A stretch of 64,000 nt of DNA. It comes from Sutcliffiella horikoshii. GTDB lineage: Bacteria; Bacillota; Bacilli; Bacillales; Bacillaceae_I. The notes beneath the pieces were generated by a model. That model searched no databases and had not been told where the DNA came from. It worked only from the letters and a program-made list of their open reading frames with translations. Below, one piece after another: positions 1 to 64,000 of this stretch (its first letter is position 1; each line of letters begins with the position of its first letter). The stretch lies in NCBI RefSeq assembly GCF_002157855.1, contig NZ_CP020880.1, positions 3,844,001 to 3,908,000 on the forward strand, read 5' to 3'. Both the position numbers and the translations under genes were made by a program.

Positions 1-186
1 TAAATCTTTCTTTAATAAATAGATGATTAAAAATAATAACAATGAAAAATGAATGAAACTAAATGTTACCAATGTTAAATGACTAAAATCATAAATTGAA
101 TCTAATAAATCAGACATGATATAAGAACCAAAGTAAATAACTAAAGCTATCCATTGTTTTTTTTCAATATCAATTGGTGATTCCAT
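1..186 (-). CDS. Membrane protein, N-terminal fragment (possibly CPBP protease family)
   Basis: An open frame begins with ATG at 186 behind a good ribosome binding site (GGAGGAAAGAG) and stays open for 62 codons to the window edge, so the gene is cut. The peptide starts MESPIDIEKKQWIALVIYFG and contains two hydrophobic stretches separated by a short polar loop, as in a polytopic membrane protein. The start resembles Bacillus CPBP-family intramembrane proteases, but the catalytic EExxxR and HxxxN motifs would lie outside the window, so the family is a guess. Confidence 0.55.
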   Translation of the reverse strand, partial: MESPIDIEKKQWIALVIYFGSYIMSDLLDSIYDFSHLTLVTFSFIHFSLLLFLIIYLLKKDL

Positions 187-342
187 TTCTCTTTCCTCCA
201 CTTTAAACTCCATATTAAAAGAAAATTCCACTTCGGTTGAAAAGTCGCTAACTATATAACGAAAAGGAAAAAGGAAAAGTTCACCAAAAAAGAAATTAGG
301 TACCATTGTTTTTATTTCATTGAAACCTCTGCTTCCTAGCCC

Positions 343-402
343 GGAACCTAAAAACGAGCGCTAATCCTTGTTAAAGGATCGCGCCCGATAATGGAATATG
401 AA
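343..402. repeat. Dispersed hairpin repeat, copy 1
   Basis: The core GCGCTAATCCTT-gtta-AAGGATcGCGC is a near-perfect hairpin, followed by a cccgataatggaatatga tail. A second copy of the same design lies at 946-1002, on the other side of the GNAT gene. It has no clear T-tract, so it looks more like a small mobile or REP-like intergenic repeat than a plain terminator. It could still stop transcription of the minus-strand GNAT gene. Confidence 0.6.
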
Positions 403-410
403 CCTGAACC

Positions 411-857
411 TTATATTACTTGAACTTTCATTAGGGGTAATTTTCTATCCGGAAAAACTGTTGATGGAGAATAACCGGTTTTTATTGCTCCCATTTTTAA
501 ATAAAAACCCTCTGCTTTAGGCTCACTGTCGAGAGTAAACTCATTCATTCCTAGTTCTTTAGCTTTGTTAATTAAATGCGTCCACATTATTTTCCCTACC
601 CCTTTCCCAATATAATCTGGATCAATAAACAATGCCTCGAGTTTATAGTTTGTAATGGAGAAGCTATAAAATGCTATTATCCTATTATTGTCCTCTAATA
701 AGAATACAGCCTGTTCTTCTATATAATTTTTTGTTACTGTTAAGTCCTTTTTACATTGTTTCATAAATGATTCTGAATATCCCCAGTATGCCTTTGACTT
801 ATAAGCTAATTTACTGAGTGATTCACTATCTTCTTTTACTGCTTTTCTATATTCCAT
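411..857 (-). CDS. GNAT-family N-acetyltransferase
   Basis: A protein of 148 residues with the GNAT fold. The acetyl-CoA binding motif A is visible as YIGKGVGKIMWTHL after the LEALFIDPD strand, followed by the ELGMNEFTLDSEPKAEGFYLKMGA segment typical of the family's C-terminal half. It should transfer an acetyl group from acetyl-CoA to an amine; the substrate cannot be read from the sequence. ATG 857 is preferred over a TTG six bases upstream because GAGGGG lies seven bases before the ATG. It is monocistronic, with related hairpin repeats on both sides. Confidence 0.85.
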   Translation of the reverse strand: MEYRKAVKEDSESLSKLAYKSKAYWGYSESFMKQCKKDLTVTKNYIEEQAVFLLEDNNRIIAFYSFSITNYKLEALFIDPDYIGKGVGKIMWTHLINKAKELGMNEFTLDSEPKAEGFYLKMGAIKTGYSPSTVFPDRKLPLMKVQVI

Positions 858-945
858 AAGCAATCCCCTCTACTTTTTTTAAGCTTAATTCCAATTATTT
901 CAGAATCTAATAATCTCTACAACATGATATTTTCTTTTGCATTTA

Positions 946-1002
946 AACAAACGAGCGCTGATCCTTGTTTGGATAGCGCCCAATTCCGGAATACGGAATA
1001 AT
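946..1002. repeat. Dispersed hairpin repeat, copy 2
   Basis: The sequence aaacGAGCGCTgATCCttgtttGGATAGCGCCC matches copy 1 at 343-402 in both the stem and the shared aacgagcgct start, and is followed by a similar ggaatacggaata tail. The stem is kept by compensatory differences (GCGCT...AGCGC), which suggests selection on structure rather than chance similarity. Confidence 0.6.
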
Positions 1003-1146
1003 TTCTGCTCCTCCATTATCCTTTAAGAGGTTTATATTTTGAAGTTTTTACTTACCAGTTTTTACAAAAATATAAAAAAATTATCAACCATCATTTTCAT
1101 GCTACATGATACTATATGTTTACAGGAATAATGATAGAAATGTGGT

Positions 1147-2283
1147 GTGCATATGTCGGTCGTTTTCAATATTAGTGACTATTCCGTTATGATTGACGGA
1201 GAAGAGTTAAAGCTTTTACGAAAAGAATTTTTACTCCTTGATTACCTTTATCAAAATGGAAATAAGGCTTTATCGCGACATCAGCTCTTGGATGCAGTTT
1301 GGCCATTACAGGTTCCATCCGACCGGACCGTTGACGATCATGTTTATCGCCTTCGTAAAAAGCTAAAGAAGTGGGAGCATGCTTTGAAACTGGAGACGGT
1401 TAAAGGCTTTGGGTATAAATTAACAGTGTTTCAACAAAAAGAGTTCATGTCGTTTCCGTTTGTAGAGGACCAGGAGTTTCAACAACTTACCATAAATCTT
1501 ATTAGTAAATATCATCTTTTTGGACATGGAGAAGCCATTGAGGAGTTACTAAGTAAGCATACCTTTGGAATAGAAATAGATGAAAAGTTGCTACTAGTAA
1601 TGAAGTTATTACGTGGTGATTTTAAAGCATTTTTACATTCTCCATTACCTTTTAAGGAAAAAGCATTACCGTTGCTTTTCCTATACTCGACAGTTGAAGA
1701 AGACATCCACGCAATAAATTACTATTATCGTATATTTGAAGACAAACAACTTTTTGAAAATGAGGGCAAGGAAGAGATAGATTTTTTCAAAATTCTTCTT
1801 TGTTTAAAAGAAAAAAATTTTCGTCATGCTTTTGAAATTTTGGAAGCAACTGAAAAGACTATTTCTCTCGATGTACCTGGCTTCTATGGATTTTTCCAAG
1901 TTAATTGGCTAGCCTATGCTATTGGTCGGAAAGATTGGAAATTAGCAGAAGATAAAATAAAATGCCTACATGCGTTCTTTAAGGATAAACCATATCAAAG
2001 GGAATACGGTTTGTTTTTAATGTTAAAGGGGATTTACTTTCTCCATCAGAAAAGAAAATCACTCGGTGTGGATTTGATTTCTCAATCTTTTCATGTTCTT
2101 GAAAAAACAAAGTTTGTCATGCACACTTTAATTTCTATTTTGGTAGCTGGACTATTGCAGGGTGATCTTCACTGTAAAGAGGCCGAAGAAATAATCCTCC
2201 TTAAAAAGAACGAAGTTTTCGATAAATATCAATTAATTCCGCTTAAAAAACAAATTAAAACTTTATTTGATTCCGTACTCTGA
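1147..2283 (+). CDS. OmpR/PhoB-type winged-helix regulator with helical C-terminal domain
   Basis: A protein of about 377 residues. Residues 1-100 form a transcriptional-regulator C-type winged helix: the recognition region reads SRHQLLDAVWP, then RTVDDHVYRLRKKLKKW and a VKGFGYKL wing. There is no receiver domain. The remaining ~270 residues look all-helical and TPR-like, as in regulators that join an OmpR-type DNA-binding head to a helical-repeat sensor. It lies 68 bp upstream of an MFS exporter on the same strand and probably controls it. The start is uncertain: GTG 1147 or ATG 1153, neither with a strong Shine-Dalgarno sequence. Confidence 0.75.
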   Translation: MHMSVVFNISDYSVMIDGEELKLLRKEFLLLDYLYQNGNKALSRHQLLDAVWPLQVPSDRTVDDHVYRLRKKLKKWEHALKLETVKGFGYKLTVFQQKEFMSFPFVEDQEFQQLTINLISKYHLFGHGEAIEELLSKHTFGIEIDEKLLLVMKLLRGDFKAFLHSPLPFKEKALPLLFLYSTVEEDIHAINYYYRIFEDKQLFENEGKEEIDFFKILLCLKEKNFRHAFEILEATEKTISLDVPGFYGFFQVNWLAYAIGRKDWKLAEDKIKCLHAFFKDKPYQREYGLFLMLKGIYFLHQKRKSLGVDLISQSFHVLEKTKFVMHTLISILVAGLLQGDLHCKEAEEIILLKKNEVFDKYQLIPLKKQIKTLFDSVL

Positions 2284-2351
2284 TATTGCTCTGACATACA
2301 TTCGATATCCTTAAAACAAATAACAAGTTGTTTTGAAAGGATGTTTTATAA

Positions 2352-3635
2352 ATGTCAATTGTAAATATAAAGAAAGAGACGATTTGGCAAAACTCCATTT
2401 TTATGAAGTTATTTGCCTCATATTCTGTATCGATGCTTGGGCATTGGTTTGATATGGTGGCAATAATTATTTTATTTGGATACGTTTGGCAAGCAAATCC
2501 CGTGATGATTGCTCTTATCCCTGTTGCATATGCACTTCCTCACGTCTTGCTTGGACAATTTGCAGGAGTATTAAGCGATAAATTTCATAAAGTGAAAATT
2601 ATGATGTACGCGGACTTCATTACCGCTGTCTTAACTGTATGTCTGCTGTTTACGAATACACCATGGATGGCACTAGTCATAATTTCATTAAGAGCAACAG
2701 TAAATGTAGTGCACACCCCTGCTCAGCAAGGACTTATTAAACTAGTCGTAAAAGAAAACCTCATTATGAAAGCAGTCACTCTTAACGGCACAGTGAATCA
2801 ATTAGCCAAAATTATAGGCCCTTTTATTGGGGCTACCTTAATTGGCCTCGTGTCACCAAAGATTTGCATTCTAATTAATGCCATTGCGTTTACTATTTCG
2901 GCTTTTATCCTATTATTTGTTTATTTAGATAAAGAAATGAAAAGGATAACTACCGTACCAAAAAATGAAACAGCATTGATTGAAGAAAGCTTTTGGGGAG
3001 CTTGGAGACAGGGCTGGCTCATTATATTTAAAAGAAGAGTAATAGTTGTTAGTTTCATCGCAACCTTCTTAGGTTTGACTGTCATTCAAATGGTGGACAT
3101 TCAATTCCCTGTTCTTTTCCGTGAACTTGCACCACATTTTCCTGAGCTCACTGGTTGGTTAATGGGCGGTTCAGGACTTGGAGCAGTGGTAATGATTATC
3201 TTTTTAAATCGCTTTGAAACATTAAAGCATTTTGGATGGTTAATTGGTGCTGGCATGCTGTTAGTAGGCGGCGGCTTTGGCGGAGTGGGTTTCCTAAAGG
3301 AAGGTTTTAATGTTCTCTATCCCGTCTTCCTTTGCTTTATTGGTGGATTAGGGGTGGGGTTATTAACTATCACGCCCCAATACATTATACAAAAAGAAAC
3401 GAAAGAACACGAAATCGGGCGTGTCTCCGGGATTTTTAGTTCGATTATTAGCTTTACCGTATTAGCCTCTCCGCTAATGGGTGGTTTTCTCGTTCAGATT
3501 TTCGGTGTCATCCCTTTATACCTATCCTCTGGCGCGGTTTTACTTCTTATTGGAACTGTGTTAGTTACCTTTAACACGTTCCTCTTTCCAGAACAGAAGG
3601 CAGAGAAAGAAATCCTTGCAGTAGATGCCAAATAG
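2352..3635 (+). CDS. MFS transporter (MFS_3 / EntS-like exporter)
   Basis: A protein of 427 residues with about 12 hydrophobic segments. The first loop LSDKFHKVKIMMYADF matches the MFS motif-A region, and the VHTPAQQGLIKLVV and NGTVNQLAKIIGPFIG segments are typical of the MFS_3 family (EntS and macrolide/multidrug efflux proteins). It probably exports a small molecule across the membrane using the proton gradient. AAAGGATG precedes the ATG. The upstream winged-helix regulator is the likely partner. Stop at 3635; intron-derived sequence begins about 50 bp later. Confidence 0.85.
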   Translation: MSIVNIKKETIWQNSIFMKLFASYSVSMLGHWFDMVAIIILFGYVWQANPVMIALIPVAYALPHVLLGQFAGVLSDKFHKVKIMMYADFITAVLTVCLLFTNTPWMALVIISLRATVNVVHTPAQQGLIKLVVKENLIMKAVTLNGTVNQLAKIIGPFIGATLIGLVSPKICILINAIAFTISAFILLFVYLDKEMKRITTVPKNETALIEESFWGAWRQGWLIIFKRRVIVVSFIATFLGLTVIQMVDIQFPVLFRELAPHFPELTGWLMGGSGLGAVVMIIFLNRFETLKHFGWLIGAGMLLVGGGFGGVGFLKEGFNVLYPVFLCFIGGLGVGLLTITPQYIIQKETKEHEIGRVSGIFSSIISFTVLASPLMGGFLVQIFGVIPLYLSSGAVLLLIGTVLVTFNTFLFPEQKAEKEILAVDAK

Positions 3636-3687
3636 GAATAACTGGAGTCGTAGATTCGAAAGTTTCGGGGAAACCGTGGTGAATAAC

Positions 3688-3766
3688 AATTGAGTAGGAG
3701 GGAGTAAAATACTCCCGTTCTATTACAGCACCGCACAACAAGACTGGTATACGGCGGTTCAGCATA
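3688..3766 (-). mobile_element. 3' remnant (domains V-VI) of a class C group II intron
   Basis: On the minus strand, GAACCGCCGTATACC...GTGCGGTG resembles domain V of bacterial class C introns. It is followed by a domain VI-like hairpin, GGGAGTattttACTCCC, and the end CCTACTCAATT. Class C introns typically end this way and insert just after transcription terminators; here the remnant sits about 50 bp after the MFS stop codon. No matching 5' part or reverse transcriptase is present, so it is a fragment, perhaps broken by the neighbouring intron. Identification is from pattern memory and needs a covariance-model search. Confidence 0.55.
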
Positions 3767-3816
3767 TTAAGCATCTACGCTCTTAAATTTGGAAGGTCTT
3801 ATAAAATCTTATTATA

Positions 3817-6522
3817 GTGATAGGTAAGCTTTTGACGTTATCTCCAGCTTTTCCCCCACTTCACACCGTACAGGCGAGTTTCCCAGCATACGGCGTTCCA
3901 ACTAATCCAATTCATTCAAGATTTTTATGATTATGCAAAGGAAAATCAGATAGCTTCGTTCAGACATTGCTTACGCAATTTATTGACTTCTGTAAGTTGC
4001 TTTTCATTTAACTTGAGTGAGTTTAAAAGCACTTTTATTTTCTCTAAATCTCTCAAATGTATAAGAAGATGGACAGATTTATGCAATATCATTAAGTTTC
4101 CGTATGAATCATCTTTGGTGAGATGGTACGGTGTCTTATGGTGACAATGCCATTCCTCCAGTCCCAATTCAACCCCTGTAACAGCACATTTTCCATATTG
4201 TGCAATAAATCTACTAATCCGGTTATCGTTGTATTCGATGGAACGGCTCGGTATGAACTGTTTCATCACACGAGTAAGCGTTTGTTTATTGATTGCTCGC
4301 AAGTTTTGATGTATTTTGTCCCTACCTACGGTAGTGTAGTTACAAATATTTTGAGAGAAGTTCAGATTTATCTTACAACGTTGGGCATGAATTGGAATAA
4401 GTACCATTTCTTTTATTTTGAAGAGCTTACACTCATATCCCTTGTACCGTTTTTGTAAGGATTTTGGAAAGTCCTGAAACGTAGCTTCTTTTCTCGATTC
4501 TTTTAAACGATTATATAACGCTTTATGAAGACGATAGTTCAGCTCAGTTAAATCATCAGTGATGTGTGAAGCTGCTGAATAATAATTTTGGATTCCCATT
4601 ATAACTGTATTAAAGCGCCAAACATTCTCAACCGATTGGTGTTTCTGAATCTCTTTGATTGTTTGTTTTATTTTTATCTGTGCATTTTTGAGCGCATTCT
4701 TTGTCATGTGTGAGCGAGCGACATAAAGAGTTCTTTTCTTCGTCTTTTTTATATGGGCTTTAAAACGAAAACCTAAAAACTCTGATGAGTTTTTCTTTAG
4801 GTTGACCACCTTTGATTTTTGTTCGCTAATTTCAAGGCGAAGCCTTGTATGAAGAAAATCATTCACTGCATAATACATTTTAATTGCTTGTGAACGAGTG
4901 CGACAAAGAATTTTAAAGTCATCTGCATATCTCACGATGTAACAATGTTTTAAATTAGATTGTTTCAACGCATTATATCTGCCAAGATTTGATTTATATA
5001 ACTTATGTGTTTCAAAGCTTTCCCATTGATTACTAACCCACCAGTCTAGTTCATTTAATACGATATTAGATAAAAGTGGTGATAAGATCCCCCCTTGGGG
5101 TGTACCTTTCTTTGGGAAACCTTCCCCAATAATTTCAGCCTTTAAAAGACGTGAAATAATGGAAAGCAATGCCTTGTCTCGAATGCCTAAAGACCACATC
5201 TGTTTTATTAATTTGGCATGATTTACATTGTCAAAAAATCCTTTTATATCAACGTCAACACAGTGATATAGGCATGCGCGATTAATGAGCGTTTCAAACC
5301 TAGCTTTCGCATGATGTGTATTGCGGTTTGGCCTAAAACCATAACTATGTTTATAGAATTTCGCTTCACAAATCGGCTCAAGTACTTGCAAGATACACTG
5401 TTGGAACAATCTATCCCAGATAGTCGGAATCCCTAGAGGTCGAGTTTTTCCATTTGCCTTAGGAATGAATACTCTCCGGACGGCTTGGGGTGTATAGTAT
5501 TCAAACATTCTTTGTATCGTCGATACAACCTCAGATACAGATAATCGGTTTATATCTTCAATCGTTAATCCGTCATCTCCAGCAGTTTTACTGCCAGTGT
5601 TTCGTTTAATATTTCGATAAGCTAACCGTATATTTTCATCGGATTGCATTAAGTCTAGTAATCCATAAAAATTCTGACCATTAGCACTTTGAGCATATAA
5701 AGAATCAAAATAATACTGCATATCATAATACTCATTGTGTCTCAGTTTCTTTCGTTTTAACAAGTTGGTGACTCCTTTAGGAGCTGAACCTCTATTAGTC
5801 TTACAAGAACCTTATTAATCGTTGAAGAACTGCCTTGCATGGCTGAATGAATCTTTTATTAGTCTGGTGGCTATCCCTCCACGTTCATTACACGCTTCAA
5901 TGGTACTGTGCCACTACTTTCACTGATATAAAGAAAAGTTATATAGTCGCTAATCTCACGACTAGTTTCCTTTTCAACGCTTCATAGAGAGTAAGCTCTC
6001 CACGTTATCAGCTTACAACGTTGAATTATGTCTATTATGGAACAAACTTAGGTGCTTCCTATGAGCCTGTTAGCATCGCATGTGCCTGTAACACAAGATG
6101 GATTTTTATATTGTTGATTCTTACTCATCCAAAGCTAACCCTACATTTAGTAGTAAATACATTTCTATATAATGCCAGTCTAGACCCGTACATTCAGAAG
6201 TTCGTCAGCAATATACTTTCATATTTTATTTCGTCGCATTCTCACCATATCTGTTCAACCCAAGCACCATGATTTACACCACCCCATCGGGTAGGCTTTC
6301 GTCAGCCTTACTGTTACGGTAAATTCTCACGCCTATTAGCCGAGCTTATAACACACTTCTTCTTACTAAACAGCATGCTATTCGACGCAGGGGGAGCCTT
6401 TTGGAGCGTTACCTCCTCATTAGACTCCTCGACATAACCCTTCAGTTTTAGAACTTTAAAACTGCCTGACCTTTACCGAAATTGTGTGTCCACATTTCAT
6501 TTGAGTCAGGAACATTTCGCAC
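3817..6522 (-). mobile_element. Group II intron, apparently full length
   Basis: Minus-strand intron of about 2.7 kb. The 5' end is taken as GTGCGAAATG at 6522, matching the GUGYG consensus. About 760 bases of ribozyme domains I-III follow, then the reverse-transcriptase ORF in domain IV (5763-3946). Domain V is visible at about 3900-3860 (ACGCCGTATGC...GGGAAAC...TGTACGGTGT) and a domain VI stem (AAAGCT...AGCTT) precedes the presumed 3' end at 3817-3821. The exact 3' junction is uncertain by a few bases. The intron lies in non-coding DNA and interrupts no recognisable gene. Confidence 0.7.
3946..5763 (-). CDS. ltrA: Group II intron reverse transcriptase/maturase with HNH endonuclease
   Basis: A protein of 605 residues. 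The RT domain shows RRVFIPKANGKTRPLGIPT, DVDIKGFFDNVNH, GTPQGGILSPLLSN and the catalytic YADD (VRYADDFKIL). A maturase (X) domain follows at roughly residues 330-450. The C-terminus is an HNH nuclease: CAVTG..., EWHCHHKTP..., NLMILHKSVH. It splices its intron and uses the spliced RNA for retrohoming. The start is TTG 5763, with AAAGGAG eight bases upstream. All catalytic motifs look intact, so the element may be active. Confidence 0.92.
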   Translation of the reverse strand: MLKRKKLRHNEYYDMQYYFDSLYAQSANGQNFYGLLDLMQSDENIRLAYRNIKRNTGSKTAGDDGLTIEDINRLSVSEVVSTIQRMFEYYTPQAVRRVFIPKANGKTRPLGIPTIWDRLFQQCILQVLEPICEAKFYKHSYGFRPNRNTHHAKARFETLINRACLYHCVDVDIKGFFDNVNHAKLIKQMWSLGIRDKALLSIISRLLKAEIIGEGFPKKGTPQGGILSPLLSNIVLNELDWWVSNQWESFETHKLYKSNLGRYNALKQSNLKHCYIVRYADDFKILCRTRSQAIKMYYAVNDFLHTRLRLEISEQKSKVVNLKKNSSEFLGFRFKAHIKKTKKRTLYVARSHMTKNALKNAQIKIKQTIKEIQKHQSVENVWRFNTVIMGIQNYYSAASHITDDLTELNYRLHKALYNRLKESRKEATFQDFPKSLQKRYKGYECKLFKIKEMVLIPIHAQRCKINLNFSQNICNYTTVGRDKIHQNLRAINKQTLTRVMKQFIPSRSIEYNDNRISRFIAQYGKCAVTGVELGLEEWHCHHKTPYHLTKDDSYGNLMILHKSVHLLIHLRDLEKIKVLLNSLKLNEKQLTEVNKLRKQCLNEAI

Positions 6523-6719
6523 CAATTATCTGGCCCTTATGTTGAATATGCACAACATCAAATTGCGTATAAATATTAAGGTTTATACAGTTTGGTTTTG
6601 AGAAATGATTTAAAAATATTGATAAACATACTCCCTCTATAAAGAAAGGAATAACTCTGGCTTTCTAGCTTTTTCTTATGATTTCATTAGGATCTATATT
6701 AATTCGACATCAAAGTCAT
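6523..6719. other. AT-rich gap between intron and IS110-associated region
   Basis: No coding potential or strong structure was seen. It is the 5' exon side of the minus-strand intron. It contains neither ssbB sequence nor an obvious Tn7-type TGT end. Confidence 0.4.
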
Positions 6720-7047
6720 GGATGTAAGTTGAAAGTATGGTTATTTTTGGTGCGTTAGAGAAAAAAAGTCCTTAACCGCCTAACCACTCCTATCCAAAAA
6801 GTGGTGGCTAAGTAAAAGTATGGTTGCACTGGTGGATGTCCACATGTCTCATGGAGGTCAACCCTCCCATGTCTCACAGAGTCTATGCTCCAAAATTCCT
6901 TCGTCCAACCTTTCCATGAGGTGGATGTCAGTGATGCTGCCCGACAGGATCTAAGTCCGTAGTATTGTTGTTTTACTGACTAATCCGTGCTTCAAATGTC
7001 TAAATAATTTTCCTAATAAAACTTTATAAAAAACAAACTAAAGATTC
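6720..7047. other. Structured non-coding DNA downstream of IS110 transposase (candidate guide RNA region)
   Basis: About 330 bp without a gene but rich in repeats. The 10-mer ggtggatgtc occurs at 6831 and 6920. The 9-mer catgtctca occurs at 6843 and 6868, flanking a stem ATGGAGG...CCTCC(C)AT at 6851-6870. A further stem CCAC...GTGG lies at 6784-6804. Members of the IS1111 branch of the IS110 family carry their bridge RNA downstream of the transposase, so this is a candidate for such an RNA. Element boundaries are not determined. Confidence 0.4.
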
Positions 7048-8334
7048 CTAAGCTACTTTCTGTAATAGTGCCATATGAGGAATATCCTTCAACATTCTAT
7101 CTTCACTAAATTCACATTGTTTTGTCCCAATCGTAAAAAGAATTCGTATCAGCTTATTACATATGGCTATCAACGATTGCATTTTCTTTAGAGGATTATT
7201 TTTACGTGTTGTAAAATACTCATGTAAAGCTTTAAAAGCAGTGTTCTTAGCAACCAAAGGCATCGCTACTCGGAAGAGGAGAGCCCTTAGTGTCTTCCTG
7301 CCCCTCTTTGTAATCTTCGTTTGCCCTTTGTGCTTTCCAGAGGTATTCTCCTTTAGGCTTAACCCAGCTAACTTGATGATTTGTCGAGGGTGAGAATAGT
7401 AACTTAAGTTCCCTACTTCTGAGAAGAAGCCAGCTACAGTGTCCTTGCCGATTCCTGTAATGGCTAACATTTGTTGAACACCTGGTATTCGTTCAAGGAG
7501 TCCATCAATATCAGATTCTAGTTCTTCGAACTTCTTAGTTATCAACTCATACTTGTCTAGTAAAGTGCGAAGCTCTAATTTAGCCATCCTTGAACCTTCA
7601 CGAATACCAATAGAGTCTTTCGCTACTCGTTTAAGTTCTTGAATTTTACTGAGTCCAACCGCACGCTTTACAGCTTTTCTGAGGTGAATGAGGATCTCTT
7701 GTTCCGAGAGGATCTCTAACTCATGTGGTAATGCATTTAACTTTAATAATTGTAGTGCTGCTTTTCCTTCCCAATCCTTAAACACTGTAAGAAATTCTGG
7801 GAAATATCGATCTAACCAATTATGAATCTGTCCCTGCACAGCTTGTAAGTCAACATATAGGAGATCACGTATTTTCCTTGCCACACGAAGTTCTGCATAA
7901 ACCCCCTGTGGAATATTAGGTTCGGCATATCTTCCATCTTTGACTAGCTGTGCAATAACTCTTGCGTCCTTTACGTCATTTTTGGTTGGAGAATTATCAT
8001 CTAATTCTTTAGATTTCTTCACATGCATAGGATTTACAACGACAAACTTAATCTCCTCTTCTTTAAGAAAATGAGCAAGGTTGAGCCAATAATGCCCTGT
8101 CGGCTCCATTCCTATAATTACCTTTCGCATGCCGTGTTGTTCCATCAATTGCTTTATCCAGCTTAAAAAAAGATCAAAATGTGGTTTCGTATTTTCAAAG
8201 TGACAAGGTGCACCAAACTCTAGTCCTCTAAAGTCTTGAGCACGAGCTACATGCTTGAACTTCGCAATATCTACACCTATAATCAATGTTTCAGAAGTAA
8301 TTTGAGCAATCTTTTCATTTTGGTTATAATTCAT
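7048..8334 (-). CDS. IS110-family transposase (DEDD recombinase)
   Basis: A protein of 428 residues. The N-terminal RuvC-like DEDD domain shows IIGVDIAKFKHVA (first Asp), VVIGMEPTGHYW-type strand (KVIIGMEPTGHYW, Glu) and NDVKDARVIAQL (Asp pair). The C-terminal Transposase_20 domain shows RIPGVQQMLAITGIGKDTVAGF and KLAGLSLKENTSGKHKGQ, with the conserved serine region. IS110 enzymes act as RNA-guided recombinases without conventional inverted repeats. The gene is intact. The structured flanks on both sides are described separately. Confidence 0.93.
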   Translation of the reverse strand: MNYNQNEKIAQITSETLIIGVDIAKFKHVARAQDFRGLEFGAPCHFENTKPHFDLFLSWIKQLMEQHGMRKVIIGMEPTGHYWLNLAHFLKEEEIKFVVVNPMHVKKSKELDDNSPTKNDVKDARVIAQLVKDGRYAEPNIPQGVYAELRVARKIRDLLYVDLQAVQGQIHNWLDRYFPEFLTVFKDWEGKAALQLLKLNALPHELEILSEQEILIHLRKAVKRAVGLSKIQELKRVAKDSIGIREGSRMAKLELRTLLDKYELITKKFEELESDIDGLLERIPGVQQMLAITGIGKDTVAGFFSEVGNLSYYSHPRQIIKLAGLSLKENTSGKHKGQTKITKRGRKTLRALLFRVAMPLVAKNTAFKALHEYFTTRKNNPLKKMQSLIAICNKLIRILFTIGTKQCEFSEDRMLKDIPHMALLQKVA

Positions 8335-8480
8335 ATTGAATGCCTCCTGGTAAATATGTTTTGTCCTTTTCGCTGGCCAGCTTCAGGACACTCATATCAT
8401 ACCAAGAGGTTATTTTATTGTTCAAACCTCATTTTTCTTCATTACAGGAATGCTGCCATAACACACATTATTTAAATGCC
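8335..8480 (-). other. Structured leader upstream of IS110 transposase (alternative bridge-RNA region)
   Basis: In the minus orientation, before the ATG at 8334, the sequence holds TGTCCTgaaGCTGGCCAGCgaaaAGGACA, an outer stem with an inner palindrome. It also holds GAGGTTtgaacaataaaatAACCTC. In the IS110 branch the bridge RNA is encoded between the element's end and the transposase start, so this 145-bp stretch is the other candidate location. A CCAGGAGGCATT ribosome binding site ends it. Confidence 0.4.
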
Positions 8481-8488
8481 AGAAATAG

Positions 8489-10444
8489 CTAAGAAAAATC
8501 TCCCCACTTTTTTCCACATACACGATAATAATAACTAATTGTACCTTCAGATATTCCTATTTGATTTGCAACATCTTTTTTTGTATAACTAATGCCATTT
8601 TGGGTATATAACAAGCGGATATTATTAATTTTTTTTAGTTTTTCATTATATAAAAATTGCTTGTATTTTTCATTCTCTTCTAGAACAACTTTTTTAATCC
8701 AATTAAAAAAGTCAGGTGAATATACCCTTATTGTACTTTGAGATTTTTTTGTCAAATCACATAATTCACTAACAGAAAATTTTTTAGAGAGATGCTTTTC
8801 ACTTATATAATCATTTATTATTTCTTCCATTTTTTTTATTTCCTCTAATTTTTGTTCCTTAATGCCCTCCTCAATTAAAAATACTATTACGTTTTTTTTA
8901 TGCACTTCAGAATTTATTGCTTTATAAATATTAGATTTTTTTATTGGAATATTTTTTTCTTTTAAATAATTGATACTTTCATTAACCTTTTTCTTTAAAA
9001 GCTCAATATCTTTTTTGTTAATGTCAAATTTCGCTTCAAAAATAAGGTACCTTTGAATTTCTCGATCGTAAAAATAATAATAAAATTCTTTGGTAGACCA
9101 ACCGTATAACTTTTGAGATAAAGCTAAAAGTTTATTCATATCCAATGTTTTATATTCACTGATGATTTTTTTGAATTTTTCCAACAAGTTTTTGTCTTCT
9201 TTAATATTTTGGTAATTAGGAGACAGTAAGGATGTTTGTGATAGGTAACCAACCAGGCGATAGTATAATACAGGAGATATACTCATTTCCATTTCTATTT
9301 CTTTTTTTGTTTTACCTTCTTCAATTAATTTCCTTATTAAGTCTACTTTTTTTATCATATTATTTGTATTTTTCCACTCATTTGTTTTTCTTTCTATACC
9401 ATATACCTGATAACAATTATTACAATAGTGTACATTACTATATTTAGAAGTTTTTTTGTAATAAACATTAATTTTTTCTAGGTCTTTTTTGGTTCCGTAT
9501 CCTTTACAGGCACTATTTAAGCAATTCCCATAAGAGAGCCGATTAGATGTTAATAAAGAATCTTTAAAACTATTAGGTACATTTAAATTAAAGAAATCCT
9601 TAAGAGCTAAGTTAATCTTAGGGTGCCTGATCACTTTAAATATGTAAGGTAGGAAAGGTCTTTTTTTTATTCCATTTATAACGCTGGACCTAAAATGATT
9701 TCTTTCAGATTTTGTGAATACTATTGATTTTTTAGGTTGATACAATTCATTCCTTGCTAAAGAAAGGTATAATAATTTCAAACATCCATCTTGTTCCTTA
9801 TTATTAAAGTTTTGGTTTAACTCAATAGTATTGCCGTCTTCACCTAATAAAAAATACCAATCTTTATATTTCCTTGCTTCATTTTCGTCTATTTTTAAAT
9901 TTTCAACTTTTTTCTTGTTATATATTTTCTTTTTACAACTTACACATTTATCTATACTTCCAACTAGAAAGGAAACAGGCGTATTACAATTCATACATCT
10001 AGTTTCTAGTTTTATCTTATGCAAATCACAAAAATTAATCTCTTTAACTTTCCAGATTAACTTATGATATTTCTCCTGATGTAAACAAATAGGGCAGAAT
10101 TTTCGGTTTGTGTTCTCAACTAACTTTAACATCATAAAAAAGAAATAATACTTTCTCTGAATGTTAGGGTCATCACTAAATAATTTTATAGTTGGTTCAA
10201 ATGTATATTTGTTTATTTCATCGTACTCTTTACCAATAGCTCTTCCTAACTCCTTAATATCTATAACTTCATTTGGCATTACATCAATAAGATGGATTCG
10301 TTTTTTCAATACACCTACATACTTTTCATTCCTGTAAAATTTCTTAAATGTGTCAATAAAATCAACTTTATTTATAGTCGAGATCCTTATTAAATAACTA
10401 GTGAGTGATTCTCCATTTTTTATTTTTGGTCTAATTGTAAACAC
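8489..10444 (-). CDS. tniQ: TniQ/TnsD-family target selector 1
   Basis: A protein of 651 residues. The N-terminus MFTIRPKIKNGESLTSYLIR is the typical TniQ opening. Zinc-binding Cys/His sets follow: CPICLHQ, CDLH, CMNC, CVSC (about residues 115-170) and later CLNSAC and CNNC. The C-terminus has a putative helix-turn-helix (KDVANQIGISEGTISYYYR). The length and extra C-terminal domain resemble TnsD, which binds a specific att site and recruits TnsC. GTG start at 10444; last gene of the tnsABC-tniQ set, 71 bp after tnsC. Confidence 0.88.
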   Translation of the reverse strand: MFTIRPKIKNGESLTSYLIRISTINKVDFIDTFKKFYRNEKYVGVLKKRIHLIDVMPNEVIDIKELGRAIGKEYDEINKYTFEPTIKLFSDDPNIQRKYYFFFMMLKLVENTNRKFCPICLHQEKYHKLIWKVKEINFCDLHKIKLETRCMNCNTPVSFLVGSIDKCVSCKKKIYNKKKVENLKIDENEARKYKDWYFLLGEDGNTIELNQNFNNKEQDGCLKLLYLSLARNELYQPKKSIVFTKSERNHFRSSVINGIKKRPFLPYIFKVIRHPKINLALKDFFNLNVPNSFKDSLLTSNRLSYGNCLNSACKGYGTKKDLEKINVYYKKTSKYSNVHYCNNCYQVYGIERKTNEWKNTNNMIKKVDLIRKLIEEGKTKKEIEMEMSISPVLYYRLVGYLSQTSLLSPNYQNIKEDKNLLEKFKKIISEYKTLDMNKLLALSQKLYGWSTKEFYYYFYDREIQRYLIFEAKFDINKKDIELLKKKVNESINYLKEKNIPIKKSNIYKAINSEVHKKNVIVFLIEEGIKEQKLEEIKKMEEIINDYISEKHLSKKFSVSELCDLTKKSQSTIRVYSPDFFNWIKKVVLEENEKYKQFLYNEKLKKINNIRLLYTQNGISYTKKDVANQIGISEGTISYYYRVCGKKWGDFS

Positions 10445-10515
10445 TATCCTATATTTCCTCGTTCAGTCTATATTCGCACCTACACTTGTATATAATTAGA
10501 AGAATGGATTTTTCA

Positions 10516-11397
10516 TTACTTAAAGCTAATAGCTTTTTCAAACGCATCATCAAACATGTCTCCTTGTATAATTTCATATGCTTCATTTAATAAATCAGGC
10601 GTAAAATTAATATGGTCTATTTTTTCTTTTGAATCTTCAAATATTCCCATTAGTCCAAATGCTTCTTGTATTATAGGAATTAAATAACCGATTTTCCCCT
10701 TACTCTGTTCAAATAATAATTGGGGAAAATATGTGCTCTTCTCTCCTAACCCAATCGGACTTGGTGGTTTAATTTGTTCTTCTACTCGTTTTAAGAAATC
10801 GCAGAATTCATCATCACAGCTTTCAAATCTTGTTAAAGTTTTCGGACGGTACCTTGATTTGTATTGTTCATCTAGAGCTCTAAGCGTTTTTGATTCAGGA
10901 GTCCCCATTAAAACTAACGAAATACCTGTCTTATTAGATAGATGCTTAATAGCATCCATTGCTTCGCTGTTATTTATTCTAGATGTAAGTATATTGTTTA
11001 TTTCATCAAAAATTATTAGTTTTACTTTTTGCACTTTTAGTAGATGATGCACCCTTATCTTTAAATCGTTTACTTTTGGATTTGACTCAAGTCTAATAGC
11101 CCCTAATGAATCGATGATAGCATAGTAAAATTCCATTAGAGTAAATGGGTGAGGTACCTCTACATATAGCACTGGCATTATGTCTACCTCTGTTCCTTCT
11201 TCATCTTTATAAAGACTTTTCGGGTATTTTTCTACATAATTTTCTGCCATTATGGTTTTACCAACATTAGAGCTACCAATAATGAATAGATGTCGTGTTT
11301 TCCCGGGTCTCTTAATAAGAGAGTCCATTATTTTATAAATTTCTAACATTTTGGGGTGCTCAACTCTAATATTTAAAACTCTGTTTTTAAATGTCAT
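10516..11397 (-). CDS. tnsC: TnsC/TniB-family AAA+ ATPase
   Basis: A protein of 293 residues. Walker A is GSSNVGKT at residues 41-48 and Walker B is KLIIFDE near residues 126-132, followed by the sensor-type strand ISLVLMGTPE. It should form ATP-dependent filaments on DNA and link the TniQ target selectors to the TnsA/TnsB transposase. It starts 14 bp after the tnsB stop codon, with GGGGATT before the ATG, so tnsB and tnsC are probably cotranscribed. It is shorter than Escherichia coli TnsC and nearer to TniB size. Confidence 0.92.
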   Translation of the reverse strand: MTFKNRVLNIRVEHPKMLEIYKIMDSLIKRPGKTRHLFIIGSSNVGKTIMAENYVEKYPKSLYKDEEGTEVDIMPVLYVEVPHPFTLMEFYYAIIDSLGAIRLESNPKVNDLKIRVHHLLKVQKVKLIIFDEINNILTSRINNSEAMDAIKHLSNKTGISLVLMGTPESKTLRALDEQYKSRYRPKTLTRFESCDDEFCDFLKRVEEQIKPPSPIGLGEKSTYFPQLLFEQSKGKIGYLIPIIQEAFGLMGIFEDSKEKIDHINFTPDLLNEAYEIIQGDMFDDAFEKAISFK

Positions 11398-11411
11398 AAT
11401 TCAATCCCCAT

Positions 11412-13472
11412 TCACACTTCATTTTTCTTATAAACACTTCTAGCTTTTTCAAGTATTTCTTGATAAGAAGGAGTATTCTGATCCTTACTTTGAAGGGAAA
11501 CGTTAATATCTACTTCTAAATTCATTCTTGCTGCAATTTGTCGAGATTTTCTTCCTTTCTTGTACTTTTGTTGAATATCCTTTTCTAACATTGTTTTTGC
11601 AAATATTATTTCTTGTTCTGAGATAATTTGTAGGCGCTTTTGCCTTCCCTCTTCCTTCAATATATTTCTCATTAATTTATATGAAAATTTATTAATCCCT
11701 TTTAATACTTCTGAATCAGGATTAGATGCATATATTTTTATGTATTGAGCAGAGTCAGGAAGTTTCAAGTAAATATAAGAAATATCATCAATATCATATT
11801 TTACTATGTACTTCACCTCTCTTTTATTTATTAAATAAGATAATGAACTATCTCTGTACAATACATTGCCTAACCTTACACCATCTCTAGTATATGGTTT
11901 TAAAGCTTTTGGTAATAAATCTATTTTAAATTCTTCAATATTTTGTTCTTCTATAAAATCTGGAAACCCACTTAATTTTAGGCCCTCATAATATCTAACC
12001 ATAGGTGTATTTGACTCTAAAGGTAAACCTTTATGTTCCTCATAATGGTAAATATCTGTTATAAACCTTGTTAATATTTCATTAATATCATCCAATGTAA
12101 GCATAGCTTCTTTTTCTGCATCGTATTCCCCTAAATCATTAATATTGCTTTTCCTAGTCCCCTTTAACTGGTGAATTAGTTTAGAATTTAAGGTTTTGAA
12201 TAACCTTTCAATAGTTCCTCCATATCTTGGAGTAGCTATAGGACGATATCTAACATTCGACTTAAGAACTTCATTTATTATTCGTTTAGTTTCTGCATTA
12301 TCAAATTCAACACCATTATCCAACACAATGTTTTTGGGTATTCCAAAAGATTCCCACTCTTTTAAAGTTCCGTATCTCCCCCTACTATTTTTAATTAAAA
12401 CTCCCTGTTCTACAGCTTTCCTTACTTTATTAGCAGATGGTGGTTCAAATGATATGTGCATGCACCAAACCATTCTTGTATATAAATCAATACCTAATGT
12501 TACCCACGGTCTTCCAACTACGTTTCCAATATTATCTAATATGTCCAAATCTAATTTTGTATGGTCTATCTCTACTATATGAAATGGATATAATGCTTCT
12601 TCATTTGCATACCCTCTATTAACATCTAGATATTGTTCACTAACTTTCGCACCATATCTAAATGTGTCAGTTAATTTCTTTGGTATTCTATCGAACATCT
12701 TATAGAGTGTAATCTCTTTTAGTGGTTCAAGATTATTTTGTACACACTTTATAGTGATCACATCTATAATCTTTTTTTTGCTCTTTTTATGAAGATTTAG
12801 AAAATCCTTTTCAAACACTTCCTTTATAATAGGAATATATTCACTCTTTAATCTAGTATTTAGTGTATGTAGTATAAGTTCCGGATTTTTAGGATGACAT
12901 ATTTCTATAATTTTATTATCCTCCCGATACTTGTACCCCTCGCCTTCTTTAGATATTAACCCTAACTCACCTTCATTAGGTTTAACTAAGTCCATATCTT
13001 TATATTGGGACAGATATCTTTGTATGCTTCTCTTAGATACACTAAATTCTTTCTCTAATAAAGATAAAATTTGTTCTTGATTTATACTTTCTATTTCTTT
13101 TTCGTCTCCAATTAAATATTTGTAATTTTCTTTAAAATCTACAAGTGAAACCCAATCACCTTGCTTTATTTTTTCTAGTAGCAATAAGGGTTTAATTATT
13201 TTTAGTCGTTTAGAAAGTTTTTCTCTTTTTTTCTCATCTAAATTATCGAGTACTGAAAAATATACTTCTTCTTCTTTATCAATTTTCTTAAGTAAACTTT
13301 CACTAGCTTCAAAAGAGGGGTCAACAATTAAATCATAAAAACTAATTTCAATAGGACTACAATTTCTTTCAGATCTAACAATGCTAATTTTTGGTGGTTC
13401 TATAGAGTAAACTATATACTTTAAACCGCAATAAATGATTGGCGTATTAACTTTTAAAGTAGTAATTTTCAT
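11412..13472 (-). CDS. tnsB: TnsB/TniA-family DDE transposase
   Basis: A protein of 686 residues. An N-terminal helix-turn-helix region (LEKEFSVSKRSIQRYLSQY) precedes the RNase H-like integrase core. Catalytic residues are visible in VEIDHTKLD (Asp, about residue 300), VLDNGVEFDN (Asp, about 382) and GGTIERLFKTLN (Glu, about 419). A Mu-transposase-type C-terminal domain follows. TnsB binds the repeated sites in both transposon ends and performs the 3'-end cutting and joining. Two bases separate it from tnsA, indicating translational coupling. Confidence 0.93.
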   Translation of the reverse strand: MKITTLKVNTPIIYCGLKYIVYSIEPPKISIVRSERNCSPIEISFYDLIVDPSFEASESLLKKIDKEEEVYFSVLDNLDEKKREKLSKRLKIIKPLLLLEKIKQGDWVSLVDFKENYKYLIGDEKEIESINQEQILSLLEKEFSVSKRSIQRYLSQYKDMDLVKPNEGELGLISKEGEGYKYREDNKIIEICHPKNPELILHTLNTRLKSEYIPIIKEVFEKDFLNLHKKSKKKIIDVITIKCVQNNLEPLKEITLYKMFDRIPKKLTDTFRYGAKVSEQYLDVNRGYANEEALYPFHIVEIDHTKLDLDILDNIGNVVGRPWVTLGIDLYTRMVWCMHISFEPPSANKVRKAVEQGVLIKNSRGRYGTLKEWESFGIPKNIVLDNGVEFDNAETKRIINEVLKSNVRYRPIATPRYGGTIERLFKTLNSKLIHQLKGTRKSNINDLGEYDAEKEAMLTLDDINEILTRFITDIYHYEEHKGLPLESNTPMVRYYEGLKLSGFPDFIEEQNIEEFKIDLLPKALKPYTRDGVRLGNVLYRDSSLSYLINKREVKYIVKYDIDDISYIYLKLPDSAQYIKIYASNPDSEVLKGINKFSYKLMRNILKEEGRQKRLQIISEQEIIFAKTMLEKDIQQKYKKGRKSRQIAARMNLEVDINVSLQSKDQNTPSYQEILEKARSVYKKNEV

Positions 13473-13474
13473 AA

Positions 13475-14194
13475 TTATTCCTCCAACGCTAAACCTTTTT
13501 CTAATTTGATTTCATATTTTTCTTTTGACAAAACTGAATGCAATCCGAGTTCAACATTAATATTAGTTCCTAATAAATTATTTGCTAACAAATAATAAAC
13601 TGTTGGCAATATAAATAAATCTCTATACTTATGATTTAATTTTTCACATACTTCTTCAACCGTTAGACTTGTGTGCTTAGCAAATAGTTCAAGAATAGAA
13701 GGTATTATCTCTTTAAAATAACTTCTTTCCTTTAAATGACTATGAAGAAACTTTAAGTTTTTCATTACAGTTTTATCTACAGAAATAATTTCTATAACAC
13801 GATATTCATAGTTGTTTTTTTGCGCATATTTTTCACAATATTTATTGGCAATTTTTTGTTTTGAATCGTTTTGATCAATTTCATATTTAATTTGGTAGAT
13901 TGTAGGCTTTTTATCTAAAGAAGTCCAATAAACTAAAACGTCAGGAACGTGTTCCCAAACCGAAAAGTCCTGCTCATGGTTTTTTACTGGGATATTTATT
14001 TTCATAGGTTGAGGGAAGTACTTCTTTACTTTTGGATTCAGGTCAAGAAAAAAGAAAAAATAACATTCACTTAATGATTCATACTCAATCTCTTTATTCA
14101 TCTTAAAACTGAAGAATGATCCTTTACTGTGAGGATATAATTTGCTACTTTTATTATTCACTTTACGAACAGGTTGGAAGTTCTTAGGTTTCAT
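13475..14194 (-). CDS. tnsA: TnsA-family 5'-end endonuclease
   Basis: A protein of 239 residues with the TnsA restriction-endonuclease-like fold. Candidate catalytic residues are the Glu in SLSECYFFFF (about 43), Asp85 in VPDVLVYW and the QxK pair in IYQIKYE (Gln101, Lys103), which correspond in order to the Glu/Asp/QxK set of Tn7 TnsA. With TnsA present, the element should move by cut-and-paste. First gene of the tnsABC-tniQ set. The divergent second tniQ starts 204 bp away, so the two share a control region. Confidence 0.9.
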   Translation of the reverse strand: MKPKNFQPVRKVNNKSSKLYPHSKGSFFSFKMNKEIEYESLSECYFFFFLDLNPKVKKYFPQPMKINIPVKNHEQDFSVWEHVPDVLVYWTSLDKKPTIYQIKYEIDQNDSKQKIANKYCEKYAQKNNYEYRVIEIISVDKTVMKNLKFLHSHLKERSYFKEIIPSILELFAKHTSLTVEEVCEKLNHKYRDLFILPTVYYLLANNLLGTNINVELGLHSVLSKEKYEIKLEKGLALEE

Positions 14195-14232
14195 TCAATT
14201 ACCCTCCTTGTTTATCTAACATTGGTAAAGTA

Positions 14233-14262
14233 TAGTTTCAGATTATTTAGTTTCAGATTATT
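14233..14262. promoter_or_regulatory. Tandem 15-bp repeat in the tnsA-tniQ2 control region
   Basis: The 15-mer tagtttcagattatt occurs twice with no gap (14233-14247, 14248-14262). It sits between the divergent tnsA and tniQ2 genes. It could be an operator for self-regulation or an internal TnsB-type site. It does not match the TGTCAT motif at the right end. Confidence 0.4.
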
Positions 14263-14398
14263 TCTTATAATAATTTTTTCTAAATTAATAAACAACATGC
14301 CAAATTAATTATTTAGTGATAGTTAATATAAATGGATAAAATTAATTCACTTGTACACACTAAAAAGGATTTTTATCTTTTTTGTTGAAGGTGATGAA

Positions 14399-15823
14399 GT
14401 GGAGAATATTTTCACTATAAGAATAAAACCCAAAAACAATGAGTGCCTTTCAAGTTTTCTTATGAGATTGTGCGACCAAAATAAAGTACATATCATGGAT
14501 TTATTAAAAAGTAACAATAAATTTTATAAGGTTTACAATTTAAGTAGTACTCATCAACTTGATACTAATCCTAAAAGAGTATTTGATATAAAAAAGATTT
14601 CTTTAATTACAGGGGTATTAGAAAGAGACCTTTTAAATTGTTCTTTAAATTCAATATTAAACGTAATGTGTGATAGGGTTCTATTAGAGGAAATCACTCA
14701 TAGTAAAGGATCTTTTTTAAATGGTGTTTACAATATAAAGTTCAGGTATTTCTGTCCAAATTGTTTAGCAGATAACCTTTACTACAAATTGGAGTGGCAA
14801 TTAAAAGATATCACTATTTGCATTAGGCACAATGTCCTACTAACTTCAACTTGTAGTAAATGCGGGCAGCAACAACCTTATACTCATACCAATTTAGCAT
14901 CTGGTCATTGTTTTAATTGTGATAATACTCTTTGTTCTAAATTAAGTACTGAATTAATTTATGATGATTCACTAATTAGAAAAAATGTTTGGCTTAGCCA
15001 ACAATATAAGAATTTCTCAGCCATATTTTCTTCAGAAACCAAATCAAGTGATATTTCAAATATATACAAAGATATTTTAATTAAATTCATTTACCTCTGT
15101 AGTAATAAAGTGGATATATTTAAATCAGAAGATATAAAATTCATTTCTAGAGATTATAAATACAAATTACTTAATTCTTTAAAGGTAACAAAACTAGAAT
15201 CAGTAGATATTTCTATTTCTATTCTGTTCAAGGTTTTATGGGAATGTAAAATTACTGTGGAGAATTTCGTTTCATTAGAAATCCCATCTAGTTTTTCAAA
15301 ATCACTGTTAGATTATTTGCAAAACCTCACTGTCTGTTTGACACCTTGGTGCCAGCATAACAATAGCAATAAAATGTTATTTAAAATAAATAATGTTAAA
15401 TCCAAAACACATTTTAATCTACATATATGCATATGTTGCAGTGTGAAATTTGGAAACAAGAGAGTTGATAAGGTCTGGGAGGAGTATGGGGATATAATTG
15501 AAGTAGGATATGCCTTAATCAGACCCCTAGTAAATGCTGGGTTCTCAATAGTTGATATTTCTCGAAAAACAAGTATTAGTCGCTATAAGGTTGATAAAAT
15601 GGTTTCATATTTAACAAGGTTTAATTTATTTAATGAGGTAATAAATAACGAGTTTACACCTAACTTTATTGATTCCTTTGACTACTCATATATTATGAAA
15701 GTTGCAAGTACAAATGAAAATGAAACAATTAAAAAATGTAAAAAGTATTATAAAATTACTAAGAGAGAAACTTACTATTTTTTTTATAATCCAATTATTC
15801 AAAAGTTAATTTACACAAATTAA
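14399..15823 (+). CDS. tniQ: TniQ-family target selector 2
   Basis: A protein of 474 residues from GTG 14399, with GAAGGTGAT just upstream. An ATG 48 bases earlier is open but lacks a good ribosome site, and the protein from the GTG (MENIFTIRIKPKNNECLSSF) aligns with the start of tniQ1. Zinc motifs CPNC, CIRH, CSKCG and CFNC are present at about residues 115-170. It is shorter than tniQ1 at the C-terminus, so it lacks much of the tniQ1 DNA-binding tail. Two TniQ proteins in one Tn7-like element usually mean two targeting routes. Confidence 0.85.
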   Translation: MENIFTIRIKPKNNECLSSFLMRLCDQNKVHIMDLLKSNNKFYKVYNLSSTHQLDTNPKRVFDIKKISLITGVLERDLLNCSLNSILNVMCDRVLLEEITHSKGSFLNGVYNIKFRYFCPNCLADNLYYKLEWQLKDITICIRHNVLLTSTCSKCGQQQPYTHTNLASGHCFNCDNTLCSKLSTELIYDDSLIRKNVWLSQQYKNFSAIFSSETKSSDISNIYKDILIKFIYLCSNKVDIFKSEDIKFISRDYKYKLLNSLKVTKLESVDISISILFKVLWECKITVENFVSLEIPSSFSKSLLDYLQNLTVCLTPWCQHNNSNKMLFKINNVKSKTHFNLHICICCSVKFGNKRVDKVWEEYGDIIEVGYALIRPLVNAGFSIVDISRKTSISRYKVDKMVSYLTRFNLFNEVINNEFTPNFIDSFDYSYIMKVASTNENETIKKCKKYYKITKRETYYFFYNPIIQKLIYTN

Positions 15824-15873
15824 TTGGTTTTTTAAATCCTGGAAGTTTTAAAGGCAGTATGATTTTTGCATAT

Positions 15874-15930
15874 TAAAAGACCGCTAATTAAAAGTTTTGT
15901 ACTAAACTTTAATTTTACGGTCTTTCCTTT
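15874..15930. terminator. Strong terminator after tniQ2
   Basis: AAAGACCGctAATTAAAAGTTT-tgtact-AAACTTTAATTttaCGGTCTTT forms a long, nearly perfect stem with A-rich and T-rich shoulders. It can act in both directions and closes the tniQ2 unit. Confidence 0.8.
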
Positions 15931-16538
15931 ACTGTTTATTCTATTTAAGTACCCGGTTGTTGATCATAACATTATAAAATTGACCACCAACTTTTTTCCT
16001 TAAATTCATACACAAGATTAACTCAGGTCAGTAGACTAGTTAACGGTATAACTGTATTTAGCACTTACTTTTTATTAACATACAAAACAACATCTTTTAT
16101 AACGAGTTTTTGAATAGCTTAGATAAGAGTTTCCAAGTATCGGCATTAGATATTTTCCTTATCTATTTATAGCTTAAATAGCTTCTTTTAGCGCAGCCCC
16201 ATCTACGCAATCTCCTATAGCATTATATCACGATTTACTCTAAACACTATTTCTCCTTAAAATACGTTTTTTTGCTTTCGTGCCGTACCAGTTTCTATGT
16301 TCTTAACGCACATTGTCGTGTGTAGTGATAGTTTCCATAGATTCTGTTTACATAACGTTTTATTCATGAATATGGTTCTAAAGAAGTGAATGGCGCATTC
16401 AATTGCTCTCACCGAATTGACTTACAATTGTCAAGTATCCAAATCCTGTTAGAAGCTTATCGCAGACAATTAACTTGGCTAATTTGTACTCTGAAAAGTT
16501 TAATTACCAATTATATCTTTTTCATATCAATAAACCTT
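15931..16538. other. Gene-free stretch in the transposon (possible decayed coding DNA)
   Basis: About 600 bp with stops in all frames. Reading the minus strand near 16380-16180 gives short blocks of plausible peptide (for example GDCVDGAALKEAI) broken by stops, which may be a worn-out gene, but no family could be named. No CRISPR-like repeats were found here. Confidence 0.35.
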
Positions 16539-18128
16539 TCAAATAATTTTCCGTCCCTTTGCTAAATCAATAAAAAATTCTTTTAATACACGTTTATGCT
16601 CTGTAAACTTAGATTTATTAGAAAATATTTTCATCAACGCTTCTCGATCATAATAAACTGAAGAAGGAAAGTTAAAATCTTCTAGGATACGTTTTATTTT
16701 TTTGCCGTTATTTCTTTTCTCTAGATATAGTAAAGCATCTTCGGAAAAGCTTGCTGAAGTAATAAACACGGGAATAACGGTTTTACCGGTTCTATTTTGA
16801 ATAATTCTACATGTTTTTTCGAAAAACTTTTTTACAGAGGCCTCATCTTCTTCTGAGCTACCAAGCAGAACTTCAATCCCTTTGTTGTATCCTTTAACCT
16901 CACAAGCAATAATATAATCCTCATCAACTGACACAACAATATCACACTCACACTTTTTATCAGATTGAGTATCTTCATATTTAACTCCTATTCGTGGTTT
17001 ATAGCCGTATTCACTAAAAACAGAAGCTATTAAAAAGTTAAATACATATCCTTTAAGCGAACCAAATTTCCCGTCCTGGCCAGTCTCACTCGCGTTATCC
17101 AAAATTTTGGCTAGAGCTATAGGGTCTACATTTTGGGGATCTACCTCACGAATAGCTTTCAAGGATTCAACCATCTTAGTTCCAAAAACATCTCTAAGCA
17201 TCATTACCATAATTCCTCGAGCTCGTGCTAACTCATAAGCATCAGTTTCAATTGTATCCACGAAACAAATAGGAATGATTTTAAAATTTTTATCTCCTTT
17301 AACTGGACCATAAAGGTTGCTAACACGATTAATAAGACCCGATATATCATGCCTTTTAGTTTTTCTATGTAAAATTGACTCGATAACTACTGGCGAACCT
17401 GCTTTTCCTAATGATGGTTCATATAATTCATCTTTATTATTAGTTCTGTAAAGTCCCCATAGATAACAATAACTAATAGCGTCACAATAAAACCCATTGT
17501 AACCTTGTTCATAATCATCAACATCAGTAATGTAAGAAGAGTTCCATCCTACAAAGTTCATTTTCTCTAGCCAATTCAATAAGTCCTTTGTAAATTGTTG
17601 ATTGAATGACAAATCTTGAACCCTTTTATACAATTCTTTCTGTGATGCATCTACATTAGGAACCCAATCTCTTTTTGCAACTATGACAGGAATTCCATTA
17701 AATTCAATTTTTTCTACTATTCCAAGATTGTAGAGATCATCAAAAATTTCTTTAGCTGTTTTTCTTTCAGATTTCGATGGATCAACTACGCCCGCTGATA
17801 TTTTTCCAAACTCTGACCAAAACAAAAAACCTTGTTCCTCAACTAAGGCTTGATATACCCGTTGTATTGTTACTGCATGGTCTGGAAAAATTTCCTTCAG
17901 TTTACTTTTCAAACTTTGTGAAGGTAAAAAATATAATACTTGATTATGACGAAATTTAACTGGATCAGTGCTATAGAATGCGCCCTGATTTTTCAAACGG
18001 AGGATAATTTGTCTGGCATTATTTGGTTTTATACTACATCTTTCAACCAAATATTTATTTAATTCGCTACCAAGTAAAGGCCCTTTTGATTTTAGCATTT
18101 CAATGCAATCATCCTTATATTTAACCAA
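16539..18128 (-). CDS. wHTH / PD-(D/E)XK nuclease-like cargo protein
   Basis: A protein of 529 residues, not assigned to a named family. The N-terminal ~75 residues look like a winged helix (LLGSELNKYLVERC...NARQIILRLKNQG), with a second helical DNA-binding-like part to about residue 160. The C-terminal third has a restriction-endonuclease-like signature: CECDIVVSVDED followed by IACEVKGYN, i.e. D...ExK. The next strands, VIPVFITSASFSEDALLYL, fit the same fold. A role in defence against foreign DNA is inferred from the nuclease motif and from its place as transposon cargo. ATG 18128; no partner gene within 280 bp. Confidence 0.65.
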   Translation of the reverse strand: MVKYKDDCIEMLKSKGPLLGSELNKYLVERCSIKPNNARQIILRLKNQGAFYSTDPVKFRHNQVLYFLPSQSLKSKLKEIFPDHAVTIQRVYQALVEEQGFLFWSEFGKISAGVVDPSKSERKTAKEIFDDLYNLGIVEKIEFNGIPVIVAKRDWVPNVDASQKELYKRVQDLSFNQQFTKDLLNWLEKMNFVGWNSSYITDVDDYEQGYNGFYCDAISYCYLWGLYRTNNKDELYEPSLGKAGSPVVIESILHRKTKRHDISGLINRVSNLYGPVKGDKNFKIIPICFVDTIETDAYELARARGIMVMMLRDVFGTKMVESLKAIREVDPQNVDPIALAKILDNASETGQDGKFGSLKGYVFNFLIASVFSEYGYKPRIGVKYEDTQSDKKCECDIVVSVDEDYIIACEVKGYNKGIEVLLGSSEEDEASVKKFFEKTCRIIQNRTGKTVIPVFITSASFSEDALLYLEKRNNGKKIKRILEDFNFPSSVYYDREALMKIFSNKSKFTEHKRVLKEFFIDLAKGRKII

Positions 18129-18409
18129 CTATATACATCCTTCCTAAATGTAACACTTTGCTTATTATATTTATTTTATTAAAAAGGACAACCCACCTGA
18201 TTTTTAAGATAGGCTTGATACATAAGGATTTTTTTGTTCAAAAACGTTGTTGTTAATGTAACGCCTTACAGATTAATAAAAATTTTAGTATAGATCAACC
18301 GAATTAAATGCCTTTCATTTTTATACAATAGTGATGAAGATAAGTTAGGTAGCTTATATTGTTTTTATAGAAAGCTGCGGTTTGATACGAAATTAAAAGG
18401 GTATACTCT

Positions 18410-19126
18410 CTATTTTGAATACATTAAATATTCAGCCTTAACATATTCATATTCCTTTGCAAGACTGCTCTCTGCAAGTACAGTTATTGGTCTGCTTTTA
18501 TCTAAAATAGTTCCATAACTTGGTGTAGAAACGTCCCTCCCAAACTTTTCTTCTATAATATTCAGTCGTTCTTGAAACAACTCCTCCATACTTTCACTAA
18601 GTCTTTCTTTTAAGTTTAATGTGAATTTCACAATATAATTGTATATTTCATCTGCATATTCAAATACTTCTTTTTCTGTAGGAATATATCCTTTGTGGAT
18701 AACATTATTTCTAAATGATGTTTTTTTATTAGGAAATGAAGTAGGTACTTCTTTAAACATAGACAAATACATAAAATAGAAAGCCCCTAATTGGCGTTCT
18801 GATTGATTAGAAACAAGCTTCCATGTCTTTTCTACTTCCTCGGCACCAATATCAAAACCATTAAGGATTACCCGTGTAGCATACTCATAAAATCTTTCAA
18901 GTGAAGAAGCTAAGCTTGAAACTGCTTCTCTAGCAAACCCATTATTTAAAGCGAGCATACCTAAATCAAACAATATTTCATATTTTTCATTCCTTATTAA
19001 TTGAATTGAATAATGTCCGTTTTCACATTTAACCTCATATACTCCATCATCAGTTATATCGATTGCTGATTCAATATTTTTTCGACCATTTAAAAAACAT
19101 GTTGTGCATGGAAAATTTAGTTTCAT
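18410..19126 (-). CDS. Unknown protein with HEPN-type RNxxxH motif
   Basis: A protein of 238 residues. The N-terminus holds Cys/His residues that could bind zinc (CTTC near residue 6, CENGH near 34). The middle is all-helical. FRNNVIHKGYIPTEKEV contains R-N-x3-H, the catalytic signature of HEPN ribonucleases, in a typical setting just before a long helix (EYADEIYNYIVKF). HEPN proteins are common in abortive-infection and toxin-antitoxin systems. No obvious antitoxin lies next to it. The start is ATG 19126, with GAAGGTGAATCAC upstream. Confidence 0.6.
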   Translation of the reverse strand: MKLNFPCTTCFLNGRKNIESAIDITDDGVYEVKCENGHYSIQLIRNEKYEILFDLGMLALNNGFAREAVSSLASSLERFYEYATRVILNGFDIGAEEVEKTWKLVSNQSERQLGAFYFMYLSMFKEVPTSFPNKKTSFRNNVIHKGYIPTEKEVFEYADEIYNYIVKFTLNLKERLSESMEELFQERLNIIEEKFGRDVSTPSYGTILDKSRPITVLAESSLAKEYEYVKAEYLMYSK

Positions 19127-19441
19127 TGTGATTCACCTTCTTATCTTATTTTAATTAAATCATCAACCCTGAGATATAAAATTAAGGAATACAGCAAGCT
19201 CATAGCACTGTAAGTCATATGAGCCATAATCATCTCTTTTTATGAAAAGGAAAGGTTATTCATCTTTATTATGTTTACTCTTAAATCTATGTGATACACT
19301 TATTAAGTTTCTACAACAAAAATCATTAGTATTTTTGGGGACCTACTAATTCACTTTTTTCAAATACATAGACAAATAGTTCTTTTTCATAGTTGGATAA
19401 ATCAAATTATCTAGTTACTTGAAATATAACAACGGGATTCT
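19127..19441. other. Gene-free spacer between cargo genes
   Basis: AT-rich with stops in all frames. It is the 5' region of the HEPN-type gene and the 3' region of the membrane-protein gene. No clear hairpin terminator or repeat was seen. Confidence 0.4.
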
Positions 19442-20206
19442 TCAAAAATTATAATATTTCCTACACTTCTTTTTTAGTTCTTCTTTTTTATCTTCACTTA
19501 AGAAATCATATTGAGTTTCAATACATTCCTCTAAGTAAGACTTAAACTCTGTTTTATTAAGAATGTCTTTTTTTAACATACTCAACAATATAGCATCTAA
19601 TCGTAAATCAAAAAATTCTCCGGACTCAAATATGTTTTGATCACGGCTTTCAATGGAATATTTATAGCTTATTTCAAAAATTGCGATACTTGATTTTAAC
19701 AAATGAACAGAGTAAAAAATAATAAAGAACAAACCATAGGATAATACAAATCCCAAAATAATATATATCCAAATTAAGTATACTGGATGGAAGTTTATAG
19801 ATAATACAAAGTAAATTAAAATAAATAATATTATATATCCACCGACAACCGTTCCTAAATGATAAAAGCTGAAAAATATAGACATTAAATTTTCGTATTT
19901 ATTATTATGGTGGAGTTTATCTACAACCTTAGTGTTTACAGTTCCGGTCAATATTGCAAGCCCACTTATCAAGAAACCTAACACACCAATTAACGCAAAG
20001 GATGAATTAAGAACTATATTTTTTGTTGTATCACTTACATAACTTAAATTCGATTCATTTGATGTCAAGAAATAATAAACTATAACAGTAAAAATCATAG
20101 AGAGTAGGAAGGAATAATAAGCTTCAGGTTTATATAAATGAAAAAAAGGATTGTGTCTCAGGTTCGTCCTATTAGAAAATTCACCAAACGATATTTTTTT
20201 ATGCAT
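19442..20206 (-). CDS. Polytopic membrane protein, second gene of a cargo pair
   Basis: A protein of 254 residues from ATG 20206, one base after the TAG stop of the upstream gene; the ribosome site (GAAGGTGAG) lies inside the end of that gene, so the two are translationally coupled. Four hydrophobic segments are visible (YYSFLLSMIFTVIVYYF, ALIGVLGFLISGLAILTG, VVGGYIILFILIYFVL and YIILGFVLSYGLFFIIFY). The C-terminal ~75 residues are charged and probably cytoplasmic. The family is not recognised. The pairing suggests that the soluble partner senses or controls this membrane protein. Confidence 0.65.
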   Translation of the reverse strand: MHKKISFGEFSNRTNLRHNPFFHLYKPEAYYSFLLSMIFTVIVYYFLTSNESNLSYVSDTTKNIVLNSSFALIGVLGFLISGLAILTGTVNTKVVDKLHHNNKYENLMSIFFSFYHLGTVVGGYIILFILIYFVLSINFHPVYLIWIYIILGFVLSYGLFFIIFYSVHLLKSSIAIFEISYKYSIESRDQNIFESGEFFDLRLDAILLSMLKKDILNKTEFKSYLEECIETQYDFLSEDKKEELKKKCRKYYNF

Positions 20207-20207
20207 G

Positions 20208-21161
20208 CTACTCACCTTCATCAAATTTTTCCACTACCATTTTTGTTAAAAATGAAGATATAGCTATTTTCGCCTTTTTAATAAATTTGTTCCCATCTTC
20301 TTTTTCATTATCATATATAGAAACTCTATATGGAGAATCTTGTTCAGAATTAAAATAAAATTTTGTTCCATCCTTATTTACTCCATTAACCTCTATACTC
20401 CCATATCCCCTGGCATATTTTTCATACGCTCTATTCGAATCTAAAACTTGTTTTACAATAGTTGAATTAATATTTATACCTGTTTTGCTTTTCTGATGAA
20501 CTTCAAATACACTTATTTTTTTCTGTATGTTGCCTTCCTCCATTTTAACCACATCATCATCATATAATTTTCTCAAATCTTCATTATTGTTATTAGGCGG
20601 AATGACAGTAGACTTTATTCTTTCTACTTTATAAGCTTGTTTTAAACGTTCTTCAATGGTAAAAGGATCTTTCAGTAAAAATATTTCAAAACCCACCCTC
20701 TCTAAGTAAATGTTCAATAACTCTTGAAATGATTCATTAAATTGCTTATATCCAAACTTGTTCCGCTGACAAAAAGAAATTACTTCTGAATTTAAGTCAA
20801 AATAAAAATATATACTTATTGAGTTATTACTATGAGTAACACTAAGGGACTCTCTTTTTTTATCGTCCCATTCTTCTGTATGTAATGGATATCTCCTAAC
20901 TAATTTTCCAGTAATATAAAAATTATCAGCATCTTTTACTTTTGTTAATTCAGAGAAATTGTAGACTTCACTTAAATCAATGGTCTCTAACTCATTATTG
21001 CTATTAATAAAAGTTCTTTCTTCTAACTTTTTATACTCAGTTTTATTATCAATCTTATTAAAAACTTCGTCCATAATTTCTTGAATTGAAGTTCTTTCAG
21101 CATATACATCAAATATATTTGAATTTACGTTCACTTTTGAGAAATACATCATAAGTGTCAT
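20208..21161 (-). CDS. Unknown soluble protein, first gene of a cargo pair
   Basis: A protein of 317 residues with no signal peptide or membrane segment. ATG 21161 has GGGGGAT upstream. The sequence alternates strands and helices, with a strand-rich middle (SISIYFYFDLNSEVISFC) and a C-terminal strand pair (YGSIEVNGVNKDGTKFYF). No catalytic motif was recognised. It is coupled to the membrane-protein gene downstream. Two-gene sets of a soluble protein plus a small membrane protein are frequent in anti-phage systems, but that role is inference here. Confidence 0.6.
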   Translation of the reverse strand: MTLMMYFSKVNVNSNIFDVYAERTSIQEIMDEVFNKIDNKTEYKKLEERTFINSNNELETIDLSEVYNFSELTKVKDADNFYITGKLVRRYPLHTEEWDDKKRESLSVTHSNNSISIYFYFDLNSEVISFCQRNKFGYKQFNESFQELLNIYLERVGFEIFLLKDPFTIEERLKQAYKVERIKSTVIPPNNNNEDLRKLYDDDVVKMEEGNIQKKISVFEVHQKSKTGININSTIVKQVLDSNRAYEKYARGYGSIEVNGVNKDGTKFYFNSEQDSPYRVSIYDNEKEDGNKFIKKAKIAISSFLTKMVVEKFDEGE

Positions 21162-21274
21162 AAGAATCCCCCAATTTTTTCTTTGTTTTTTATTATGATA
21201 CCATACGCATATGGTAATTTCTTCAATTTTTCAAACTAATTACTAATATTTAAAATTTCTTAGTAATAACGCAA

Positions 21275-21313
21275 AAACTATGCGTTTCTATTATCAATAG
21301 AAGCGCATAGTTT
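21275..21313. terminator. Long perfect-stem hairpin near the transposon right end
   Basis: AAACTATGCGtTTCTATT-atc-AATAGAAgCGCATAGTTT forms an 18-bp stem with one mismatch and A/T flanks. It lies upstream of the cargo pair and so terminates no visible gene of the element. It may insulate the transposon from outside transcription. Confidence 0.65.
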
Positions 21314-21420
21314 AGGACTAGTGAGCATTAAATGGAGTTGAATTAAGGAAACACACTAGAAAATTTAACAAATCATTGTATTTGAATACCTATAAATTTA
21401 TTTTCCAAGAGCTAAAAACA

Positions 21421-21486
21421 ATGTCATATATTATAATACATGTCATTATTAATAATAATTTATGACAGTATTAGATATATCTCACA
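21421..21486. other. Tn7-like right end with repeated TnsB-type motifs
   Basis: The motif ATGTCAT-ta(t) appears at 21421 and 21440, and inverted as TTATGACA at 21460-21467. The segment ends ...ATATATCTCACA at 21486, fitting the 5'-TGT...ACA-3' termini of Tn7 relatives. The next five bases, ccatc (21487-21491), would be the target duplication. The assignment rests on the abrupt end of ssbB similarity at this point. Confidence 0.55.
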
Positions 21487-21554
21487 CCATCACCTGTATA
21501 ACGTAAATCAGGGTCTTTCACCATTCGACCAATCAACACCACTTCATTAATCAC
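21471..21554 (-). pseudogene. ssbB: ssbB (ywpH) 5' fragment, truncated by transposon insertion
   Basis: From GTG 21554 (ribosome site AGGAGGGAGAATC) the frame reads MINEVVLIGRMVKDPDLRYT then GDGVRYI and stops. The first 23 residues match the N-terminus of bacterial single-stranded DNA-binding proteins (VxLIGRLxKDPDLRYT). The rest of the OB fold is missing, and similarity ends exactly where a TGT transposon end begins. The neighbouring divergent ywpF supports identity with the competence-associated ssbB/ywpH of B. subtilis rather than the replicative ssb. The remainder of the gene was not found in the window. Confidence 0.85.
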
Positions 21555-21861
21555 GATTCTCCCTCCTTTTTTCTACAAAATTCGTGTTGCTCCGTTATCA
21601 TAACTGCTTGCTTAAGGAAGGTAAAATGAGTGTTTTCAGGTTTTGTAATGGTTTTTTGGAGTAAAATCGGATTTTGCTCTAAGGGGAAAATCCTGTTTTA
21701 GGGTGGCGGAAAGTTGTCGAAACATGAAATTAGAGATATTGGGGTTTTTTTATGCCTTCAGATTGTGGTAGGTATCTTTCTTTGTGCTTATGTTATAATA
21801 AGACAAAATATTGGTACATGTTCTTGAAAAGAACCGAAAATATACCCGTTGGAGGAAAATC

Positions 21862-22290
21862 ATGAAAACGTTCAGACTTGTTGCAATATCCCTCGTACAT
21901 GGTGAAGAAGTTGAACAACTGGATTTACAAGACGGATTGATTATCAATAGAGAGTACGGAAAAGAAAATTGGTTGATAGAAGCATTGCTGCCTAAGAGTG
22001 AGCCGGAAAAGTACGAAGAGTTTCGCGATAAGGAAGAAATGCTACATGTTCAAGCAACTATTTCTAAACCGACGAATGATCCCGCTTCCTTTGAGGCCGT
22101 CGTCCGCCAAGTGGCAGTGATGGAAGACAAAATGAGCATCCTGTTCGAAGGCGAGCTCTTCCGAAAAAACACCAACTACCACGAAAAACTGCTAGAACGC
22201 CTAGTGAACGAAGGCTACAATGGCGACGAACTAGTGGAAGCCTTCAAAAACAAGGTAAAAGAAAAACCAGTGCTTGAGAAGAGCAAGTGA
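21862..22290 (+). CDS. ywpF: YwpF-like family protein
   Basis: A protein of 142 residues. MKTFRLVAISLV...ENWLIEALLP and the following strand/helix order fit the YwpF-like family of Bacillus; the function is unknown. An upstream in-frame start exists, but ATG 21862 has a strong GGAGGAAAATC site. In B. subtilis ywpF lies near ssbB (ywpH) and ywpE, as here. The last ~150 bp are strongly A/C-rich on the coding strand, up to the adjacent GGGTCTGACCC repeat. Confidence 0.85.
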   Translation: MKTFRLVAISLVHGEEVEQLDLQDGLIINREYGKENWLIEALLPKSEPEKYEEFRDKEEMLHVQATISKPTNDPASFEAVVRQVAVMEDKMSILFEGELFRKNTNYHEKLLERLVNEGYNGDELVEAFKNKVKEKPVLEKSK

Positions 22291-22305
22291 GGTTTAGCGT
22301 GATAA

Positions 22306-22367
22306 AGCGATAAAGAGGGGTCTGACCCGCTGTGCGTTAATGCACTAAAGAGGGGTCTGACCCTTTT
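22306..22367. repeat. GGGTCTGACCC repeat, double copy
   Basis: Two copies of aaagaggggtctgaccc (22312 and 22347) separated by gctgtgcgttaatgcact. The same unit occurs near 29817, 37413, 39196 and 40753. The second copy overlaps the 3' end of the sortase gene and encodes its last residues (KGQTPL). Confidence 0.85.
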
Positions 22368-22947
22368 GCTTTCCATCTTCCTTCCCAATAAACTCTGCCT
22401 CCAACACATACCGCTCAGGCGCGCTCCCAATAAAGGTAAAAGGATAGCAGGTTGTAATCGTCAATACCTCCCGCGCTCGGGGAACGACCACAGATGTATC
22501 CTCTTTATCCACAACCCTAATCTTGCTGATCTTGTAAGTGTACAAGCCGCCGCCAAACCAAAACACAACCTTATCCCCTACCTCAACCTCTTCCAGCCTA
22601 CGAAATACAGTATCCCTATGCCCAGACAGTACTATGTTTCCTCCGTCCCCAGGCAAACTCGTACCTGGAACATGCCCCACACCTTTTCCAAGCTCGCCTT
22701 CCGTCACACCATGAAATACTGGAATTCCAACCTCTAACACAGGAAAATACACTTCTCCAATTTCATCTCCTGCTGCGATACTCACAGCCAGAGGCACCTC
22801 CAATTCCTGCCCGCCTCCTTCCTCCACCTTACTTCCAAATTCTGACCTATCCTCCACCGCCGAAACTCCCTGCCAATACAAAAGGCCGCTTCCAACAAAC
22901 AAAGCAGCCCCTGTACCCATCAAAATCCAAAGAACAAGCACCCGCAT
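22345..22947 (-). CDS. Class D sortase
   Basis: A protein of 200 residues. One N-terminal membrane segment (VLVLWILMGTGAALFVGSGLLY) anchors it. Catalytic residues are His in LSGHRDTVF, Cys in TITTCYPF and Arg in APERYV. It should cleave LPxTA-type signals and attach surface proteins to the cell wall. The adjacent gene, three bases upstream, encodes a protein with an MPDTA signal, so they form an enzyme-substrate pair. The extreme C-terminus is encoded by the GGGTCTGACCC repeat. Confidence 0.92.
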   Translation of the reverse strand: MRVLVLWILMGTGAALFVGSGLLYWQGVSAVEDRSEFGSKVEEGGGQELEVPLAVSIAAGDEIGEVYFPVLEVGIPVFHGVTEGELGKGVGHVPGTSLPGDGGNIVLSGHRDTVFRRLEEVEVGDKVVFWFGGGLYTYKISKIRVVDKEDTSVVVPRAREVLTITTCYPFTFIGSAPERYVLEAEFIGKEDGKQKGQTPL

Positions 22948-22950
22948 CCC

Positions 22951-23883
22951 CTATCCCCTGCGGACCCTTCTCGCACCAAGCAGCAAACCAGCCAATCCTA
23001 TCAAGCACAGTCCCGCCAACATCCCTAATCCATAAAGAGACGCCGTGTCAGGCATTCTATTATTATAAAGCTCATCACTCATTTTCACACCAACCTGCCC
23101 CAAGTGTATGAGCTCTTTTCCCGTAGACTGCACGTAAGTTGGCGATACAATTTGCTCATCCATTACTGCAGAAGCAAGAAGTGAACCCTCCCCATCAAAC
23201 AGGTCCAGGTGAACTTCCTTCCCTTCCAACCATCCAGGCTGCATAAGTGCCTCTTGGGATACCTTAACCCGACTACCGTCCTCTACATGAAGGTCGGCCT
23301 CCACCTGAAACACTTCCATGAATTCAGTCCATAGCGAAAACACTTTATCCACAGAATTTGGTTCTTCATTCAACATCCCTTGCAATCTTTCAAGTTCTTC
23401 TGCCAAAACATCTTTCGGGAGACTCAAAATATGCTGGAAAATCTGGCGTGCTTCTTCTGCTTCAAATCCCATGGAAACGAGAAAATCCTCCGCACGCGCG
23501 ACTTCTTCCTCATGTGTCATATAAAAATCAACCGCAATTTCTAAGTCCTCAATGAACGTATAATCCTGCACCTTTTCTCCAAAACGGGACAAAAGGACTT
23601 CCAGCTCTTCTTTTGTAAGATCGTAAGTTTCTAACATTACAAGAAGATTTTCCTCGTTGATTGGCGTTCCAAGCTCATCACGCAAATGTTCGATGTCCTT
23701 GAAATCATCCAAATTCACTTCATAAAACGCTAAATACTTATTAAGGTCCTTCCTTATCCAGCCAATCTCCTTCAAGTAGGAATCCACCTCTTCCTCTTTT
23801 GGAGCCGCAGTTGCACCAAGCGGGGAAAAGAACAGTGTCCCCCCTATTAAAAATGCACAAATAACCAATATAAAACGCTGCAT
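22951..23883 (-). CDS. Processed acidic surface protein (sortase D substrate)
   Basis: A protein of 310 residues with a signal peptide (FILVICAFLIGGTLFF...GATAA), a highly acidic helical body (about residues 30-270) and a C-terminal sorting signal: MPDTAS, a hydrophobic span (LYGLGMLAGLCLIGLAGLLL) and RRVRRG. This fits the processed acidic surface protein family that is genetically paired with class D sortases. The ligand or role of the acidic body is not known. Confidence 0.88.
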   Translation of the reverse strand: MQRFILVICAFLIGGTLFFSPLGATAAPKEEEVDSYLKEIGWIRKDLNKYLAFYEVNLDDFKDIEHLRDELGTPINEENLLVMLETYDLTKEELEVLLSRFGEKVQDYTFIEDLEIAVDFYMTHEEEVARAEDFLVSMGFEAEEARQIFQHILSLPKDVLAEELERLQGMLNEEPNSVDKVFSLWTEFMEVFQVEADLHVEDGSRVKVSQEALMQPGWLEGKEVHLDLFDGEGSLLASAVMDEQIVSPTYVQSTGKELIHLGQVGVKMSDELYNNRMPDTASLYGLGMLAGLCLIGLAGLLLGARRVRRG

Positions 23884-23973
23884 TTTTTATGCCTCCCATT
23901 CATCGTTACATTTTTTAAGTAGCATGTGCATACGAGGAAAATTTATGCAGGAAACTGACTATTTTCCAAATAA

Positions 23974-24022
23974 AAAAAGCACCTAACCTCCCCCGAGATA
24001 AATCGGGAAAATCAGGTGCTTA
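23974..24022 (-). terminator. Terminator of the SEC-C gene
   Basis: On the minus strand: AAGCACCT gatttt CCCGA tttatc TCGGG ggaggtt AGGTGCTT followed by TTTTTAT. It lies just after the stop codon at 24028. Confidence 0.85.
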
Positions 24023-24027
24023 CTCCA

Positions 24028-25083
24028 TTACGAAGCGCCCTCTAAGGCTGCCTCAATATCTTCTTCAAAAGTTTGGATAACTGGCTGTAAAACCTCATCC
24101 AACTTTCGGAATGTCGATGATACACTTCCAGCTGAGATACCAAACTCTTCAGCCAACGCTTTCTGTGTTTCTTGTTGTTCTTTCATAAAATGAGTGTCTA
24201 AAAAGTAAATCAATGCAGCAGCGTAATTCTGCTCATTGCGAATCATCGGACTCTCTTTCATGCAATAGATGGACCAAAGCATGGAAGCAAATTCAAAAAA
24301 CCTTTTCGGATAACCGCGCTTTTTAGCTCCTTCTGTAAACAGGTCCAACACACGCTCCTGCGCCTCATCTTGAACAGGCAACTGCTGAACATCCTCTTCA
24401 CTTAGTTCAAACTCTACCATTTTACCTGCAAGCTCTGGGAATTCTGCACGAATATAGGCGGAATCAATTTCCACTTTTGCAAACTCCTCGGCTAGCTTTT
24501 CTTCCAAACGGATAGCTTCCAACACCCCGCGTTCAAAAGTGGACATGAACACAACCTTTGCCTGTTTGAACGGAACAAACATCCCAATTACCAGCTCATT
24601 TTTGCTTAAGCTATCCTCTCTGCCGATGTATGTGACTTTTTCTTTCTCTTTTGTAAAAAAGTCTTCCATCGTGTATGTCTCACCGCGCACATTTCCCACC
24701 TTATAGACAGATGGATATGCCTTTTGCCAGCTTTCCGCCCATTCTTTTACTTGCGGACGGGAGAACTTGCCCTCTTGAACTGCGGCGAACTCTTCCACGA
24801 TTGTTAAACCATTATCTCGCTTTACCGTGAACATATACCAGAGATGAAGCAGCTCGTTAAATGCCTCTTCCTTCATCTCATCTAATGAAAATTTATGTAG
24901 ATACTTGGAGCTGACCGTTTCAAGCTCACTAGCAAACTTTTCATAGGCAAACCGCATCATTTCAACCTGAAGCCCCATCACTTCTGATTCCAACACTTTA
25001 TCAAGGTTGTCTTGTTTTTTCTCACAACACTTCTTATATTTCTTTCCACTGCCACAAGGACATGAATCATTTCTTCCAATCAT
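24028..25083 (-). CDS. SEC-C motif protein
   Basis: A protein of 351 residues. It opens with a SEC-C zinc motif, CPCGSGKKYKKCC (residues ~8-20), as found at the end of SecA and in many uncharacterised proteins. The remaining ~330 residues are helical. The last part, LAEEFGISAGSVSSTFRKLDEV, resembles a helix-turn-helix, so a nucleic-acid role is possible. ATG 25083. The function is unknown. Confidence 0.75.
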   Translation of the reverse strand: MIGRNDSCPCGSGKKYKKCCEKKQDNLDKVLESEVMGLQVEMMRFAYEKFASELETVSSKYLHKFSLDEMKEEAFNELLHLWYMFTVKRDNGLTIVEEFAAVQEGKFSRPQVKEWAESWQKAYPSVYKVGNVRGETYTMEDFFTKEKEKVTYIGREDSLSKNELVIGMFVPFKQAKVVFMSTFERGVLEAIRLEEKLAEEFAKVEIDSAYIRAEFPELAGKMVEFELSEEDVQQLPVQDEAQERVLDLFTEGAKKRGYPKRFFEFASMLWSIYCMKESPMIRNEQNYAAALIYFLDTHFMKEQQETQKALAEEFGISAGSVSSTFRKLDEVLQPVIQTFEEDIEAALEGAS

Positions 25084-25229
25084 TCTATCACCTTAAACCT
25101 TTTGTTTTTTCTAAGTTGTTCTCATTCGATATTTACAGACAACGTGTTTAATTCTAACATATTTCTCTCTTTCATGGAGGAAAGCAATGGCTGGATATCT
25201 TAGCCAAACATATTTGGCCAAAATAAAAA

Positions 25230-25258
25230 CACCTTCAAACGGGTAAGGGAAGGTGTTA
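25230..25258. terminator. Terminator hairpin
   Basis: AACACCTTC-aaacgggtaagg-GAAGGTGTT lies 22 bp beyond the stop of the 48-residue minus-strand ORF, with A-rich sequence beyond it that reads as T-rich on the minus strand. Confidence 0.75.
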
Positions 25259-25279
25259 TCTAGTAATCTATTATCTTAT

Positions 25280-25426
25280 TTATTTTATTAGCAGCTGCAG
25301 CTTTTCTTTCATTTCATTTACAAGTTCCATCATCGAGATATTCTCTCTCTCTGTTCCTTGTTGATAGGCATATTGAAGCACTTTGATAATCTCGTCTTTG
25401 TTATCAATATTTTTAAAATCGTTCAT
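25280..25426 (-). CDS. Small hypothetical protein, 48 residues
   Basis: ATG 25426 to TAA 25280 encodes a charged helical peptide, MNDFKNIDNKDEIIKVLQYA then YQQGTERENISMMELVNEMK and an EKLQLLIK end. A terminator follows directly, which supports a real transcription unit. The ribosome site is weak. The function is unknown. Confidence 0.55.
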   Translation of the reverse strand: MNDFKNIDNKDEIIKVLQYAYQQGTERENISMMELVNEMKEKLQLLIK

Positions 25427-25648
25427 TAACTAAATTTCACCGCCCAATTAATTACAAAATATACTACAATTCTACTATTTTTTAGTAAAAACACAAGGAT
25501 AATTTGAAATTTTTTCTAATATAACTAGATTTTCGTCGTTATTTGTTTCTTTACATTAGCCGTTTTACCCAATCCCTAAACTCTTTTTTCAAAATTTGCT
25601 TTTTAATGAGTTAATTTTATATAGTAAAAGAGAAAGAAGGTGTCCTAA

Positions 25649-26074
25649 TTGAAATTTTTCAAAGGGTTATTTATTACAGCTCTTATCCTAGGGATAATTG
25701 GATATGCAGGCTATTACTTTGTCAATAAATTCATTGAAGATCAGGCTGTCGAATACGTAGAAAAAGATCTGGTGGAAAATAATGATGTGGCCATGGCAAG
25801 GGAGTATGTGGACAGGTCTCCTGCCTTAAAGAGCTATATTGCCGAAGGGGCAGAAGCTGACCTTGAAGAGCTGCCAGTCCAAACACGTGAAGAGGCAACA
25901 AGGATGGTCATGCAAAAGCTCAGCTTCCAGGAAATGCAGCAGATCCAGTCAAAAGCAGCGAATGGCATGACGGAACAGGAAGTACTGGAGTTAATGGAAA
26001 CATTTGAGGAGAAACTGACTGATGAAGAGTTACTGGCATTGAAGGCGATTGTGTATAAGGAATTGTATGAATGA
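25649..26074 (+). CDS. Single-pass membrane-anchored hypothetical protein
   Basis: A protein of 141 residues from TTG 25649, with AGAAGGTG eight bases upstream. One N-terminal membrane span (GLFITALILGIIGYAGYYFV) is followed by an acidic helical extracytoplasmic region of ~115 residues (QTREEATRMVMQKLSFQEMQ...). No family was recognised. It has its own terminator downstream. Confidence 0.75.
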   Translation: MKFFKGLFITALILGIIGYAGYYFVNKFIEDQAVEYVEKDLVENNDVAMAREYVDRSPALKSYIAEGAEADLEELPVQTREEATRMVMQKLSFQEMQQIQSKAANGMTEQEVLELMETFEEKLTDEELLALKAIVYKELYE

Positions 26075-26083
26075 TACTAAATG

Positions 26084-26125
26084 AGGCCATAAATCCATAA
26101 GAAAAAGGGTTTATGGGCTTTTTTA
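26084..26125 (+). terminator. Rho-independent terminator
   Basis: GCCATAAAtccataagaaaaagggTTTATGGGC is followed by TTTTTTATTTT, directly after the stop at 26074. Confidence 0.85.
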
Positions 26126-26216
26126 TTTTGCTTCTTCAAGGCTCCTACCCTCGCCAAACACCGATGACAAGCATATGTTATGGAATGGATAGTATGTCTA
26201 AAGGAGGCATTTTTCA

Positions 26217-26747
26217 ATGTCCTTATATTTTGAATGGAGAAAAAGTTGCGGTTGCAGGGTGCCGTGTAATTGTGATGCGCAACCTAGAGCCATGGAGCCA
26301 CGGTATTATTATAATCAGAGCGATGAAATGTTGGGGATAGAAGCGGACACGCCAACGCAAGCCATTGAGTTGAAAGTGAAGACCCATTTTCCGAATGAAG
26401 TGGTAAAGCTCGATGCAATGATCGAAGCTTTTATCCTAACGGAAAACAATCCTGCCTACAGTTTTATTGTGGAGTTCTCTTTGCTGCGGGAGACAACTCC
26501 GTTAACAAGTGAAAGTTTTGCATTGATCAATCAATTTGGTCAAAATGATTGCGAAAAAACAATTATTAATACTACAAAAATAATCTGGACGGATATCATT
26601 CCACTGCCCGGTAGCTATACGTATTACTTAGAGGTGAACCACATCACCCTTCCGAATCAAAATATCGCAAGCGTCGAAGTTCAGGACCGTTCACTTACGG
26701 CCATTGCATTCCCTTCTACTAAACAAAAGCCGGCAATCAAAGAATAG
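26217..26747 (+). CDS. Hypothetical protein with Cys-rich N-terminus
   Basis: A protein of 176 residues. AAAGGAGG nine bases before the ATG makes it a credible gene. The N-terminus (MSLYFEWRKSCGCRVPCNCD) is rich in Cys; the body is strand-rich and ends in a short polar tail. Such a cysteine cluster on a beta-rich body recalls spore-coat or exosporium proteins, but no family match is claimed. Confidence 0.65.
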   Translation: MSLYFEWRKSCGCRVPCNCDAQPRAMEPRYYYNQSDEMLGIEADTPTQAIELKVKTHFPNEVVKLDAMIEAFILTENNPAYSFIVEFSLLRETTPLTSESFALINQFGQNDCEKTIINTTKIIWTDIIPLPGSYTYYLEVNHITLPNQNIASVEVQDRSLTAIAFPSTKQKPAIKE

Positions 26748-26750
26748 TAA

Positions 26751-26853
26751 TTTTTAAACAAACGTTGGTTTAAACGGAAATGGAAATGTAGGATTCCCAA
26801 GGGGTACAGGGGTTGGATTTGGGATTAACTTTTGAAAAAGCTATTTCAGAGGA
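26751..26853 (+). repeat. Imperfect direct repeat, unit 1
   Basis: About 100 bp starting tttttaaacaaacgttggtt and ending gggattaacttttgaaaaag. It matches unit 2 at 26925-27027. In one frame each unit reads TNVGL(N/S)GN...GxNF-stop, so both may be copies of the 3' end of a small Gly/Asn-rich gene. A stop precedes each, so neither is an intact gene. Confidence 0.7.
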
Positions 26854-26924
26854 ACTTATCTGGCGGTGTCGAAATGATAAGGTTTTTGTTATTTTGTTGA
26901 AGAAGCACTTATTTAGAATAGCTT

Positions 26925-27027
26925 TTTTTAAACAAACGTTGGTTTAAGCGGTAATCAAAATCGAGATTTCCCAAACGGTACATCGGTTGTGTTTGGAATT
27001 AACTTTTGAAAATGCTATTTCTGAATA
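26925..27027 (+). repeat. Imperfect direct repeat, unit 2
   Basis: Second copy of the unit at 26751-26853, about 174 bp downstream, roughly three-quarters identical by eye. Differences fall mostly in the middle. The shared edges (aaacaaacgttggttta and attaacttttgaaaa) are almost unchanged. Confidence 0.7.
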
Positions 27028-27064
27028 AAAAAAGGCCTAGGATAAAGTCCCAGGTCTTTTTTGT
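27027..27064. terminator. Bidirectional terminator
   Basis: AAAAAAAGGCCTaGGATaaaGTCCcAGGtCTTTTTT has a stem with A and T shoulders. It ends the minus-strand glycosyltransferase gene at 27075 and can also stop plus-strand transcription. Confidence 0.8.
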
Positions 27065-27074
27065 CTGTCTAAGT

Positions 27075-28148
27075 TTATTGTCCCGCTCGTACTTGGTATT
27101 TCTTTTTGAACACCCATTCTTTCTGAATCACGTAACTTGCTAAAAAAAGCAGTCCATCAACTACAATTTTTATGCCGACTTCCCCAAAGCCGACCAATTC
27201 AAAGATGAGATACACTCCACCTGCGGATGCAAGCATTTGCGCGATACTGAGGGAAAAATATTTTACCATAGCATAGGAGCTGGTAGATTTAAATACCACC
27301 TTCCTGTTTACAGTAAAATTAAATAAGGAAGACAGAACCCTTGATAGCACGGTAGCTAGAATGATGTAAGATTCAACGAAAACACCATTTAACATCATGA
27401 CAAAGAGTGCAAATAACAGGATATCCAAGCCAAATGAAAGTACAGAAGATAAGGCGAATTTTAGAAAGGTCGCGTAGATTTTAATGGAGTCCCTTATCGG
27501 CTTAAAGTGGGAAGATTTATTTTCCTCTAAATAGATTGTTTGGATTTCTACTTCTTCAATCTCAATATTATTCGGTTTGCATTCCATTAACATGTTCATC
27601 TCGAATTCATATCGTTGACCGGCAACATGAATCAGTTTTTCGATAAAGTGGGCGGGTATTCCCCTGAGCCCTGTTTGGGTATCGGAGATTTGCATGCCAC
27701 AAGCAAAGCGAGCTATGTTTTTCGTCAATACGTTCCCGAATTTGCTCCGGAAGGGAATGTCATCTGCTGAAAAATTACGGACTCCAAGAACAAGGCTCTC
27801 CGGCCGCTCGCAAAGCCTGGTGGCCACCTTTTTCATATCCTCGACCGCATGCTGGCCATCTGCATCCAATGTAACAAGCCCCACAGCGTTAGGACTGGTG
27901 CTTAAGAAGTGGGAAAAAGCAGTCTTTAACGCCTGCCCCTTCCCTTTATTCACCTGATGCTCCAGTAAGGTACATTCCTTCCATTCTTTTATCTTGTTAA
28001 AAATAGAATCACACTCTTGTTTGCTTCCATCATTAACAACCAGGATCTGCTTGAAGCCTTCTTTTACAATGTCACGGATAAGCTTGATGAGTTGTTCATC
28101 AGGATTATAGGCTGGAATCAGGATGGTAACTCCATTTGGATTTGTCAT
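27075..28148 (-). CDS. GT2 glycosyltransferase fused to GtrA domain
   Basis: A protein of 357 residues. The N-terminal ~220 residues form a family 2 glycosyltransferase: VTILIPAYNPDEQL, VVNDGSKQ, the DxD motif in TLDADGQHAVED, and DTQTGLRGIP. The C-terminal ~130 residues are a four-helix GtrA membrane domain (FALSSVLSFGLDILLFALF...). It likely moves a sugar onto a lipid carrier and helps flip it for cell-surface decoration. The same two functions are on separate genes at 63234 and 63626. ATG 28148, weak ribosome site. Confidence 0.88.
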   Translation of the reverse strand: MTNPNGVTILIPAYNPDEQLIKLIRDIVKEGFKQILVVNDGSKQECDSIFNKIKEWKECTLLEHQVNKGKGQALKTAFSHFLSTSPNAVGLVTLDADGQHAVEDMKKVATRLCERPESLVLGVRNFSADDIPFRSKFGNVLTKNIARFACGMQISDTQTGLRGIPAHFIEKLIHVAGQRYEFEMNMLMECKPNNIEIEEVEIQTIYLEENKSSHFKPIRDSIKIYATFLKFALSSVLSFGLDILLFALFVMMLNGVFVESYIILATVLSRVLSSLFNFTVNRKVVFKSTSSYAMVKYFSLSIAQMLASAGGVYLIFELVGFGEVGIKIVVDGLLFLASYVIQKEWVFKKKYQVRAGQ

Positions 28149-28377
28149 ATTATCCCCCAGTTCCTCGCTTTAATAAAATATGTAATTCATTTTCTCTCTA
28201 GGTACTAATATATGTTTTATATGTCTTAAGTAGTAAATCATTTGTAATTATTTTCCCTATTTGGACGTTTTTCTAACATAAATGGTTGCGTTTTTTGAAT
28301 TATTTTCTAGGTTGGTTTACCCTTTTTACACTTCTGGGTATAAGATTCTTATTACAGCACTCTAAGGAGGAAGTTGC

Positions 28378-29739
28378 ATGATCGAGCAACGTAAAGAGGT
28401 TATTGGTTCTTATTTAATGGAAGAAGAGGCGCTAGCTAAGATTGATTGGCTTCAATCGGAGGGGTACCAACCGGAGGATATCTGGATTATTCGAGATAAC
28501 CGAGGTATTGTAGAGCAATTCAGTGAGGGTGGATTCTCGCGTGGTCATGATGAAAGGGAAGCTCAGCTGAGTGAGTATTCTAGCATCAATCCAAGCAGCT
28601 CCATAGTAACTCCAAAGAGCCTTTTCACACCTGAAAATAAAAGCGTAGCTGATACTCTAATGGAGGTGGGCATTGCCAAAGAGGAAGCATACCGCTACGA
28701 GTTCGATGTAAAAGTCGGAAAAGTGCTTGTACTTGCAGAGCCGATTTCAAGTATGAAATTACGCCAAGAAGCTTTAACCGAGAGCCGTATGGAAAGGTAT
28801 GCGACGGAAGAGCCTTCATTGCATTTAGAGGAAGAAAATACCGAGCCCTTAAAGGCGCAGAAACCCGTAGTTTCAGAGGACGAGAGAATGACAGAATCAA
28901 GCACCTCCATTAACCGTCCAATGCCTGATACAAATATAGATGGAAGCATTCCGCTCGATGAGCAGCTCCTGAGCGGGGATCCTGTTGAAACGGAGAAAGA
29001 TTACGCTCGTGAAGAGGTCACCGCTCTGCATGACCAGGCAAGTGTGACGAATGAAGCAACGACAATGGAACGCACGGGAAATCCTGATCTAGAATTAGAG
29101 GAGAGTCTGGCTGGAGAGCAGCATACTAGGACTAATAACGGTAAACGCTATGCGGAAAATCGTTCTGAAGAAGACGTGGACAAAGCGTTACTTTATGAGC
29201 ACGGACAACCGTTCCCTATGGAAAAGCCGTATGAGGAAGATGTTTATGACAAGCGTGTGGTTTCTGATGGGCCACTAGGTGTGGAGTTGGAGGAAACAGC
29301 TGGGGATATGAGCCGCAGTCAGGCTGAAAAGCCGCTTTTCAGTGCAACGGAAACACGAGGCGCCCCAACTAGACCTGCAGCCTCTACGTCTCCAGTACGT
29401 CGAGAGGAGAGTTTAACAGAAGACAAAGGCCCTATTCTCTTTGAAGATACCTTAAATGAAATGGAAGGAGATGAGCCTTTGGTGGAAAGCTATGAACCTA
29501 CTTCTTATGAAACAGAACAACCAGGAGACATTTATGCTTCAGAAGAGGAGACGTCCGTTCATATAGAAGAGGAAACATACATGCAAGAGGAAACTGTCCG
29601 CTACACAGAAGAAAGCGATGCCCCTCTATTTGAAGAAGACAACTCAGAGGGCCCGTTCTCAGAACGCAAAAAAGAAGAAATGAACCAAAAGCGCAACAAC
29701 CTATTCAACGACCAGGACGACGACCTTTTTAAAAGATAA
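28378..29739 (+). CDS. YflT-domain (general stress protein 17M-like) acidic protein
   Basis: A protein of 453 residues behind TAAGGAGGAAGTTGC. The first ~125 residues form a YflT domain (VIGSYLMEEEALAKIDWLQS, then DIWIIRDN and VADTLMEVGIAKEEAYRYEF), known from B. subtilis SigB-controlled stress proteins. The rest is a long, low-complexity, Glu/Ser/Thr-rich, probably disordered tail ending FNDQDDDLFKR. The family is usually about 110-150 residues, so the ~330-residue tail is unusual. The last ~100 bp of the gene are A/C-rich. Confidence 0.78.
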   Translation: MIEQRKEVIGSYLMEEEALAKIDWLQSEGYQPEDIWIIRDNRGIVEQFSEGGFSRGHDEREAQLSEYSSINPSSSIVTPKSLFTPENKSVADTLMEVGIAKEEAYRYEFDVKVGKVLVLAEPISSMKLRQEALTESRMERYATEEPSLHLEEENTEPLKAQKPVVSEDERMTESSTSINRPMPDTNIDGSIPLDEQLLSGDPVETEKDYAREEVTALHDQASVTNEATTMERTGNPDLELEESLAGEQHTRTNNGKRYAENRSEEDVDKALLYEHGQPFPMEKPYEEDVYDKRVVSDGPLGVELEETAGDMSRSQAEKPLFSATETRGAPTRPAASTSPVRREESLTEDKGPILFEDTLNEMEGDEPLVESYEPTSYETEQPGDIYASEEETSVHIEEETYMQEETVRYTEESDAPLFEEDNSEGPFSERKKEEMNQKRNNLFNDQDDDLFKR

Positions 29740-29763
29740 CAAGAGAACATGATTAATAGAATG

Positions 29764-29813
29764 AAAAAAAGCAGAGCGGGGATTCAGTGGAATTCCTGCT
29801 CTGCTTTTTTTTC
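29764..29813 (+). terminator. Strong terminator
   Basis: AAAAAAAGCAGAGCGGGgATTCagtgGAATtCCTGCTCTGCTTTTTTTT, directly after the YflT-domain gene. Confidence 0.9.
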
Positions 29814-29814
29814 G

Positions 29815-29831
29815 AAAAGGGGTCAGACCCT
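29815..29831. repeat. GGGTCAGACCC palindrome
   Basis: aaaaggggtcagaccctc is the same palindrome as at 22315, 37413, 39198 and 40755. It lies between the terminator and the 3' end of the oxidoreductase gene. Confidence 0.75.
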
Positions 29832-29874
29832 CAAAGGATTTTCCCCTGCGACGTCGAAACCCCTCTTCCCTCCA

Positions 29875-30912
29875 TTATAGACTCACACTTCTTCCGCTTT
29901 CGCTGCTGCGATAGATGGCGTCGATGATGAGGGAGACTTGCATGGCTTGTTGTGGTTTGACGATTAGTTCTTCGTTTCCAAGGCAGCTGTTTACAAAGTT
30001 TTCAGCTTGCGGGATACTTGGGTCGTCTTCGCCTGGCACCCAGTCCGCTTCTGTGTTCAGCAGCATGCCGTGTTTCATCTGGTTGACGTGGAATGGAAAC
30101 AGGTCCACTCCGCCGCTTATTCCGGAGATACTTACACTCTCTTCGTCTCCTTTTACATTGGCAGACCAAGAAGTTTCAAACAGCAAGGAAGCTCCGCCTT
30201 CAAACTTAATATAAGCTGTTACGTGATCATCCACTTCAAACGTTTCATGATCAAAGCTCCCCCACTGATTTACCTGCCCCGGCATTTTACTTAACTCATT
30301 ATAAGTCGTTCCCATCACTTCTACAGGCTTTGGATTTCCAAGCAGCCACAAGGATAAATCCAACAGATGGCAGCCATAATCAATCAAGCTCCCTCCGCCC
30401 TGCAGTTCCTTGTTCGTAAATACACCCCATCCAGGTACTTTACGGCGACGGATACCTTTAGCTCTTGCCACAATCGGTCGACCGATTTCATCCGCATCCA
30501 CCAAACGTTTTGCTGCAACCGATTCTTTCATAAATCGGTAATGGTACGCAATCGCAAGCTGTTTGCCTGATTTTTCAGCCGCTGCAATCATTGCTTCACA
30601 TTCATCCGGTCGCATTGCCATGGGCTTTTCACAAAACACATGCAGGCCAGCTTCTAACGCCGCAATCGTAATTTCAGCATGGAACTTGTTTGGCGTACAA
30701 ATGGTCACCGCATCCACATGCTCAAACATATCCGCATAATGGGCATACACTTGGGCAATACCAAATTTCTCCCCTACCATCTTTGCCGTTTTTTCATTCA
30801 CATCACTGATTGCCGTAATCGTCACTTTCTCTTGCATCTTCAGAAAAGTAGGGATATGACGATTCTGCGCAATCCCACCAACCCCGATAATTCCCATACG
30901 TAACTGACTCAT
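29875..30912 (-). CDS. Gfo/Idh/MocA-family NAD(P)-dependent oxidoreductase
   Basis: A protein of 345 residues. The Rossmann start is MGIIGVGGIAQNRHIP; CTPNKFHAEI and the family motif EKPMA follow at about residues 95-100, then the C-terminal alpha/beta domain. Such enzymes oxidise or epimerise sugars or inositols. It is the last gene of a minus-strand carbohydrate region with an ABC importer and a YesM/YesN pair, separated from the response-regulator gene by a Bacillus repeat. Confidence 0.88.
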   Translation of the reverse strand: MSQLRMGIIGVGGIAQNRHIPTFLKMQEKVTITAISDVNEKTAKMVGEKFGIAQVYAHYADMFEHVDAVTICTPNKFHAEITIAALEAGLHVFCEKPMAMRPDECEAMIAAAEKSGKQLAIAYHYRFMKESVAAKRLVDADEIGRPIVARAKGIRRRKVPGWGVFTNKELQGGGSLIDYGCHLLDLSLWLLGNPKPVEVMGTTYNELSKMPGQVNQWGSFDHETFEVDDHVTAYIKFEGGASLLFETSWSANVKGDEESVSISGISGGVDLFPFHVNQMKHGMLLNTEADWVPGEDDPSIPQAENFVNSCLGNEELIVKPQQAMQVSLIIDAIYRSSESGRSVSL

Positions 30913-30972
30913 ATCTGCACCTCATTTATATGTATTGTTTTAATAAAAATTGTAATCTCTATAGATACTCTA

Positions 30973-31101
30973 GCTGTTGCTTGGAGCACAGGGCGAAGAC
31001 TCCCGCGGGAGGAAGGGACAGGGGAGGAGACCCCGCAGGCTTGCCGAGGAGGCTCCCGGACCGCCCGCAGGAAAGCGAAGCCCAGTGCGGAAAGCAACAG
31101 C
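30973..31101. repeat. GC-rich Bacillus intergenic repeat, copy A
   Basis: The ends pair with each other: GCTGTTGCTTgGAGCAC against GTGCgGAAAGCAACAGC. The body reads actcccgcgggaggaaggga ... gccgaggaggctcccggacc. Closely related copies lie at 33719-33832 (opposite orientation) and 33895-34012. This long fold-back repeat is widespread between Bacillus genes. Confidence 0.85.
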
Positions 31102-31109
31102 GGTGTTAA

Positions 31110-31880
31110 CTATTTTACTAAACTGCCTCTATACTCATTTGGCGTCATACCAAAAAACTTCTTATAAACCTTGCTAAAATACTTCTCATTCTGATAACCA
31201 ATATGATACGCAATCTCATAAATTTTCAAATTCGGATTCGCCAGCAGCTCCTTCGCCTTCTCCATCCGGATCCGCGTCACATAATCGGTAATGGTTTCAT
31301 GATATTCTTGCTTGAACTTGCGGGAAATATGCTCCCGGCTTAAGTAAAAACGGTCGGCAATCTCCTGGAGGGTGATGTCCTGTTGATAGTTGGCCCGAAG
31401 ATATTCCTCTATCTTTTCCATACTCGAAACGGAAACCGGCTCGGTGGAACGAACAGGAATCGTTTCCATATCGCCTATAGAACTAATCGTCCTTTTGAGC
31501 AACGCTTCTTCTTTCCATTTTTTCACTGCCCGTTCTAACGTCTCATTCAGCAGGTCAGGATCAATGGGTTTCAAAATATAATCAAAGCTTTTATAAGTAA
31601 TGGCATTTCGCATGAATGTGTAATCATCGTACCCGCTAACCACAATGGTCACGCTCGGCAAATCCGATTCAGAAATCCATTTAAGCAGGCTGATTCCATC
31701 TTTTTTTGGCATAGCCATATCGGTGAAAATAATTTCAGGGCGATGTTGCTTGATGAGCATAATCGCCTCGTCCCCGTCCTCTGCTTCAAAAATGGTGTCT
31801 ATTCCATTTTCCCTCCAATTGCCCAACAGCAGCAGCCCTTCCCGCACATGCTTTTCATCATCCACGATGATTGCTTTCAT
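31110..31880 (-). CDS. YesN-family response regulator with AraC-type DNA-binding domain
   Basis: A protein of 256 residues from ATG 31880 (GGGGGTG upstream); a TTG 15 bases earlier is less likely. The receiver domain has the acidic pair in IIVDDEKHV, phospho-acceptor Asp in IIFTDMAMPKKDG and Lys in DYILKPID. The C-terminus has two AraC helix-turn-helix units (LQEIADRFYLSREHISRKFK and IAYHIGYQNEKYFSKVYKKF). The start codon lies within the end of the histidine kinase gene. It likely activates the nearby sugar ABC genes. Confidence 0.93.
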   Translation of the reverse strand: MKAIIVDDEKHVREGLLLLGNWRENGIDTIFEAEDGDEAIMLIKQHRPEIIFTDMAMPKKDGISLLKWISESDLPSVTIVVSGYDDYTFMRNAITYKSFDYILKPIDPDLLNETLERAVKKWKEEALLKRTISSIGDMETIPVRSTEPVSVSSMEKIEEYLRANYQQDITLQEIADRFYLSREHISRKFKQEYHETITDYVTRIRMEKAKELLANPNLKIYEIAYHIGYQNEKYFSKVYKKFFGMTPNEYRGSLVK

Positions 31881-33654
31881 CTTTTTCACCCCCAACTTCT
31901 AGCGGAAGTTTCAATGTCACCATAAACCCTCCGTCATTGTGATTATCCAAATGAAGCGCTGCCAAGTTATTGTAGTATAGCTGCAACCGTGTATATATAT
32001 TTTTTAATCCTATATTAGTTTCTTCTACATCCGAAGCTGGTTTCCCTTCTGACAACAAGCGGTAAATTTCCGTCAATCTGCTCTCACTCACTCCAACACC
32101 ATTATCCCGTAGTGTAAGAAGAAGGTATTCATCGACTATTTTCCCGTTGATTTCAATCTTGCCGACTCCTTCCCGAATATCAAACCCATGCTTGAAATAG
32201 TTCTCGATAATCGGTTGCAGAATCATTTTGGGAATTTCGATGTCCATCGCTTTCTCTTCTATTTCCATGTCGTACTCAAAGTTTTCCCCGAAACGCTCCT
32301 TTTGCAGCAAAAGAAATGCCTTTAAATAGTTTATTTCTTTTTTCAACGGTACCATATCCTCCTCCATATTCATTCCATATCTCATGATTTTGGATAGGTG
32401 AGTCAGGAGGGTATAGATTTGCGGCACATTATTTTTCAAGGCCAGCGTTCCAATGGACTGCAAGGCATTATATAAAAAATGCGGATTGAGCTGCGATTGA
32501 AGCACCTTTAACTGGTTCGTTTTATTTTCAATCTCTAACTTGTATTCTCTATTGATCAGGAGATTGATTCGTTCCATCATCTGTTTAAAACGATATCCTA
32601 AAATACCAATCTCATCATTTCCAAGTGAGGGAAACTGCACATTCATATTCCCTTCTTTTACCTGTTGGATGTTTTGTAGCAGCACCCTGATAGGAGACGT
32701 AATTTTAAAAGAAACAATTAAAGACGCCAATATGACCAAACACAACCCTATAACTCCAAAGAATATATTGATTTTTGTCACAACAAAGGCGTTGTCATAA
32801 AGCGTGGTATAAGGGACACGCTTTACCAAAATCCATCCCCCTACCGCAAGCTCTGTTTGATCATACATCATGACACCCTGAAACTGCCCGTTGTCCCATT
32901 CCATCGTACCTTGTGTGGCTTCAGATTTCATGATCTCCGGAATCCATTGTTGCTCTTCTTTTTTGGAGGCGACCAATGGATTGGAGCTGTAGATCAGTTC
33001 ACCAGTAGCAGAGAGGATGAAAAATTCTTCATTTTCCTTGTTGTAGAGGTTTTCACTTAGCTCCAGTATTTTTTCAGTGCCCACTTCAAGGGTGATAAAT
33101 GCTAGCACGTTGTCAGATGGGACGTTGGTCAAAGCTCTGTGGACGTATAAAACATTCCGGCCCTCTTGCAGCTGGGTGGTATCAATATTGTAGTTATAAG
33201 GACTGAGTTGTGCCCGTTTATAGGCGTCTTCGTAGGCATTAGAGATGCGGTCAGAGAAGACGACAGTGGACCGTTTAGAGGCGGTAATCCCCCTATTTTC
33301 TTCTGCAAAAGAAATCTGAACCCTCGTAATATTTTCTTCGGCGTAAAGAATGGTTTGCAGCACGTTTCTGACAATTCCTATCGTCAAATAGTTATCTTCT
33401 TTGTCAGGTGCCCTCATGTAGTTGATGAAATCGGGATTGTTGTAGAGTGATAGAGTGAGATTATTGAGTTCTTCGAGATAGCTTTCGAGATTTATTTTAC
33501 CTTGGTAGAGAAGGTTGCTGTTTTCTTGGACGACGAGGTCTTTGAATGCTTCTTTTGTTTGGTAGTATGTAATGATGATCGACGTTCCGAATGGGAGGAT
33601 GGTGATGATTAAAAGAAGTGCGATCAGTTTGTTGCGTATGCTCTTTTTAAACAT
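31858..33654 (-). CDS. YesM-family sensor histidine kinase
   Basis: A protein of 598 residues. An N-terminal membrane span (LIALLLIITILPFGTSIII), a large extracellular sensor domain (about residues 35-290) and a second span (FFGVIGLCLVILASLIVSF) lead to a HAMP region and the His_kinase domain with LNPHFLYNALQSIG carrying the phospho-acceptor His. An HATPase domain (PIIENYFKHGF, LRDNGVG) completes it. It overlaps the response regulator by 23 bp. The start has a GGAGGTGAGGATCC site. Confidence 0.93.
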   Translation of the reverse strand: MFKKSIRNKLIALLLIITILPFGTSIIITYYQTKEAFKDLVVQENSNLLYQGKINLESYLEELNNLTLSLYNNPDFINYMRAPDKEDNYLTIGIVRNVLQTILYAEENITRVQISFAEENRGITASKRSTVVFSDRISNAYEDAYKRAQLSPYNYNIDTTQLQEGRNVLYVHRALTNVPSDNVLAFITLEVGTEKILELSENLYNKENEEFFILSATGELIYSSNPLVASKKEEQQWIPEIMKSEATQGTMEWDNGQFQGVMMYDQTELAVGGWILVKRVPYTTLYDNAFVVTKINIFFGVIGLCLVILASLIVSFKITSPIRVLLQNIQQVKEGNMNVQFPSLGNDEIGILGYRFKQMMERINLLINREYKLEIENKTNQLKVLQSQLNPHFLYNALQSIGTLALKNNVPQIYTLLTHLSKIMRYGMNMEEDMVPLKKEINYLKAFLLLQKERFGENFEYDMEIEEKAMDIEIPKMILQPIIENYFKHGFDIREGVGKIEINGKIVDEYLLLTLRDNGVGVSESRLTEIYRLLSEGKPASDVEETNIGLKNIYTRLQLYYNNLAALHLDNHNDGGFMVTLKLPLEVGGEKDESNHRG

Positions 33655-33666
33655 GGATCCTCACCT

Positions 33667-33680
33667 CCGAAGCGCTTACA
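33667..33680 (-). promoter_or_regulatory. cre-like box just upstream of the histidine kinase
   Basis: On the minus strand TGTAAGCGCTTCGG matches the CcpA cre core (TGWAARCGYTWNCA) except for the last two bases. It overlaps the leader directly before the ribosome site of the kinase gene, a position suited to road-block repression. Confidence 0.5.
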
Positions 33681-33718
33681 TTTTTATAAGTCTCATATAC
33701 TCCTTGTTTCCCTTTCGT

Positions 33719-33832
33719 TCCAGGTGTTCGCTTTCCGCGGGACGGTGCTTGAGCCTCCTCACTTCGTTGCGGGGTCTCAACCTACCGTTATTCCCCCGCT
33801 GGAGTCTCACACCTTGCACTTCAGTCTACAAG
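33719..33832. repeat. GC-rich Bacillus intergenic repeat, copy B (partial, inverted)
   Basis: ccaggtgttcgctttccgcg then gagcctcctcacttcgttgc: the complement-oriented version of the copy at 33895, with the centre shortened. Confidence 0.75.
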
Positions 33833-33894
33833 GGAAAGTCTATGGTAATTAAAGGTATTAATTTCCATATTAATTCATCAACCACGCTGATCGG

Positions 33895-34012
33895 AGTGGA
33901 AGGCGCGCAGACTTCCGCGGGAGGAAGGGACAGGGGATACCCCACAGGCTTGCCGAGGAGGCTCCCGGACCGCCCGGAGAAAAGCGAAGCGCCTGGAAAG
34001 GAGATCAACAGT
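33895..34012. repeat. GC-rich Bacillus intergenic repeat, copy C
   Basis: cgctgatcggagtggaaggc ... cttgccgaggaggctcccgg ... cgcctggaaaggagatcaac. Very similar to copy A at 30973 in the centre. Copies B and C together fill most of the 455 bp between the kinase gene and the binding-protein gene. Confidence 0.85.
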
Positions 34013-34066
34013 TCAGAGTAACTACTAAACTCCTTTTTCATACAAATCTTTCTTTTAATTATACCA

Positions 34067-34098
34067 GAAAAGCATGCCTGCGATGAGACATGCTTTTC
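34067..34098 (-). terminator. Hairpin after the solute-binding protein gene
   Basis: GAAAAGCATG-tctcatcgcagg-CATGCTTTTC on the minus strand, followed by the weak T-rich tract TGGTATAATT. It probably lowers transcription into the kinase genes. Confidence 0.75.
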
Positions 34099-34109
34099 GG
34101 AAGTAGTGA

Positions 34110-35387
34110 TTATTTTAGGTTATCCCATGTAGTTTGGAAGCGCTCTAGTACTGTGTCGTAGTCGATTCTTCCAGCAGCGTATTCTTGGATCGTTGCAGCA
34201 AACTCTTTGTTTGCTCCATCCGGCCACATGAACCAAGTCCAAGGAACCGTTTTTTCCGCTGTAGAGTACTCAAGGATAGATTGACCAAGGTCACCAAGTC
34301 CAGCTGGCTCGATGTTATCGAAAGCCGGGATAAAGGCAAACTCTTCTGTGATGTAACGTTGACCCGTTTCAGAGGATACCATCCAGTTTAAGAATGTTTT
34401 AGCCTCTTCGATATTTTCAGAGTTTTTGTTGATAGCCCAGTTGTTAGGCACCCCAACAGGTAGGCTGTCTGCACTTGCATCATCATTGATAGGGATCGGA
34501 AGGAAGCCCATGTTCATGTCTGGGTCTACTTCATAGATCATGTTTTCCGTCCAGTTACCTTGTTGAAGCATGGCAGTTTGACCGCTCGCAAATTGCGTAA
34601 CTTGTGTGTTGTAGTCTGTTGTTAATGGATTTTCGTTACCAAAGTTGATTTCTGCATCAAGAACTTCTTTGAAGTCTTCGAAATGCTTGTTGCCAACGAT
34701 TTTCTCTGTTCCCTCATATAGACCGGCGATGAACGCTTCAGGGTCCTCTTGTTGAGCAAATGGAATGTTAAGTAAATGCTGCCCGATTACCCACCACTCT
34801 GCATATCCAGCAGAGAAAGGTGTGATCCCTGCCGCTTCTAATTTTTCCGCAGCAGCTTTTAACTCTGTAATATTAGTAGGAGGTTCTGTGATCCCAGCTT
34901 CCTCGAATAGGTCTTTGTTATAGATGAATCCATATCCTTCAAGGTTTACAGGCATACCGTAAAGTTTGCCGTCTGCAGGATCTGTCATTGGTACTTTTCC
35001 GATTGGAAGAACGTGCTCTGCCCAAGGCTCTTCAGAAAGATCAGCTAAATGCTCTTTCCAAAGCTCAAGCTCTTTGAAACCACCATTGTTGAAGATGTCT
35101 GGTTGTTCACCAGAGGCAAATTTTGCTTTTAGTGCTGCACCGTAATCTGCTCCACCACCAACTGTTTCAAGTTTCACTTTGATGTTCGGATGTTCAGCTT
35201 CGAATTCTTTAATCATTTCCGCTAACTGGTCAGCGATTTCTACTTTAAATTGGAAAAGATTCAGTGTAACTTGATCTCCATCCCCGGAGTTGTTGTTACT
35301 GTTTCCTGATGAATTATCGCTAGAGCAGCCAGCAAAAATACCCACAACCAACGACAATGATAATAAAAGAAGTACTAAGCGTTTCAT
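34110..35387 (-). CDS. Carbohydrate ABC transporter substrate-binding lipoprotein
   Basis: A protein of 425 residues with a lipoprotein signal peptide (LLLLSLSLVVGIFAGCSSDN, lipobox Cys at about 20) and a Ser/Asn/Gly-rich linker. The body is a family 1 extracellular solute-binding protein (VTLNLFQFKVEIADQLAEMI, YGMPVNLEGYGFIYNKDLFE). It captures a sugar or oligosaccharide for the two permeases transcribed just before it. The ATPase gene is not in the cluster; a shared MsmX-type ATPase is usual in Bacillus. Confidence 0.93.
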   Translation of the reverse strand: MKRLVLLLLSLSLVVGIFAGCSSDNSSGNSNNNSGDGDQVTLNLFQFKVEIADQLAEMIKEFEAEHPNIKVKLETVGGGADYGAALKAKFASGEQPDIFNNGGFKELELWKEHLADLSEEPWAEHVLPIGKVPMTDPADGKLYGMPVNLEGYGFIYNKDLFEEAGITEPPTNITELKAAAEKLEAAGITPFSAGYAEWWVIGQHLLNIPFAQQEDPEAFIAGLYEGTEKIVGNKHFEDFKEVLDAEINFGNENPLTTDYNTQVTQFASGQTAMLQQGNWTENMIYEVDPDMNMGFLPIPINDDASADSLPVGVPNNWAINKNSENIEEAKTFLNWMVSSETGQRYITEEFAFIPAFDNIEPAGLGDLGQSILEYSTAEKTVPWTWFMWPDGANKEFAATIQEYAAGRIDYDTVLERFQTTWDNLK

Positions 35388-35468
35388 TGTATTGCCCCCC
35401 TTGTTTTAAATGAAAAATTTTATAGTAACTTGACAGAGGCCACATATAGGACGCGGCCCATGCTAAGT

Positions 35469-36296
35469 TTACTTAACAGAACCTGCGGCAATCCCTTTGA
35501 TGATGTGCCTTTGTAAAAATAAGAAGAAAATGATGATCGGCGCGATACCCAGCATTAATGCTGCAAGCCCCATATCCCACTGCTTGGTGTATTGCGCGAA
35601 GAACGAGCTTGTTGCAAGCGGAATCGTTCTAAGCTCTGCTGTTTGCAGAACAAGTAGTGGAAGTAGATAATCGTTCCAAATCCAAAGTGTGTTCAAGATA
35701 ACCACTGTAACCGTAATTGGCTTAAGTAGCGGAAATACGATTCTCCAAAATACCCCAAACTGACTGCAGCCATCAATTCGCGCTGCTTCCTCAATTTCAA
35801 CCGGAACAGTTTTCACAAACCCATGATAGAGGAAAAGTGAAAGCGGTACGCCGAAACCGAAGTACATGATGACGATGCCCGGGATGCTATTAATAAGATT
35901 TAGTGCGCCACCTAGCTTCATCAATGGGATCATAACCGTTTGGAACGGAATGACCATCGCAGAAACAATGATGACAAATAATATTTTACTAAACTTTCCG
36001 GGAGTGCGGACCATTTTCCATGCCGCCATCGAACTAATCAGGACAATTCCGATGTTGCTTAGAACCGTGATGATCAGCGAGTTCCAGAAGGCACGCGGGA
36101 ATTGAATGATTTCCCACACTTTTGCATAGTTGCTAAAAAGTATTTCTGTCGGCAATGCTGCCGCATCAATCAGTATTTCACTAAAACTTTTTACTGAATT
36201 TATGATGACAAAGTAAAAGGGAATGAGGAACAAGATAGCAAGTAGAATCCCTATGATTTCAAGCACAAAGGTTCTTTTCGTATACCTTTGGTCCAT
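35469..36296 (-). CDS. Carbohydrate ABC transporter permease (MalG-type)
   Basis: A protein of 275 residues with six membrane segments. The EAA loop is EEAARIDGCSQFGVFWRIVF, where the ATPase docks. The start codon overlaps the stop of the preceding MalF-type gene, so translation is coupled. It forms the membrane channel together with that protein. Confidence 0.93.
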   Translation of the reverse strand: MDQRYTKRTFVLEIIGILLAILFLIPFYFVIINSVKSFSEILIDAAALPTEILFSNYAKVWEIIQFPRAFWNSLIITVLSNIGIVLISSMAAWKMVRTPGKFSKILFVIIVSAMVIPFQTVMIPLMKLGGALNLINSIPGIVIMYFGFGVPLSLFLYHGFVKTVPVEIEEAARIDGCSQFGVFWRIVFPLLKPITVTVVILNTLWIWNDYLLPLLVLQTAELRTIPLATSSFFAQYTKQWDMGLAALMLGIAPIIIFFLFLQRHIIKGIAAGSVK

Positions 36297-37264
36297 TATG
36301 CCTCAACCTCCCTTTTCTTTGTTGCCATTACTTGGAATGTCGTGAAGATCGCGACGACTACAAAGAAGATGATTGCTTTTGCCGTTCCAAGGCCGTATCG
36401 GTTATTCTGGAACGCTTCTTGATATATATTGATGGCCACTGACTGTGTGGAGTTGAATGGACCACCGCCCGTTAGACTCAAGTTCAGGTCAAATATTTTG
36501 AATGCCATCGCGATTGTAAGGAAGAAACAGATCGTGAAGGCCGGTAAAATTAATGGAATAATGATTTTAGTAATAAGGGTGAAGTTGTTCGCCCCATCAA
36601 TTCTAGCCGCTTCCAGTAAGGAATTGTCTACTCCTTGAAGGGCTGCGATATAGATGATCATCATGTAGCCGCTGATTTGCCAAGCGAACACGATGACGAT
36701 TCCCCAAAATGCCGTTGTTTCATCCCCAAGCCATGGTAGCTTAAAGAAGGATAATCCCGTAAGTTCTCCAACTGACGCAAATCCTCTGACGAAAATGAAC
36801 TGCCAGATGAAGCCGAGCAACAGTCCCCCGATAACGTTCGGGATGAAGAAGACCGTCCTGAGTATGTTTTTCGTTTTTAATGCTGCGTTTAATAACAGCG
36901 CAAGGCCGAATCCTATCAGGTTACTGATGATAACTGCCGCGAACATAAATTTCGTCGTGAACATGAAAGAGTTGAAGAATACTTCGTCATTCGTGAAAAT
37001 CCGCTTGTAGTTTTCTAGCCCCACCCATTCAATGGCGGAACTGACACCATTCCAGGAAGTAAAAGAATAATAGATTCCCATGAGGAACGGGATGATTTGG
37101 ATAACAAAGAAAAAGATAAGTGCAGGGCCAACAAACGCCGTGTACGTTAAAATACTTTTGAGTTTAGCTTTCCTTCTCGGGTCGCCTTTCACATCATGCA
37201 ACTTCGTCCTTCCTGAAGTGTTCGGCACAACAGGATCCACCTTAGATTCCATTTTAGTCTCCAT
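36296..37264 (-). CDS. Carbohydrate ABC transporter permease (MalF-type)
   Basis: A protein of 322 residues. A charged N-terminal tail (MESKVDPVVPNTSGRTK) precedes six membrane spans, with the EAA loop LLEAARIDGANNFTLITKII. First gene of the importer operon. A cre box lies about 24 bp before its ATG. Confidence 0.93.
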   Translation of the reverse strand: METKMESKVDPVVPNTSGRTKLHDVKGDPRRKAKLKSILTYTAFVGPALIFFFVIQIIPFLMGIYYSFTSWNGVSSAIEWVGLENYKRIFTNDEVFFNSFMFTTKFMFAAVIISNLIGFGLALLLNAALKTKNILRTVFFIPNVIGGLLLGFIWQFIFVRGFASVGELTGLSFFKLPWLGDETTAFWGIVIVFAWQISGYMMIIYIAALQGVDNSLLEAARIDGANNFTLITKIIIPLILPAFTICFFLTIAMAFKIFDLNLSLTGGGPFNSTQSVAINIYQEAFQNNRYGLGTAKAIIFFVVVAIFTTFQVMATKKREVEA

Positions 37265-37287
37265 CTTAACTCACTCACCGCCTATTT

Positions 37288-37301
37288 TGTAAACGCTTTC
37301 C
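37288..37301 (-). promoter_or_regulatory. cre box upstream of the ABC importer operon
   Basis: TGTAAACGCTTTCC on the plus strand, GGAAAGCGTTTACA on the minus strand, agrees with the CcpA cre consensus. Carbon catabolite repression of the importer is the expected outcome. Confidence 0.7.
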
Positions 37302-37412
37302 TACATTATAAAACCCCTCCATCCCATTTCAGGGTCACTCAATTGACAACATAGGGGTACTGAATTGACAGATGAAGGTGGGGGGGTTCGACAGAGGTGA
37401 CGAAATACCTGC

Positions 37413-37426
37413 TGGGGTCTGACCCC
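37413..37426. repeat. GGGGTCTGACCCC palindrome
   Basis: ggggtctgacccc, a perfect short palindrome except for its centre, between the ABC operon and the diguanylate cyclase gene. Same family as at 22315. Confidence 0.75.
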
Positions 37427-37535
37427 AAATTTTAATTTAAACAGTAATTTACAATAATTAATGATGCATTGAATATTCTGATATAATAGAGGTAAAATGG
37501 TATTTGAAATTATTTATTTGAAAAGTAGGAGTATC

Positions 37536-39164
37536 ATGAATATAAAACAACAATTCTCATTATTTTTTGAACAGATGGCCGATATGGTCTTTTTGGTAGA
37601 GTGGAAAAGGAACGATCTATGGTACACCGGTGTAAACCCTTCTGCTCAACAGAAGCTTGGTATCGAAATGGTAGGCAGACGCTTGGTAGATGTTCTCCCT
37701 CAATCCGTTTTTACCTTACTGGACGAAAATTATACAAAATGCATAGAGTCAAAGCAGTCTGTAACATACTCAGATTTAAACTTATTTGTGAGTGATCTTC
37801 CTGCCTCCGAAACAAGCCTGACTTATATTGAAGAAGATGACAAAACATTTGTACTGGCGATTACCAAAGATATAAGTGACTTAAAAAAGAAAGCAGAGGA
37901 TTATATTTTTCTGGAATCATTAGTGGCAAATACTGTGGATTCCATGCTTGTGATTGACACAGATGGAATAGTCTTGAAAGTAAATGAAGCCTTTGTCCAA
38001 CAATTCGGCTGGAATGCTTCCGAACTGATTGGACAACCGTGGGAATCATTCGCCATTACCCCAAAAGAATTGAAAACGCAAACATTGGATACGTTAGCCC
38101 TTCTAATGAAAGGTCAATCCGTTCCTTCCCAAGAAACTGTCCGGCTTGCAAAAGAAGGGATTGCCATTCATACTTCCGTCAGCTATTCTCCCATCTTGAA
38201 TGAAGAAAACCAAGTGGTTGCCATTTCCATGATTTATCGCAATATCCAGCATTTAAAAGAACTCGAGGAAAAGTTGGAAGAAAGCCATGATGCTTATAAA
38301 TCATTATTCTCCTATCACAAAAATGCCGTTTGTATGGTAAATGAAGATGGGATTATTGAAAATATAAATGAGGCATGTATGACAATTACTGGCTTTCCTA
38401 GCGAAGTCCTCATCGGATTTAATATCTTGGAGTACGCAAAAGAGATTGTTCCAAATTTAGACCTTAATAAGACAAAACGCGGTGAGATCGCAAATTATGA
38501 GTTATCGATCCCAGATTCTAAGGGCCGTAACTTGTGCTTGTCCGTCACAAATGTACCTATAGTTGTCAAAGGTGTCGTAAAAGGGACATATATTATTGCA
38601 CAAGACATTACGGAAAAACGAATCATTGAAAAAGAAAGGGAAAAACTACAAGAACAGCTTACCTTTCAAGCCTATCATGATAGCCTGACAGAGCTCCCAA
38701 ACAGAAGGCTTCTAGAAGTAAAGCTAGAAGAATCGTTGGTAAACGTTCAAAAAAATGAAAGCATGCTTGCGTTGTTCTTCTTAGATTGTGATCATTTAAA
38801 GGAAGTGAACGACACTTTCGGACACGAAATAGGGGACGAGCTGCTCATTGCGTTCTCGAAAAGATTGGTGATGTCTGTTCGAGAAGGCGATATCGTTGCA
38901 CGCTTAGGCGGAGATGAATTTGTCATCTTACTTCATGAAATAGAAGACATGACACAGGTGGATAAAGTTGCCTCTCGAATCCTCACAACTTTGGGGAGTC
39001 CATACTACATCCATGGTCACGAGATTCATGCCACCTCCTCCATCGGCATCTCCACCTACCCTGCCAACGGAACAACCGTCAAACAACTCTTCCGCCAAGC
39101 CGACCAAGCCCTCTACACCGTCAAAAACGCCGGCCGCAACGGATATCGGATAAGCGGAGTTTAG
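37536..39164 (+). CDS. PAS-domain diguanylate cyclase (GGDEF)
   Basis: A protein of 542 residues from ATG 37536 with GTAGGAG upstream; an earlier in-frame start lacks a ribosome site. Three PAS-like domains are visible: about residues 5-110, 120-245 (MLVIDTDGIVLKVNEAFVQQ) and 255-370. The C-terminal GGDEF domain has DSLTELPNR, LFFLDCDHLKEVND and an intact active site RLGGDEFVILL. An RxxD inhibitory site (REGD) sits five residues before GGDEF. It should make c-di-GMP in response to a cytoplasmic signal. No EAL domain is present. Confidence 0.93.
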   Translation: MNIKQQFSLFFEQMADMVFLVEWKRNDLWYTGVNPSAQQKLGIEMVGRRLVDVLPQSVFTLLDENYTKCIESKQSVTYSDLNLFVSDLPASETSLTYIEEDDKTFVLAITKDISDLKKKAEDYIFLESLVANTVDSMLVIDTDGIVLKVNEAFVQQFGWNASELIGQPWESFAITPKELKTQTLDTLALLMKGQSVPSQETVRLAKEGIAIHTSVSYSPILNEENQVVAISMIYRNIQHLKELEEKLEESHDAYKSLFSYHKNAVCMVNEDGIIENINEACMTITGFPSEVLIGFNILEYAKEIVPNLDLNKTKRGEIANYELSIPDSKGRNLCLSVTNVPIVVKGVVKGTYIIAQDITEKRIIEKEREKLQEQLTFQAYHDSLTELPNRRLLEVKLEESLVNVQKNESMLALFFLDCDHLKEVNDTFGHEIGDELLIAFSKRLVMSVREGDIVARLGGDEFVILLHEIEDMTQVDKVASRILTTLGSPYYIHGHEIHATSSIGISTYPANGTTVKQLFRQADQALYTVKNAGRNGYRISGV

Positions 39165-39195
39165 TAAGGTGTTGTGGTGAAGAGATGAAGAGATA

Positions 39196-39240
39196 AAGAG
39201 GGGTCTGACCCGCAGTCTATTAAAGCGCTCACGCAATAAA
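39196..39240. repeat. GGGTCTGACCC repeat with tail
   Basis: aaagaggggtctgacccgca followed by attaaagcgctcacgcaata. The tail matches the one after the copy at 40753 (gttaaagcgctaaag). It lies between two plus-strand genes. Confidence 0.85.
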
Positions 39241-39267
39241 GAGTTGCCCGCTCCCCTTTCCTTTCTT

Positions 39268-39306
39268 GTTCCCCTGAGTGAAACCTTCTCGGGGGTTCTT
39301 CTTTTT
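39268..39306 (+). terminator. Probable terminator of the diguanylate cyclase gene
   Basis: TTCCCCTGAG-tgaaacctt-CTCGGGGG followed by TTCTTCTTTTTGT. Confidence 0.65.
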
Positions 39307-39354
39307 GTTGTATGTTATACTTTTCAAATATACTGATAATAAGGAGTGGTAGTT

Positions 39355-40734
39355 ATGGCTAGTCAGACGAGGAAGATTGTACAGGAGTCTTTGGATGCGT
39401 TGCTTGAGGATGCTGCTTTTTTGCCGGAGCTTGATGGGGTTTCCAGGAAGCAGGCTTTTACCTCCCTTGGTGCGATTCTTTCTACACCGAACCATCTACA
39501 TAAATCATTTCTGCGAATTGCGCTAGAAAATGGAAGCGTTGTCAGAATTCCCGCGTTCCGGGTACAGCACAACAATGCTTTAGGGCCTTATAAAGGCGGG
39601 ATACGCTTCCATGAAACCGTCAACGAGGATGAAGTCATTAACCTTGCCTCCTTGATGACATTGAAAAACGCCTTACATGACGTGCCTTATGGTGGCGGTA
39701 AGGGTGGTATCGTGCTGGATCCCCGTTCCTTTTCCGTGAAGGAACTTCATTTAATCTGCAAAAAGTATGTCCAGTATTTTAGCGATATTCTTGGACCAGA
39801 TAAGGATATTCCCGCTCCGGATATGGGTTCAGGTGAACGAGAGATGGACTGGATGATGGCAGAATACAAAAGCATCCGTCCGGGTCAACCGTATAAAGGT
39901 AGTTTTACAGGTAAAAGTGTAATAAACGGCGGGTCCCTTGGCCGCCGCGAGGCAACAGGGAAAGGCGTTTACTTTTCTTTTCGTTACTTGCTGCATGATT
40001 TTTTAAAAGAACAGCGTAAATTTCTTACCAACAACGAGAATGTTTTTGCAAAAACGGCATTGGAGTATGACGGAAGCCCGCTGACAATTGCGGTTCAGGG
40101 ATTTGGTAACGTTGGATCTGTTGCGGCACTGGAGGCTTACCAATGTCAGCACCTGCAAAATAAAGTGGTAGCTGTAAGCGATCGAAATGTCACTTTATAC
40201 AATTCGGATGGTCTTGATATCCCATCATTAGTCAAGTTCGTCGCACTCAACGGCGGAGACCTTCCAACTACTGAGAATCAATTAGAGGATGCTCAGATTA
40301 AAGCAACCATTCGTGATAGAGGGGACATTTTATATTTTGATGTGGACGTCTTGATTTTAGCTGCACTTGAAGATCAAATACATGATACCAATAAAGAAAA
40401 AGTAAAAGCTCGGATCATTGTCGAAGGCGCCAATGCACCAGTAACAAGCGAGGCCGATGAATACTTAAGTTCCAAAGGCGTCATTATTATTCCGGATATC
40501 CTTGCTAATGCAGGTGGGGTCATTGTGTCATATTTTGAGTGGATGCAAGGTAGGGAAACCCAATTCTACACCGAAGAACAAGTATTCAACCTCCTGCTCG
40601 AAAAAATGAAAAACACCATGAACACCATACTGCCAGCCTTCTTCGGCGACCCCCACCCACTAAGACAAAACTGCTACATCCACTCCGTCATGAAACTCTC
40701 CACCGTCCTTTACAGACAGGGGAAACTTTATTGA
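39355..40734 (+). CDS. NAD(P)-dependent glutamate dehydrogenase (Glu/Leu/Phe/Val family)
   Basis: A protein of 459 residues from ATG 39355, with AAGGAG eight bases upstream. VQHNNALGPYKGGIRFHE and PYGGGKGGI carry the substrate and catalytic Lys residues; APDMGSGEREMDWM and the GFGNVGS Rossmann loop bind cofactor. It converts glutamate to 2-oxoglutarate and ammonia, or the reverse. It belongs to the hexameric family but is longer than B. subtilis RocG/GudB, with extra residues around 215-235 (LKEQRKFLTNNENVFAK). The first 90 bp are G/T-rich and the last 200 bp A/C-rich. Confidence 0.9.
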   Translation: MASQTRKIVQESLDALLEDAAFLPELDGVSRKQAFTSLGAILSTPNHLHKSFLRIALENGSVVRIPAFRVQHNNALGPYKGGIRFHETVNEDEVINLASLMTLKNALHDVPYGGGKGGIVLDPRSFSVKELHLICKKYVQYFSDILGPDKDIPAPDMGSGEREMDWMMAEYKSIRPGQPYKGSFTGKSVINGGSLGRREATGKGVYFSFRYLLHDFLKEQRKFLTNNENVFAKTALEYDGSPLTIAVQGFGNVGSVAALEAYQCQHLQNKVVAVSDRNVTLYNSDGLDIPSLVKFVALNGGDLPTTENQLEDAQIKATIRDRGDILYFDVDVLILAALEDQIHDTNKEKVKARIIVEGANAPVTSEADEYLSSKGVIIIPDILANAGGVIVSYFEWMQGRETQFYTEEQVFNLLLEKMKNTMNTILPAFFGDPHPLRQNCYIHSVMKLSTVLYRQGKLY

Positions 40735-40745
40735 TGTGTAGAGGT

Positions 40746-40793
40746 AAAGAGGTAAAGAGGGGTCTGACCCGCTGTGCGTTAAAGCGCTAAAGA
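40746..40793. repeat. GGGTCTGACCC repeat with tail
   Basis: ggtaaagaggggtctgaccc then gctgtgcgttaaagcgctaa, almost identical to the unit at 22312 and similar to 39196. Confidence 0.85.
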
Positions 40794-40802
40794 AAGCACC
40801 AA

Positions 40803-40853
40803 AAAAGCCGAAAAGAGGAAGGGTCTTCCCTTCTTTTTTTCGGCTTTTGGTTT
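40803..40853. terminator. Bidirectional terminator
   Basis: AAAAAGCCGAAAAgagGAAGGGtcttcCCTTCttttTTTCGGCTTTT serves both the dehydrogenase and the convergent VanZ gene. Confidence 0.88.
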
Positions 40854-40872
40854 ATGAGATTAGTTGTGTTAG

Positions 40873-41361
40873 TTAGTTAGATCGCTCGTTTTTCGTTTTG
40901 TGTTTTCCGCCTAACCCTCGGCTTATGATGGCATAAAGGGCGATACCCACCAAAGCACCTGTGCTATCAAGCAGTACATCACTTACCTGGCCGCTTCTGC
41001 CTGGTACGAAAAGTTGATGAACCTCATCAGAGATGGCGTAAAGGACAGAAATAACAAATGCTACTCCCATGCTCAACCAACCACGTACCCCACTCCTTCT
41101 TACTGCATTCAATGTAAGAATCGCAAGCAGCATATAAGCAAAAAAGTGCGCATTTTTTCTAACAAAGAAACTGATTTCGTCCATCTTAAATTCTGCATCA
41201 GGTGCGACTTGTTCTACAACCTCGTTCACCCACTCTGTAATTCCCCCGCTCAAACCTGCAGACTGTTCTCCGTGCTGAGCAGAAAGAAAGAAAATCAACG
41301 CCATCCAAGCCACAACAAGCCCCCATGATAGCACCGCGACTACTTTTTTCTGAAATTGCAT
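40873..41361 (-). CDS. VanZ-family membrane protein
   Basis: A protein of 162 residues with four hydrophobic segments. The conserved VanZ features are visible: FFLSAQHGEQS, RKNAHFFAYMLLAIL and ISDEVHQLFVPGRSGQVSDV. VanZ proteins confer low-level teicoplanin tolerance in enterococci; the role of Bacillus homologues is not settled. It is monocistronic. Confidence 0.88.
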   Translation of the reverse strand: MQFQKKVVAVLSWGLVVAWMALIFFLSAQHGEQSAGLSGGITEWVNEVVEQVAPDAEFKMDEISFFVRKNAHFFAYMLLAILTLNAVRRSGVRGWLSMGVAFVISVLYAISDEVHQLFVPGRSGQVSDVLLDSTGALVGIALYAIISRGLGGKHKTKNERSN

Positions 41362-41454
41362 GATACTACTCCCTTAAAACTGTTAATATTTTACTAGACA
41401 TTAAGCTAGTATAGCACATCCCTTATCCTTACTCCACTAGGGAATGATACAGAA

Positions 41455-41504
41455 AAAAGAAGCGAAAAATGCAGATACCATCTCTACATTTTCCGCTTCT
41501 ATGT
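41455..41504. terminator. Terminator hairpin
   Basis: AGAAGCGaAAAATGcagataccatctctaCATTTTcCGCTTCT, just after the acyltransferase stop on the minus strand. Confidence 0.8.
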
Positions 41505-41507
41505 TAA

Positions 41508-42584
41508 CTAGGCAGGTACTTGTCCACCTGATAATTTATCTTTAGGTTTTGGCGTATGCCTAATCTGCCCCACAATAAATTTACCAAAAGGAATCAGATT
41601 AAATATTCGAGCAATTAATACCGGAATAACTATTCCTGCAATAAACAAGATAATAACATACAGTCCCATGTTCATTTTGGGCAACACGGAATGAATCAAG
41701 TCAAAACCTAGGTAGTGTAATAGGTAGATTGGGAAAGAATATTTGCTGATAAACATAACAATTTTCGGTACTTTTTTCACAAAAGAGAAAAGATAATAAA
41801 ATAAGAAAAATAGTGCGACTGTGTAAAACATGATATCAAATCTTACAGATGTAAGCTGATCTAATTTACCGGTCGTATAGTTATCTAGTAGATACATAAG
41901 ACTGCCTATTGATGCAATAATTGCAATTGGAAAGCCCCATTTTCTAAAATCCTTCACTTGTTTTAAATATCTACCTACATAATAAGCAACTGTAAAGTAA
42001 AAAATCCAACCTAGAAATGGTACCCGTACCAACGAATACCACTCATGCATAATTGGTGGCATCATATCAAAATTGAAGTTGGCAGTATGAAGATATCTTG
42101 CATTTATGAAAAACGTAACAGTAAGCATAATCAACGCTGGCACATTTTTGAATACTTTAACAAAAAGCGCATGAATAATCACAAATTGCAAAATGATAAT
42201 AATAAAATACCCATGCCAATACGCATATTGGATATTGGTTAAGGTAGTATCCAATACTGTCATTGCACTTGAACTTGTAGTAGCAATTTCATAAAGTGCG
42301 TAAATAAAAGGTATTGTTAAATATGGGAAAAATAAATACAAGAACCTTTTTTGAAAAAACTTTTTAGGCAATCGGTCCCAATACGTATGACCAAGTATAA
42401 CTTCAAATATCAAAATAAACATGGGTGTAGCAAACAACAATGTAATTTGGACAATCTTCATGATATCTATTGTAGACTTAGGTAAGTCATAGTTTACATA
42501 AGTTCTAGTAACAGCATGTATGAATACTACACTCAAGCAAGCAAGGGCACGAATCCAATATAATTCGTTTATATGCTTCTTCAT
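41508..42584 (-). CDS. Acyltransferase family 3 membrane protein
   Basis: A protein of 358 residues with about ten membrane segments. The N-terminus INELYWIRALACLSVVFIHA carries the family-3 R/H pattern (IRALAC...FIH). Such enzymes acetylate exopolysaccharides, peptidoglycan or teichoic acids at the cell surface. It is divergent from galE, which suggests but does not prove a surface-polysaccharide role. ATG 42584. Confidence 0.87.
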   Translation of the reverse strand: MKKHINELYWIRALACLSVVFIHAVTRTYVNYDLPKSTIDIMKIVQITLLFATPMFILIFEVILGHTYWDRLPKKFFQKRFLYLFFPYLTIPFIYALYEIATTSSSAMTVLDTTLTNIQYAYWHGYFIIIILQFVIIHALFVKVFKNVPALIMLTVTFFINARYLHTANFNFDMMPPIMHEWYSLVRVPFLGWIFYFTVAYYVGRYLKQVKDFRKWGFPIAIIASIGSLMYLLDNYTTGKLDQLTSVRFDIMFYTVALFFLFYYLFSFVKKVPKIVMFISKYSFPIYLLHYLGFDLIHSVLPKMNMGLYVIILFIAGIVIPVLIARIFNLIPFGKFIVGQIRHTPKPKDKLSGGQVPA

Positions 42585-42814
42585 ATGCCCCCTCCTTTTT
42601 ATGACAATCCACTATAGGTTAACACGAATTCTGTCGAAAGCTATTAGTAATGAGAGTTTGTAATATGAAAGTAATAGTACAGACTTTTCATTTTTGCTAA
42701 AAAATTGTTTTTGGTTGATACCATTATTTTCAAGCAATCGACTAAAAAAATGAAACTATCTAAAAGATATGTTAAAATTGAACAAAAATCTGTTTCTTAA
42801 TGGGGGATCTTCAG

Positions 42815-43828
42815 ATGGCAATTTTAGTTACCGGTGGGGCTGGATATATCGGAAGCCACACTTGTGTAGAATTATTAGATGCAGGGCATGAAATTGTAGT
42901 AATAGATAACTTTATGAATAGCAATATGGAGTCTCTACGTAGAGTAAAGGAGATTACAGGTAAAGATTTTCCTTTTTATGAAATAAATCTTTTAGATAAA
43001 GATAGAGTAGCGCGTGTTTTTCAAGAGCACAACATAGAGGCTGTTATTCACTTCGCTGGTTTAAAGGCTGTAGGTGAATCGGTAGAAAAACCATTATTTT
43101 ATTATCATAACAACATTTCAGGTACTCTTTTATTACTTGAAGTTATGCACCAATTTGGTGTCAAAAATATTGTTTTCAGTTCATCTGCCACTGTTTATGG
43201 CTTACCAGAAAGTGTTCCAATTTCGGAAAGTTTTCCTTTAAGTGCTACCAATCCGTATGGGCAAACGAAATTGATGATTGAACAAATTTTGCGGGACTTG
43301 TTTGTCTCTGATCAGCAGTGGAGTATCTCACTTTTACGTTACTTCAACCCAATCGGTGCTCATGAGAGTGGATGTATCGGCGAAGACCCTAATGGCATTC
43401 CAAATAATTTAATGCCATTTATTACTCAAGTTGCCGTAGGAAAATTGCCACAGTTGCAAGTATTCGGTAATGATTACAACACGGTGGATGGTACTGGTGT
43501 ACGTGATTATATACATGTAGTCGACCTTGCGAAAGGGCATTTAAAAGCATTGGAAAATATTATGAAAACAACAGGTGTAGAAGCATATAATCTTGGTACA
43601 GGCAGCGGCTACAGTGTTTTACAAATGGTACAAGCTTTTGAGAAAGCATCTGAGAAAGAAGTTCCTTACAAAGTAGTTACAAGACGTCCTGGTGATATCG
43701 GGGAGTGCTTTGCAGATCCTACTAAAGCAAAAGAGGATTTAGGCTGGGTAGCAGAAAAAGACTTGGAGCAAATGTGCCTTGATTCTTGGAGATGGCAAAA
43801 GAATAATCCAAACGGATACGAAGCTTAA
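42815..43828 (+). CDS. galE: UDP-glucose 4-epimerase
   Basis: A protein of 337 residues from ATG 42815, with GGGGGAT upstream; an earlier in-frame ATG is less well placed. The NAD-binding GGAGYIGSH, the SSATVYG strand with catalytic Ser/Thr and the YxxxK pair in [12 protein letters not shown] are intact. RYFNPIGAH is the GalE-specific segment. It interconverts UDP-glucose and UDP-galactose for galactose use or surface glycans. Confidence 0.95.
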
Positions 43829-43848
43829 AAATTAATTTCACATGACCA

Positions 43849-43884
43849 AAGGCATTGCAGCACTCTCTGCAATGCCTTTTATCT
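43849..43884 (+). terminator. Terminator of galE
   Basis: AAAGGCATTGCAG-cactct-CTGCAATGCCTTTTATCTTTT. Confidence 0.9.
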
Positions 43885-44038
43885 TTTAATACCTCTAAAT
43901 TTATACAAATCTAAACAATTTATTACAAATTATCACAATTTTTTAAAAAACACTAGGAAATATTACCCATAAAACTATATAATAATACTTGTAGCGCTTA
44001 TTACAAATTTTAGGCGTATGGGAGGGATCTAGGGAGCT

Positions 44039-44560
44039 ATGGATAAACAAATGAATGTGATTCAACAGTACCAAATTAGCCTTACGACGATGGCATTGCT
44101 GTCGAATAGGCATCCTCAGTATCAGACAAAGATAATAGATATTGAGGGAGATTTTTTAACAGACGAAACAGCTAGAGAAATCTTACACAGAGGCTGTTTG
44201 AATGATTGTTGTACGTATGAGGGGCGGAGGGTTGCTACCATATACTTCACCAATTATATTCAAAAAACTCCTATCCTTATTGACGAAGCTGAAGGGATAA
44301 TTGCTATCCCAACGCATTCACCAGAGCAGGATGCCTGCTGTTGGTTGTTCCTGCAACATCTAAAACATGTGGAAGCTGTTTCTCCAACAAAATGTATCGT
44401 TGTGTTCAACAACCTAGAAGAGTTGGTACTGGATGTATCTGCATCAACCATTTATGAACAAGTAAAAAAGGCTTCTGTAATCCTGACCCGATTTTGCTCA
44501 AGTAAACAGTTTAACTTTTCACTTAACCCTAAAGTTAAGCGTTCACGCAATAAAAGGTAA
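44039..44560 (+). CDS. comK: ComK-family competence transcription factor
   Basis: A protein of 173 residues. GCLNDCCTYEGRRVATIYFT, then QKTPILIDEAEGIIAIPTHS and CCWLFLQHLKHV align in order with the ComK core of B. subtilis (GRKAGTYEVT...KPPIMVD...FLFPTLSS...CGWI). The C-terminal part is shorter and more basic (KVKRSRNKR). ComK activates competence genes, ssbB among them in B. subtilis. It is monocistronic with an AGGGAGCT site before the ATG. In some Bacillus species ComK homologues do not give transformation, so function is not assured. Confidence 0.85.
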   Translation: MDKQMNVIQQYQISLTTMALLSNRHPQYQTKIIDIEGDFLTDETAREILHRGCLNDCCTYEGRRVATIYFTNYIQKTPILIDEAEGIIAIPTHSPEQDACCWLFLQHLKHVEAVSPTKCIVVFNNLEELVLDVSASTIYEQVKKASVILTRFCSSKQFNFSLNPKVKRSRNKR

Positions 44561-44646
44561 TGACAAGTTTACACCATGAATTAGTAAGATATTGCTGCAA
44601 CCTATTGGGGAATATGGTTACAACAATCTGTTACTAATATACTCAA

Positions 44647-44679
44647 ACCAGGGCTCTCGGTTTTAGAGATCCCTGGTTA
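44647..44679. terminator. Bidirectional terminator between comK and the DMT permease
   Basis: AACCAGGGctctcggttttagagatCCCTGGTTAA. Confidence 0.75.
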
Positions 44680-44705
44680 ATCACTTAAGCTCCGGCATAA
44701 TAAGG

Positions 44706-45638
44706 TCATTTTTCTAGACCTTGTAAGGGTGCAACAGTGCTTCCTTCCATCTTCTCCCCGCGCTCCAAAACCCCAGATCCTAGCAATACTCCTCCAACGA
44801 TTAGCACAAGACCTATCAAATGGAAGATTGTCACCTTTTCACCAAGCATAATCACTGATCCTACGAGGGCAAAAAATGGAGTGAAGTTTAGAAAAATGGA
44901 CGCTTCTGCCGGGCCGATTTTACCAATGATAAAGTTATAGGACATATGACCAAATGCAGTTGCAATAATGGCCGATGTAAAGAATGCCAACCATATCTCC
45001 TTAGATAAGGTTGCAAACTCCTTTATCGCCCCAGGTTCTGTGATTAACCCAATAACCAACAAGATTCCTGCTCCAATGACCAGCATGTATCCCGTCAAAA
45101 GGCGTGGATCCAGTGTTTTTGCAAGTTTACTTATAAGAATGAAGCTGAACGCTTGAGTCAATATGGACAAGAAAACATAAATATCCCCTATATTGACTTC
45201 TGATATACCATTGCTTCCTACAAGAGTGGTGACTGCAACACCTGCGCCTCCAAGGATAAAGCCCGTCCATCTTAGAAAATTTGTTTTCTTTTTAATGAGG
45301 ACGGTCGCTATCAGAGCAGTAAGAATCGGTCCCGCTCCTAAAATAATTCCTGCATTTGTGCCAGAAGTCCCTTTAAGTCCAAGAGATAAAAAGTAGTGAT
45401 GACAGACAACATTTAGAACAGTAGCGAGTAAGATGTATTTGGCTTCCCTTTTTGTTGGTAGCCTTACAAGTTTGAAAATTGCCAGAATCATAAAAACGGT
45501 AAGTCCTGCTGTCATGACACGGAAAGCTGTCATCGTAATCGGACTTAAGTTCCCCACAAGGATTTTAACCAGTGGAACGTTCATGCCCCAGAAGATCATG
45601 ATGAAAAAAAGCGTTAGATAGTATTTGGTGTTTTGCAT
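44706..45638 (-). CDS. EamA/DMT-family transporter
   Basis: A protein of 310 residues with ten membrane segments in two EamA repeats (IMIFWGMNVPLVKILVGNLS in the first, GHMSYNFIIGKIGPAEASIF in the second). It likely exports a small metabolite. ATG 45638 gives the usual family N-terminus. A GTG 30 bases upstream is also open, and the AAAGGAG site lies between the two, slightly far from the ATG. Confidence 0.85.
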   Translation of the reverse strand: MQNTKYYLTLFFIMIFWGMNVPLVKILVGNLSPITMTAFRVMTAGLTVFMILAIFKLVRLPTKREAKYILLATVLNVVCHHYFLSLGLKGTSGTNAGIILGAGPILTALIATVLIKKKTNFLRWTGFILGGAGVAVTTLVGSNGISEVNIGDIYVFLSILTQAFSFILISKLAKTLDPRLLTGYMLVIGAGILLVIGLITEPGAIKEFATLSKEIWLAFFTSAIIATAFGHMSYNFIIGKIGPAEASIFLNFTPFFALVGSVIMLGEKVTIFHLIGLVLIVGGVLLGSGVLERGEKMEGSTVAPLQGLEK

Positions 45639-45689
45639 AGTGGGGGCTAACTCCTTTTTTGTTTTCACCTATCGTAACATAATTCAATC

Positions 45690-45738
45690 AAAAAAAGAGT
45701 GTGAATCTAACGTTTTCACGCCAGTCCACACTCTCTCT
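45690..45738 (-). terminator. Terminator of the amylopullulanase gene
   Basis: AGAGTGTG-gactggcgtgaaaacgttagatt-CACACTCTTTTTTT on the minus strand, just past the stop at 45742. Confidence 0.8.
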
Positions 45739-45741
45739 TAA

Positions 45742-48700
45742 TTACTTACTAAACCCCAACCTTCTTCTTCCCAGATACATCACGCCACCAAACACTACCA
45801 TCACTGCTCCAAGCATGAAGAAATTGAAGGTGGATGTTGCGGTAACAGGAAGTTTGTTGCCTTTACCAGGATTCTCTCCACTTTTTCCAGGAGGTGTTTT
45901 CCCCTTGCCTTTCCCTTTGCCAGGGTTTTCTCCACCTTTACCAGGTGGTGTCCCAGGCTTATTACCGTTTCCGTCGCCAGGATCTTCGTCCCCATCCCCC
46001 GGGTCCGTTCCTTCCTGCTCGCCAACTCTCACGACAACCGTTGTCAATGGCTCAAGCGTAATGCCTCCTGCAGTTAATTCAAAACCACTCGGCTCCGAAA
46101 CTTCAACCACTCCAGCCTCATCAGCATCAACCACTACAACACCTTCTGTTAAATCTTGCTCCAACGTTAGTGTTCTAGCAGAGGTGTCCGCATTAATAAA
46201 TGTGTAGTACTCAACACCAGCAGTGGACACACTCTTGAACGCAACAACTAAGTCTTGCTCCTTGATTTCAGGTGCTGTAACCATCGTTACATTGGAGTCC
46301 ACCAATTTACGCTCGCCTAGACGGAATGCATCGCTAGAACGACGCAATTCAATTAAACCTGTCGTGTATTCACGTGTCACATTATTTACTGGATATTTCT
46401 CAGCATCTGTAGCCTTTTCCCAATCGATTCGGTTAATGATATCCGAAGAATCATAGGAATCGTGGATGAAATATGGATAAACGAACGGGTTTCCTTCAGA
46501 GTCTGTCATATAAGTAGACTTATATGGCGCATCCATTGCTTCCGCTCTCCATTGCTTTGTGCGTCCAAACTCTTGTCCTGCATGCAAGAATGCTGTACCT
46601 TGAGACGTCAGCACCATTGCATTTCCTATACGAATTCGTTTATGAATCTCTAAACTGTTTTCCGGATCTTCCGGATCTTTTTTGATAGATTGCGCAATTA
46701 CATCATGCAACGTCAAATTGTCATGTGCGGCAATGTATTGAACCACATCACCCGGATCATCCGCTTCAAAGTTATACGGCTGTCCTTTGATGTTATCGAA
46801 AATTTGCTGTACGTTACGCGCTCCGCCTGTGAGAAAGCGTGGCTGTCCTTCGCTTCCGAAGCCAGATTTCAGCTCGTTACGGAATTCATCAGAGAAGCTT
46901 CCAACTGCTTCCGTATCTTTCATCCATTGCTGGTCAGCCGCTTGAACCGGCTCCCCTTCGTCACCGGCAAATGTTACCCAGCCTTCGCCGATCATGACGA
47001 TATTCGGGTTCAATTTTTTCGCTTCGTCAAAAGCAATTTGAATACTTTCTGCATCATGGTCGCCCATCATATCAAAGCGGAATCCGTCCACTTTGTACTC
47101 GTCCACCCAATGCTTGATGGAATCCACCAGCACGCGGCGGGACATTTCATGAGTCGTACCAAGACGTCCGCCACCGAAGCTTGTTCTAGGCGTTCCGTCT
47201 GCATCCATGAAGTGGTAGTAGTTCGGTACAAGGTCCTCAAAAATATGAACCTGTGCCGTATGGTTGAACACCACATCGAGTACCACACCCATGTCGCGCT
47301 TGTGAATCTCGTTAATCAGATTCTTGAATTCTTTAATTCTCAGTTCCGGATCTTCCGGGTTCTCCGAATACATGCCGGATAGGGAGAAATAACCGTGCGG
47401 GTCATAGCCCCAGTTGTAATTCGTCCCGGTAGAAGCATAATCTAGCATGCGTTCGCCAGACTCAAACTCATTACTAAAATAGTAACTCATGACAGGAAGC
47501 AACTGAATGTGCGTCACACCAAGGTCCTGAATATAATCCAATTTCTCTACAAAAGAAGCAAATGTACCGAATTGTGCTTTCAGATCTTCCCCAATGTTCG
47601 GGTCAGACGTAAAGTCGCGTACATGCACCTCGTAAATGATCGTATCTTCTCGTTTTTCAAAGCCAGGGATGTCGGCATAATCAAGCTCAGGTCCGATGGA
47701 ACTCACATCGACTATCGCCGCTTTTCCAATCTTCTCGCCTGCTTCATTGTTCCATGCTGCCATGGATTGTGCATAAGGATCCAGTGCTAGATTCGTTACT
47801 TGACCATGTGTAATTTCATAGTGGTAATAGTAACCTTTCAAACTATCAAGTCCTGTATTATCCTTAGATAGTTTTACTGACCAGACACCACGGTCTCCTT
47901 TTTCCATTTCAATCGTGTCGACGACTTCATTTTGGTCAACTTTGTCATAAAGAACCACAGACACTTTGTCTGCTTTTGGCGACCACACTTTTAACGTGGC
48001 CGTTCCGTCCTCATGCAATTCCGCTCCTAGCTTGCCGTCATAAGCATACATTTCATCTATCAGTTTCCAGCCTGATTTGGCAGAAACCGTCACATCACCA
48101 TAAGTGACATCAAATGGAATCTTCTCTAAGTCAAATTCTCCGTGAACATGGACAGTTTTTTCGTCCTCAACTGTTACATCTGTAAATGAAACATCATTTC
48201 CATCTACATCCACGATTTTCAACTGTTCTTTCAGTTCTGCTAAGTCTAAGTCCTCAGTTTTTGAAAAAGTTAGAGTGATTAGTTTATCGGACAAAACCTC
48301 TCCGGACACAAGCGCTAATGGTACTGTTCCGTATGGATTCGTGTAAACCTTATCCTCGCCTTCTTTTACAAAAAGTTGGTTGTATTGTTGTAACATTTCA
48401 AACGTCATATCTCCCGTTTGCGCACCTGATTGTTTGTTCACAAAAAGGAAGCCGATTTTGTTAGCATCTTCTTTTAACTTGATGTCGTAGTAAGCACCGT
48501 ATTTTCCGATACCTGCTGCATCTGCGGCACCATTCGGCCAGCCGTCAGACGGAGCTTCAACATCCTCCCAATTCCATAAACCCCAACCATCATAGTCGGC
48601 GTTTGTTCTTTCATAATGAATGCGGACTGTATTTTCAGGCAGGTCAGCCGGTTCATATAAAAATACTTCGTCAGAGCCTTGCTTGATCCAAACCTCATTC

Positions 48701-51462
48701 ATGTCCGGACTAAAGAGTTCTACCCCTTTGTCGCCGCCGTCTTTATCACCATTTGTCGTGTTCAAGACAAGGAAGTTAACATTTTGTGCGCCTTCTGCAA
48801 GCTCAACATCAACATATGCACCATAGTCTGTTACATTTTCAGCTTCAAACGGTGTACCGCCTGATGGCCAGTTTTCAGAAGGTGCTGCCACATCTCCCCA
48901 CAGCCATAGGCCAAGGTTTTCGTAGCTGTTGTCTGTGCGTTGGTAGTGAATGCGAAGCGTGTTTTCACCGATTTCACCTGGTTCTGTTGGTTCTTCTTCC
49001 ACTGGTGGTGCTTCGTTTTCCACTTCAAGCAGGACCGTTCCCCCGTCTTCCATCGCTGGAATCGTGAAAGTCACTTGTCCTTCTTCATTCGCTTCGTATT
49101 CCTGACCAGAGTAATGGTCCGTCACCATTGCTTCTGAGGAGCCGAAGTTTAGGGTAACGTCTTTAACAGTAGCTCCCGTGTTCAACCCTACATAAACGGA
49201 GTTCTCACCGTATGTACGGGAGAATACCAAGTATTTGTCACTGTCAGATCCCGCTACCTTCTTGCGGTCTCCTTTCGCAAACGTGTTCGGATTTTCGTTA
49301 CGGAATGCCAGTACTTTTTGGTAATGCTCTAAAATTTCATTGCCTTCCACGTCATCCCATGGCATGTTCTGGCGGTTCGTATAATACGGATAATCGTTCT
49401 TGCCAGGCAACCCCAGCTCTTCTCCGTAATAGATAACAGGCTGACCTTTTGCCGTCAACTGAAGGGATGCTGCTACTTGATACTTGCCAAGGTCTCCCCC
49501 AACAAGCTCATAGAAGCGGTCCTCATCATGGCTTCCTAAAAATTGACCGAGTGTTGCTGTGTTGTTCAGTGTGCTATTGCGGTCTTCAAGCTTTTGCTGA
49601 ACCGCATCTAGCTGTCCATTTGCAAAGTCTTTTGCATAATTTTTAAAATCAAAATCCAGTAAAGAGTCCATCATTCCACTGTTCAGGTAGCCTTGGTCGT
49701 CATTAACATTTGCTCCCCAGGCTTCCCCAATTAGCTTGTGCTCTGGCATCTCTTTCGTTAATGCATTCTTAAACGCCATCCAAGTCGTGTCTTCCACGTG
49801 TTTAACCGTGTCGACACGGAAATAATCAATGGTGTTGCCTTTTGCCGTTCTGGATTTTTCAATCCAATCTGTCTGCCATTTTACAATTTGTTCACGTACA
49901 TCTGCGTTTTCAGTAAGAAAATCTGGAAGACCAGCCAGCTCACCACGAACTGTATCTGTTCCGCCGTCACGCAGCATTCCCTCAAAACGTGCACGGTCCT
50001 CATCTGTCGGGAAATTCGCCACACTGCTGCTATCACCTGGTTTCAATCCATAACCAGTGTGGTTCACCACCACATCGACCATGATCTTAATGCCGCGTTC
50101 GTGGGCTTTATCAATCATTTCGTGGAAGTCTGCCATGGAACCGAAATGCGGGTTTAATTTTCCAAAATTATCCGCCCAATAGCCGTGGTAAGCATAATAT
50201 GGAGTTTCTCCGTCTTCGTTGTGTCTCACATCATATTTAATGTTATCAACAACCGGACTAATCCAGATTGTGTTGATTCCAAGCTCGTCCAAGTAATCAA
50301 GTTTTTGCGTTATTCCTTTAAAATCCCCACCCTGGTATGTACCAGACTTGCTTGTGTCGTAGCCAATTCCATGCGGATCATTGTTACCTGAATCTCCATC
50401 AAAAAATCGATCTGTCAGCATAAAATAAACAACCGACTGATCCCAATCGAAATCTGCCTCTTCGCCTGTGAAGGTACGCGCCTGAACTTCTAATGTGGCA
50501 GACCCTTCGTGGCGGTTTCCGAACTCATCCATCGCAGTGATAGGCAAGGTTTTCACACCTGCTGTCACATTTTGCTTTACCGCAACTGTCAATTCATTCA
50601 GTGCAGGATCGATGATAACTTTCTCGTTTCCACCAATTTCTGATAGATTAATAGACATTTCACGGATTTTCGTCTCCGTTTCTGATTCGATGTCTACTTT
50701 CACCACAGCATTCTGGTTATAATTAATCTTTGCCGGTGTAGCAGAACCAGTCAGTTTAACGTCTGAGGTAACATACTTCACAACAGACTTTTTATCCACT
50801 GTGTTATACGGGTCTGATACTTCCTTTGTTTCTCCATCCACCGTTACCAAATAAGTATATTCATGCTCGCCTGTTGGAAGCTCGTTCACTGTATAAGTAA
50901 AACGCTCATTCTCCGGCTCAGCAGTCATTTCAAATTTTTCACCTAAAATGGATAATTCAACTTTCTCGACCTTGTCCATTTCGCCTGCTGCATACAGGTC
51001 TTTATCCCGGAAAAAAAAGTCTGCGCTTCCGTCCGCGACAACTGGTGCACTGCCGTCAGGGATCTGCACAAATTCTTCCTGCTGACTAACTACATTTACC
51101 TTGGTGATGTCATCGATTTTGTTGAATGGAATATAGCGGTCCTGATCAAAATCTTTTTGATCCCAACCGTCACCTTTTCGAATAACAAATCCAACTCTTT
51201 CTGCTGTATCACTTACTGCGATATGAGCATACGCCTTTCCATTTTCGAATTCCGTAAAGTCTATCTGGTCATCTTTCACACCAGTCCCCCAGACCCACAG
51301 ATTCCAGCCTTCATACTCCCCATCAGGCCTTTCATAGCTGAACACAATCCGTTTCTCCCCTGTTTCGGCTACCGCTTTAGTCGGTAGGTAACCTGCAAAC
51401 ATGGAAACAACAAGAAGAACGGAAAGTAATACAGCCATACCCCTTTGAAACCTTCTTTTCAT
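45742..51462 (-). CDS. Cell-wall-anchored bifunctional alpha-amylase / pullulanase
   Basis: A protein of about 1,906 residues from ATG 51462 (GGGGCAGGGGAT upstream). A signal peptide is followed by a CBM41-type starch-binding domain and Ig-like regions. A GH13 alpha-amylase domain lies at about 340-815 (VDVVVNHTG, YFRVDTVKH, LIGEAWG, FLGSHDEDRF). Two more CBM41 domains (about 830-1045; WLWGD, WNWED) and a linker lead to a second GH13 unit of the type I pullulanase kind at about 1140-1800 (EVHVRDFTSDP, VLDVVFNHT, FRFDMMGDHD, MIGEGWV, AAHDN). A Gly/Lys/Pro repeat linker and the sorting signal LPVTATS with hydrophobic span and RRRLGFSK tail end it. It degrades starch, glycogen and pullulan at the cell surface. 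Confidence 0.95.
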   Translation of the reverse strand: MKRRFQRGMAVLLSVLLVVSMFAGYLPTKAVAETGEKRIVFSYERPDGEYEGWNLWVWGTGVKDDQIDFTEFENGKAYAHIAVSDTAERVGFVIRKGDGWDQKDFDQDRYIPFNKIDDITKVNVVSQQEEFVQIPDGSAPVVADGSADFFFRDKDLYAAGEMDKVEKVELSILGEKFEMTAEPENERFTYTVNELPTGEHEYTYLVTVDGETKEVSDPYNTVDKKSVVKYVTSDVKLTGSATPAKINYNQNAVVKVDIESETETKIREMSINLSEIGGNEKVIIDPALNELTVAVKQNVTAGVKTLPITAMDEFGNRHEGSATLEVQARTFTGEEADFDWDQSVVYFMLTDRFFDGDSGNNDPHGIGYDTSKSGTYQGGDFKGITQKLDYLDELGINTIWISPVVDNIKYDVRHNEDGETPYYAYHGYWADNFGKLNPHFGSMADFHEMIDKAHERGIKIMVDVVVNHTGYGLKPGDSSSVANFPTDEDRARFEGMLRDGGTDTVRGELAGLPDFLTENADVREQIVKWQTDWIEKSRTAKGNTIDYFRVDTVKHVEDTTWMAFKNALTKEMPEHKLIGEAWGANVNDDQGYLNSGMMDSLLDFDFKNYAKDFANGQLDAVQQKLEDRNSTLNNTATLGQFLGSHDEDRFYELVGGDLGKYQVAASLQLTAKGQPVIYYGEELGLPGKNDYPYYTNRQNMPWDDVEGNEILEHYQKVLAFRNENPNTFAKGDRKKVAGSDSDKYLVFSRTYGENSVYVGLNTGATVKDVTLNFGSSEAMVTDHYSGQEYEANEEGQVTFTIPAMEDGGTVLLEVENEAPPVEEEPTEPGEIGENTLRIHYQRTDNSYENLGLWLWGDVAAPSENWPSGGTPFEAENVTDYGAYVDVELAEGAQNVNFLVLNTTNGDKDGGDKGVELFSPDMNEVWIKQGSDEVFLYEPADLPENTVRIHYERTNADYDGWGLWNWEDVEAPSDGWPNGAADAAGIGKYGAYYDIKLKEDANKIGFLFVNKQSGAQTGDMTFEMLQQYNQLFVKEGEDKVYTNPYGTVPLALVSGEVLSDKLITLTFSKTEDLDLAELKEQLKIVDVDGNDVSFTDVTVEDEKTVHVHGEFDLEKIPFDVTYGDVTVSAKSGWKLIDEMYAYDGKLGAELHEDGTATLKVWSPKADKVSVVLYDKVDQNEVVDTIEMEKGDRGVWSVKLSKDNTGLDSLKGYYYHYEITHGQVTNLALDPYAQSMAAWNNEAGEKIGKAAIVDVSSIGPELDYADIPGFEKREDTIIYEVHVRDFTSDPNIGEDLKAQFGTFASFVEKLDYIQDLGVTHIQLLPVMSYYFSNEFESGERMLDYASTGTNYNWGYDPHGYFSLSGMYSENPEDPELRIKEFKNLINEIHKRDMGVVLDVVFNHTAQVHIFEDLVPNYYHFMDADGTPRTSFGGGRLGTTHEMSRRVLVDSIKHWVDEYKVDGFRFDMMGDHDAESIQIAFDEAKKLNPNIVMIGEGWVTFAGDEGEPVQAADQQWMKDTEAVGSFSDEFRNELKSGFGSEGQPRFLTGGARNVQQIFDNIKGQPYNFEADDPGDVVQYIAAHDNLTLHDVIAQSIKKDPEDPENSLEIHKRIRIGNAMVLTSQGTAFLHAGQEFGRTKQWRAEAMDAPYKSTYMTDSEGNPFVYPYFIHDSYDSSDIINRIDWEKATDAEKYPVNNVTREYTTGLIELRRSSDAFRLGERKLVDSNVTMVTAPEIKEQDLVVAFKSVSTAGVEYYTFINADTSARTLTLEQDLTEGVVVVDADEAGVVEVSEPSGFELTAGGITLEPLTTVVVRVGEQEGTDPGDGDEDPGDGNGNKPGTPPGKGGENPGKGKGKGKTPPGKSGENPGKGNKLPVTATSTFNFFMLGAVMVVFGGVMYLGRRRLGFSK

Positions 51463-51528
51463 ATCCCCTGCCCCTTTCGTTATCTCAATCTCGACATCAC
51501 ATACCATGATGACTGACTTGCTAATTTG

Positions 51529-51542
51529 TGGAAGCGTTTGCA
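51529..51542 (-). promoter_or_regulatory. cre box 1 of the amylopullulanase gene
   Basis: TGGAAGCGTTTGCA closely matches the CcpA-binding consensus, about 67 bp before the ATG. Confidence 0.75.
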
Positions 51543-51628
51543 CATCTAAGTAGGATTCACCGAATCAGGAAACCGTTTGCGCAAAGTTGCACAAAAAGCA
51601 GCCTCCCAACTATAAACCTACAAATTTA

Positions 51629-51642
51629 TGCAAACGCTACCA
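51629..51642 (-). promoter_or_regulatory. cre box 2 of the amylopullulanase gene
   Basis: TGCAAACGCTACCA on the plus strand fits the cre pattern TGNAANCGNTNNCA and lies about 170 bp before the ATG. A weaker look-alike (GAAACCGTTTGCGC) lies between the two boxes. Confidence 0.6.
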
Positions 51643-51701
51643 ATATTCTACTTATAACATACTATGAATTCTGAAAACTTTCAATGAGTTTTTTGAGGTT
51701 T

Positions 51702-51730
51702 TGGGGACAGGCACGCCGACAAAATGTGAC
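51702..51730. repeat. GGGGACAGGCACG repeat (partial)
   Basis: ttggggacaggcacgccgac, the left arm of the GGGACAGGCAC...GTGCTTGTCCC palindrome that is complete at 52189. No right arm is present here. Confidence 0.6.
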
Positions 51731-51802
51731 AAAACACCCCAAAAGTCCTATGTCATTACACCGTCTAAAAGACTACAATAGGAATGTACTTTTCATAAAT
51801 CA

Positions 51803-51897
51803 TGGAAAAAGGCAAAACTAGTGAAAGCTAGTGACGCAAAACTAAAGGGACTTAAGTTTGCTTTAATTCAAGCAAACCAGTTAGCCAGTTACCCGCA
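51803..51897 (+). promoter_or_regulatory. Cyclic di-GMP-I (GEMM) riboswitch
   Basis: The conserved blocks appear in order: GGCAAA, a P2 hairpin ACTAGT-GAAA-GCTAGT with GAAA tetraloop, GACGCAAA, AGGGACTTAAG, a P3 hairpin (GTTTGCTTtaattcAAGCAAAC) and the closing CAGTTAGCCAGTTACCC. This matches the c-di-GMP-I aptamer. A strong GGAGG site and a 44-codon ORF follow 40 bp later. No obvious intrinsic terminator lies between aptamer and ORF, so control is probably at translation. Confidence 0.82.
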
Positions 51898-51937
51898 CCA
51901 ACCTCCGTTGATTTATGAGTGAAAAGGAGGTCCTGCT

Positions 51938-52072
51938 ATGAAGACGGTAAGAAACTTACAGTACTTCTGGCACAATATGAGATCCCACTACTACACTGTC
52001 ATTGCTGAAGATTGTCTGGACAAAGACATGAAAAAGCAATTAGTGGAAAAAGCGGATTCCCATAGGCTATAA
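51938..52072 (+). CDS. 44-residue ORF controlled by the c-di-GMP riboswitch
   Basis: ATG 51938, six bases after AAAAGGAGG, to TAA 52072. The peptide starts MKTVRNLQYFWHNMRSHYYT, continues VIAEDCLDKDMKKQLVEKAD and ends SHRL. It is soluble, with an aromatic first half and a charged helix. No family was recognised. Riboswitch, ribosome site and downstream terminator make a complete small transcription unit. Its function may lie in motility, biofilm or surface control, judging only from the c-di-GMP sensor. Confidence 0.7.
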   Translation: MKTVRNLQYFWHNMRSHYYTVIAEDCLDKDMKKQLVEKADSHRL

Positions 52073-52147
52073 GCAATTCAATGCAGAACAAAAATTCAAG
52101 ATTTAACTTATTAAATCTTGATAGACAACTAGATAAACAGACAGACG

Positions 52148-52182
52148 AAAAGAAGAGGCCTCCAGTTGGGGGCCTCTTTGGT
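52148..52182 (+). terminator. Terminator of the riboswitch unit
   Basis: AAGAGGCCtCCAgttggGGGCCTCTTTGG. An additional AAGATTTAActtaTTAAATCTT hairpin lies 30 bp earlier, near 52098-52119. Confidence 0.8.
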
Positions 52183-52188
52183 ATTGAG

Positions 52189-52233
52189 GGGACAGGCACG
52201 GGGACCCAAATGGGTCACGGTGCTTGTCCCTTC
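52189..52233. repeat. GGGACAGGCAC...GTGCTTGTCCC palindromic repeat
   Basis: GGGGACAGGCACggggacccaaatgggtcacGGTGCTTGTCCC has an inner ACCCaaatGGGT stem. It is a REP-like intergenic palindrome of a type common in Bacillus genomes. Confidence 0.8.
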
Positions 52234-52239
52234 TGCTCT

Positions 52240-52665
52240 TTAAATATGTTGTTCTGTTACTTTCGGCTTTCTTGCAAATGCCATGATTCCTGCGATTAAG
52301 TAAAGGATTGCCGGGATGAATCCGAATCCGATTGTTCCGATACCAATGACGAGTGCTGCTAGGATTAGCATGATTCCTGCAAGTACAGGTTTTTTGTTAC
52401 CTTTAATGGCGATGATTCCGATTACTCCTAGAACTAGAGAAACAAGTCCGACAGTTACCATAGTCGGTCCTGCTATTGCTAAAATATCCATGAATGCCGT
52501 CATATCCATTTCTCCCATAGCTGGATCGGTAGCCATTTCATCTTCCATAACCTCTGCAAATTCAGGATCGGACATCCCTAAATTCATCAATACCCCGAAA
52601 AGAGCTGTCAATCCACTCATAATAACGGCAATCACTGTCATAACTATCTCTGCTGTACGTTTCAT
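52240..52665 (-). CDS. DUF4064-type membrane protein
   Basis: A protein of 141 residues with four hydrophobic segments and a Met/Asp/Glu-rich loop (about residues 38-58). GIIAIKGNKKPVLAGIMLIL and the following FIPAILYLIAGIMAF match the DUF4064 pattern. The function is unknown. ATG 52665 is preferred because AGGAGG lies eight bases upstream; the ATG six bases earlier is too close to it. Confidence 0.82.
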   Translation of the reverse strand: MKRTAEIVMTVIAVIMSGLTALFGVLMNLGMSDPEFAEVMEDEMATDPAMGEMDMTAFMDILAIAGPTMVTVGLVSLVLGVIGIIAIKGNKKPVLAGIMLILAALVIGIGTIGFGFIPAILYLIAGIMAFARKPKVTEQHI

Positions 52666-52989
52666 TATCATTTCCTCCTCTTTTTATGTAACTAACTGTT
52701 GTCGCTTTTCCTTATATAAGTTATACGTAGATTAACTCCATAAGGTTTCAAACTTCACCAACTAATTTTATCACGCCAAAATAAAGGATAAAATAGTAAA
52801 ATATTATATTATTTTTCCATAATTAGTATTTCATTCTGTGTCCTCTTGCGAAAATTCGCTAAAAACCACCTCAAACCGCGCATTCCCATGCGGAAAATGT
52901 AGGAATTTTTGTTGTTTATATCAAGTTAATAAAAGGTATTTTTAAAGTATAAAAGAATAAAAGAAAAATACGAAAGAGGGGAAAATACC
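52666..52989. other. AT-rich leader and promoter region, no gene
   Basis: It holds divergent upstream regions for the DUF4064 gene and the 33-residue ORF. A small hairpin CCGCGCATtcccATGCGG lies near 52877. No protein-coding signal was seen. Confidence 0.4.
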
Positions 52990-53091
52990 ATGAAAATTAA
53001 AGTGAAGAGCTGGAGAATGTTAACTGCCCAAGATAAATTGTTCATCCTTAAAGCGATTAGCCGCCAATCCCAAGTAAAAGTTAGCGCATAA
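52990..53091 (+). CDS. Small basic hypothetical peptide, 33 residues
   Basis: ATG 52990, preceded by AGAGGGGAAAATACC, to TAA 53091. The peptide is MKIKVKSWRMLTAQDKLFIL KAISRQSQ VKVSA, basic with one amphipathic helix. It is followed at once by long inverted arms at 53092-53198. No family was recognised. It could be a regulatory peptide, or a chance ORF. Confidence 0.45.
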   Translation: MKIKVKSWRMLTAQDKLFILKAISRQSQVKVSA

Positions 53092-53198
53092 AAAAGAGAA
53101 CAGGTCTCTTCCCATTCCCTCATAATAAACATCAGAAAAAATCAACTTTTACTTCTACAAGCAAGGCCTGCTAATTTAGCGCAAGACCTGTTCTTTTT
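53092..53198. terminator. Long inverted arms after the 33-residue ORF
   Basis: AAAAGAGAACAGGTCT (53092-53107) pairs with AGACCTGTTCTTTTT (53184-53198) across a ~75-nt loop that also contains an aaggcctg motif. The arms end in a T-run, so it could terminate both the small ORF and the VOC gene. The long loop is unusual for an intrinsic terminator. Confidence 0.55.
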
Positions 53199-53237
53199 GA
53201 CATAGTTGCTGGCATCTATATTTTTTAGCATCCTTGC

Positions 53238-53624
53238 TTAACTTTCATAAAGTTCAATCGGCAGCCCGTCTGGATCAGAAAAGAAGGTGAATTTTTTGTT
53301 CGTGTACTCATCCGTTCTTATCGGTTCTACTTGTACTCCATTCCCTTCTAATTCTTTCACTGCTCCAGATATATCAGGGGTTTGAAATGCCAAGTGACGA
53401 AGTCCCTGTGCTTCAGGATAACTTGGTCTTATTGGTGCATCTGGAAAAGAGAACAGCTCCAATTGCGTGCCCCCTGGGAGAGCAAGGTCTAATTTGTAAG
53501 AATCTCGCTCCTCACGATACACCTCTCGGATAATGGGAAAGCCCAACAGGTTCACGTAGAAATCTTTGGAAGTTTTATAATTAGAGCAAATAATAGCAAT
53601 ATGATGGATGCCAGTAAGCTTCAT
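53238..53624 (-). CDS. VOC-family (glyoxalase I-like) protein
   Basis: A protein of 128 residues with one pair of beta-alpha-beta-beta-beta repeats. Metal ligands fit His7 (GIHHIAII), Glu in LELFSF, His in RHLAFQT and the last Glu in LPIELYES. It belongs to the SMU1112c-like branch of glyoxalase/bleomycin resistance proteins. The substrate is unknown. Confidence 0.88.
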   Translation of the reverse strand: MKLTGIHHIAIICSNYKTSKDFYVNLLGFPIIREVYREERDSYKLDLALPGGTQLELFSFPDAPIRPSYPEAQGLRHLAFQTPDISGAVKELEGNGVQVEPIRTDEYTNKKFTFFSDPDGLPIELYES

Positions 53625-53681
53625 TATGTACCCCTCTCTTTCTTTTATTATACAACAGAAAGTTTAACGTAGACACAAAAA

Positions 53682-53703
53682 TAGGACAGTTTTCACCGTC
53701 CTT
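53682..53703 (-). terminator. Terminator of C1q-like gene 1
   Basis: AGGACGgtgaaaaCtGTCCT followed by ATTTTTGTG on the minus strand. Confidence 0.75.
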
Positions 53704-53710
53704 ATCTTGC

Positions 53711-54220
53711 TTAAAATTCCGCTGCCTCAAAACGTGTACTGAATGAAGGAGCATTTTCAGTCAAGCGTCCTGGAGTCGTCGAAGTGACAAAAACCTCTAC
53801 AAGGTCACCTCCCTCCAATTGAAGAACCGTATTTACATTGACTGCGTTGACGAACGGGCTGAATTCACCCCAATAATCGTTGTCGGCAGCAACGGATACG
53901 CCATTTACTCTGATTTCCACACGAACACGGTATGCCAATTCCTGTGCATCTGGCACAAACGTAACCGTCCCTGCAACGTAATAAACACCGCTGCGGCGAG
54001 GAACAAATGTGGAGTTATTGGCATTATAGATGTTGCCAAAATCAAACTCTTCTTCCTGAAACAAGACCTTATAAAAGGTATCTGCCTCTTCAATACGCTG
54101 AATCTCGCTACTTACTGCACGGAATGCAGCTGTCTCTCGCTCTGGGCGTTCTCCACCACAGTTAATTTTGATGGTTTTATTATCATCATGATGCTTATGG
54201 GAGTGTTGTTCGGAGTCCAT
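53711..54220 (-). CDS. C1q/TNF-like jelly-roll protein 1 (coat/exosporium type)
   Basis: A protein of 169 residues if started at ATG 54220 (AGGTG upstream); a GTG 39 bases earlier is also open. The His-rich start (MDSEQHSHKHHDD) may bind metal. The C-terminal ~130 residues have the C1q-like pattern RRSGVYYVAGTVTFV, VEIRVNGV, LQLEGGDLVEVFVTS, as in BclA-type exosporium proteins that trimerise. It is 70% or more similar by eye to the protein at 54643. No collagen-like repeats are present. Confidence 0.75.
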   Translation of the reverse strand: MDSEQHSHKHHDDNKTIKINCGGERPERETAAFRAVSSEIQRIEEADTFYKVLFQEEEFDFGNIYNANNSTFVPRRSGVYYVAGTVTFVPDAQELAYRVRVEIRVNGVSVAADNDYWGEFSPFVNAVNVNTVLQLEGGDLVEVFVTSTTPGRLTENAPSFSTRFEAAEF

Positions 54221-54286
54221 GTTTTCACCTGCATAATGGTAGTGTTTCAACCTTTTCACCTTCTTCTATGATTGGCACTTCGCATC

Positions 54287-54445
54287 CTAGCAATGACCCT
54301 TCCCTCCAATGTTGATACTGATTCCGAAAATGTTCAGGTTAAAGTTGTTTCCGCACTTATTACAATGATGCTTCTCTTTGTGTTTTTTTGGTTTGCATTC
54401 TGCTTTGTGATCATGTTTTGAGCTAAGGTAGTAATAGCATTTCAT
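54287..54445 (-). CDS. Small Cys/His-rich protein, 52 residues
   Basis: ATG 54445 with AAAGGAGGTGCG upstream, to 54287. The sequence starts MKCYYYLSSKHDHKAECKPK and carries CNKCGNNF and a Gly/Lys/His/Cys end. It may bind zinc. The N-terminus (MKCYYY) resembles that of the neighbouring C1q-like protein 2 (MSCYYK), so the three genes may act together, for example in the spore surface. No named family. Confidence 0.6.
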   Translation of the reverse strand: MKCYYYLSSKHDHKAECKPKKHKEKHHCNKCGNNFNLNIFGISINIGGKGHC

Positions 54446-54603
54446 CTGTTGTCGCACCTCCTTTAAAAGGTAGGTATTGACAGACACCAGATACTCTACC
54501 TTTTCTATTATTCTATGTAAGTTGTTGCCGGATGCATGGACGAATGCCGGTAAGGATGAGTGGAATTTGATAGATTTGATAAGTCATTCCGCATTAATTT
54601 TAG

Positions 54604-54634
54604 GAAAAAAAGCAGAGAGGATCCCCCTCTGCAT
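54604..54634 (-). terminator. Terminator of C1q-like gene 2
   Basis: GCAGAGGGGgatCCTCTCTGCTTTTTTTCC on the minus strand. Confidence 0.85.
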
Positions 54635-54642
54635 TTAAAAGA

Positions 54643-55194
54643 TTACCTGAATCTTGCCGCTTCAAAGCGAGTGCTCAATTCTGGAGTATTTGCTTCGATC
54701 GTACCTGGAGTAGTGCTTGTGATGAAAACCTCTACTAGATCGCCAGCTTCTAGTTGGAGAATGGTATTAACGTTAATTGCGTTCACGTACAAGAATTGGT
54801 CATCGATCTCTGCCCAGTAATCGTTATCCGCTGCAACAGGAACACCATTAACACGAATCTCTACACGGACGCGGTAAGGGACAGTGCCATCGTTTGCAAG
54901 AAACGTTACCGTACCTGCCACATAATAGACACCTGATCTGCGAGGAACAAATGTGGAATTAGTAGAATTGTAGATACCGCCAATGTCAAACTGCTCATCT
55001 TGGAAAAAAACTTTAAAGAACGTGTTCACTTCTTCAATTGGCTGAGGCTCTGAGTTTACTGCACGAAAAGCATCTGTTTCACGGTTGCCATCATCATTGC
55101 CATCATGACAGTTCACTTTAATGTTGATATCCGTTTTACACTTTTGGACCTGGGTTGTTTGCTGGTTGGGGCTGTATTTGTAATAGCATGACAT
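54643..55194 (-). CDS. C1q/TNF-like jelly-roll protein 2 (coat/exosporium type)
   Basis: A protein of 183 residues from ATG 55194 with AAAAGGAGGTG upstream. After a Cys-containing, Gln/Thr-rich start, NRETDAFRAVNSEPQPIEEV leads into the same jelly-roll fold as protein 1: STFVPRRSGVYYVAGTVTFL and AGDLVEVFITSTTPG. Tandem duplication with divergence at the N-termini is the simplest history. Confidence 0.78.
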   Translation of the reverse strand: MSCYYKYSPNQQTTQVQKCKTDINIKVNCHDGNDDGNRETDAFRAVNSEPQPIEEVNTFFKVFFQDEQFDIGGIYNSTNSTFVPRRSGVYYVAGTVTFLANDGTVPYRVRVEIRVNGVPVAADNDYWAEIDDQFLYVNAINVNTILQLEAGDLVEVFITSTTPGTIEANTPELSTRFEAARFR

Positions 55195-55402
55195 ACATAT
55201 TTCACCTCCTTTTAAACTGAAGGAAGGAAGACTAACCCTATTCCGTAACAGGGCATCTTGTCCTCTATTTTCTCTATTATTCTATGAGAAAAAGAAAGAA
55301 TTGATTGGGTGGATGGAGGGGAAAAAAATCATATATTTTTATTCATAATTTTTTTTGAATTACCATATATGTAGTCGTGAACTTTTTTACACGGAGGCTC
55401 TT

Positions 55403-55672
55403 ATGTGGGTAATATTACTGGGGATACTATATTTATATTTTGTTTTTCAGGGGAATTTGTGGGGGATAATTGTGGTCATTTTGGCCACCGCAGTATTACT
55501 TCCTGGCTTTCGTAGGGGAACGCCAACTTCCGCAGACACAGTCACGGAGCCTCAGCTTCTTGAAAAATATAAACAAGGGGACATCTATGGCCATTACTCC
55601 GATCCCCTTGCCCTGCTTGATCAAAAAAAAGAACGTGAAAAGCTAGAGTCAGAGGGGAGGAAGAGGATTTAG
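55403..55672 (+). CDS. Small membrane protein, 89 residues
   Basis: ATG 55403 with ACGGAGG upstream. Two hydrophobic segments (VILLGILYLYFVF and WGIIVVILATAVLLPGF) are followed by a polar tail (LLEKYKQGDIYGHYSDPLAL). No family was named. Confidence 0.65.
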   Translation: MWVILLGILYLYFVFQGNLWGIIVVILATAVLLPGFRRGTPTSADTVTEPQLLEKYKQGDIYGHYSDPLALLDQKKEREKLESEGRKRI

Positions 55673-55684
55673 ATTGATCACTTA

Positions 55685-56140
55685 TTAAATCCCTATCATT
55701 ACTACGATTTTTCCCTCTACCACCACATAGCTTTTTATTTTACCAACAGGGATCTTACGGACAATGTCCCAACCATTAAAATCAATCCTGATATGACCGC
55801 TCTTATAGGTAAGGTGCGGCGGCTTGTCGAAGATACGTTTATTGAGAATGCTAAGATTCAAAGGTTTCAGTTTCACAATCTTAAAGATTAGCTCTCTTCC
55901 TTCCATTTGTATTGGCTGTAACGTGATGGAAAAGGCGACATCTTTTTTGGCCAACTTGAGGTCCGCTTCCGCTTTTCCGGAGACGATAATTTCACCTTGT
56001 TTAATTTCCACCGTAACTTCTTGCAGTTTTTCGTTTCTTCGAAGGAGCTCTTGCAGCATATAGGCTGTAATTGGGACCGGGATGCCTTTGCTGTCTTTAA
56101 GTTGATAGACGCCACTCTTTAATTTCTCGTAAAAATCCAT
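55685..56140 (-). CDS. Hypothetical protein, 151 residues
   Basis: ATG 56140, behind AGGCGATCTCCC, gives MDFYEKLKSGVYQLKDSKGI. The rest is strand-rich (VTVEIKQGEIIVSGKAEADL, FKIVKLKPLNLSILNKRIFD) with no signal peptide. It resembles small Bacillus proteins of unknown function. Convergent with the membrane-protein gene, 12 bp apart. Confidence 0.7.
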   Translation of the reverse strand: MDFYEKLKSGVYQLKDSKGIPVPITAYMLQELLRRNEKLQEVTVEIKQGEIIVSGKAEADLKLAKKDVAFSITLQPIQMEGRELIFKIVKLKPLNLSILNKRIFDKPPHLTYKSGHIRIDFNGWDIVRKIPVGKIKSYVVVEGKIVVMIGI

Positions 56141-56209
56141 GGGAGATCGCCTGCCTTCTTGGTATTTTACCATTGACTAATAAGGTGCTTTATTCGTCAT
56201 CCCAGAGTA

Positions 56210-56587
56210 TTAGAAGACCCCATGCTCATTCGGTGATTCTTCTGGAATTGCCTGGCCAACATCCCACAATTCCACAATTTTCTCTCCCTCAAACCGGAAA
56301 ATGTGTATGACTGCCGCTCCTAGGTCCTCAGGATTCTGTTTAATATGAGAGTGAACAGCAACGTTATTTCCATCTTCTAATGCATGCTTCACTTCAAGCG
56401 TTTTGTTAGGACTTTGAACCGCGTTTTCTTCCATTGCCAGCATAAGTGATTCGGCATCACCGCGAAAATATGGATTGTGATGACGAAAACCAGGGGCTAT
56501 ATGACGTTCGAATGCTTCCTGGATTTTTCCGGAAGCTACCAATTGGAGAAATGAAATGGCCGCCTCTTTGTATATATTACTCATCAT
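56210..56587 (-). CDS. SnoaL/NTF2-like protein
   Basis: A protein of 125 residues. AISFLQLVASGKIQEAFERH, then GFRHHNPYFRGDAESLMLAM and VHIFRFEGEKIVELWDVGQA follow the SnoaL-like polyketide cyclase pattern (NTF2 fold). Proteins of this type are small cyclases, isomerases or binding proteins; the substrate is unknown. Start ATG 56587 or the next codon. Confidence 0.82.
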   Translation of the reverse strand: MMSNIYKEAAISFLQLVASGKIQEAFERHIAPGFRHHNPYFRGDAESLMLAMEENAVQSPNKTLEVKHALEDGNNVAVHSHIKQNPEDLGAAVIHIFRFEGEKIVELWDVGQAIPEESPNEHGVF

Positions 56588-56718
56588 TCTATCTCAACCT
56601 TTCATGTATGTAGTATGTTGCTTACCATAACATCTATCTCCACTGAACCATGATAATAGATACTCTTCATAAACTTCGTCTTTTGCTAGCATAAGTCCTT
56701 CACCATCCTAAAATAAAA

Positions 56719-56750
56719 TGACTCCTCTGCTACAAAAGCAAAGGAGCCTG
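56719..56750 (-). terminator. Terminator of the subtilisin-like protease gene
   Basis: GGCTCCTTTGCttttgtaGCAGAGGAGTC followed by ATTTTATTTT on the minus strand. Confidence 0.75.
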
Positions 56751-56760
56751 GGAATAACAT

Positions 56761-59700
56761 CTATCTCTTTATTGTCATTTTTCTTGGTGCAGAAGTTAAG
56801 GTCAATCCAGTTTCGTCTGTACCTGTTACGGTTACGTAGTAGTCTCCTTCTGGATAGTCTGCGTCAGGAGTCCAACGTAGGCCATATATGGAGTGTTCAT
56901 TATCAATGTTTGCTTCTTCCAGGGAGTTCCCTTCAGCATCTGTAATGACAAAGTGCCAGTCAAGTCGTTTATAGCCGAAGACGGTGATGGATGCTGGTTT
57001 GTTTTCATTAATATTTGTGCCTGATACGTGAAGGTAGTTGATAAATGGATCCGCGTGTTTCAATGCTTCATTACCGACATAGCCAACCCCTACATTTCTG
57101 GCAGCATCGATAGAGGATACCATTACGATCTCAGGTTTAACAGAAGAAATATATTCGTACTTGCTATCTCTGAGATTTTTATAGGACCCATTCACCCAAA
57201 TCATGCTTCCGATATAACCTGTTCCCTCTTCTTCCACATCCCAAGTAATCTTATAGGTCCCACCTTGCTGTTCGGTCACTTTCAAGTTTTGCACTACCGG
57301 TGCGACTGTGTCCACTTTTATTGGTATTTTCGTTTCTTGTGGCTCTGCACCTTCATAGTCAAGAGTGCTAGTATATACATAGTAGTATTGTCCATCTTGA
57401 AGTGTGTTTCCTTCGTTATCAAGAGAGTTCCAGAAAGGATATTCAAAAGAATAATAGTAATTCCGGTAGCTCATGATATTTTTGCGGAACGGGTATGGGC
57501 TTCCATCTTCTGCGAACTCTTCGAAGTTTCCGATAGTAGATACCGTGTTTCCGTTCTCATCCTGAATGCTTAAGGACATTTCCTTCAGATTACGCAGAGC
57601 TGTAAATGAAGGGTAAGCACCTGAACTGATAGATCTTGGGGATACCCCTATTGCATCCGCATCAAAGGTTCCAGTAGCTCCATCGTATCCTAGTGGCAAG
57701 TCCAGTAATTCATTCCACAGTACTGTATAGCCAATATAAGCATCGCCGTTGACTGGGCTTTCATCCACATTAGAGATGGCACTCCAATCACCATAATAGC
57801 CCATGAAAGGAATGGACAAATTGGTTAACTCTTTCACAGAGCTCCCTTTCGGAACAAAACGTACATATCCTTCAACAAAGCGGCCATCACTAAGTTCCTT
57901 TGGCAAGGTGATCGAAATGTTCACTTTGTCATCACGATGTGGCTTGTATTGGAACTTGCTGTCTTCTTTTTGTTGTTTTCCATTAATCTTAATGGAAGCA
58001 TTTTCCACAGGAATAGAATTTAACGTTAAATACTCTCTTTCTACTCCCTCATAAGCTCTCGTTTCTTTTTCATCTGTCAAAACATCGACATAGATTTCAT
58101 ATTGATGTCTTGGGTGAACAAGATTTTTGTTTAACGCTTCGACATTTAACGTAAAGTCAAAAGTATGGTCAATCTCTTTCAGTGCGACAGAAGCGGCTTG
58201 TTCAAGCGGCACTCCTACATGCTGAAGCAAGTATGGAGTTGAAAGCGCTTGCTCGATTTTCATCATACCTGATCCTTGTCTGCGTGGTGAATATACCGTG
58301 TTTTCATGCTTTGGATTGGTTAAGATCATCGATGTATTCATAAGTGCATTTTTGGCTTTCAAAACTGTTTCCATTGTTTTAGGAAGCTCCCACTCTTGAT
58401 AATACTTTTGAAGCAAGAGGGCACCTCCAGCAGCAACATGCGGGCTCGACATCGAGGTTCCACTCATCGTTTCGTATTGGTTATTGATGACCGTGGAGTT
58501 AATTTTTCCACCTGGTGCTGTAATTTCCGGTTTAAAACTTAGATCGGTAGGTGAGCCATAGGAGGAAAAGGAAGACATAGGCTCCGTTGCTGTATTCTGT
58601 ACCCATAGGCCTTCATTAGACAATTGAACAGTCACCTTTTCTCCACTTTCTAAAAGTTCAACAAGCTTATTCCCTTTTTCCTGTTCAGTGGTGACGGCAG
58701 GAATGGAATATGGGCTAAAATAAAGGGAAGAATAATCCGATACTCCTGGTGGTGGAATGACGATTGCTGCTGCCGCTCCCTTCTTGTTTGCTTCTACTTG
58801 TACTGTAGAATAAAAGGCATAGGCCTTTGCTGGTTTGGAGAGGACTATTTTTCCTTCCAAGGATTCCAGTTCTTTAAAATCTGCCGATAACCCCTCTCCT
58901 ACATAGACGACCTCATATTCCTTTGTTGGATCTAGATGATCAATCGGTTTCTTGATGTTCGGCTGAATCTGATAACCTAGCACACTACCATCATTTAAAG
59001 TAAATCCATCTACCTTCATTAAGTCATTTTCAGAAGAGGCCACCTGGAGGGCATAAGGCGTTATACCAGGATCTCCAACAAGCCCAATATCAGGGTTCTT
59101 TGCCAGTGGTAGCTGAGATCGCTCCAAGAGATTTTGTTTAGTGCTGTACGCTGCATTTCCAGCTGAAGCGACAACCAGCACCCCTTGTTCTGTTGCATAC
59201 TGGATTGCACGCTGAACTGGATCATTCGCGTCTACACTGCCTGCATCCGATCCTAAACTTAAGTTAATGACATCTGCACCAAGCTCCACAGCATGGTAGA
59301 TTCCTGCTGCAATATCATCATCATACGCATAGCCTCTCGTATCCGAGAAAACTTTTTCGGCTAACAACTGCACATCTGGTGCTACCCCTACCGCTTTTTT
59401 CTGGGACTCTTCAAATGCTCCAACAATTCCTGCCACATGTGTACCATGAGAGTTCTTTGCTGGGATAACATCATCATCTTTATCTGCCCAGTCATAGCCT
59501 GAAGGTACCTTGTCTGTGTACCATTTATCAGCGATTTCCGTGGCATCCAATTTTCCCTGAATAGTATCCTGTGTAAGCTTTGCATGTTCTTTTCCATTCT
59601 CAGATAGCGTCAACGCCTCATGACGATAATCTATTCCGGAGTCGACGATTGCAACAACCATCCCTTGCCCACGATAGTTGTATTTTGTCCATACATTCAT

Positions 59701-60195
59701 CGCTTCTACTAGTTCCTTGCTGTTTACAACAGTATGCTCATAAGTTTTGGCGATACGGACTTCCTTTACACCGTTCATGTTCTGTATTTTCTGTGCTTCA
59801 CCTAGAGTGGTATCCATGCTGAACCCGTAAAAACCTTCTGTGTAGGTATGCCTTACTTTCCCAGAAACATTTCTAGCTTTAACAAGACTTGTTTTCACTT
59901 TTTCTATTTGCTGCGCTGATAAGGAGGCATCCCCCTTATCCTCTACTTCGACTATCAATCTCACTTTTTCATTTGGATTAGATGACTCTACCTTTTCTCC
60001 ATATAAAGGATCATTGCTCTCCTGTTCAAACACATCAAAGATGTTTTGCTCTGCTGGACCTTTTTTCAGCATGTCCAATTTAGGGTCCGTCTTCTCAGGA
60101 TACTCAAATCCGGCACTCGCTTGCGTTGCTAACCCACTGAACAATAGTACAAAAATAAATAGAACAGATATTGCTTGTCGCTTGGTTCGCTTCAT
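56761..60195 (-). CDS. Secreted S8 (subtilisin-like) serine protease, Vpr/lactocepin type
   Basis: A protein of about 1,144 residues from ATG 60195 with GAGGGTG upstream. A signal peptide (ISVLFIFVLLFSGLATQASA) is followed by an inhibitor-I9 propeptide (KVRLIVEVED...EVRIAKTYE). The catalytic domain has Asp in VAIVDSGIDY (about 185), His in NSHGTHVAGIVG (about 248) and Ser in MSGTSMSSPHVAAG (about 577). A protease-associated domain is inserted between His and Ser (about 410-530). The C-terminal ~500 residues hold fibronectin- and Ig-like beta domains. No wall-sorting signal is seen, so it is probably released or held non-covalently. Confidence 0.93.
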   Translation of the reverse strand: MKRTKRQAISVLFIFVLLFSGLATQASAGFEYPEKTDPKLDMLKKGPAEQNIFDVFEQESNDPLYGEKVESSNPNEKVRLIVEVEDKGDASLSAQQIEKVKTSLVKARNVSGKVRHTYTEGFYGFSMDTTLGEAQKIQNMNGVKEVRIAKTYEHTVVNSKELVEAMNVWTKYNYRGQGMVVAIVDSGIDYRHEALTLSENGKEHAKLTQDTIQGKLDATEIADKWYTDKVPSGYDWADKDDDVIPAKNSHGTHVAGIVGAFEESQKKAVGVAPDVQLLAEKVFSDTRGYAYDDDIAAGIYHAVELGADVINLSLGSDAGSVDANDPVQRAIQYATEQGVLVVASAGNAAYSTKQNLLERSQLPLAKNPDIGLVGDPGITPYALQVASSENDLMKVDGFTLNDGSVLGYQIQPNIKKPIDHLDPTKEYEVVYVGEGLSADFKELESLEGKIVLSKPAKAYAFYSTVQVEANKKGAAAAIVIPPPGVSDYSSLYFSPYSIPAVTTEQEKGNKLVELLESGEKVTVQLSNEGLWVQNTATEPMSSFSSYGSPTDLSFKPEITAPGGKINSTVINNQYETMSGTSMSSPHVAAGGALLLQKYYQEWELPKTMETVLKAKNALMNTSMILTNPKHENTVYSPRRQGSGMMKIEQALSTPYLLQHVGVPLEQAASVALKEIDHTFDFTLNVEALNKNLVHPRHQYEIYVDVLTDEKETRAYEGVEREYLTLNSIPVENASIKINGKQQKEDSKFQYKPHRDDKVNISITLPKELSDGRFVEGYVRFVPKGSSVKELTNLSIPFMGYYGDWSAISNVDESPVNGDAYIGYTVLWNELLDLPLGYDGATGTFDADAIGVSPRSISSGAYPSFTALRNLKEMSLSIQDENGNTVSTIGNFEEFAEDGSPYPFRKNIMSYRNYYYSFEYPFWNSLDNEGNTLQDGQYYYVYTSTLDYEGAEPQETKIPIKVDTVAPVVQNLKVTEQQGGTYKITWDVEEEGTGYIGSMIWVNGSYKNLRDSKYEYISSVKPEIVMVSSIDAARNVGVGYVGNEALKHADPFINYLHVSGTNINENKPASITVFGYKRLDWHFVITDAEGNSLEEANIDNEHSIYGLRWTPDADYPEGDYYVTVTGTDETGLTLTSAPRKMTIKR

Positions 60196-60436
60196 CTTCT
60201 CACCCTCTAATAGTTTATAGGTTTTCATGATTCTAACCTTAATGTTAAAAGGGGGGGATTTTTATGTAAATTGGGGTTTTTATTAGGTTCTCTATGAATT
60301 TACTCAGAATTCTTAACCTATCATCCGAGATTAATAGACTATCTTAGATAGACCAAAAGGCTTGATAGGAAAAACAATCACCCTATTTTCCTTAAAATTG
60401 GCCCATTTAATTACCCCAACTCTACATCTAATTACA

Positions 60437-60476
60437 AAAAAAGCTCCTCATTAATCTAAGAATGAGAAGCATTTTT
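60437..60476 (-). terminator. Terminator of rarD
   Basis: AAAAATGCTtCTCATTcttagattAATGAGgAGCTTTTTTT on the minus strand. Confidence 0.85.
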
Positions 60477-60478
60477 GT

Positions 60479-61420
60479 TTATAAACTTTTAGTTTGTACA
60501 ACAGCTTGTCTCAGCTTCCAACCCCTCATCAACGTAAACGTATAAATCCCAAGCGCCACCCATATACAAACAAACGCAATTAAATGAGCACTCGTAAATG
60601 GCTCATGGAATAAATACACGCCCATAATCAGCTTGATGGTTGGGGCAAAATACTGCAGTAAACCGACCATCGAGAGAGGAATCCTTTTTGCACCGCTCGC
60701 AAAAAGCAATAATGGGACTGCCGTAACCACACCGGCAAGCAATAGAAGTAACGTTACCTCAAATTCGCTACCAAATGCTCCACCAGAACCGGAAGCCCCT
60801 GCATGCACGTACCCCAAAAACAGCAACGCAAATGGCGTAATCAACAGGGTTTCAATCGCCAAACCAACTAAAGCCCCAACCTGCACCATCTTCTTAATCA
60901 GCCCATAAAACGCGAAACTCAGAGCAAGCATTATCGCGACCCATGGAAAGGTCCCGAAACTGAAAGTCAACACGAGCACACCGGCTCCTGCTAGAATAAT
61001 AGACAATGTCTGAAGACCAGACAATTTTTCTTTTAATACAATAACAGCGAGTAAGATACTCACCAGCGGATTGATATAATACCCGAGGCTCGCTTCAATG
61101 ACACGGTCGGCATTCACCGCCCATATGTAGAGGCCCCAATTGATACTGATGAAAATCGAAGCAAGACTGATTCCAAACAGTCGCATCCGGTTCCTGACAA
61201 GGCCTTTAAGCTCCAAAGTAAACGTTGGTAACTTTCGCAACAAAGCTAAAATAATCAACATAAATACGAGCGACCAGACTATCCGGTGCGCCAAGATTTC
61301 CCCGGCTGGAACATCGTCAACCAACTTCCAAAATAAAGGGAGGATTCCCCATAAAATATATGATAAGCCCGCACACGCGACTCCTATGCCAAATTCCTTA
61401 TTTTCTGTTGTATCTTTCAT
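60479..61420 (-). CDS. rarD: RarD-type EamA transporter
   Basis: A protein of 313 residues with ten membrane segments. GVACAGLSYILWGILPLFWK, then AGEILAHRIVWSLVFM and SLGYYINPLVSILLAVIVLK are the hallmark blocks of the RarD subfamily. The substrate is not known in Bacillus. ATG 61420. Confidence 0.9.
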   Translation of the reverse strand: MKDTTENKEFGIGVACAGLSYILWGILPLFWKLVDDVPAGEILAHRIVWSLVFMLIILALLRKLPTFTLELKGLVRNRMRLFGISLASIFISINWGLYIWAVNADRVIEASLGYYINPLVSILLAVIVLKEKLSGLQTLSIILAGAGVLVLTFSFGTFPWVAIMLALSFAFYGLIKKMVQVGALVGLAIETLLITPFALLFLGYVHAGASGSGGAFGSEFEVTLLLLLAGVVTAVPLLLFASGAKRIPLSMVGLLQYFAPTIKLIMGVYLFHEPFTSAHLIAFVCIWVALGIYTFTLMRGWKLRQAVVQTKSL

Positions 61421-61774
61421 AGCGGTACCCTCTTTACGTAAGAATGTTTGTAATCAGTTTAGGACCGTTCTGAAGAAATTACAACGAAAATATTTCGAGG
61501 CGCGAAAAAAATTAGATATTGCACTAAATCCCCTTTATTAATTGTTTGTGTTTATCAAAACCCCATTAAAGGTATTGCAAAATAAGGAGTTTTATTTCTC
61601 TATTCCATTCACTAAATCTAGTGCTTATTACCTAGTGATAGTACTTATTTCTAAATTGGTTTTGTGATATAATCTATTAGGTTCTCAGATTACAAATAAA
61701 AGGAATCTTTTGAAAATGATTCTATTGAAGAAGAACCTTGGAATTTTCTATTGTTGGTTGTAGGAGGAAAGATT
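61421..61774. other. Leader of the GT-C / GtrA / GT2 cluster
   Basis: No gene. It includes a direct-repeat-like block (tagtgcttattacctagtga) near 61618 and the promoter at 61665. A long untranslated leader of about 100 bases precedes the first start codon. Confidence 0.45.
61665..61673 (+). promoter_or_regulatory. Extended -10 promoter of the glycosyltransferase cluster
   Basis: TGATATAAT gives a perfect TATAAT with a TG extension. The -35 region is weak (ttattt), which is common with extended -10 promoters. Confidence 0.55.
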
Positions 61775-63250
61775 TTGCGTTTTGATATTTTCCGTTTTCT
61801 AGAAAAATTTATTTATGTAATATTTTTTTGTGTCATAGCTTTGCTTGTAGGCATCAATATTTTTGTAAGCAAAGGGCATCAATCGATTGGTCAATTTTCT
61901 CCTAATTATTTTGAAGCAGTTACTTTTATCATTGCTTTAATGTTCTTAGCGGGTATTTTTCGCTTTCGGCACCCTATTTTAAAGACTATTGCTAAGATTC
62001 CTGCTCCACTTTGGGTCGGCGGATTTTTAATAGGTAGTTTATTATTACAGCTTACGATTTCAAAGCTCTTTGTGGTACACCCTACTTGGGATTTCGGTTC
62101 ATTGGTTAATGCAGCGAAAAAGTTTATTGATAGCGGTGAGGTAAGTAACTATTTTTCTATTTACCCGAATAATGTATTTTTGTTTTGCATACTGGTGATT
62201 GTTGGGAAGATTTTCACTCCTGATCTTATAACCTATATGCTTTTTAATAGTTTCATTATCCTTATTAGTCAATATTTAATTTACCGCATCGCCACTAAAG
62301 TAGCCGGGAAAACAGCTGGAATGATTAGTATAGCTGTAAGTGTATTGTTTTTCCCATATATCTTTTTTGCTCCGATTGTTTATACAGATACCATTTCACT
62401 TATTTTTTTATTACTTCCTTTAAATCTGCTTATCGATAAAAATGGTAGATTTAAAAATAATATCTATATTATTTTAGCAGCATCGGTAGTATTTGCTTTT
62501 GGTATGTTGCTTAAAGGTTCTCTTATTATTTTTGTCATTGCGTTTGGAATTACTTTGTTACTCTCTATGAAAGGTTGGAAAAAAGTATATTTTATAGTTC
62601 CTTTCATAGTCCTTTTCGTGATAAAAACATTATTTAATGTTTCTCTTTATCAGTTGGATATTCTAGATAAGGAGCAGCAGAAGAAGACCAGTTTTCCTGT
62701 TTCACATTGGCTTGTCATGGCACAAAATAAGGATAGGTTAGGAAAATTTTCTGAAAACGATGTGAAATGGACACTAAAACTTTTGGCAGAACGCCACAGA
62801 AGTGAAGTGTCAGAGATTCATTATGAAGAGTTGAAACAACGTATTGGTGATAAAGGTGTTTATGGGAACTTGATGTTTAATTTAGAGAAGATTAAGCATA
62901 CATGGACAGATGGAACTTATTATTCTTTGAACAAATTAAGAAGGCATCCACTCGAACCTGAGAATTTTCAGAGATTGGTTGATTATAAGTCTGGTGAATT
63001 GCTGCAAGGGTTCGCCAGGGTGCAACACTTGATTCTTTTAATGGGGTTACTCTTTGTTGTTCCTTTACTGAAAGAAAAGAAGACATTCGTGACATTTTGT
63101 ATGTTGGCAATCATCGGATACTTCTTTTTCTTCCTATTATGGGAGACAAGGTCAAGGTACCTTGTAAGTGTCACCCCTCTAATCATTTTGTTAAGCAGCA
63201 TGGCGTATTTCAGAGTAAAAGGAGATTCGATAGATGAAAAGACTCCTTAA
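61775..63250 (+). CDS. GT-C-type membrane glycosyltransferase
   Basis: A protein of 491 residues from TTG 61775, with GGAGGAAAG upstream. About 11 membrane segments and an early DFGSLVNAA loop that may hold the acidic residue used by GT-C enzymes. The C-terminal ~100-residue soluble part sits between the last spans. It likely transfers a sugar from a lipid carrier outside the membrane. Its stop overlaps the gtrA start, and GT2 follows, as in three-gene surface-glycosylation sets such as ykoST of B. subtilis. Confidence 0.78.
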   Translation: MRFDIFRFLEKFIYVIFFCVIALLVGINIFVSKGHQSIGQFSPNYFEAVTFIIALMFLAGIFRFRHPILKTIAKIPAPLWVGGFLIGSLLLQLTISKLFVVHPTWDFGSLVNAAKKFIDSGEVSNYFSIYPNNVFLFCILVIVGKIFTPDLITYMLFNSFIILISQYLIYRIATKVAGKTAGMISIAVSVLFFPYIFFAPIVYTDTISLIFLLLPLNLLIDKNGRFKNNIYIILAASVVFAFGMLLKGSLIIFVIAFGITLLLSMKGWKKVYFIVPFIVLFVIKTLFNVSLYQLDILDKEQQKKTSFPVSHWLVMAQNKDRLGKFSENDVKWTLKLLAERHRSEVSEIHYEELKQRIGDKGVYGNLMFNLEKIKHTWTDGTYYSLNKLRRHPLEPENFQRLVDYKSGELLQGFARVQHLILLMGLLFVVPLLKEKKTFVTFCMLAIIGYFFFFLLWETRSRYLVSVTPLIILLSSMAYFRVKGDSIDEKTP

Positions 63251-63614
63251 ATTTGGAACTGTTGGGGTATTCAATACGCTTATTACATTTGCCAGCTTTA
63301 CCATCCTTTATTATTTGGGATTAAATTATTTGGTGTCGAATGTTATTGGCTATTGTTTAGGTATCGTGAACAGTTATTATTGGAATAAAAAATGGGTGTT
63401 TAAAGATAGCCGGAAAAGGGCCAGCATATTTTATAAATTTATTGCGGTAAACGTGCTGACTCTTGGAATTCAGACCTTATTTCTTTTCTTATTAGTTAAT
63501 AAATTGGGACTTCAACCGGTCTTGGCAAATTTAGGTTCTATTGGAGCAAGCTTATTTATTAATTACTTTTTAAATGCAAAATGGACGTTCTTTCAAGAAC
63601 AGAACGTCAGATAG
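63234..63614 (+). CDS. GtrA-family flippase
   Basis: A protein of 126 residues with four membrane segments. FGTVGVFNTLITFASFTILY and NSYYWNKKWVFKD are typical GtrA motifs. It probably flips the lipid-linked sugar made by the GT2 enzyme. It overlaps the GT-C gene by 17 bp. Confidence 0.92.
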   Translation: MKRLLKFGTVGVFNTLITFASFTILYYLGLNYLVSNVIGYCLGIVNSYYWNKKWVFKDSRKRASIFYKFIAVNVLTLGIQTLFLFLLVNKLGLQPVLANLGSIGASLFINYFLNAKWTFFQEQNVR

Positions 63615-63625
63615 TGGAGGTTACT

Positions 63626-64000
63626 ATGCGAGAATTAATTTCAATTGTTGTACCTATGTATTTTGAAGAAGAGGTCGCACAGGAGTGTTATAACAGACTA
63701 AAGGGTGTTATGGATGCCGAAAATATTCGTTATGAATTCATTTTCATCAATGATGGAAGCACAGATCGAACGCTAGACATTTTAAGTGACATTGCAAGTA
63801 AGGATCCTCATGCGAAAGTCGTCAATTTCGCGCGTAATTTCGGCCATCAAACAGCGGTTACCGCGGGAATCGATTATGCCAATGGTGATGCTATCGTAAT
63901 TATCGATGCTGATTTGCAGGATCCCCCTGAGGTTATCCCAACTCTTATTGAAAAATGGCGTGAAGGATTCGATGTTGTTTATGCCAAAAGGAAAAAACGT
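63626..64000 (+). CDS. GT2 glycosyltransferase, cut by window end (DPM1/GtrB type)
   Basis: ATG 63626 with GTGGAGG upstream; 125 codons to the window edge. LISIVVPMYFEEEVAQECYN, FINDGSTDRTL, ARNFGHQTAVTAGIDYA and the DxD motif IDADLQDPPEV are typical of dolichol/undecaprenyl-phosphate sugar transferases. It should load a sugar onto undecaprenyl phosphate for the GtrA and GT-C partners. Confidence 0.9.
   Translation, partial: MRELISIVVPMYFEEEVAQECYNRLKGVMDAENIRYEFIFINDGSTDRTLDILSDIASKDPHAKVVNFARNFGHQTAVTAGIDYANGDAIVIIDADLQDPPEVIPTLIEKWREGFDVVYAKRKKR

Follow-up and report, generated by a model that had tools for sequence, protein, structure and literature searches.

The DNA analysed here (the window) is a stretch of 64,000 nucleotides from Sutcliffiella horikoshii (contig NZ_CP020880.1, positions 3,844,001 to 3,908,000), and it contains the right part of a Tn7-like transposon that ends inside ssbB. 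Coordinates in the list below are those of the window; coordinates with C1 refer to contig C1 of the host genome (G000). The features of the locus are as follows.

1..21486, minus strand: right part of the Tn7-like transposon, transposition operon on the minus strand (termini, CCATC, repeats at both ends, GC content)
3946..5763, minus strand: reverse transcriptase of a group II intron, within the element (TIGR04416 over cut-off)
7048..8334, minus strand: IS110-family transposase inside the element (PF01548/PF02371)
8489..10444, minus strand: TniQ1, 651 aa, clade B, TnsD-like, candidate ssb selector, in the operon (PF06527; tree)
10516..11397, minus strand: tnsC, AAA+ ATPase (PF05621 TniB, PF13401)
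11412..13472, minus strand: tnsB, DDE transposase (PF09299 just over cut-off; matches TnsB chains in PDB)
13475..14194, minus strand: tnsA, endonuclease (PF08721 over cut-off, PF08722 just under)
14351..15823, plus strand: TniQ2, 490 aa, divergent from tnsA, second candidate selector (PF06527; tree)
16539..18128, minus strand: cargo ORF, 529 aa, family-less (no Pfam, PADLOC or NCBIfam match)
18410..19126, minus strand: cargo ORF whose YozD match is weak and below cut-off; the L062 locus has a 44% relative
19442..20224, minus strand: cargo ORF, no family in Pfam and PADLOC scans
20208..21161, minus strand: cargo ORF, no family in Pfam and PADLOC scans
21422..21486, minus strand: right end with terminal TGTGAG and repeats of the TGTCAT type, putative TnsB sites whose motif recurs at the left end
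21487..21491, no strand: CCATC, duplicated target site of 5 bp, the other copy being immediately left of C1:3838020
21487..21554, minus strand: 5' fragment of ssbB, nt 1-68, with the rest at about C1:3837528-3838019 (minus strand)
21663..21699, minus strand: two exact AAAAN5TTTT boxes, ComK-box-like, upstream of ssbB (21663-21675 and 21687-21699)
21811..22290, plus strand: ywpF, host neighbour of ssbB (PF14183), adjoining it in 8/8 congeners with wide flanks

The ssbB gene starts with GTG at window position 21554 on the minus strand and reads VINEVVLIGRMVKDPDLRYTGDG, after which the frame is broken. Its host part comprises 68 nt, from 21554 down to 21487, and the right end of the transposon (TGTGAG...), with TGTCAT-type repeats within it, starts at 21486. 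A first-pass annotation, made from the window alone, had placed a Tn7-like transposon end inside ssbB, and TnsA/B/C, TniQ, the duplication and both complete flanks were found. Its count of 23 intact codons was right in effect, the host part actually being 22 codons plus 2 nt, with codon 23 encoding Gly by chance. The TGTCAT repeats that it described in the right end are present, and the same motif type occurs at the left end too.

A protein search of the host genome (4.3 Mb, 2 contigs) gave three SSB matches, namely an intact ssbA-type protein (C1:4260124-4260444) and two pieces of SsbB, the N-terminal one in the window and the C-terminal one left of it (C1:3837750-3838022). The remainder of ssbB adjoins the element's left end, 5.98 kb outside the window on its left side, where the first-pass annotation expected it, with CCATC at both ends; the rest of the gene is therefore present in the genome and not lost. 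Junctions were read from C1:3832001-3845000, which gave a whole element of 27,467 bp (C1:3838020-3865486) that reaches 5,981 bp left of the window. Both termini read TGTGAG, and the 5-bp duplication CCATC that flanks them is perfect. At the left end, TGTCATAAA-type repeats occur three times (offsets 20, 86 and 117; one mismatch in one of them), and their spacing is nearly identical in two relatives, L070 and L072; judged from their sequence, the terminal repeats are putative TnsB sites. In 2-kb steps the GC content was 27-39% inside the element versus 37-46% in the 18 kb past the right end.

The genes tnsA, tnsB, tnsC and both TniQ genes are open frames, and TnsB has the Mu-type transposase C-terminal domain according to Pfam. 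The element thus combines a TnsABC core, TniQ-domain proteins, a 5-bp duplication, multi-repeat ends and site- and orientation-specific insertion, by which we class it as Tn7-like. Further cargo included an MFS transporter, a GNAT enzyme, a Lon-type protease domain and a CAAX-type protease, together with several ORFs without convincing family. By eye, the 529-aa cargo protein (16539-18128) has a winged-helix start and a nuclease-like end. The transposon also carries an extra methionyl-tRNA synthetase (L004:8204-9886, minus strand, 560 aa, metG model over cut-off), and a GrpB-family C-terminal fragment lies near its left end (L004:6317-6586, minus strand). Weak PADLOC matches linked two cargo ORFs (L004:6962-8014 and L004:10543-11424, both minus strand) to CRISPR-ancillary or CARF/Lon-type models (Csx1/Csm6, 0.0024; CARF-Lon types, 3e-5), the intron reverse transcriptase to RT/Cas1 models and TniQ2 to CAST TniQ models. 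No Cas effector was found among the family-searched ORFs of the element.

Intact copies of the target were found in relatives. Among 18 genomes of the family, 11 loci besides our own (ten of the same genus, one of another genus) were compared, and SsbB was uninterrupted in 11/11, from residue 1 to at least residue 111 of the 115-residue query, in a search that took in all 137 loci. The open ssbB frame was 181-191 codons long in the 8 loci checked with wider flanks, and in all of these it was bordered by ywpF and the sortase ORF and, at its opposite side, by the same genes, within the limits of the fetched stretch. The ywpF neighbour named by the first-pass annotation matched PF14183, and the sortase ORF, with its identity as given there, served as a synteny marker only.

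Relatives of the element were searched with TnsB, which matched in 6 of 397 genomes of the order, our own included, at E 1e-30; our TnsB is 62% identical to that of one relative and 43% to those of two others. In G128 and G319 the ends were found de novo, as a terminal repeat plus a duplication (CCGCA and TTTTA, respectively), and both elements lie immediately downstream of glmS, while automated detection gave no convincing pair of ends for G409, G420 and G411. Our own element is not at attTn7, downstream of glmS; it sits in ssbB. A scan of 84,980 species genomes with a TnsB alignment led to 35 loci, including 27 in Bacillota (L054-L080), among which 12 were at glmS, 3 behind a SpoU rRNA methylase gene, 1 in ssbB (L057) and 11 unplaced. 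The glmS set (L054-L056, L058, L059, L061, L064, L066, L068, L070, L071 and L073) has mapped ends for L054, the record of G128, alone. Eight of its assignments were made from glmS and tnsA being co-oriented at a distance of 0.3 to 9 kb, and those of L059, L064 and L070 from the same contig and an end-like sequence behind the glmS stop codon, L059 being the least sure with about 75 kb between. Three Paenibacillus elements (L062, L079 and L080) lie just downstream of the SpoU gene, whose family was assigned by Pfam on one of the three genes, and both of their ends were mapped. The clade-A TniQ proteins of these three form one subclade, and the SpoU site appears as another homing site for elements of this kind.

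Close relatives of TniQ1 were limited to our own copy in the 18 family genomes, and none was found in the genome-contig search. TniQ1 matched in our own genome, G020 and G319 among 397 genomes of the order, and TniQ2 in our own genome and G020 among 299; the Tn7-like stretch of G020, like that of G017, is unplaced. On plasmids TniQ1 gave no match and TniQ2 one weak match, and none of 3,749 plasmid records covered 80% of the TnsB query. Phages gave 5 distant TnsB matches; scans of viral contigs with A1 and with the TnsB of Paenibacillus pectinilyticus revealed no relatives.

The element L057, from Peribacillus glennii V44-8, spans 384-16470 (16.1 kb); its termini read TGTGAGTTATAATTA, and the duplication is GTTAT. 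It splits ssbB at nt 53-57, beside a YwpF-like ORF and 11 bp from our own site, and its TnsB is 50% identical to ours. An SSB search covering the 26 host genomes behind the loci identified split ssb genes in G401 (P. glennii) and G423 (P. pectinilyticus, the genome of L080). In the latter an element starts right behind codon 23 of ssb (insertion at nt 65-69), with TnsA/B/C 32/36/34% identical to ours. This is not the L080 element, which is at the SpoU gene on another contig. The halves of the P. pectinilyticus gene are 100.8 kb apart (L089/L090, G423:C26:1162126-1262932); the insert is probably a transposon with nested insertions, its left-end ORFs being IS-like by eye. Its termini agree at 17/25 positions and its duplication is imperfect (4/5 bases); a 10-mer shared by the insertion ends is weak evidence, as a 9-mer was shared in 314/2,000 shuffles. 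PHROGs matches around this ssb (Gam-like end protection, exonuclease, HNH endonuclease, integrase and DNA methyltransferase) are of phage type, and the target is therefore a prophage-type ssb.

Thus the proposal of the first-pass annotation that ssbB is a target for such elements was borne out by recurrence, with a second ssbB case in P. glennii and the ssb of P. pectinilyticus besides. The insertion positions (nt 64-68 in our own gene, 53-57 in P. glennii and 65-69 in P. pectinilyticus) fall within about 12 bp, and the tnsA side points towards the ssb start in 3/3 insertions, as it points towards the gene at glmS too. All three hosts keep another, intact SSB. When TnsA/B/C, the two TniQ proteins and 12 others (two small ORFs left out) were used as queries, the genes with relatives in the P. 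glennii element and in the 20 kb covered at either end of the P. pectinilyticus insert were those of TnsA/B/C and TniQ only. One could suppose that the element, after loss of a glmS selector, inserted non-specifically into a dispensable ssbB, and the lack of a clade-A TniQ in it would agree with this. However, two more diverged elements occupy the homologous position in the same orientation, where by a rough estimate about 5e-4 insertions within 20 bp of the site would be expected at random among 28 elements. Chance landing is strongly disfavoured by this recurrence and appears very improbable to us; diverged elements at a homologous place in the same orientation mean that the ssb site is not accidental.

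Three further partial SSB genes were considered and rejected as cases of this kind. That of G413 looks frame-shifted, the pieces in G418 (residues 1-78 and 80-110) are near contig ends, and that of G404 is neither a Tn7-like case nor a contig accident, being cut by a group II intron. In G404, a Clostridia MAG behind L060, the 3' end of the intron (Rfam RF00029, 67.7 bits, match at L092:56-139, feature at L092:56-142, G404:C44) directly precedes an ssb piece beginning near residue 17, and the contig starts inside the intron. This case was left out of the Tn7-like ssb count. As an unlike element at the same stretch of ssb, it suggests that there may be more than a single reason for mobile DNA to enter this part of the gene.

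Elements might be directed to ssb by a structural or process cue, such as the state of replication or transcription, in place of sequence reading by TniQ. The intron abutting ssb near codon 17 in that one MAG would fit such a cue, as would the lack of a simple nucleotide rule separating hit from unhit ssb genes, and the TnsE of Tn7 uses replication structure according to the available part of a 2024 review (PMC11406308). Yet the position is constant within about 12 bp, the orientation is fixed, the site is inside coding sequence, and Pfam scans of the ORFs of our element gave no match to TnsE; we regard a cue of this type as improbable.

The TniQ tree was built from a set of 48 ORFs, less 3 that were dropped as under 340 aa. 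A clade-A TniQ was present in 11/11 placed safe-site (glmS/SpoU) elements that have TniQ, and an intact one in 0/3 ssb elements; the fetched stretches of the glmS-located L056, L058, L059, L066 and L071 yielded no TniQ ORF at the threshold applied. The clade-A TniQ is probably the safe-site selector of the relatives, and it is absent from our element. As described in the review cited above, TnsD reads glmS through a DNA-binding domain at its C-terminus, and orientation is under control (PMC11406308). The predicted model of TniQ1 resembles TnsD, residues about 268 to 596 being outside this statement on the fold.

Taken together, a TnsD-like TniQ probably steers this cut-and-paste Tn7-like transposon to the 5' coding end of ssb. 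Having recognised this conserved end, as we propose, the transposon went in some 50-70 bp downstream of the start codon, which its right end (the tnsA side) faces. The insertion duplicated 5 bp, and SsbB was presumably lost through it. We infer that a clade-B TniQ, TniQ1 or TniQ2, and no other factor would select the target and read the 5' end of ssb. Several results count against this explanation. The support of clade B is moderate (93/91), the tree does not group the three ssb elements by their TniQ proteins, and no C-terminal TniQ similarity special to ssb elements was found. Within nt 1-69 no nucleotide separates the three hit ssb genes from three intact ssbA-type genes, so that the avoidance of ssbA is left unexplained. 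The imperfect duplication and the 100.8-kb gap in P. pectinilyticus also count against it, and the explanation draws on three Tn7-like ssb cases, with 11/27 Bacillota relatives unplaced.

The link to competence was analysed from the region upstream of ssbB and from the host genes. The two AAAAN5TTTT boxes, a motif which we take to be the ComK box, lie at -145 and -121 and have at most one mismatch each in 8/8 congeners examined; their start-to-start distance of 24 bp is, as we assume, not among the classical ComK spacings. In the host, one ComEC-domain match lies in a 771-residue open frame, and there are two comK homologues, one in the window at about 44063-44494 (plus strand, PF06338, E 2.8e-34) and one at C1:1255376. 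The boxes, comEC and the two comK genes together make the competence label of our own ssbB plausible, and from its upstream sequence the gene looks ComK-controlled. Upstream of the P. glennii ssbB a ComK-box pair is absent, with one box in 320 bp. The nearest placed relatives lie downstream of glmS, not in competence genes.

The first-pass annotation had taken the insertion for one in a competence gene and for a sign of selection against, or exploitation of, natural transformation. Its competence reading is supported in part, by the ComK-box-like sites and the comK and comEC genes of the host, and is weakened by one of the three targets being a prophage-type ssb; selection against transformation as the reason is unsupported. 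In its stricter form, ssbB would be hit because a disabled SsbB lowers transformation and shields the element from replacement by uninserted DNA, as an intragenomic conflict. Apart from the apparent ComK control of our ssbB and the retention of comEC and two comK genes, this agrees with documented insertions in comM, comK, comFA and comYC (PMC4774983, in the part available), with the same argument made for comM in the accessible text of PMC10293859 and with the finding that chromosomal transformation of pneumococcus depends crucially on SsbB when the DNA concentration is high (PMC3128108). The same abstract also reports that SsbB antagonises plasmid transformation, so that loss of SsbB need not lower all transformation. 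Together with the prophage-type target and the missing box pair in P. glennii, this makes the conflict a rather doubtful cause of the choice of ssbB. Tentatively, and with slightly more confidence, we suggest that ssb could be a dual-use address, in which a single fast-evolving clade-B TnsD-like selector reads ssb 5' ends wherever present. If so, a spare chromosomal ssbB would be a tolerable home that may damp transformation, and the ssb of a phage or mobile element would be a vehicle to new cells; one protein would then serve both classical Tn7 pathways, and a separate clade-A TniQ would serve glmS or SpoU.

The literature was searched for ssb as a Tn7-like target, and no report was found, judged by titles, counts and the beginnings of abstracts. 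In the available texts, 'ssb' is absent from PMC8649781 and PMC11406308 and occurs once in the main text of PMC10293859, about TnsE, where 'competence' is absent. The sites tabled in the available part of the 2024 review are glmS, yhiN, parE, tRNA genes and comM, comM being the tabled site said to be inactivated (PMC11406308). The Tn7-like insertion described here is real and complete, and it occupies a recurrent site of which no description was found in the literature searched. To such sites ssb would add an internal one tied to DNA uptake and, via the phage-type ssb, to mobile elements. TniQ1 or TniQ2 with the ssb 5' end would be a candidate protein-DNA pair for studying how TnsD-like proteins change target, and it raises the question of how an ssb-reading element spares the intact ssbA-type gene, whose 5' end is similar.

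Our element resembles several known systems and differs from each. Like the two-TniQ CASTs (I-B1, I-B2 and I-F3 with the parE site), where one TniQ serves the safe site according to the review text available (PMC11406308), it has two TniQ proteins; unlike them, it shows no Cas effector among its family-searched ORFs, and both of its TniQ proteins are long. With the prophages and elements in comK, comFA, comYC and comM it shares recurrent insertion at orthologous but non-identical places. Those insertions are described with integrases in the part of PMC4774983 available, whereas our element has a DDE transposase and a TniQ selector candidate, and one of the ssb targets is a phage-type gene. Tn6022/AbaR in comM is likewise a Tn7-like element that inactivates a transformation-linked gene internally (PMC10293859, available text), although the gene is another one and Tn6022/AbaR has a short TniQ with TnsF, in contrast to the long, TnsD-like TniQ proteins of 651 and 490 aa found here; no TnsF was recognised among the ORFs of our element, several of whose cargo ORFs are family-less. 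In comparison with Tn7 and the glmS-targeting Tn7-like elements, our insertion is near the 5' end inside the ssb coding sequence, not downstream of glmS, and the clade-A TniQ of the glmS relatives is lacking, but tnsABC with TniQ, the 5-bp duplication, the TGT...ACA ends and the orientation of the right end towards the recognised gene are the same.
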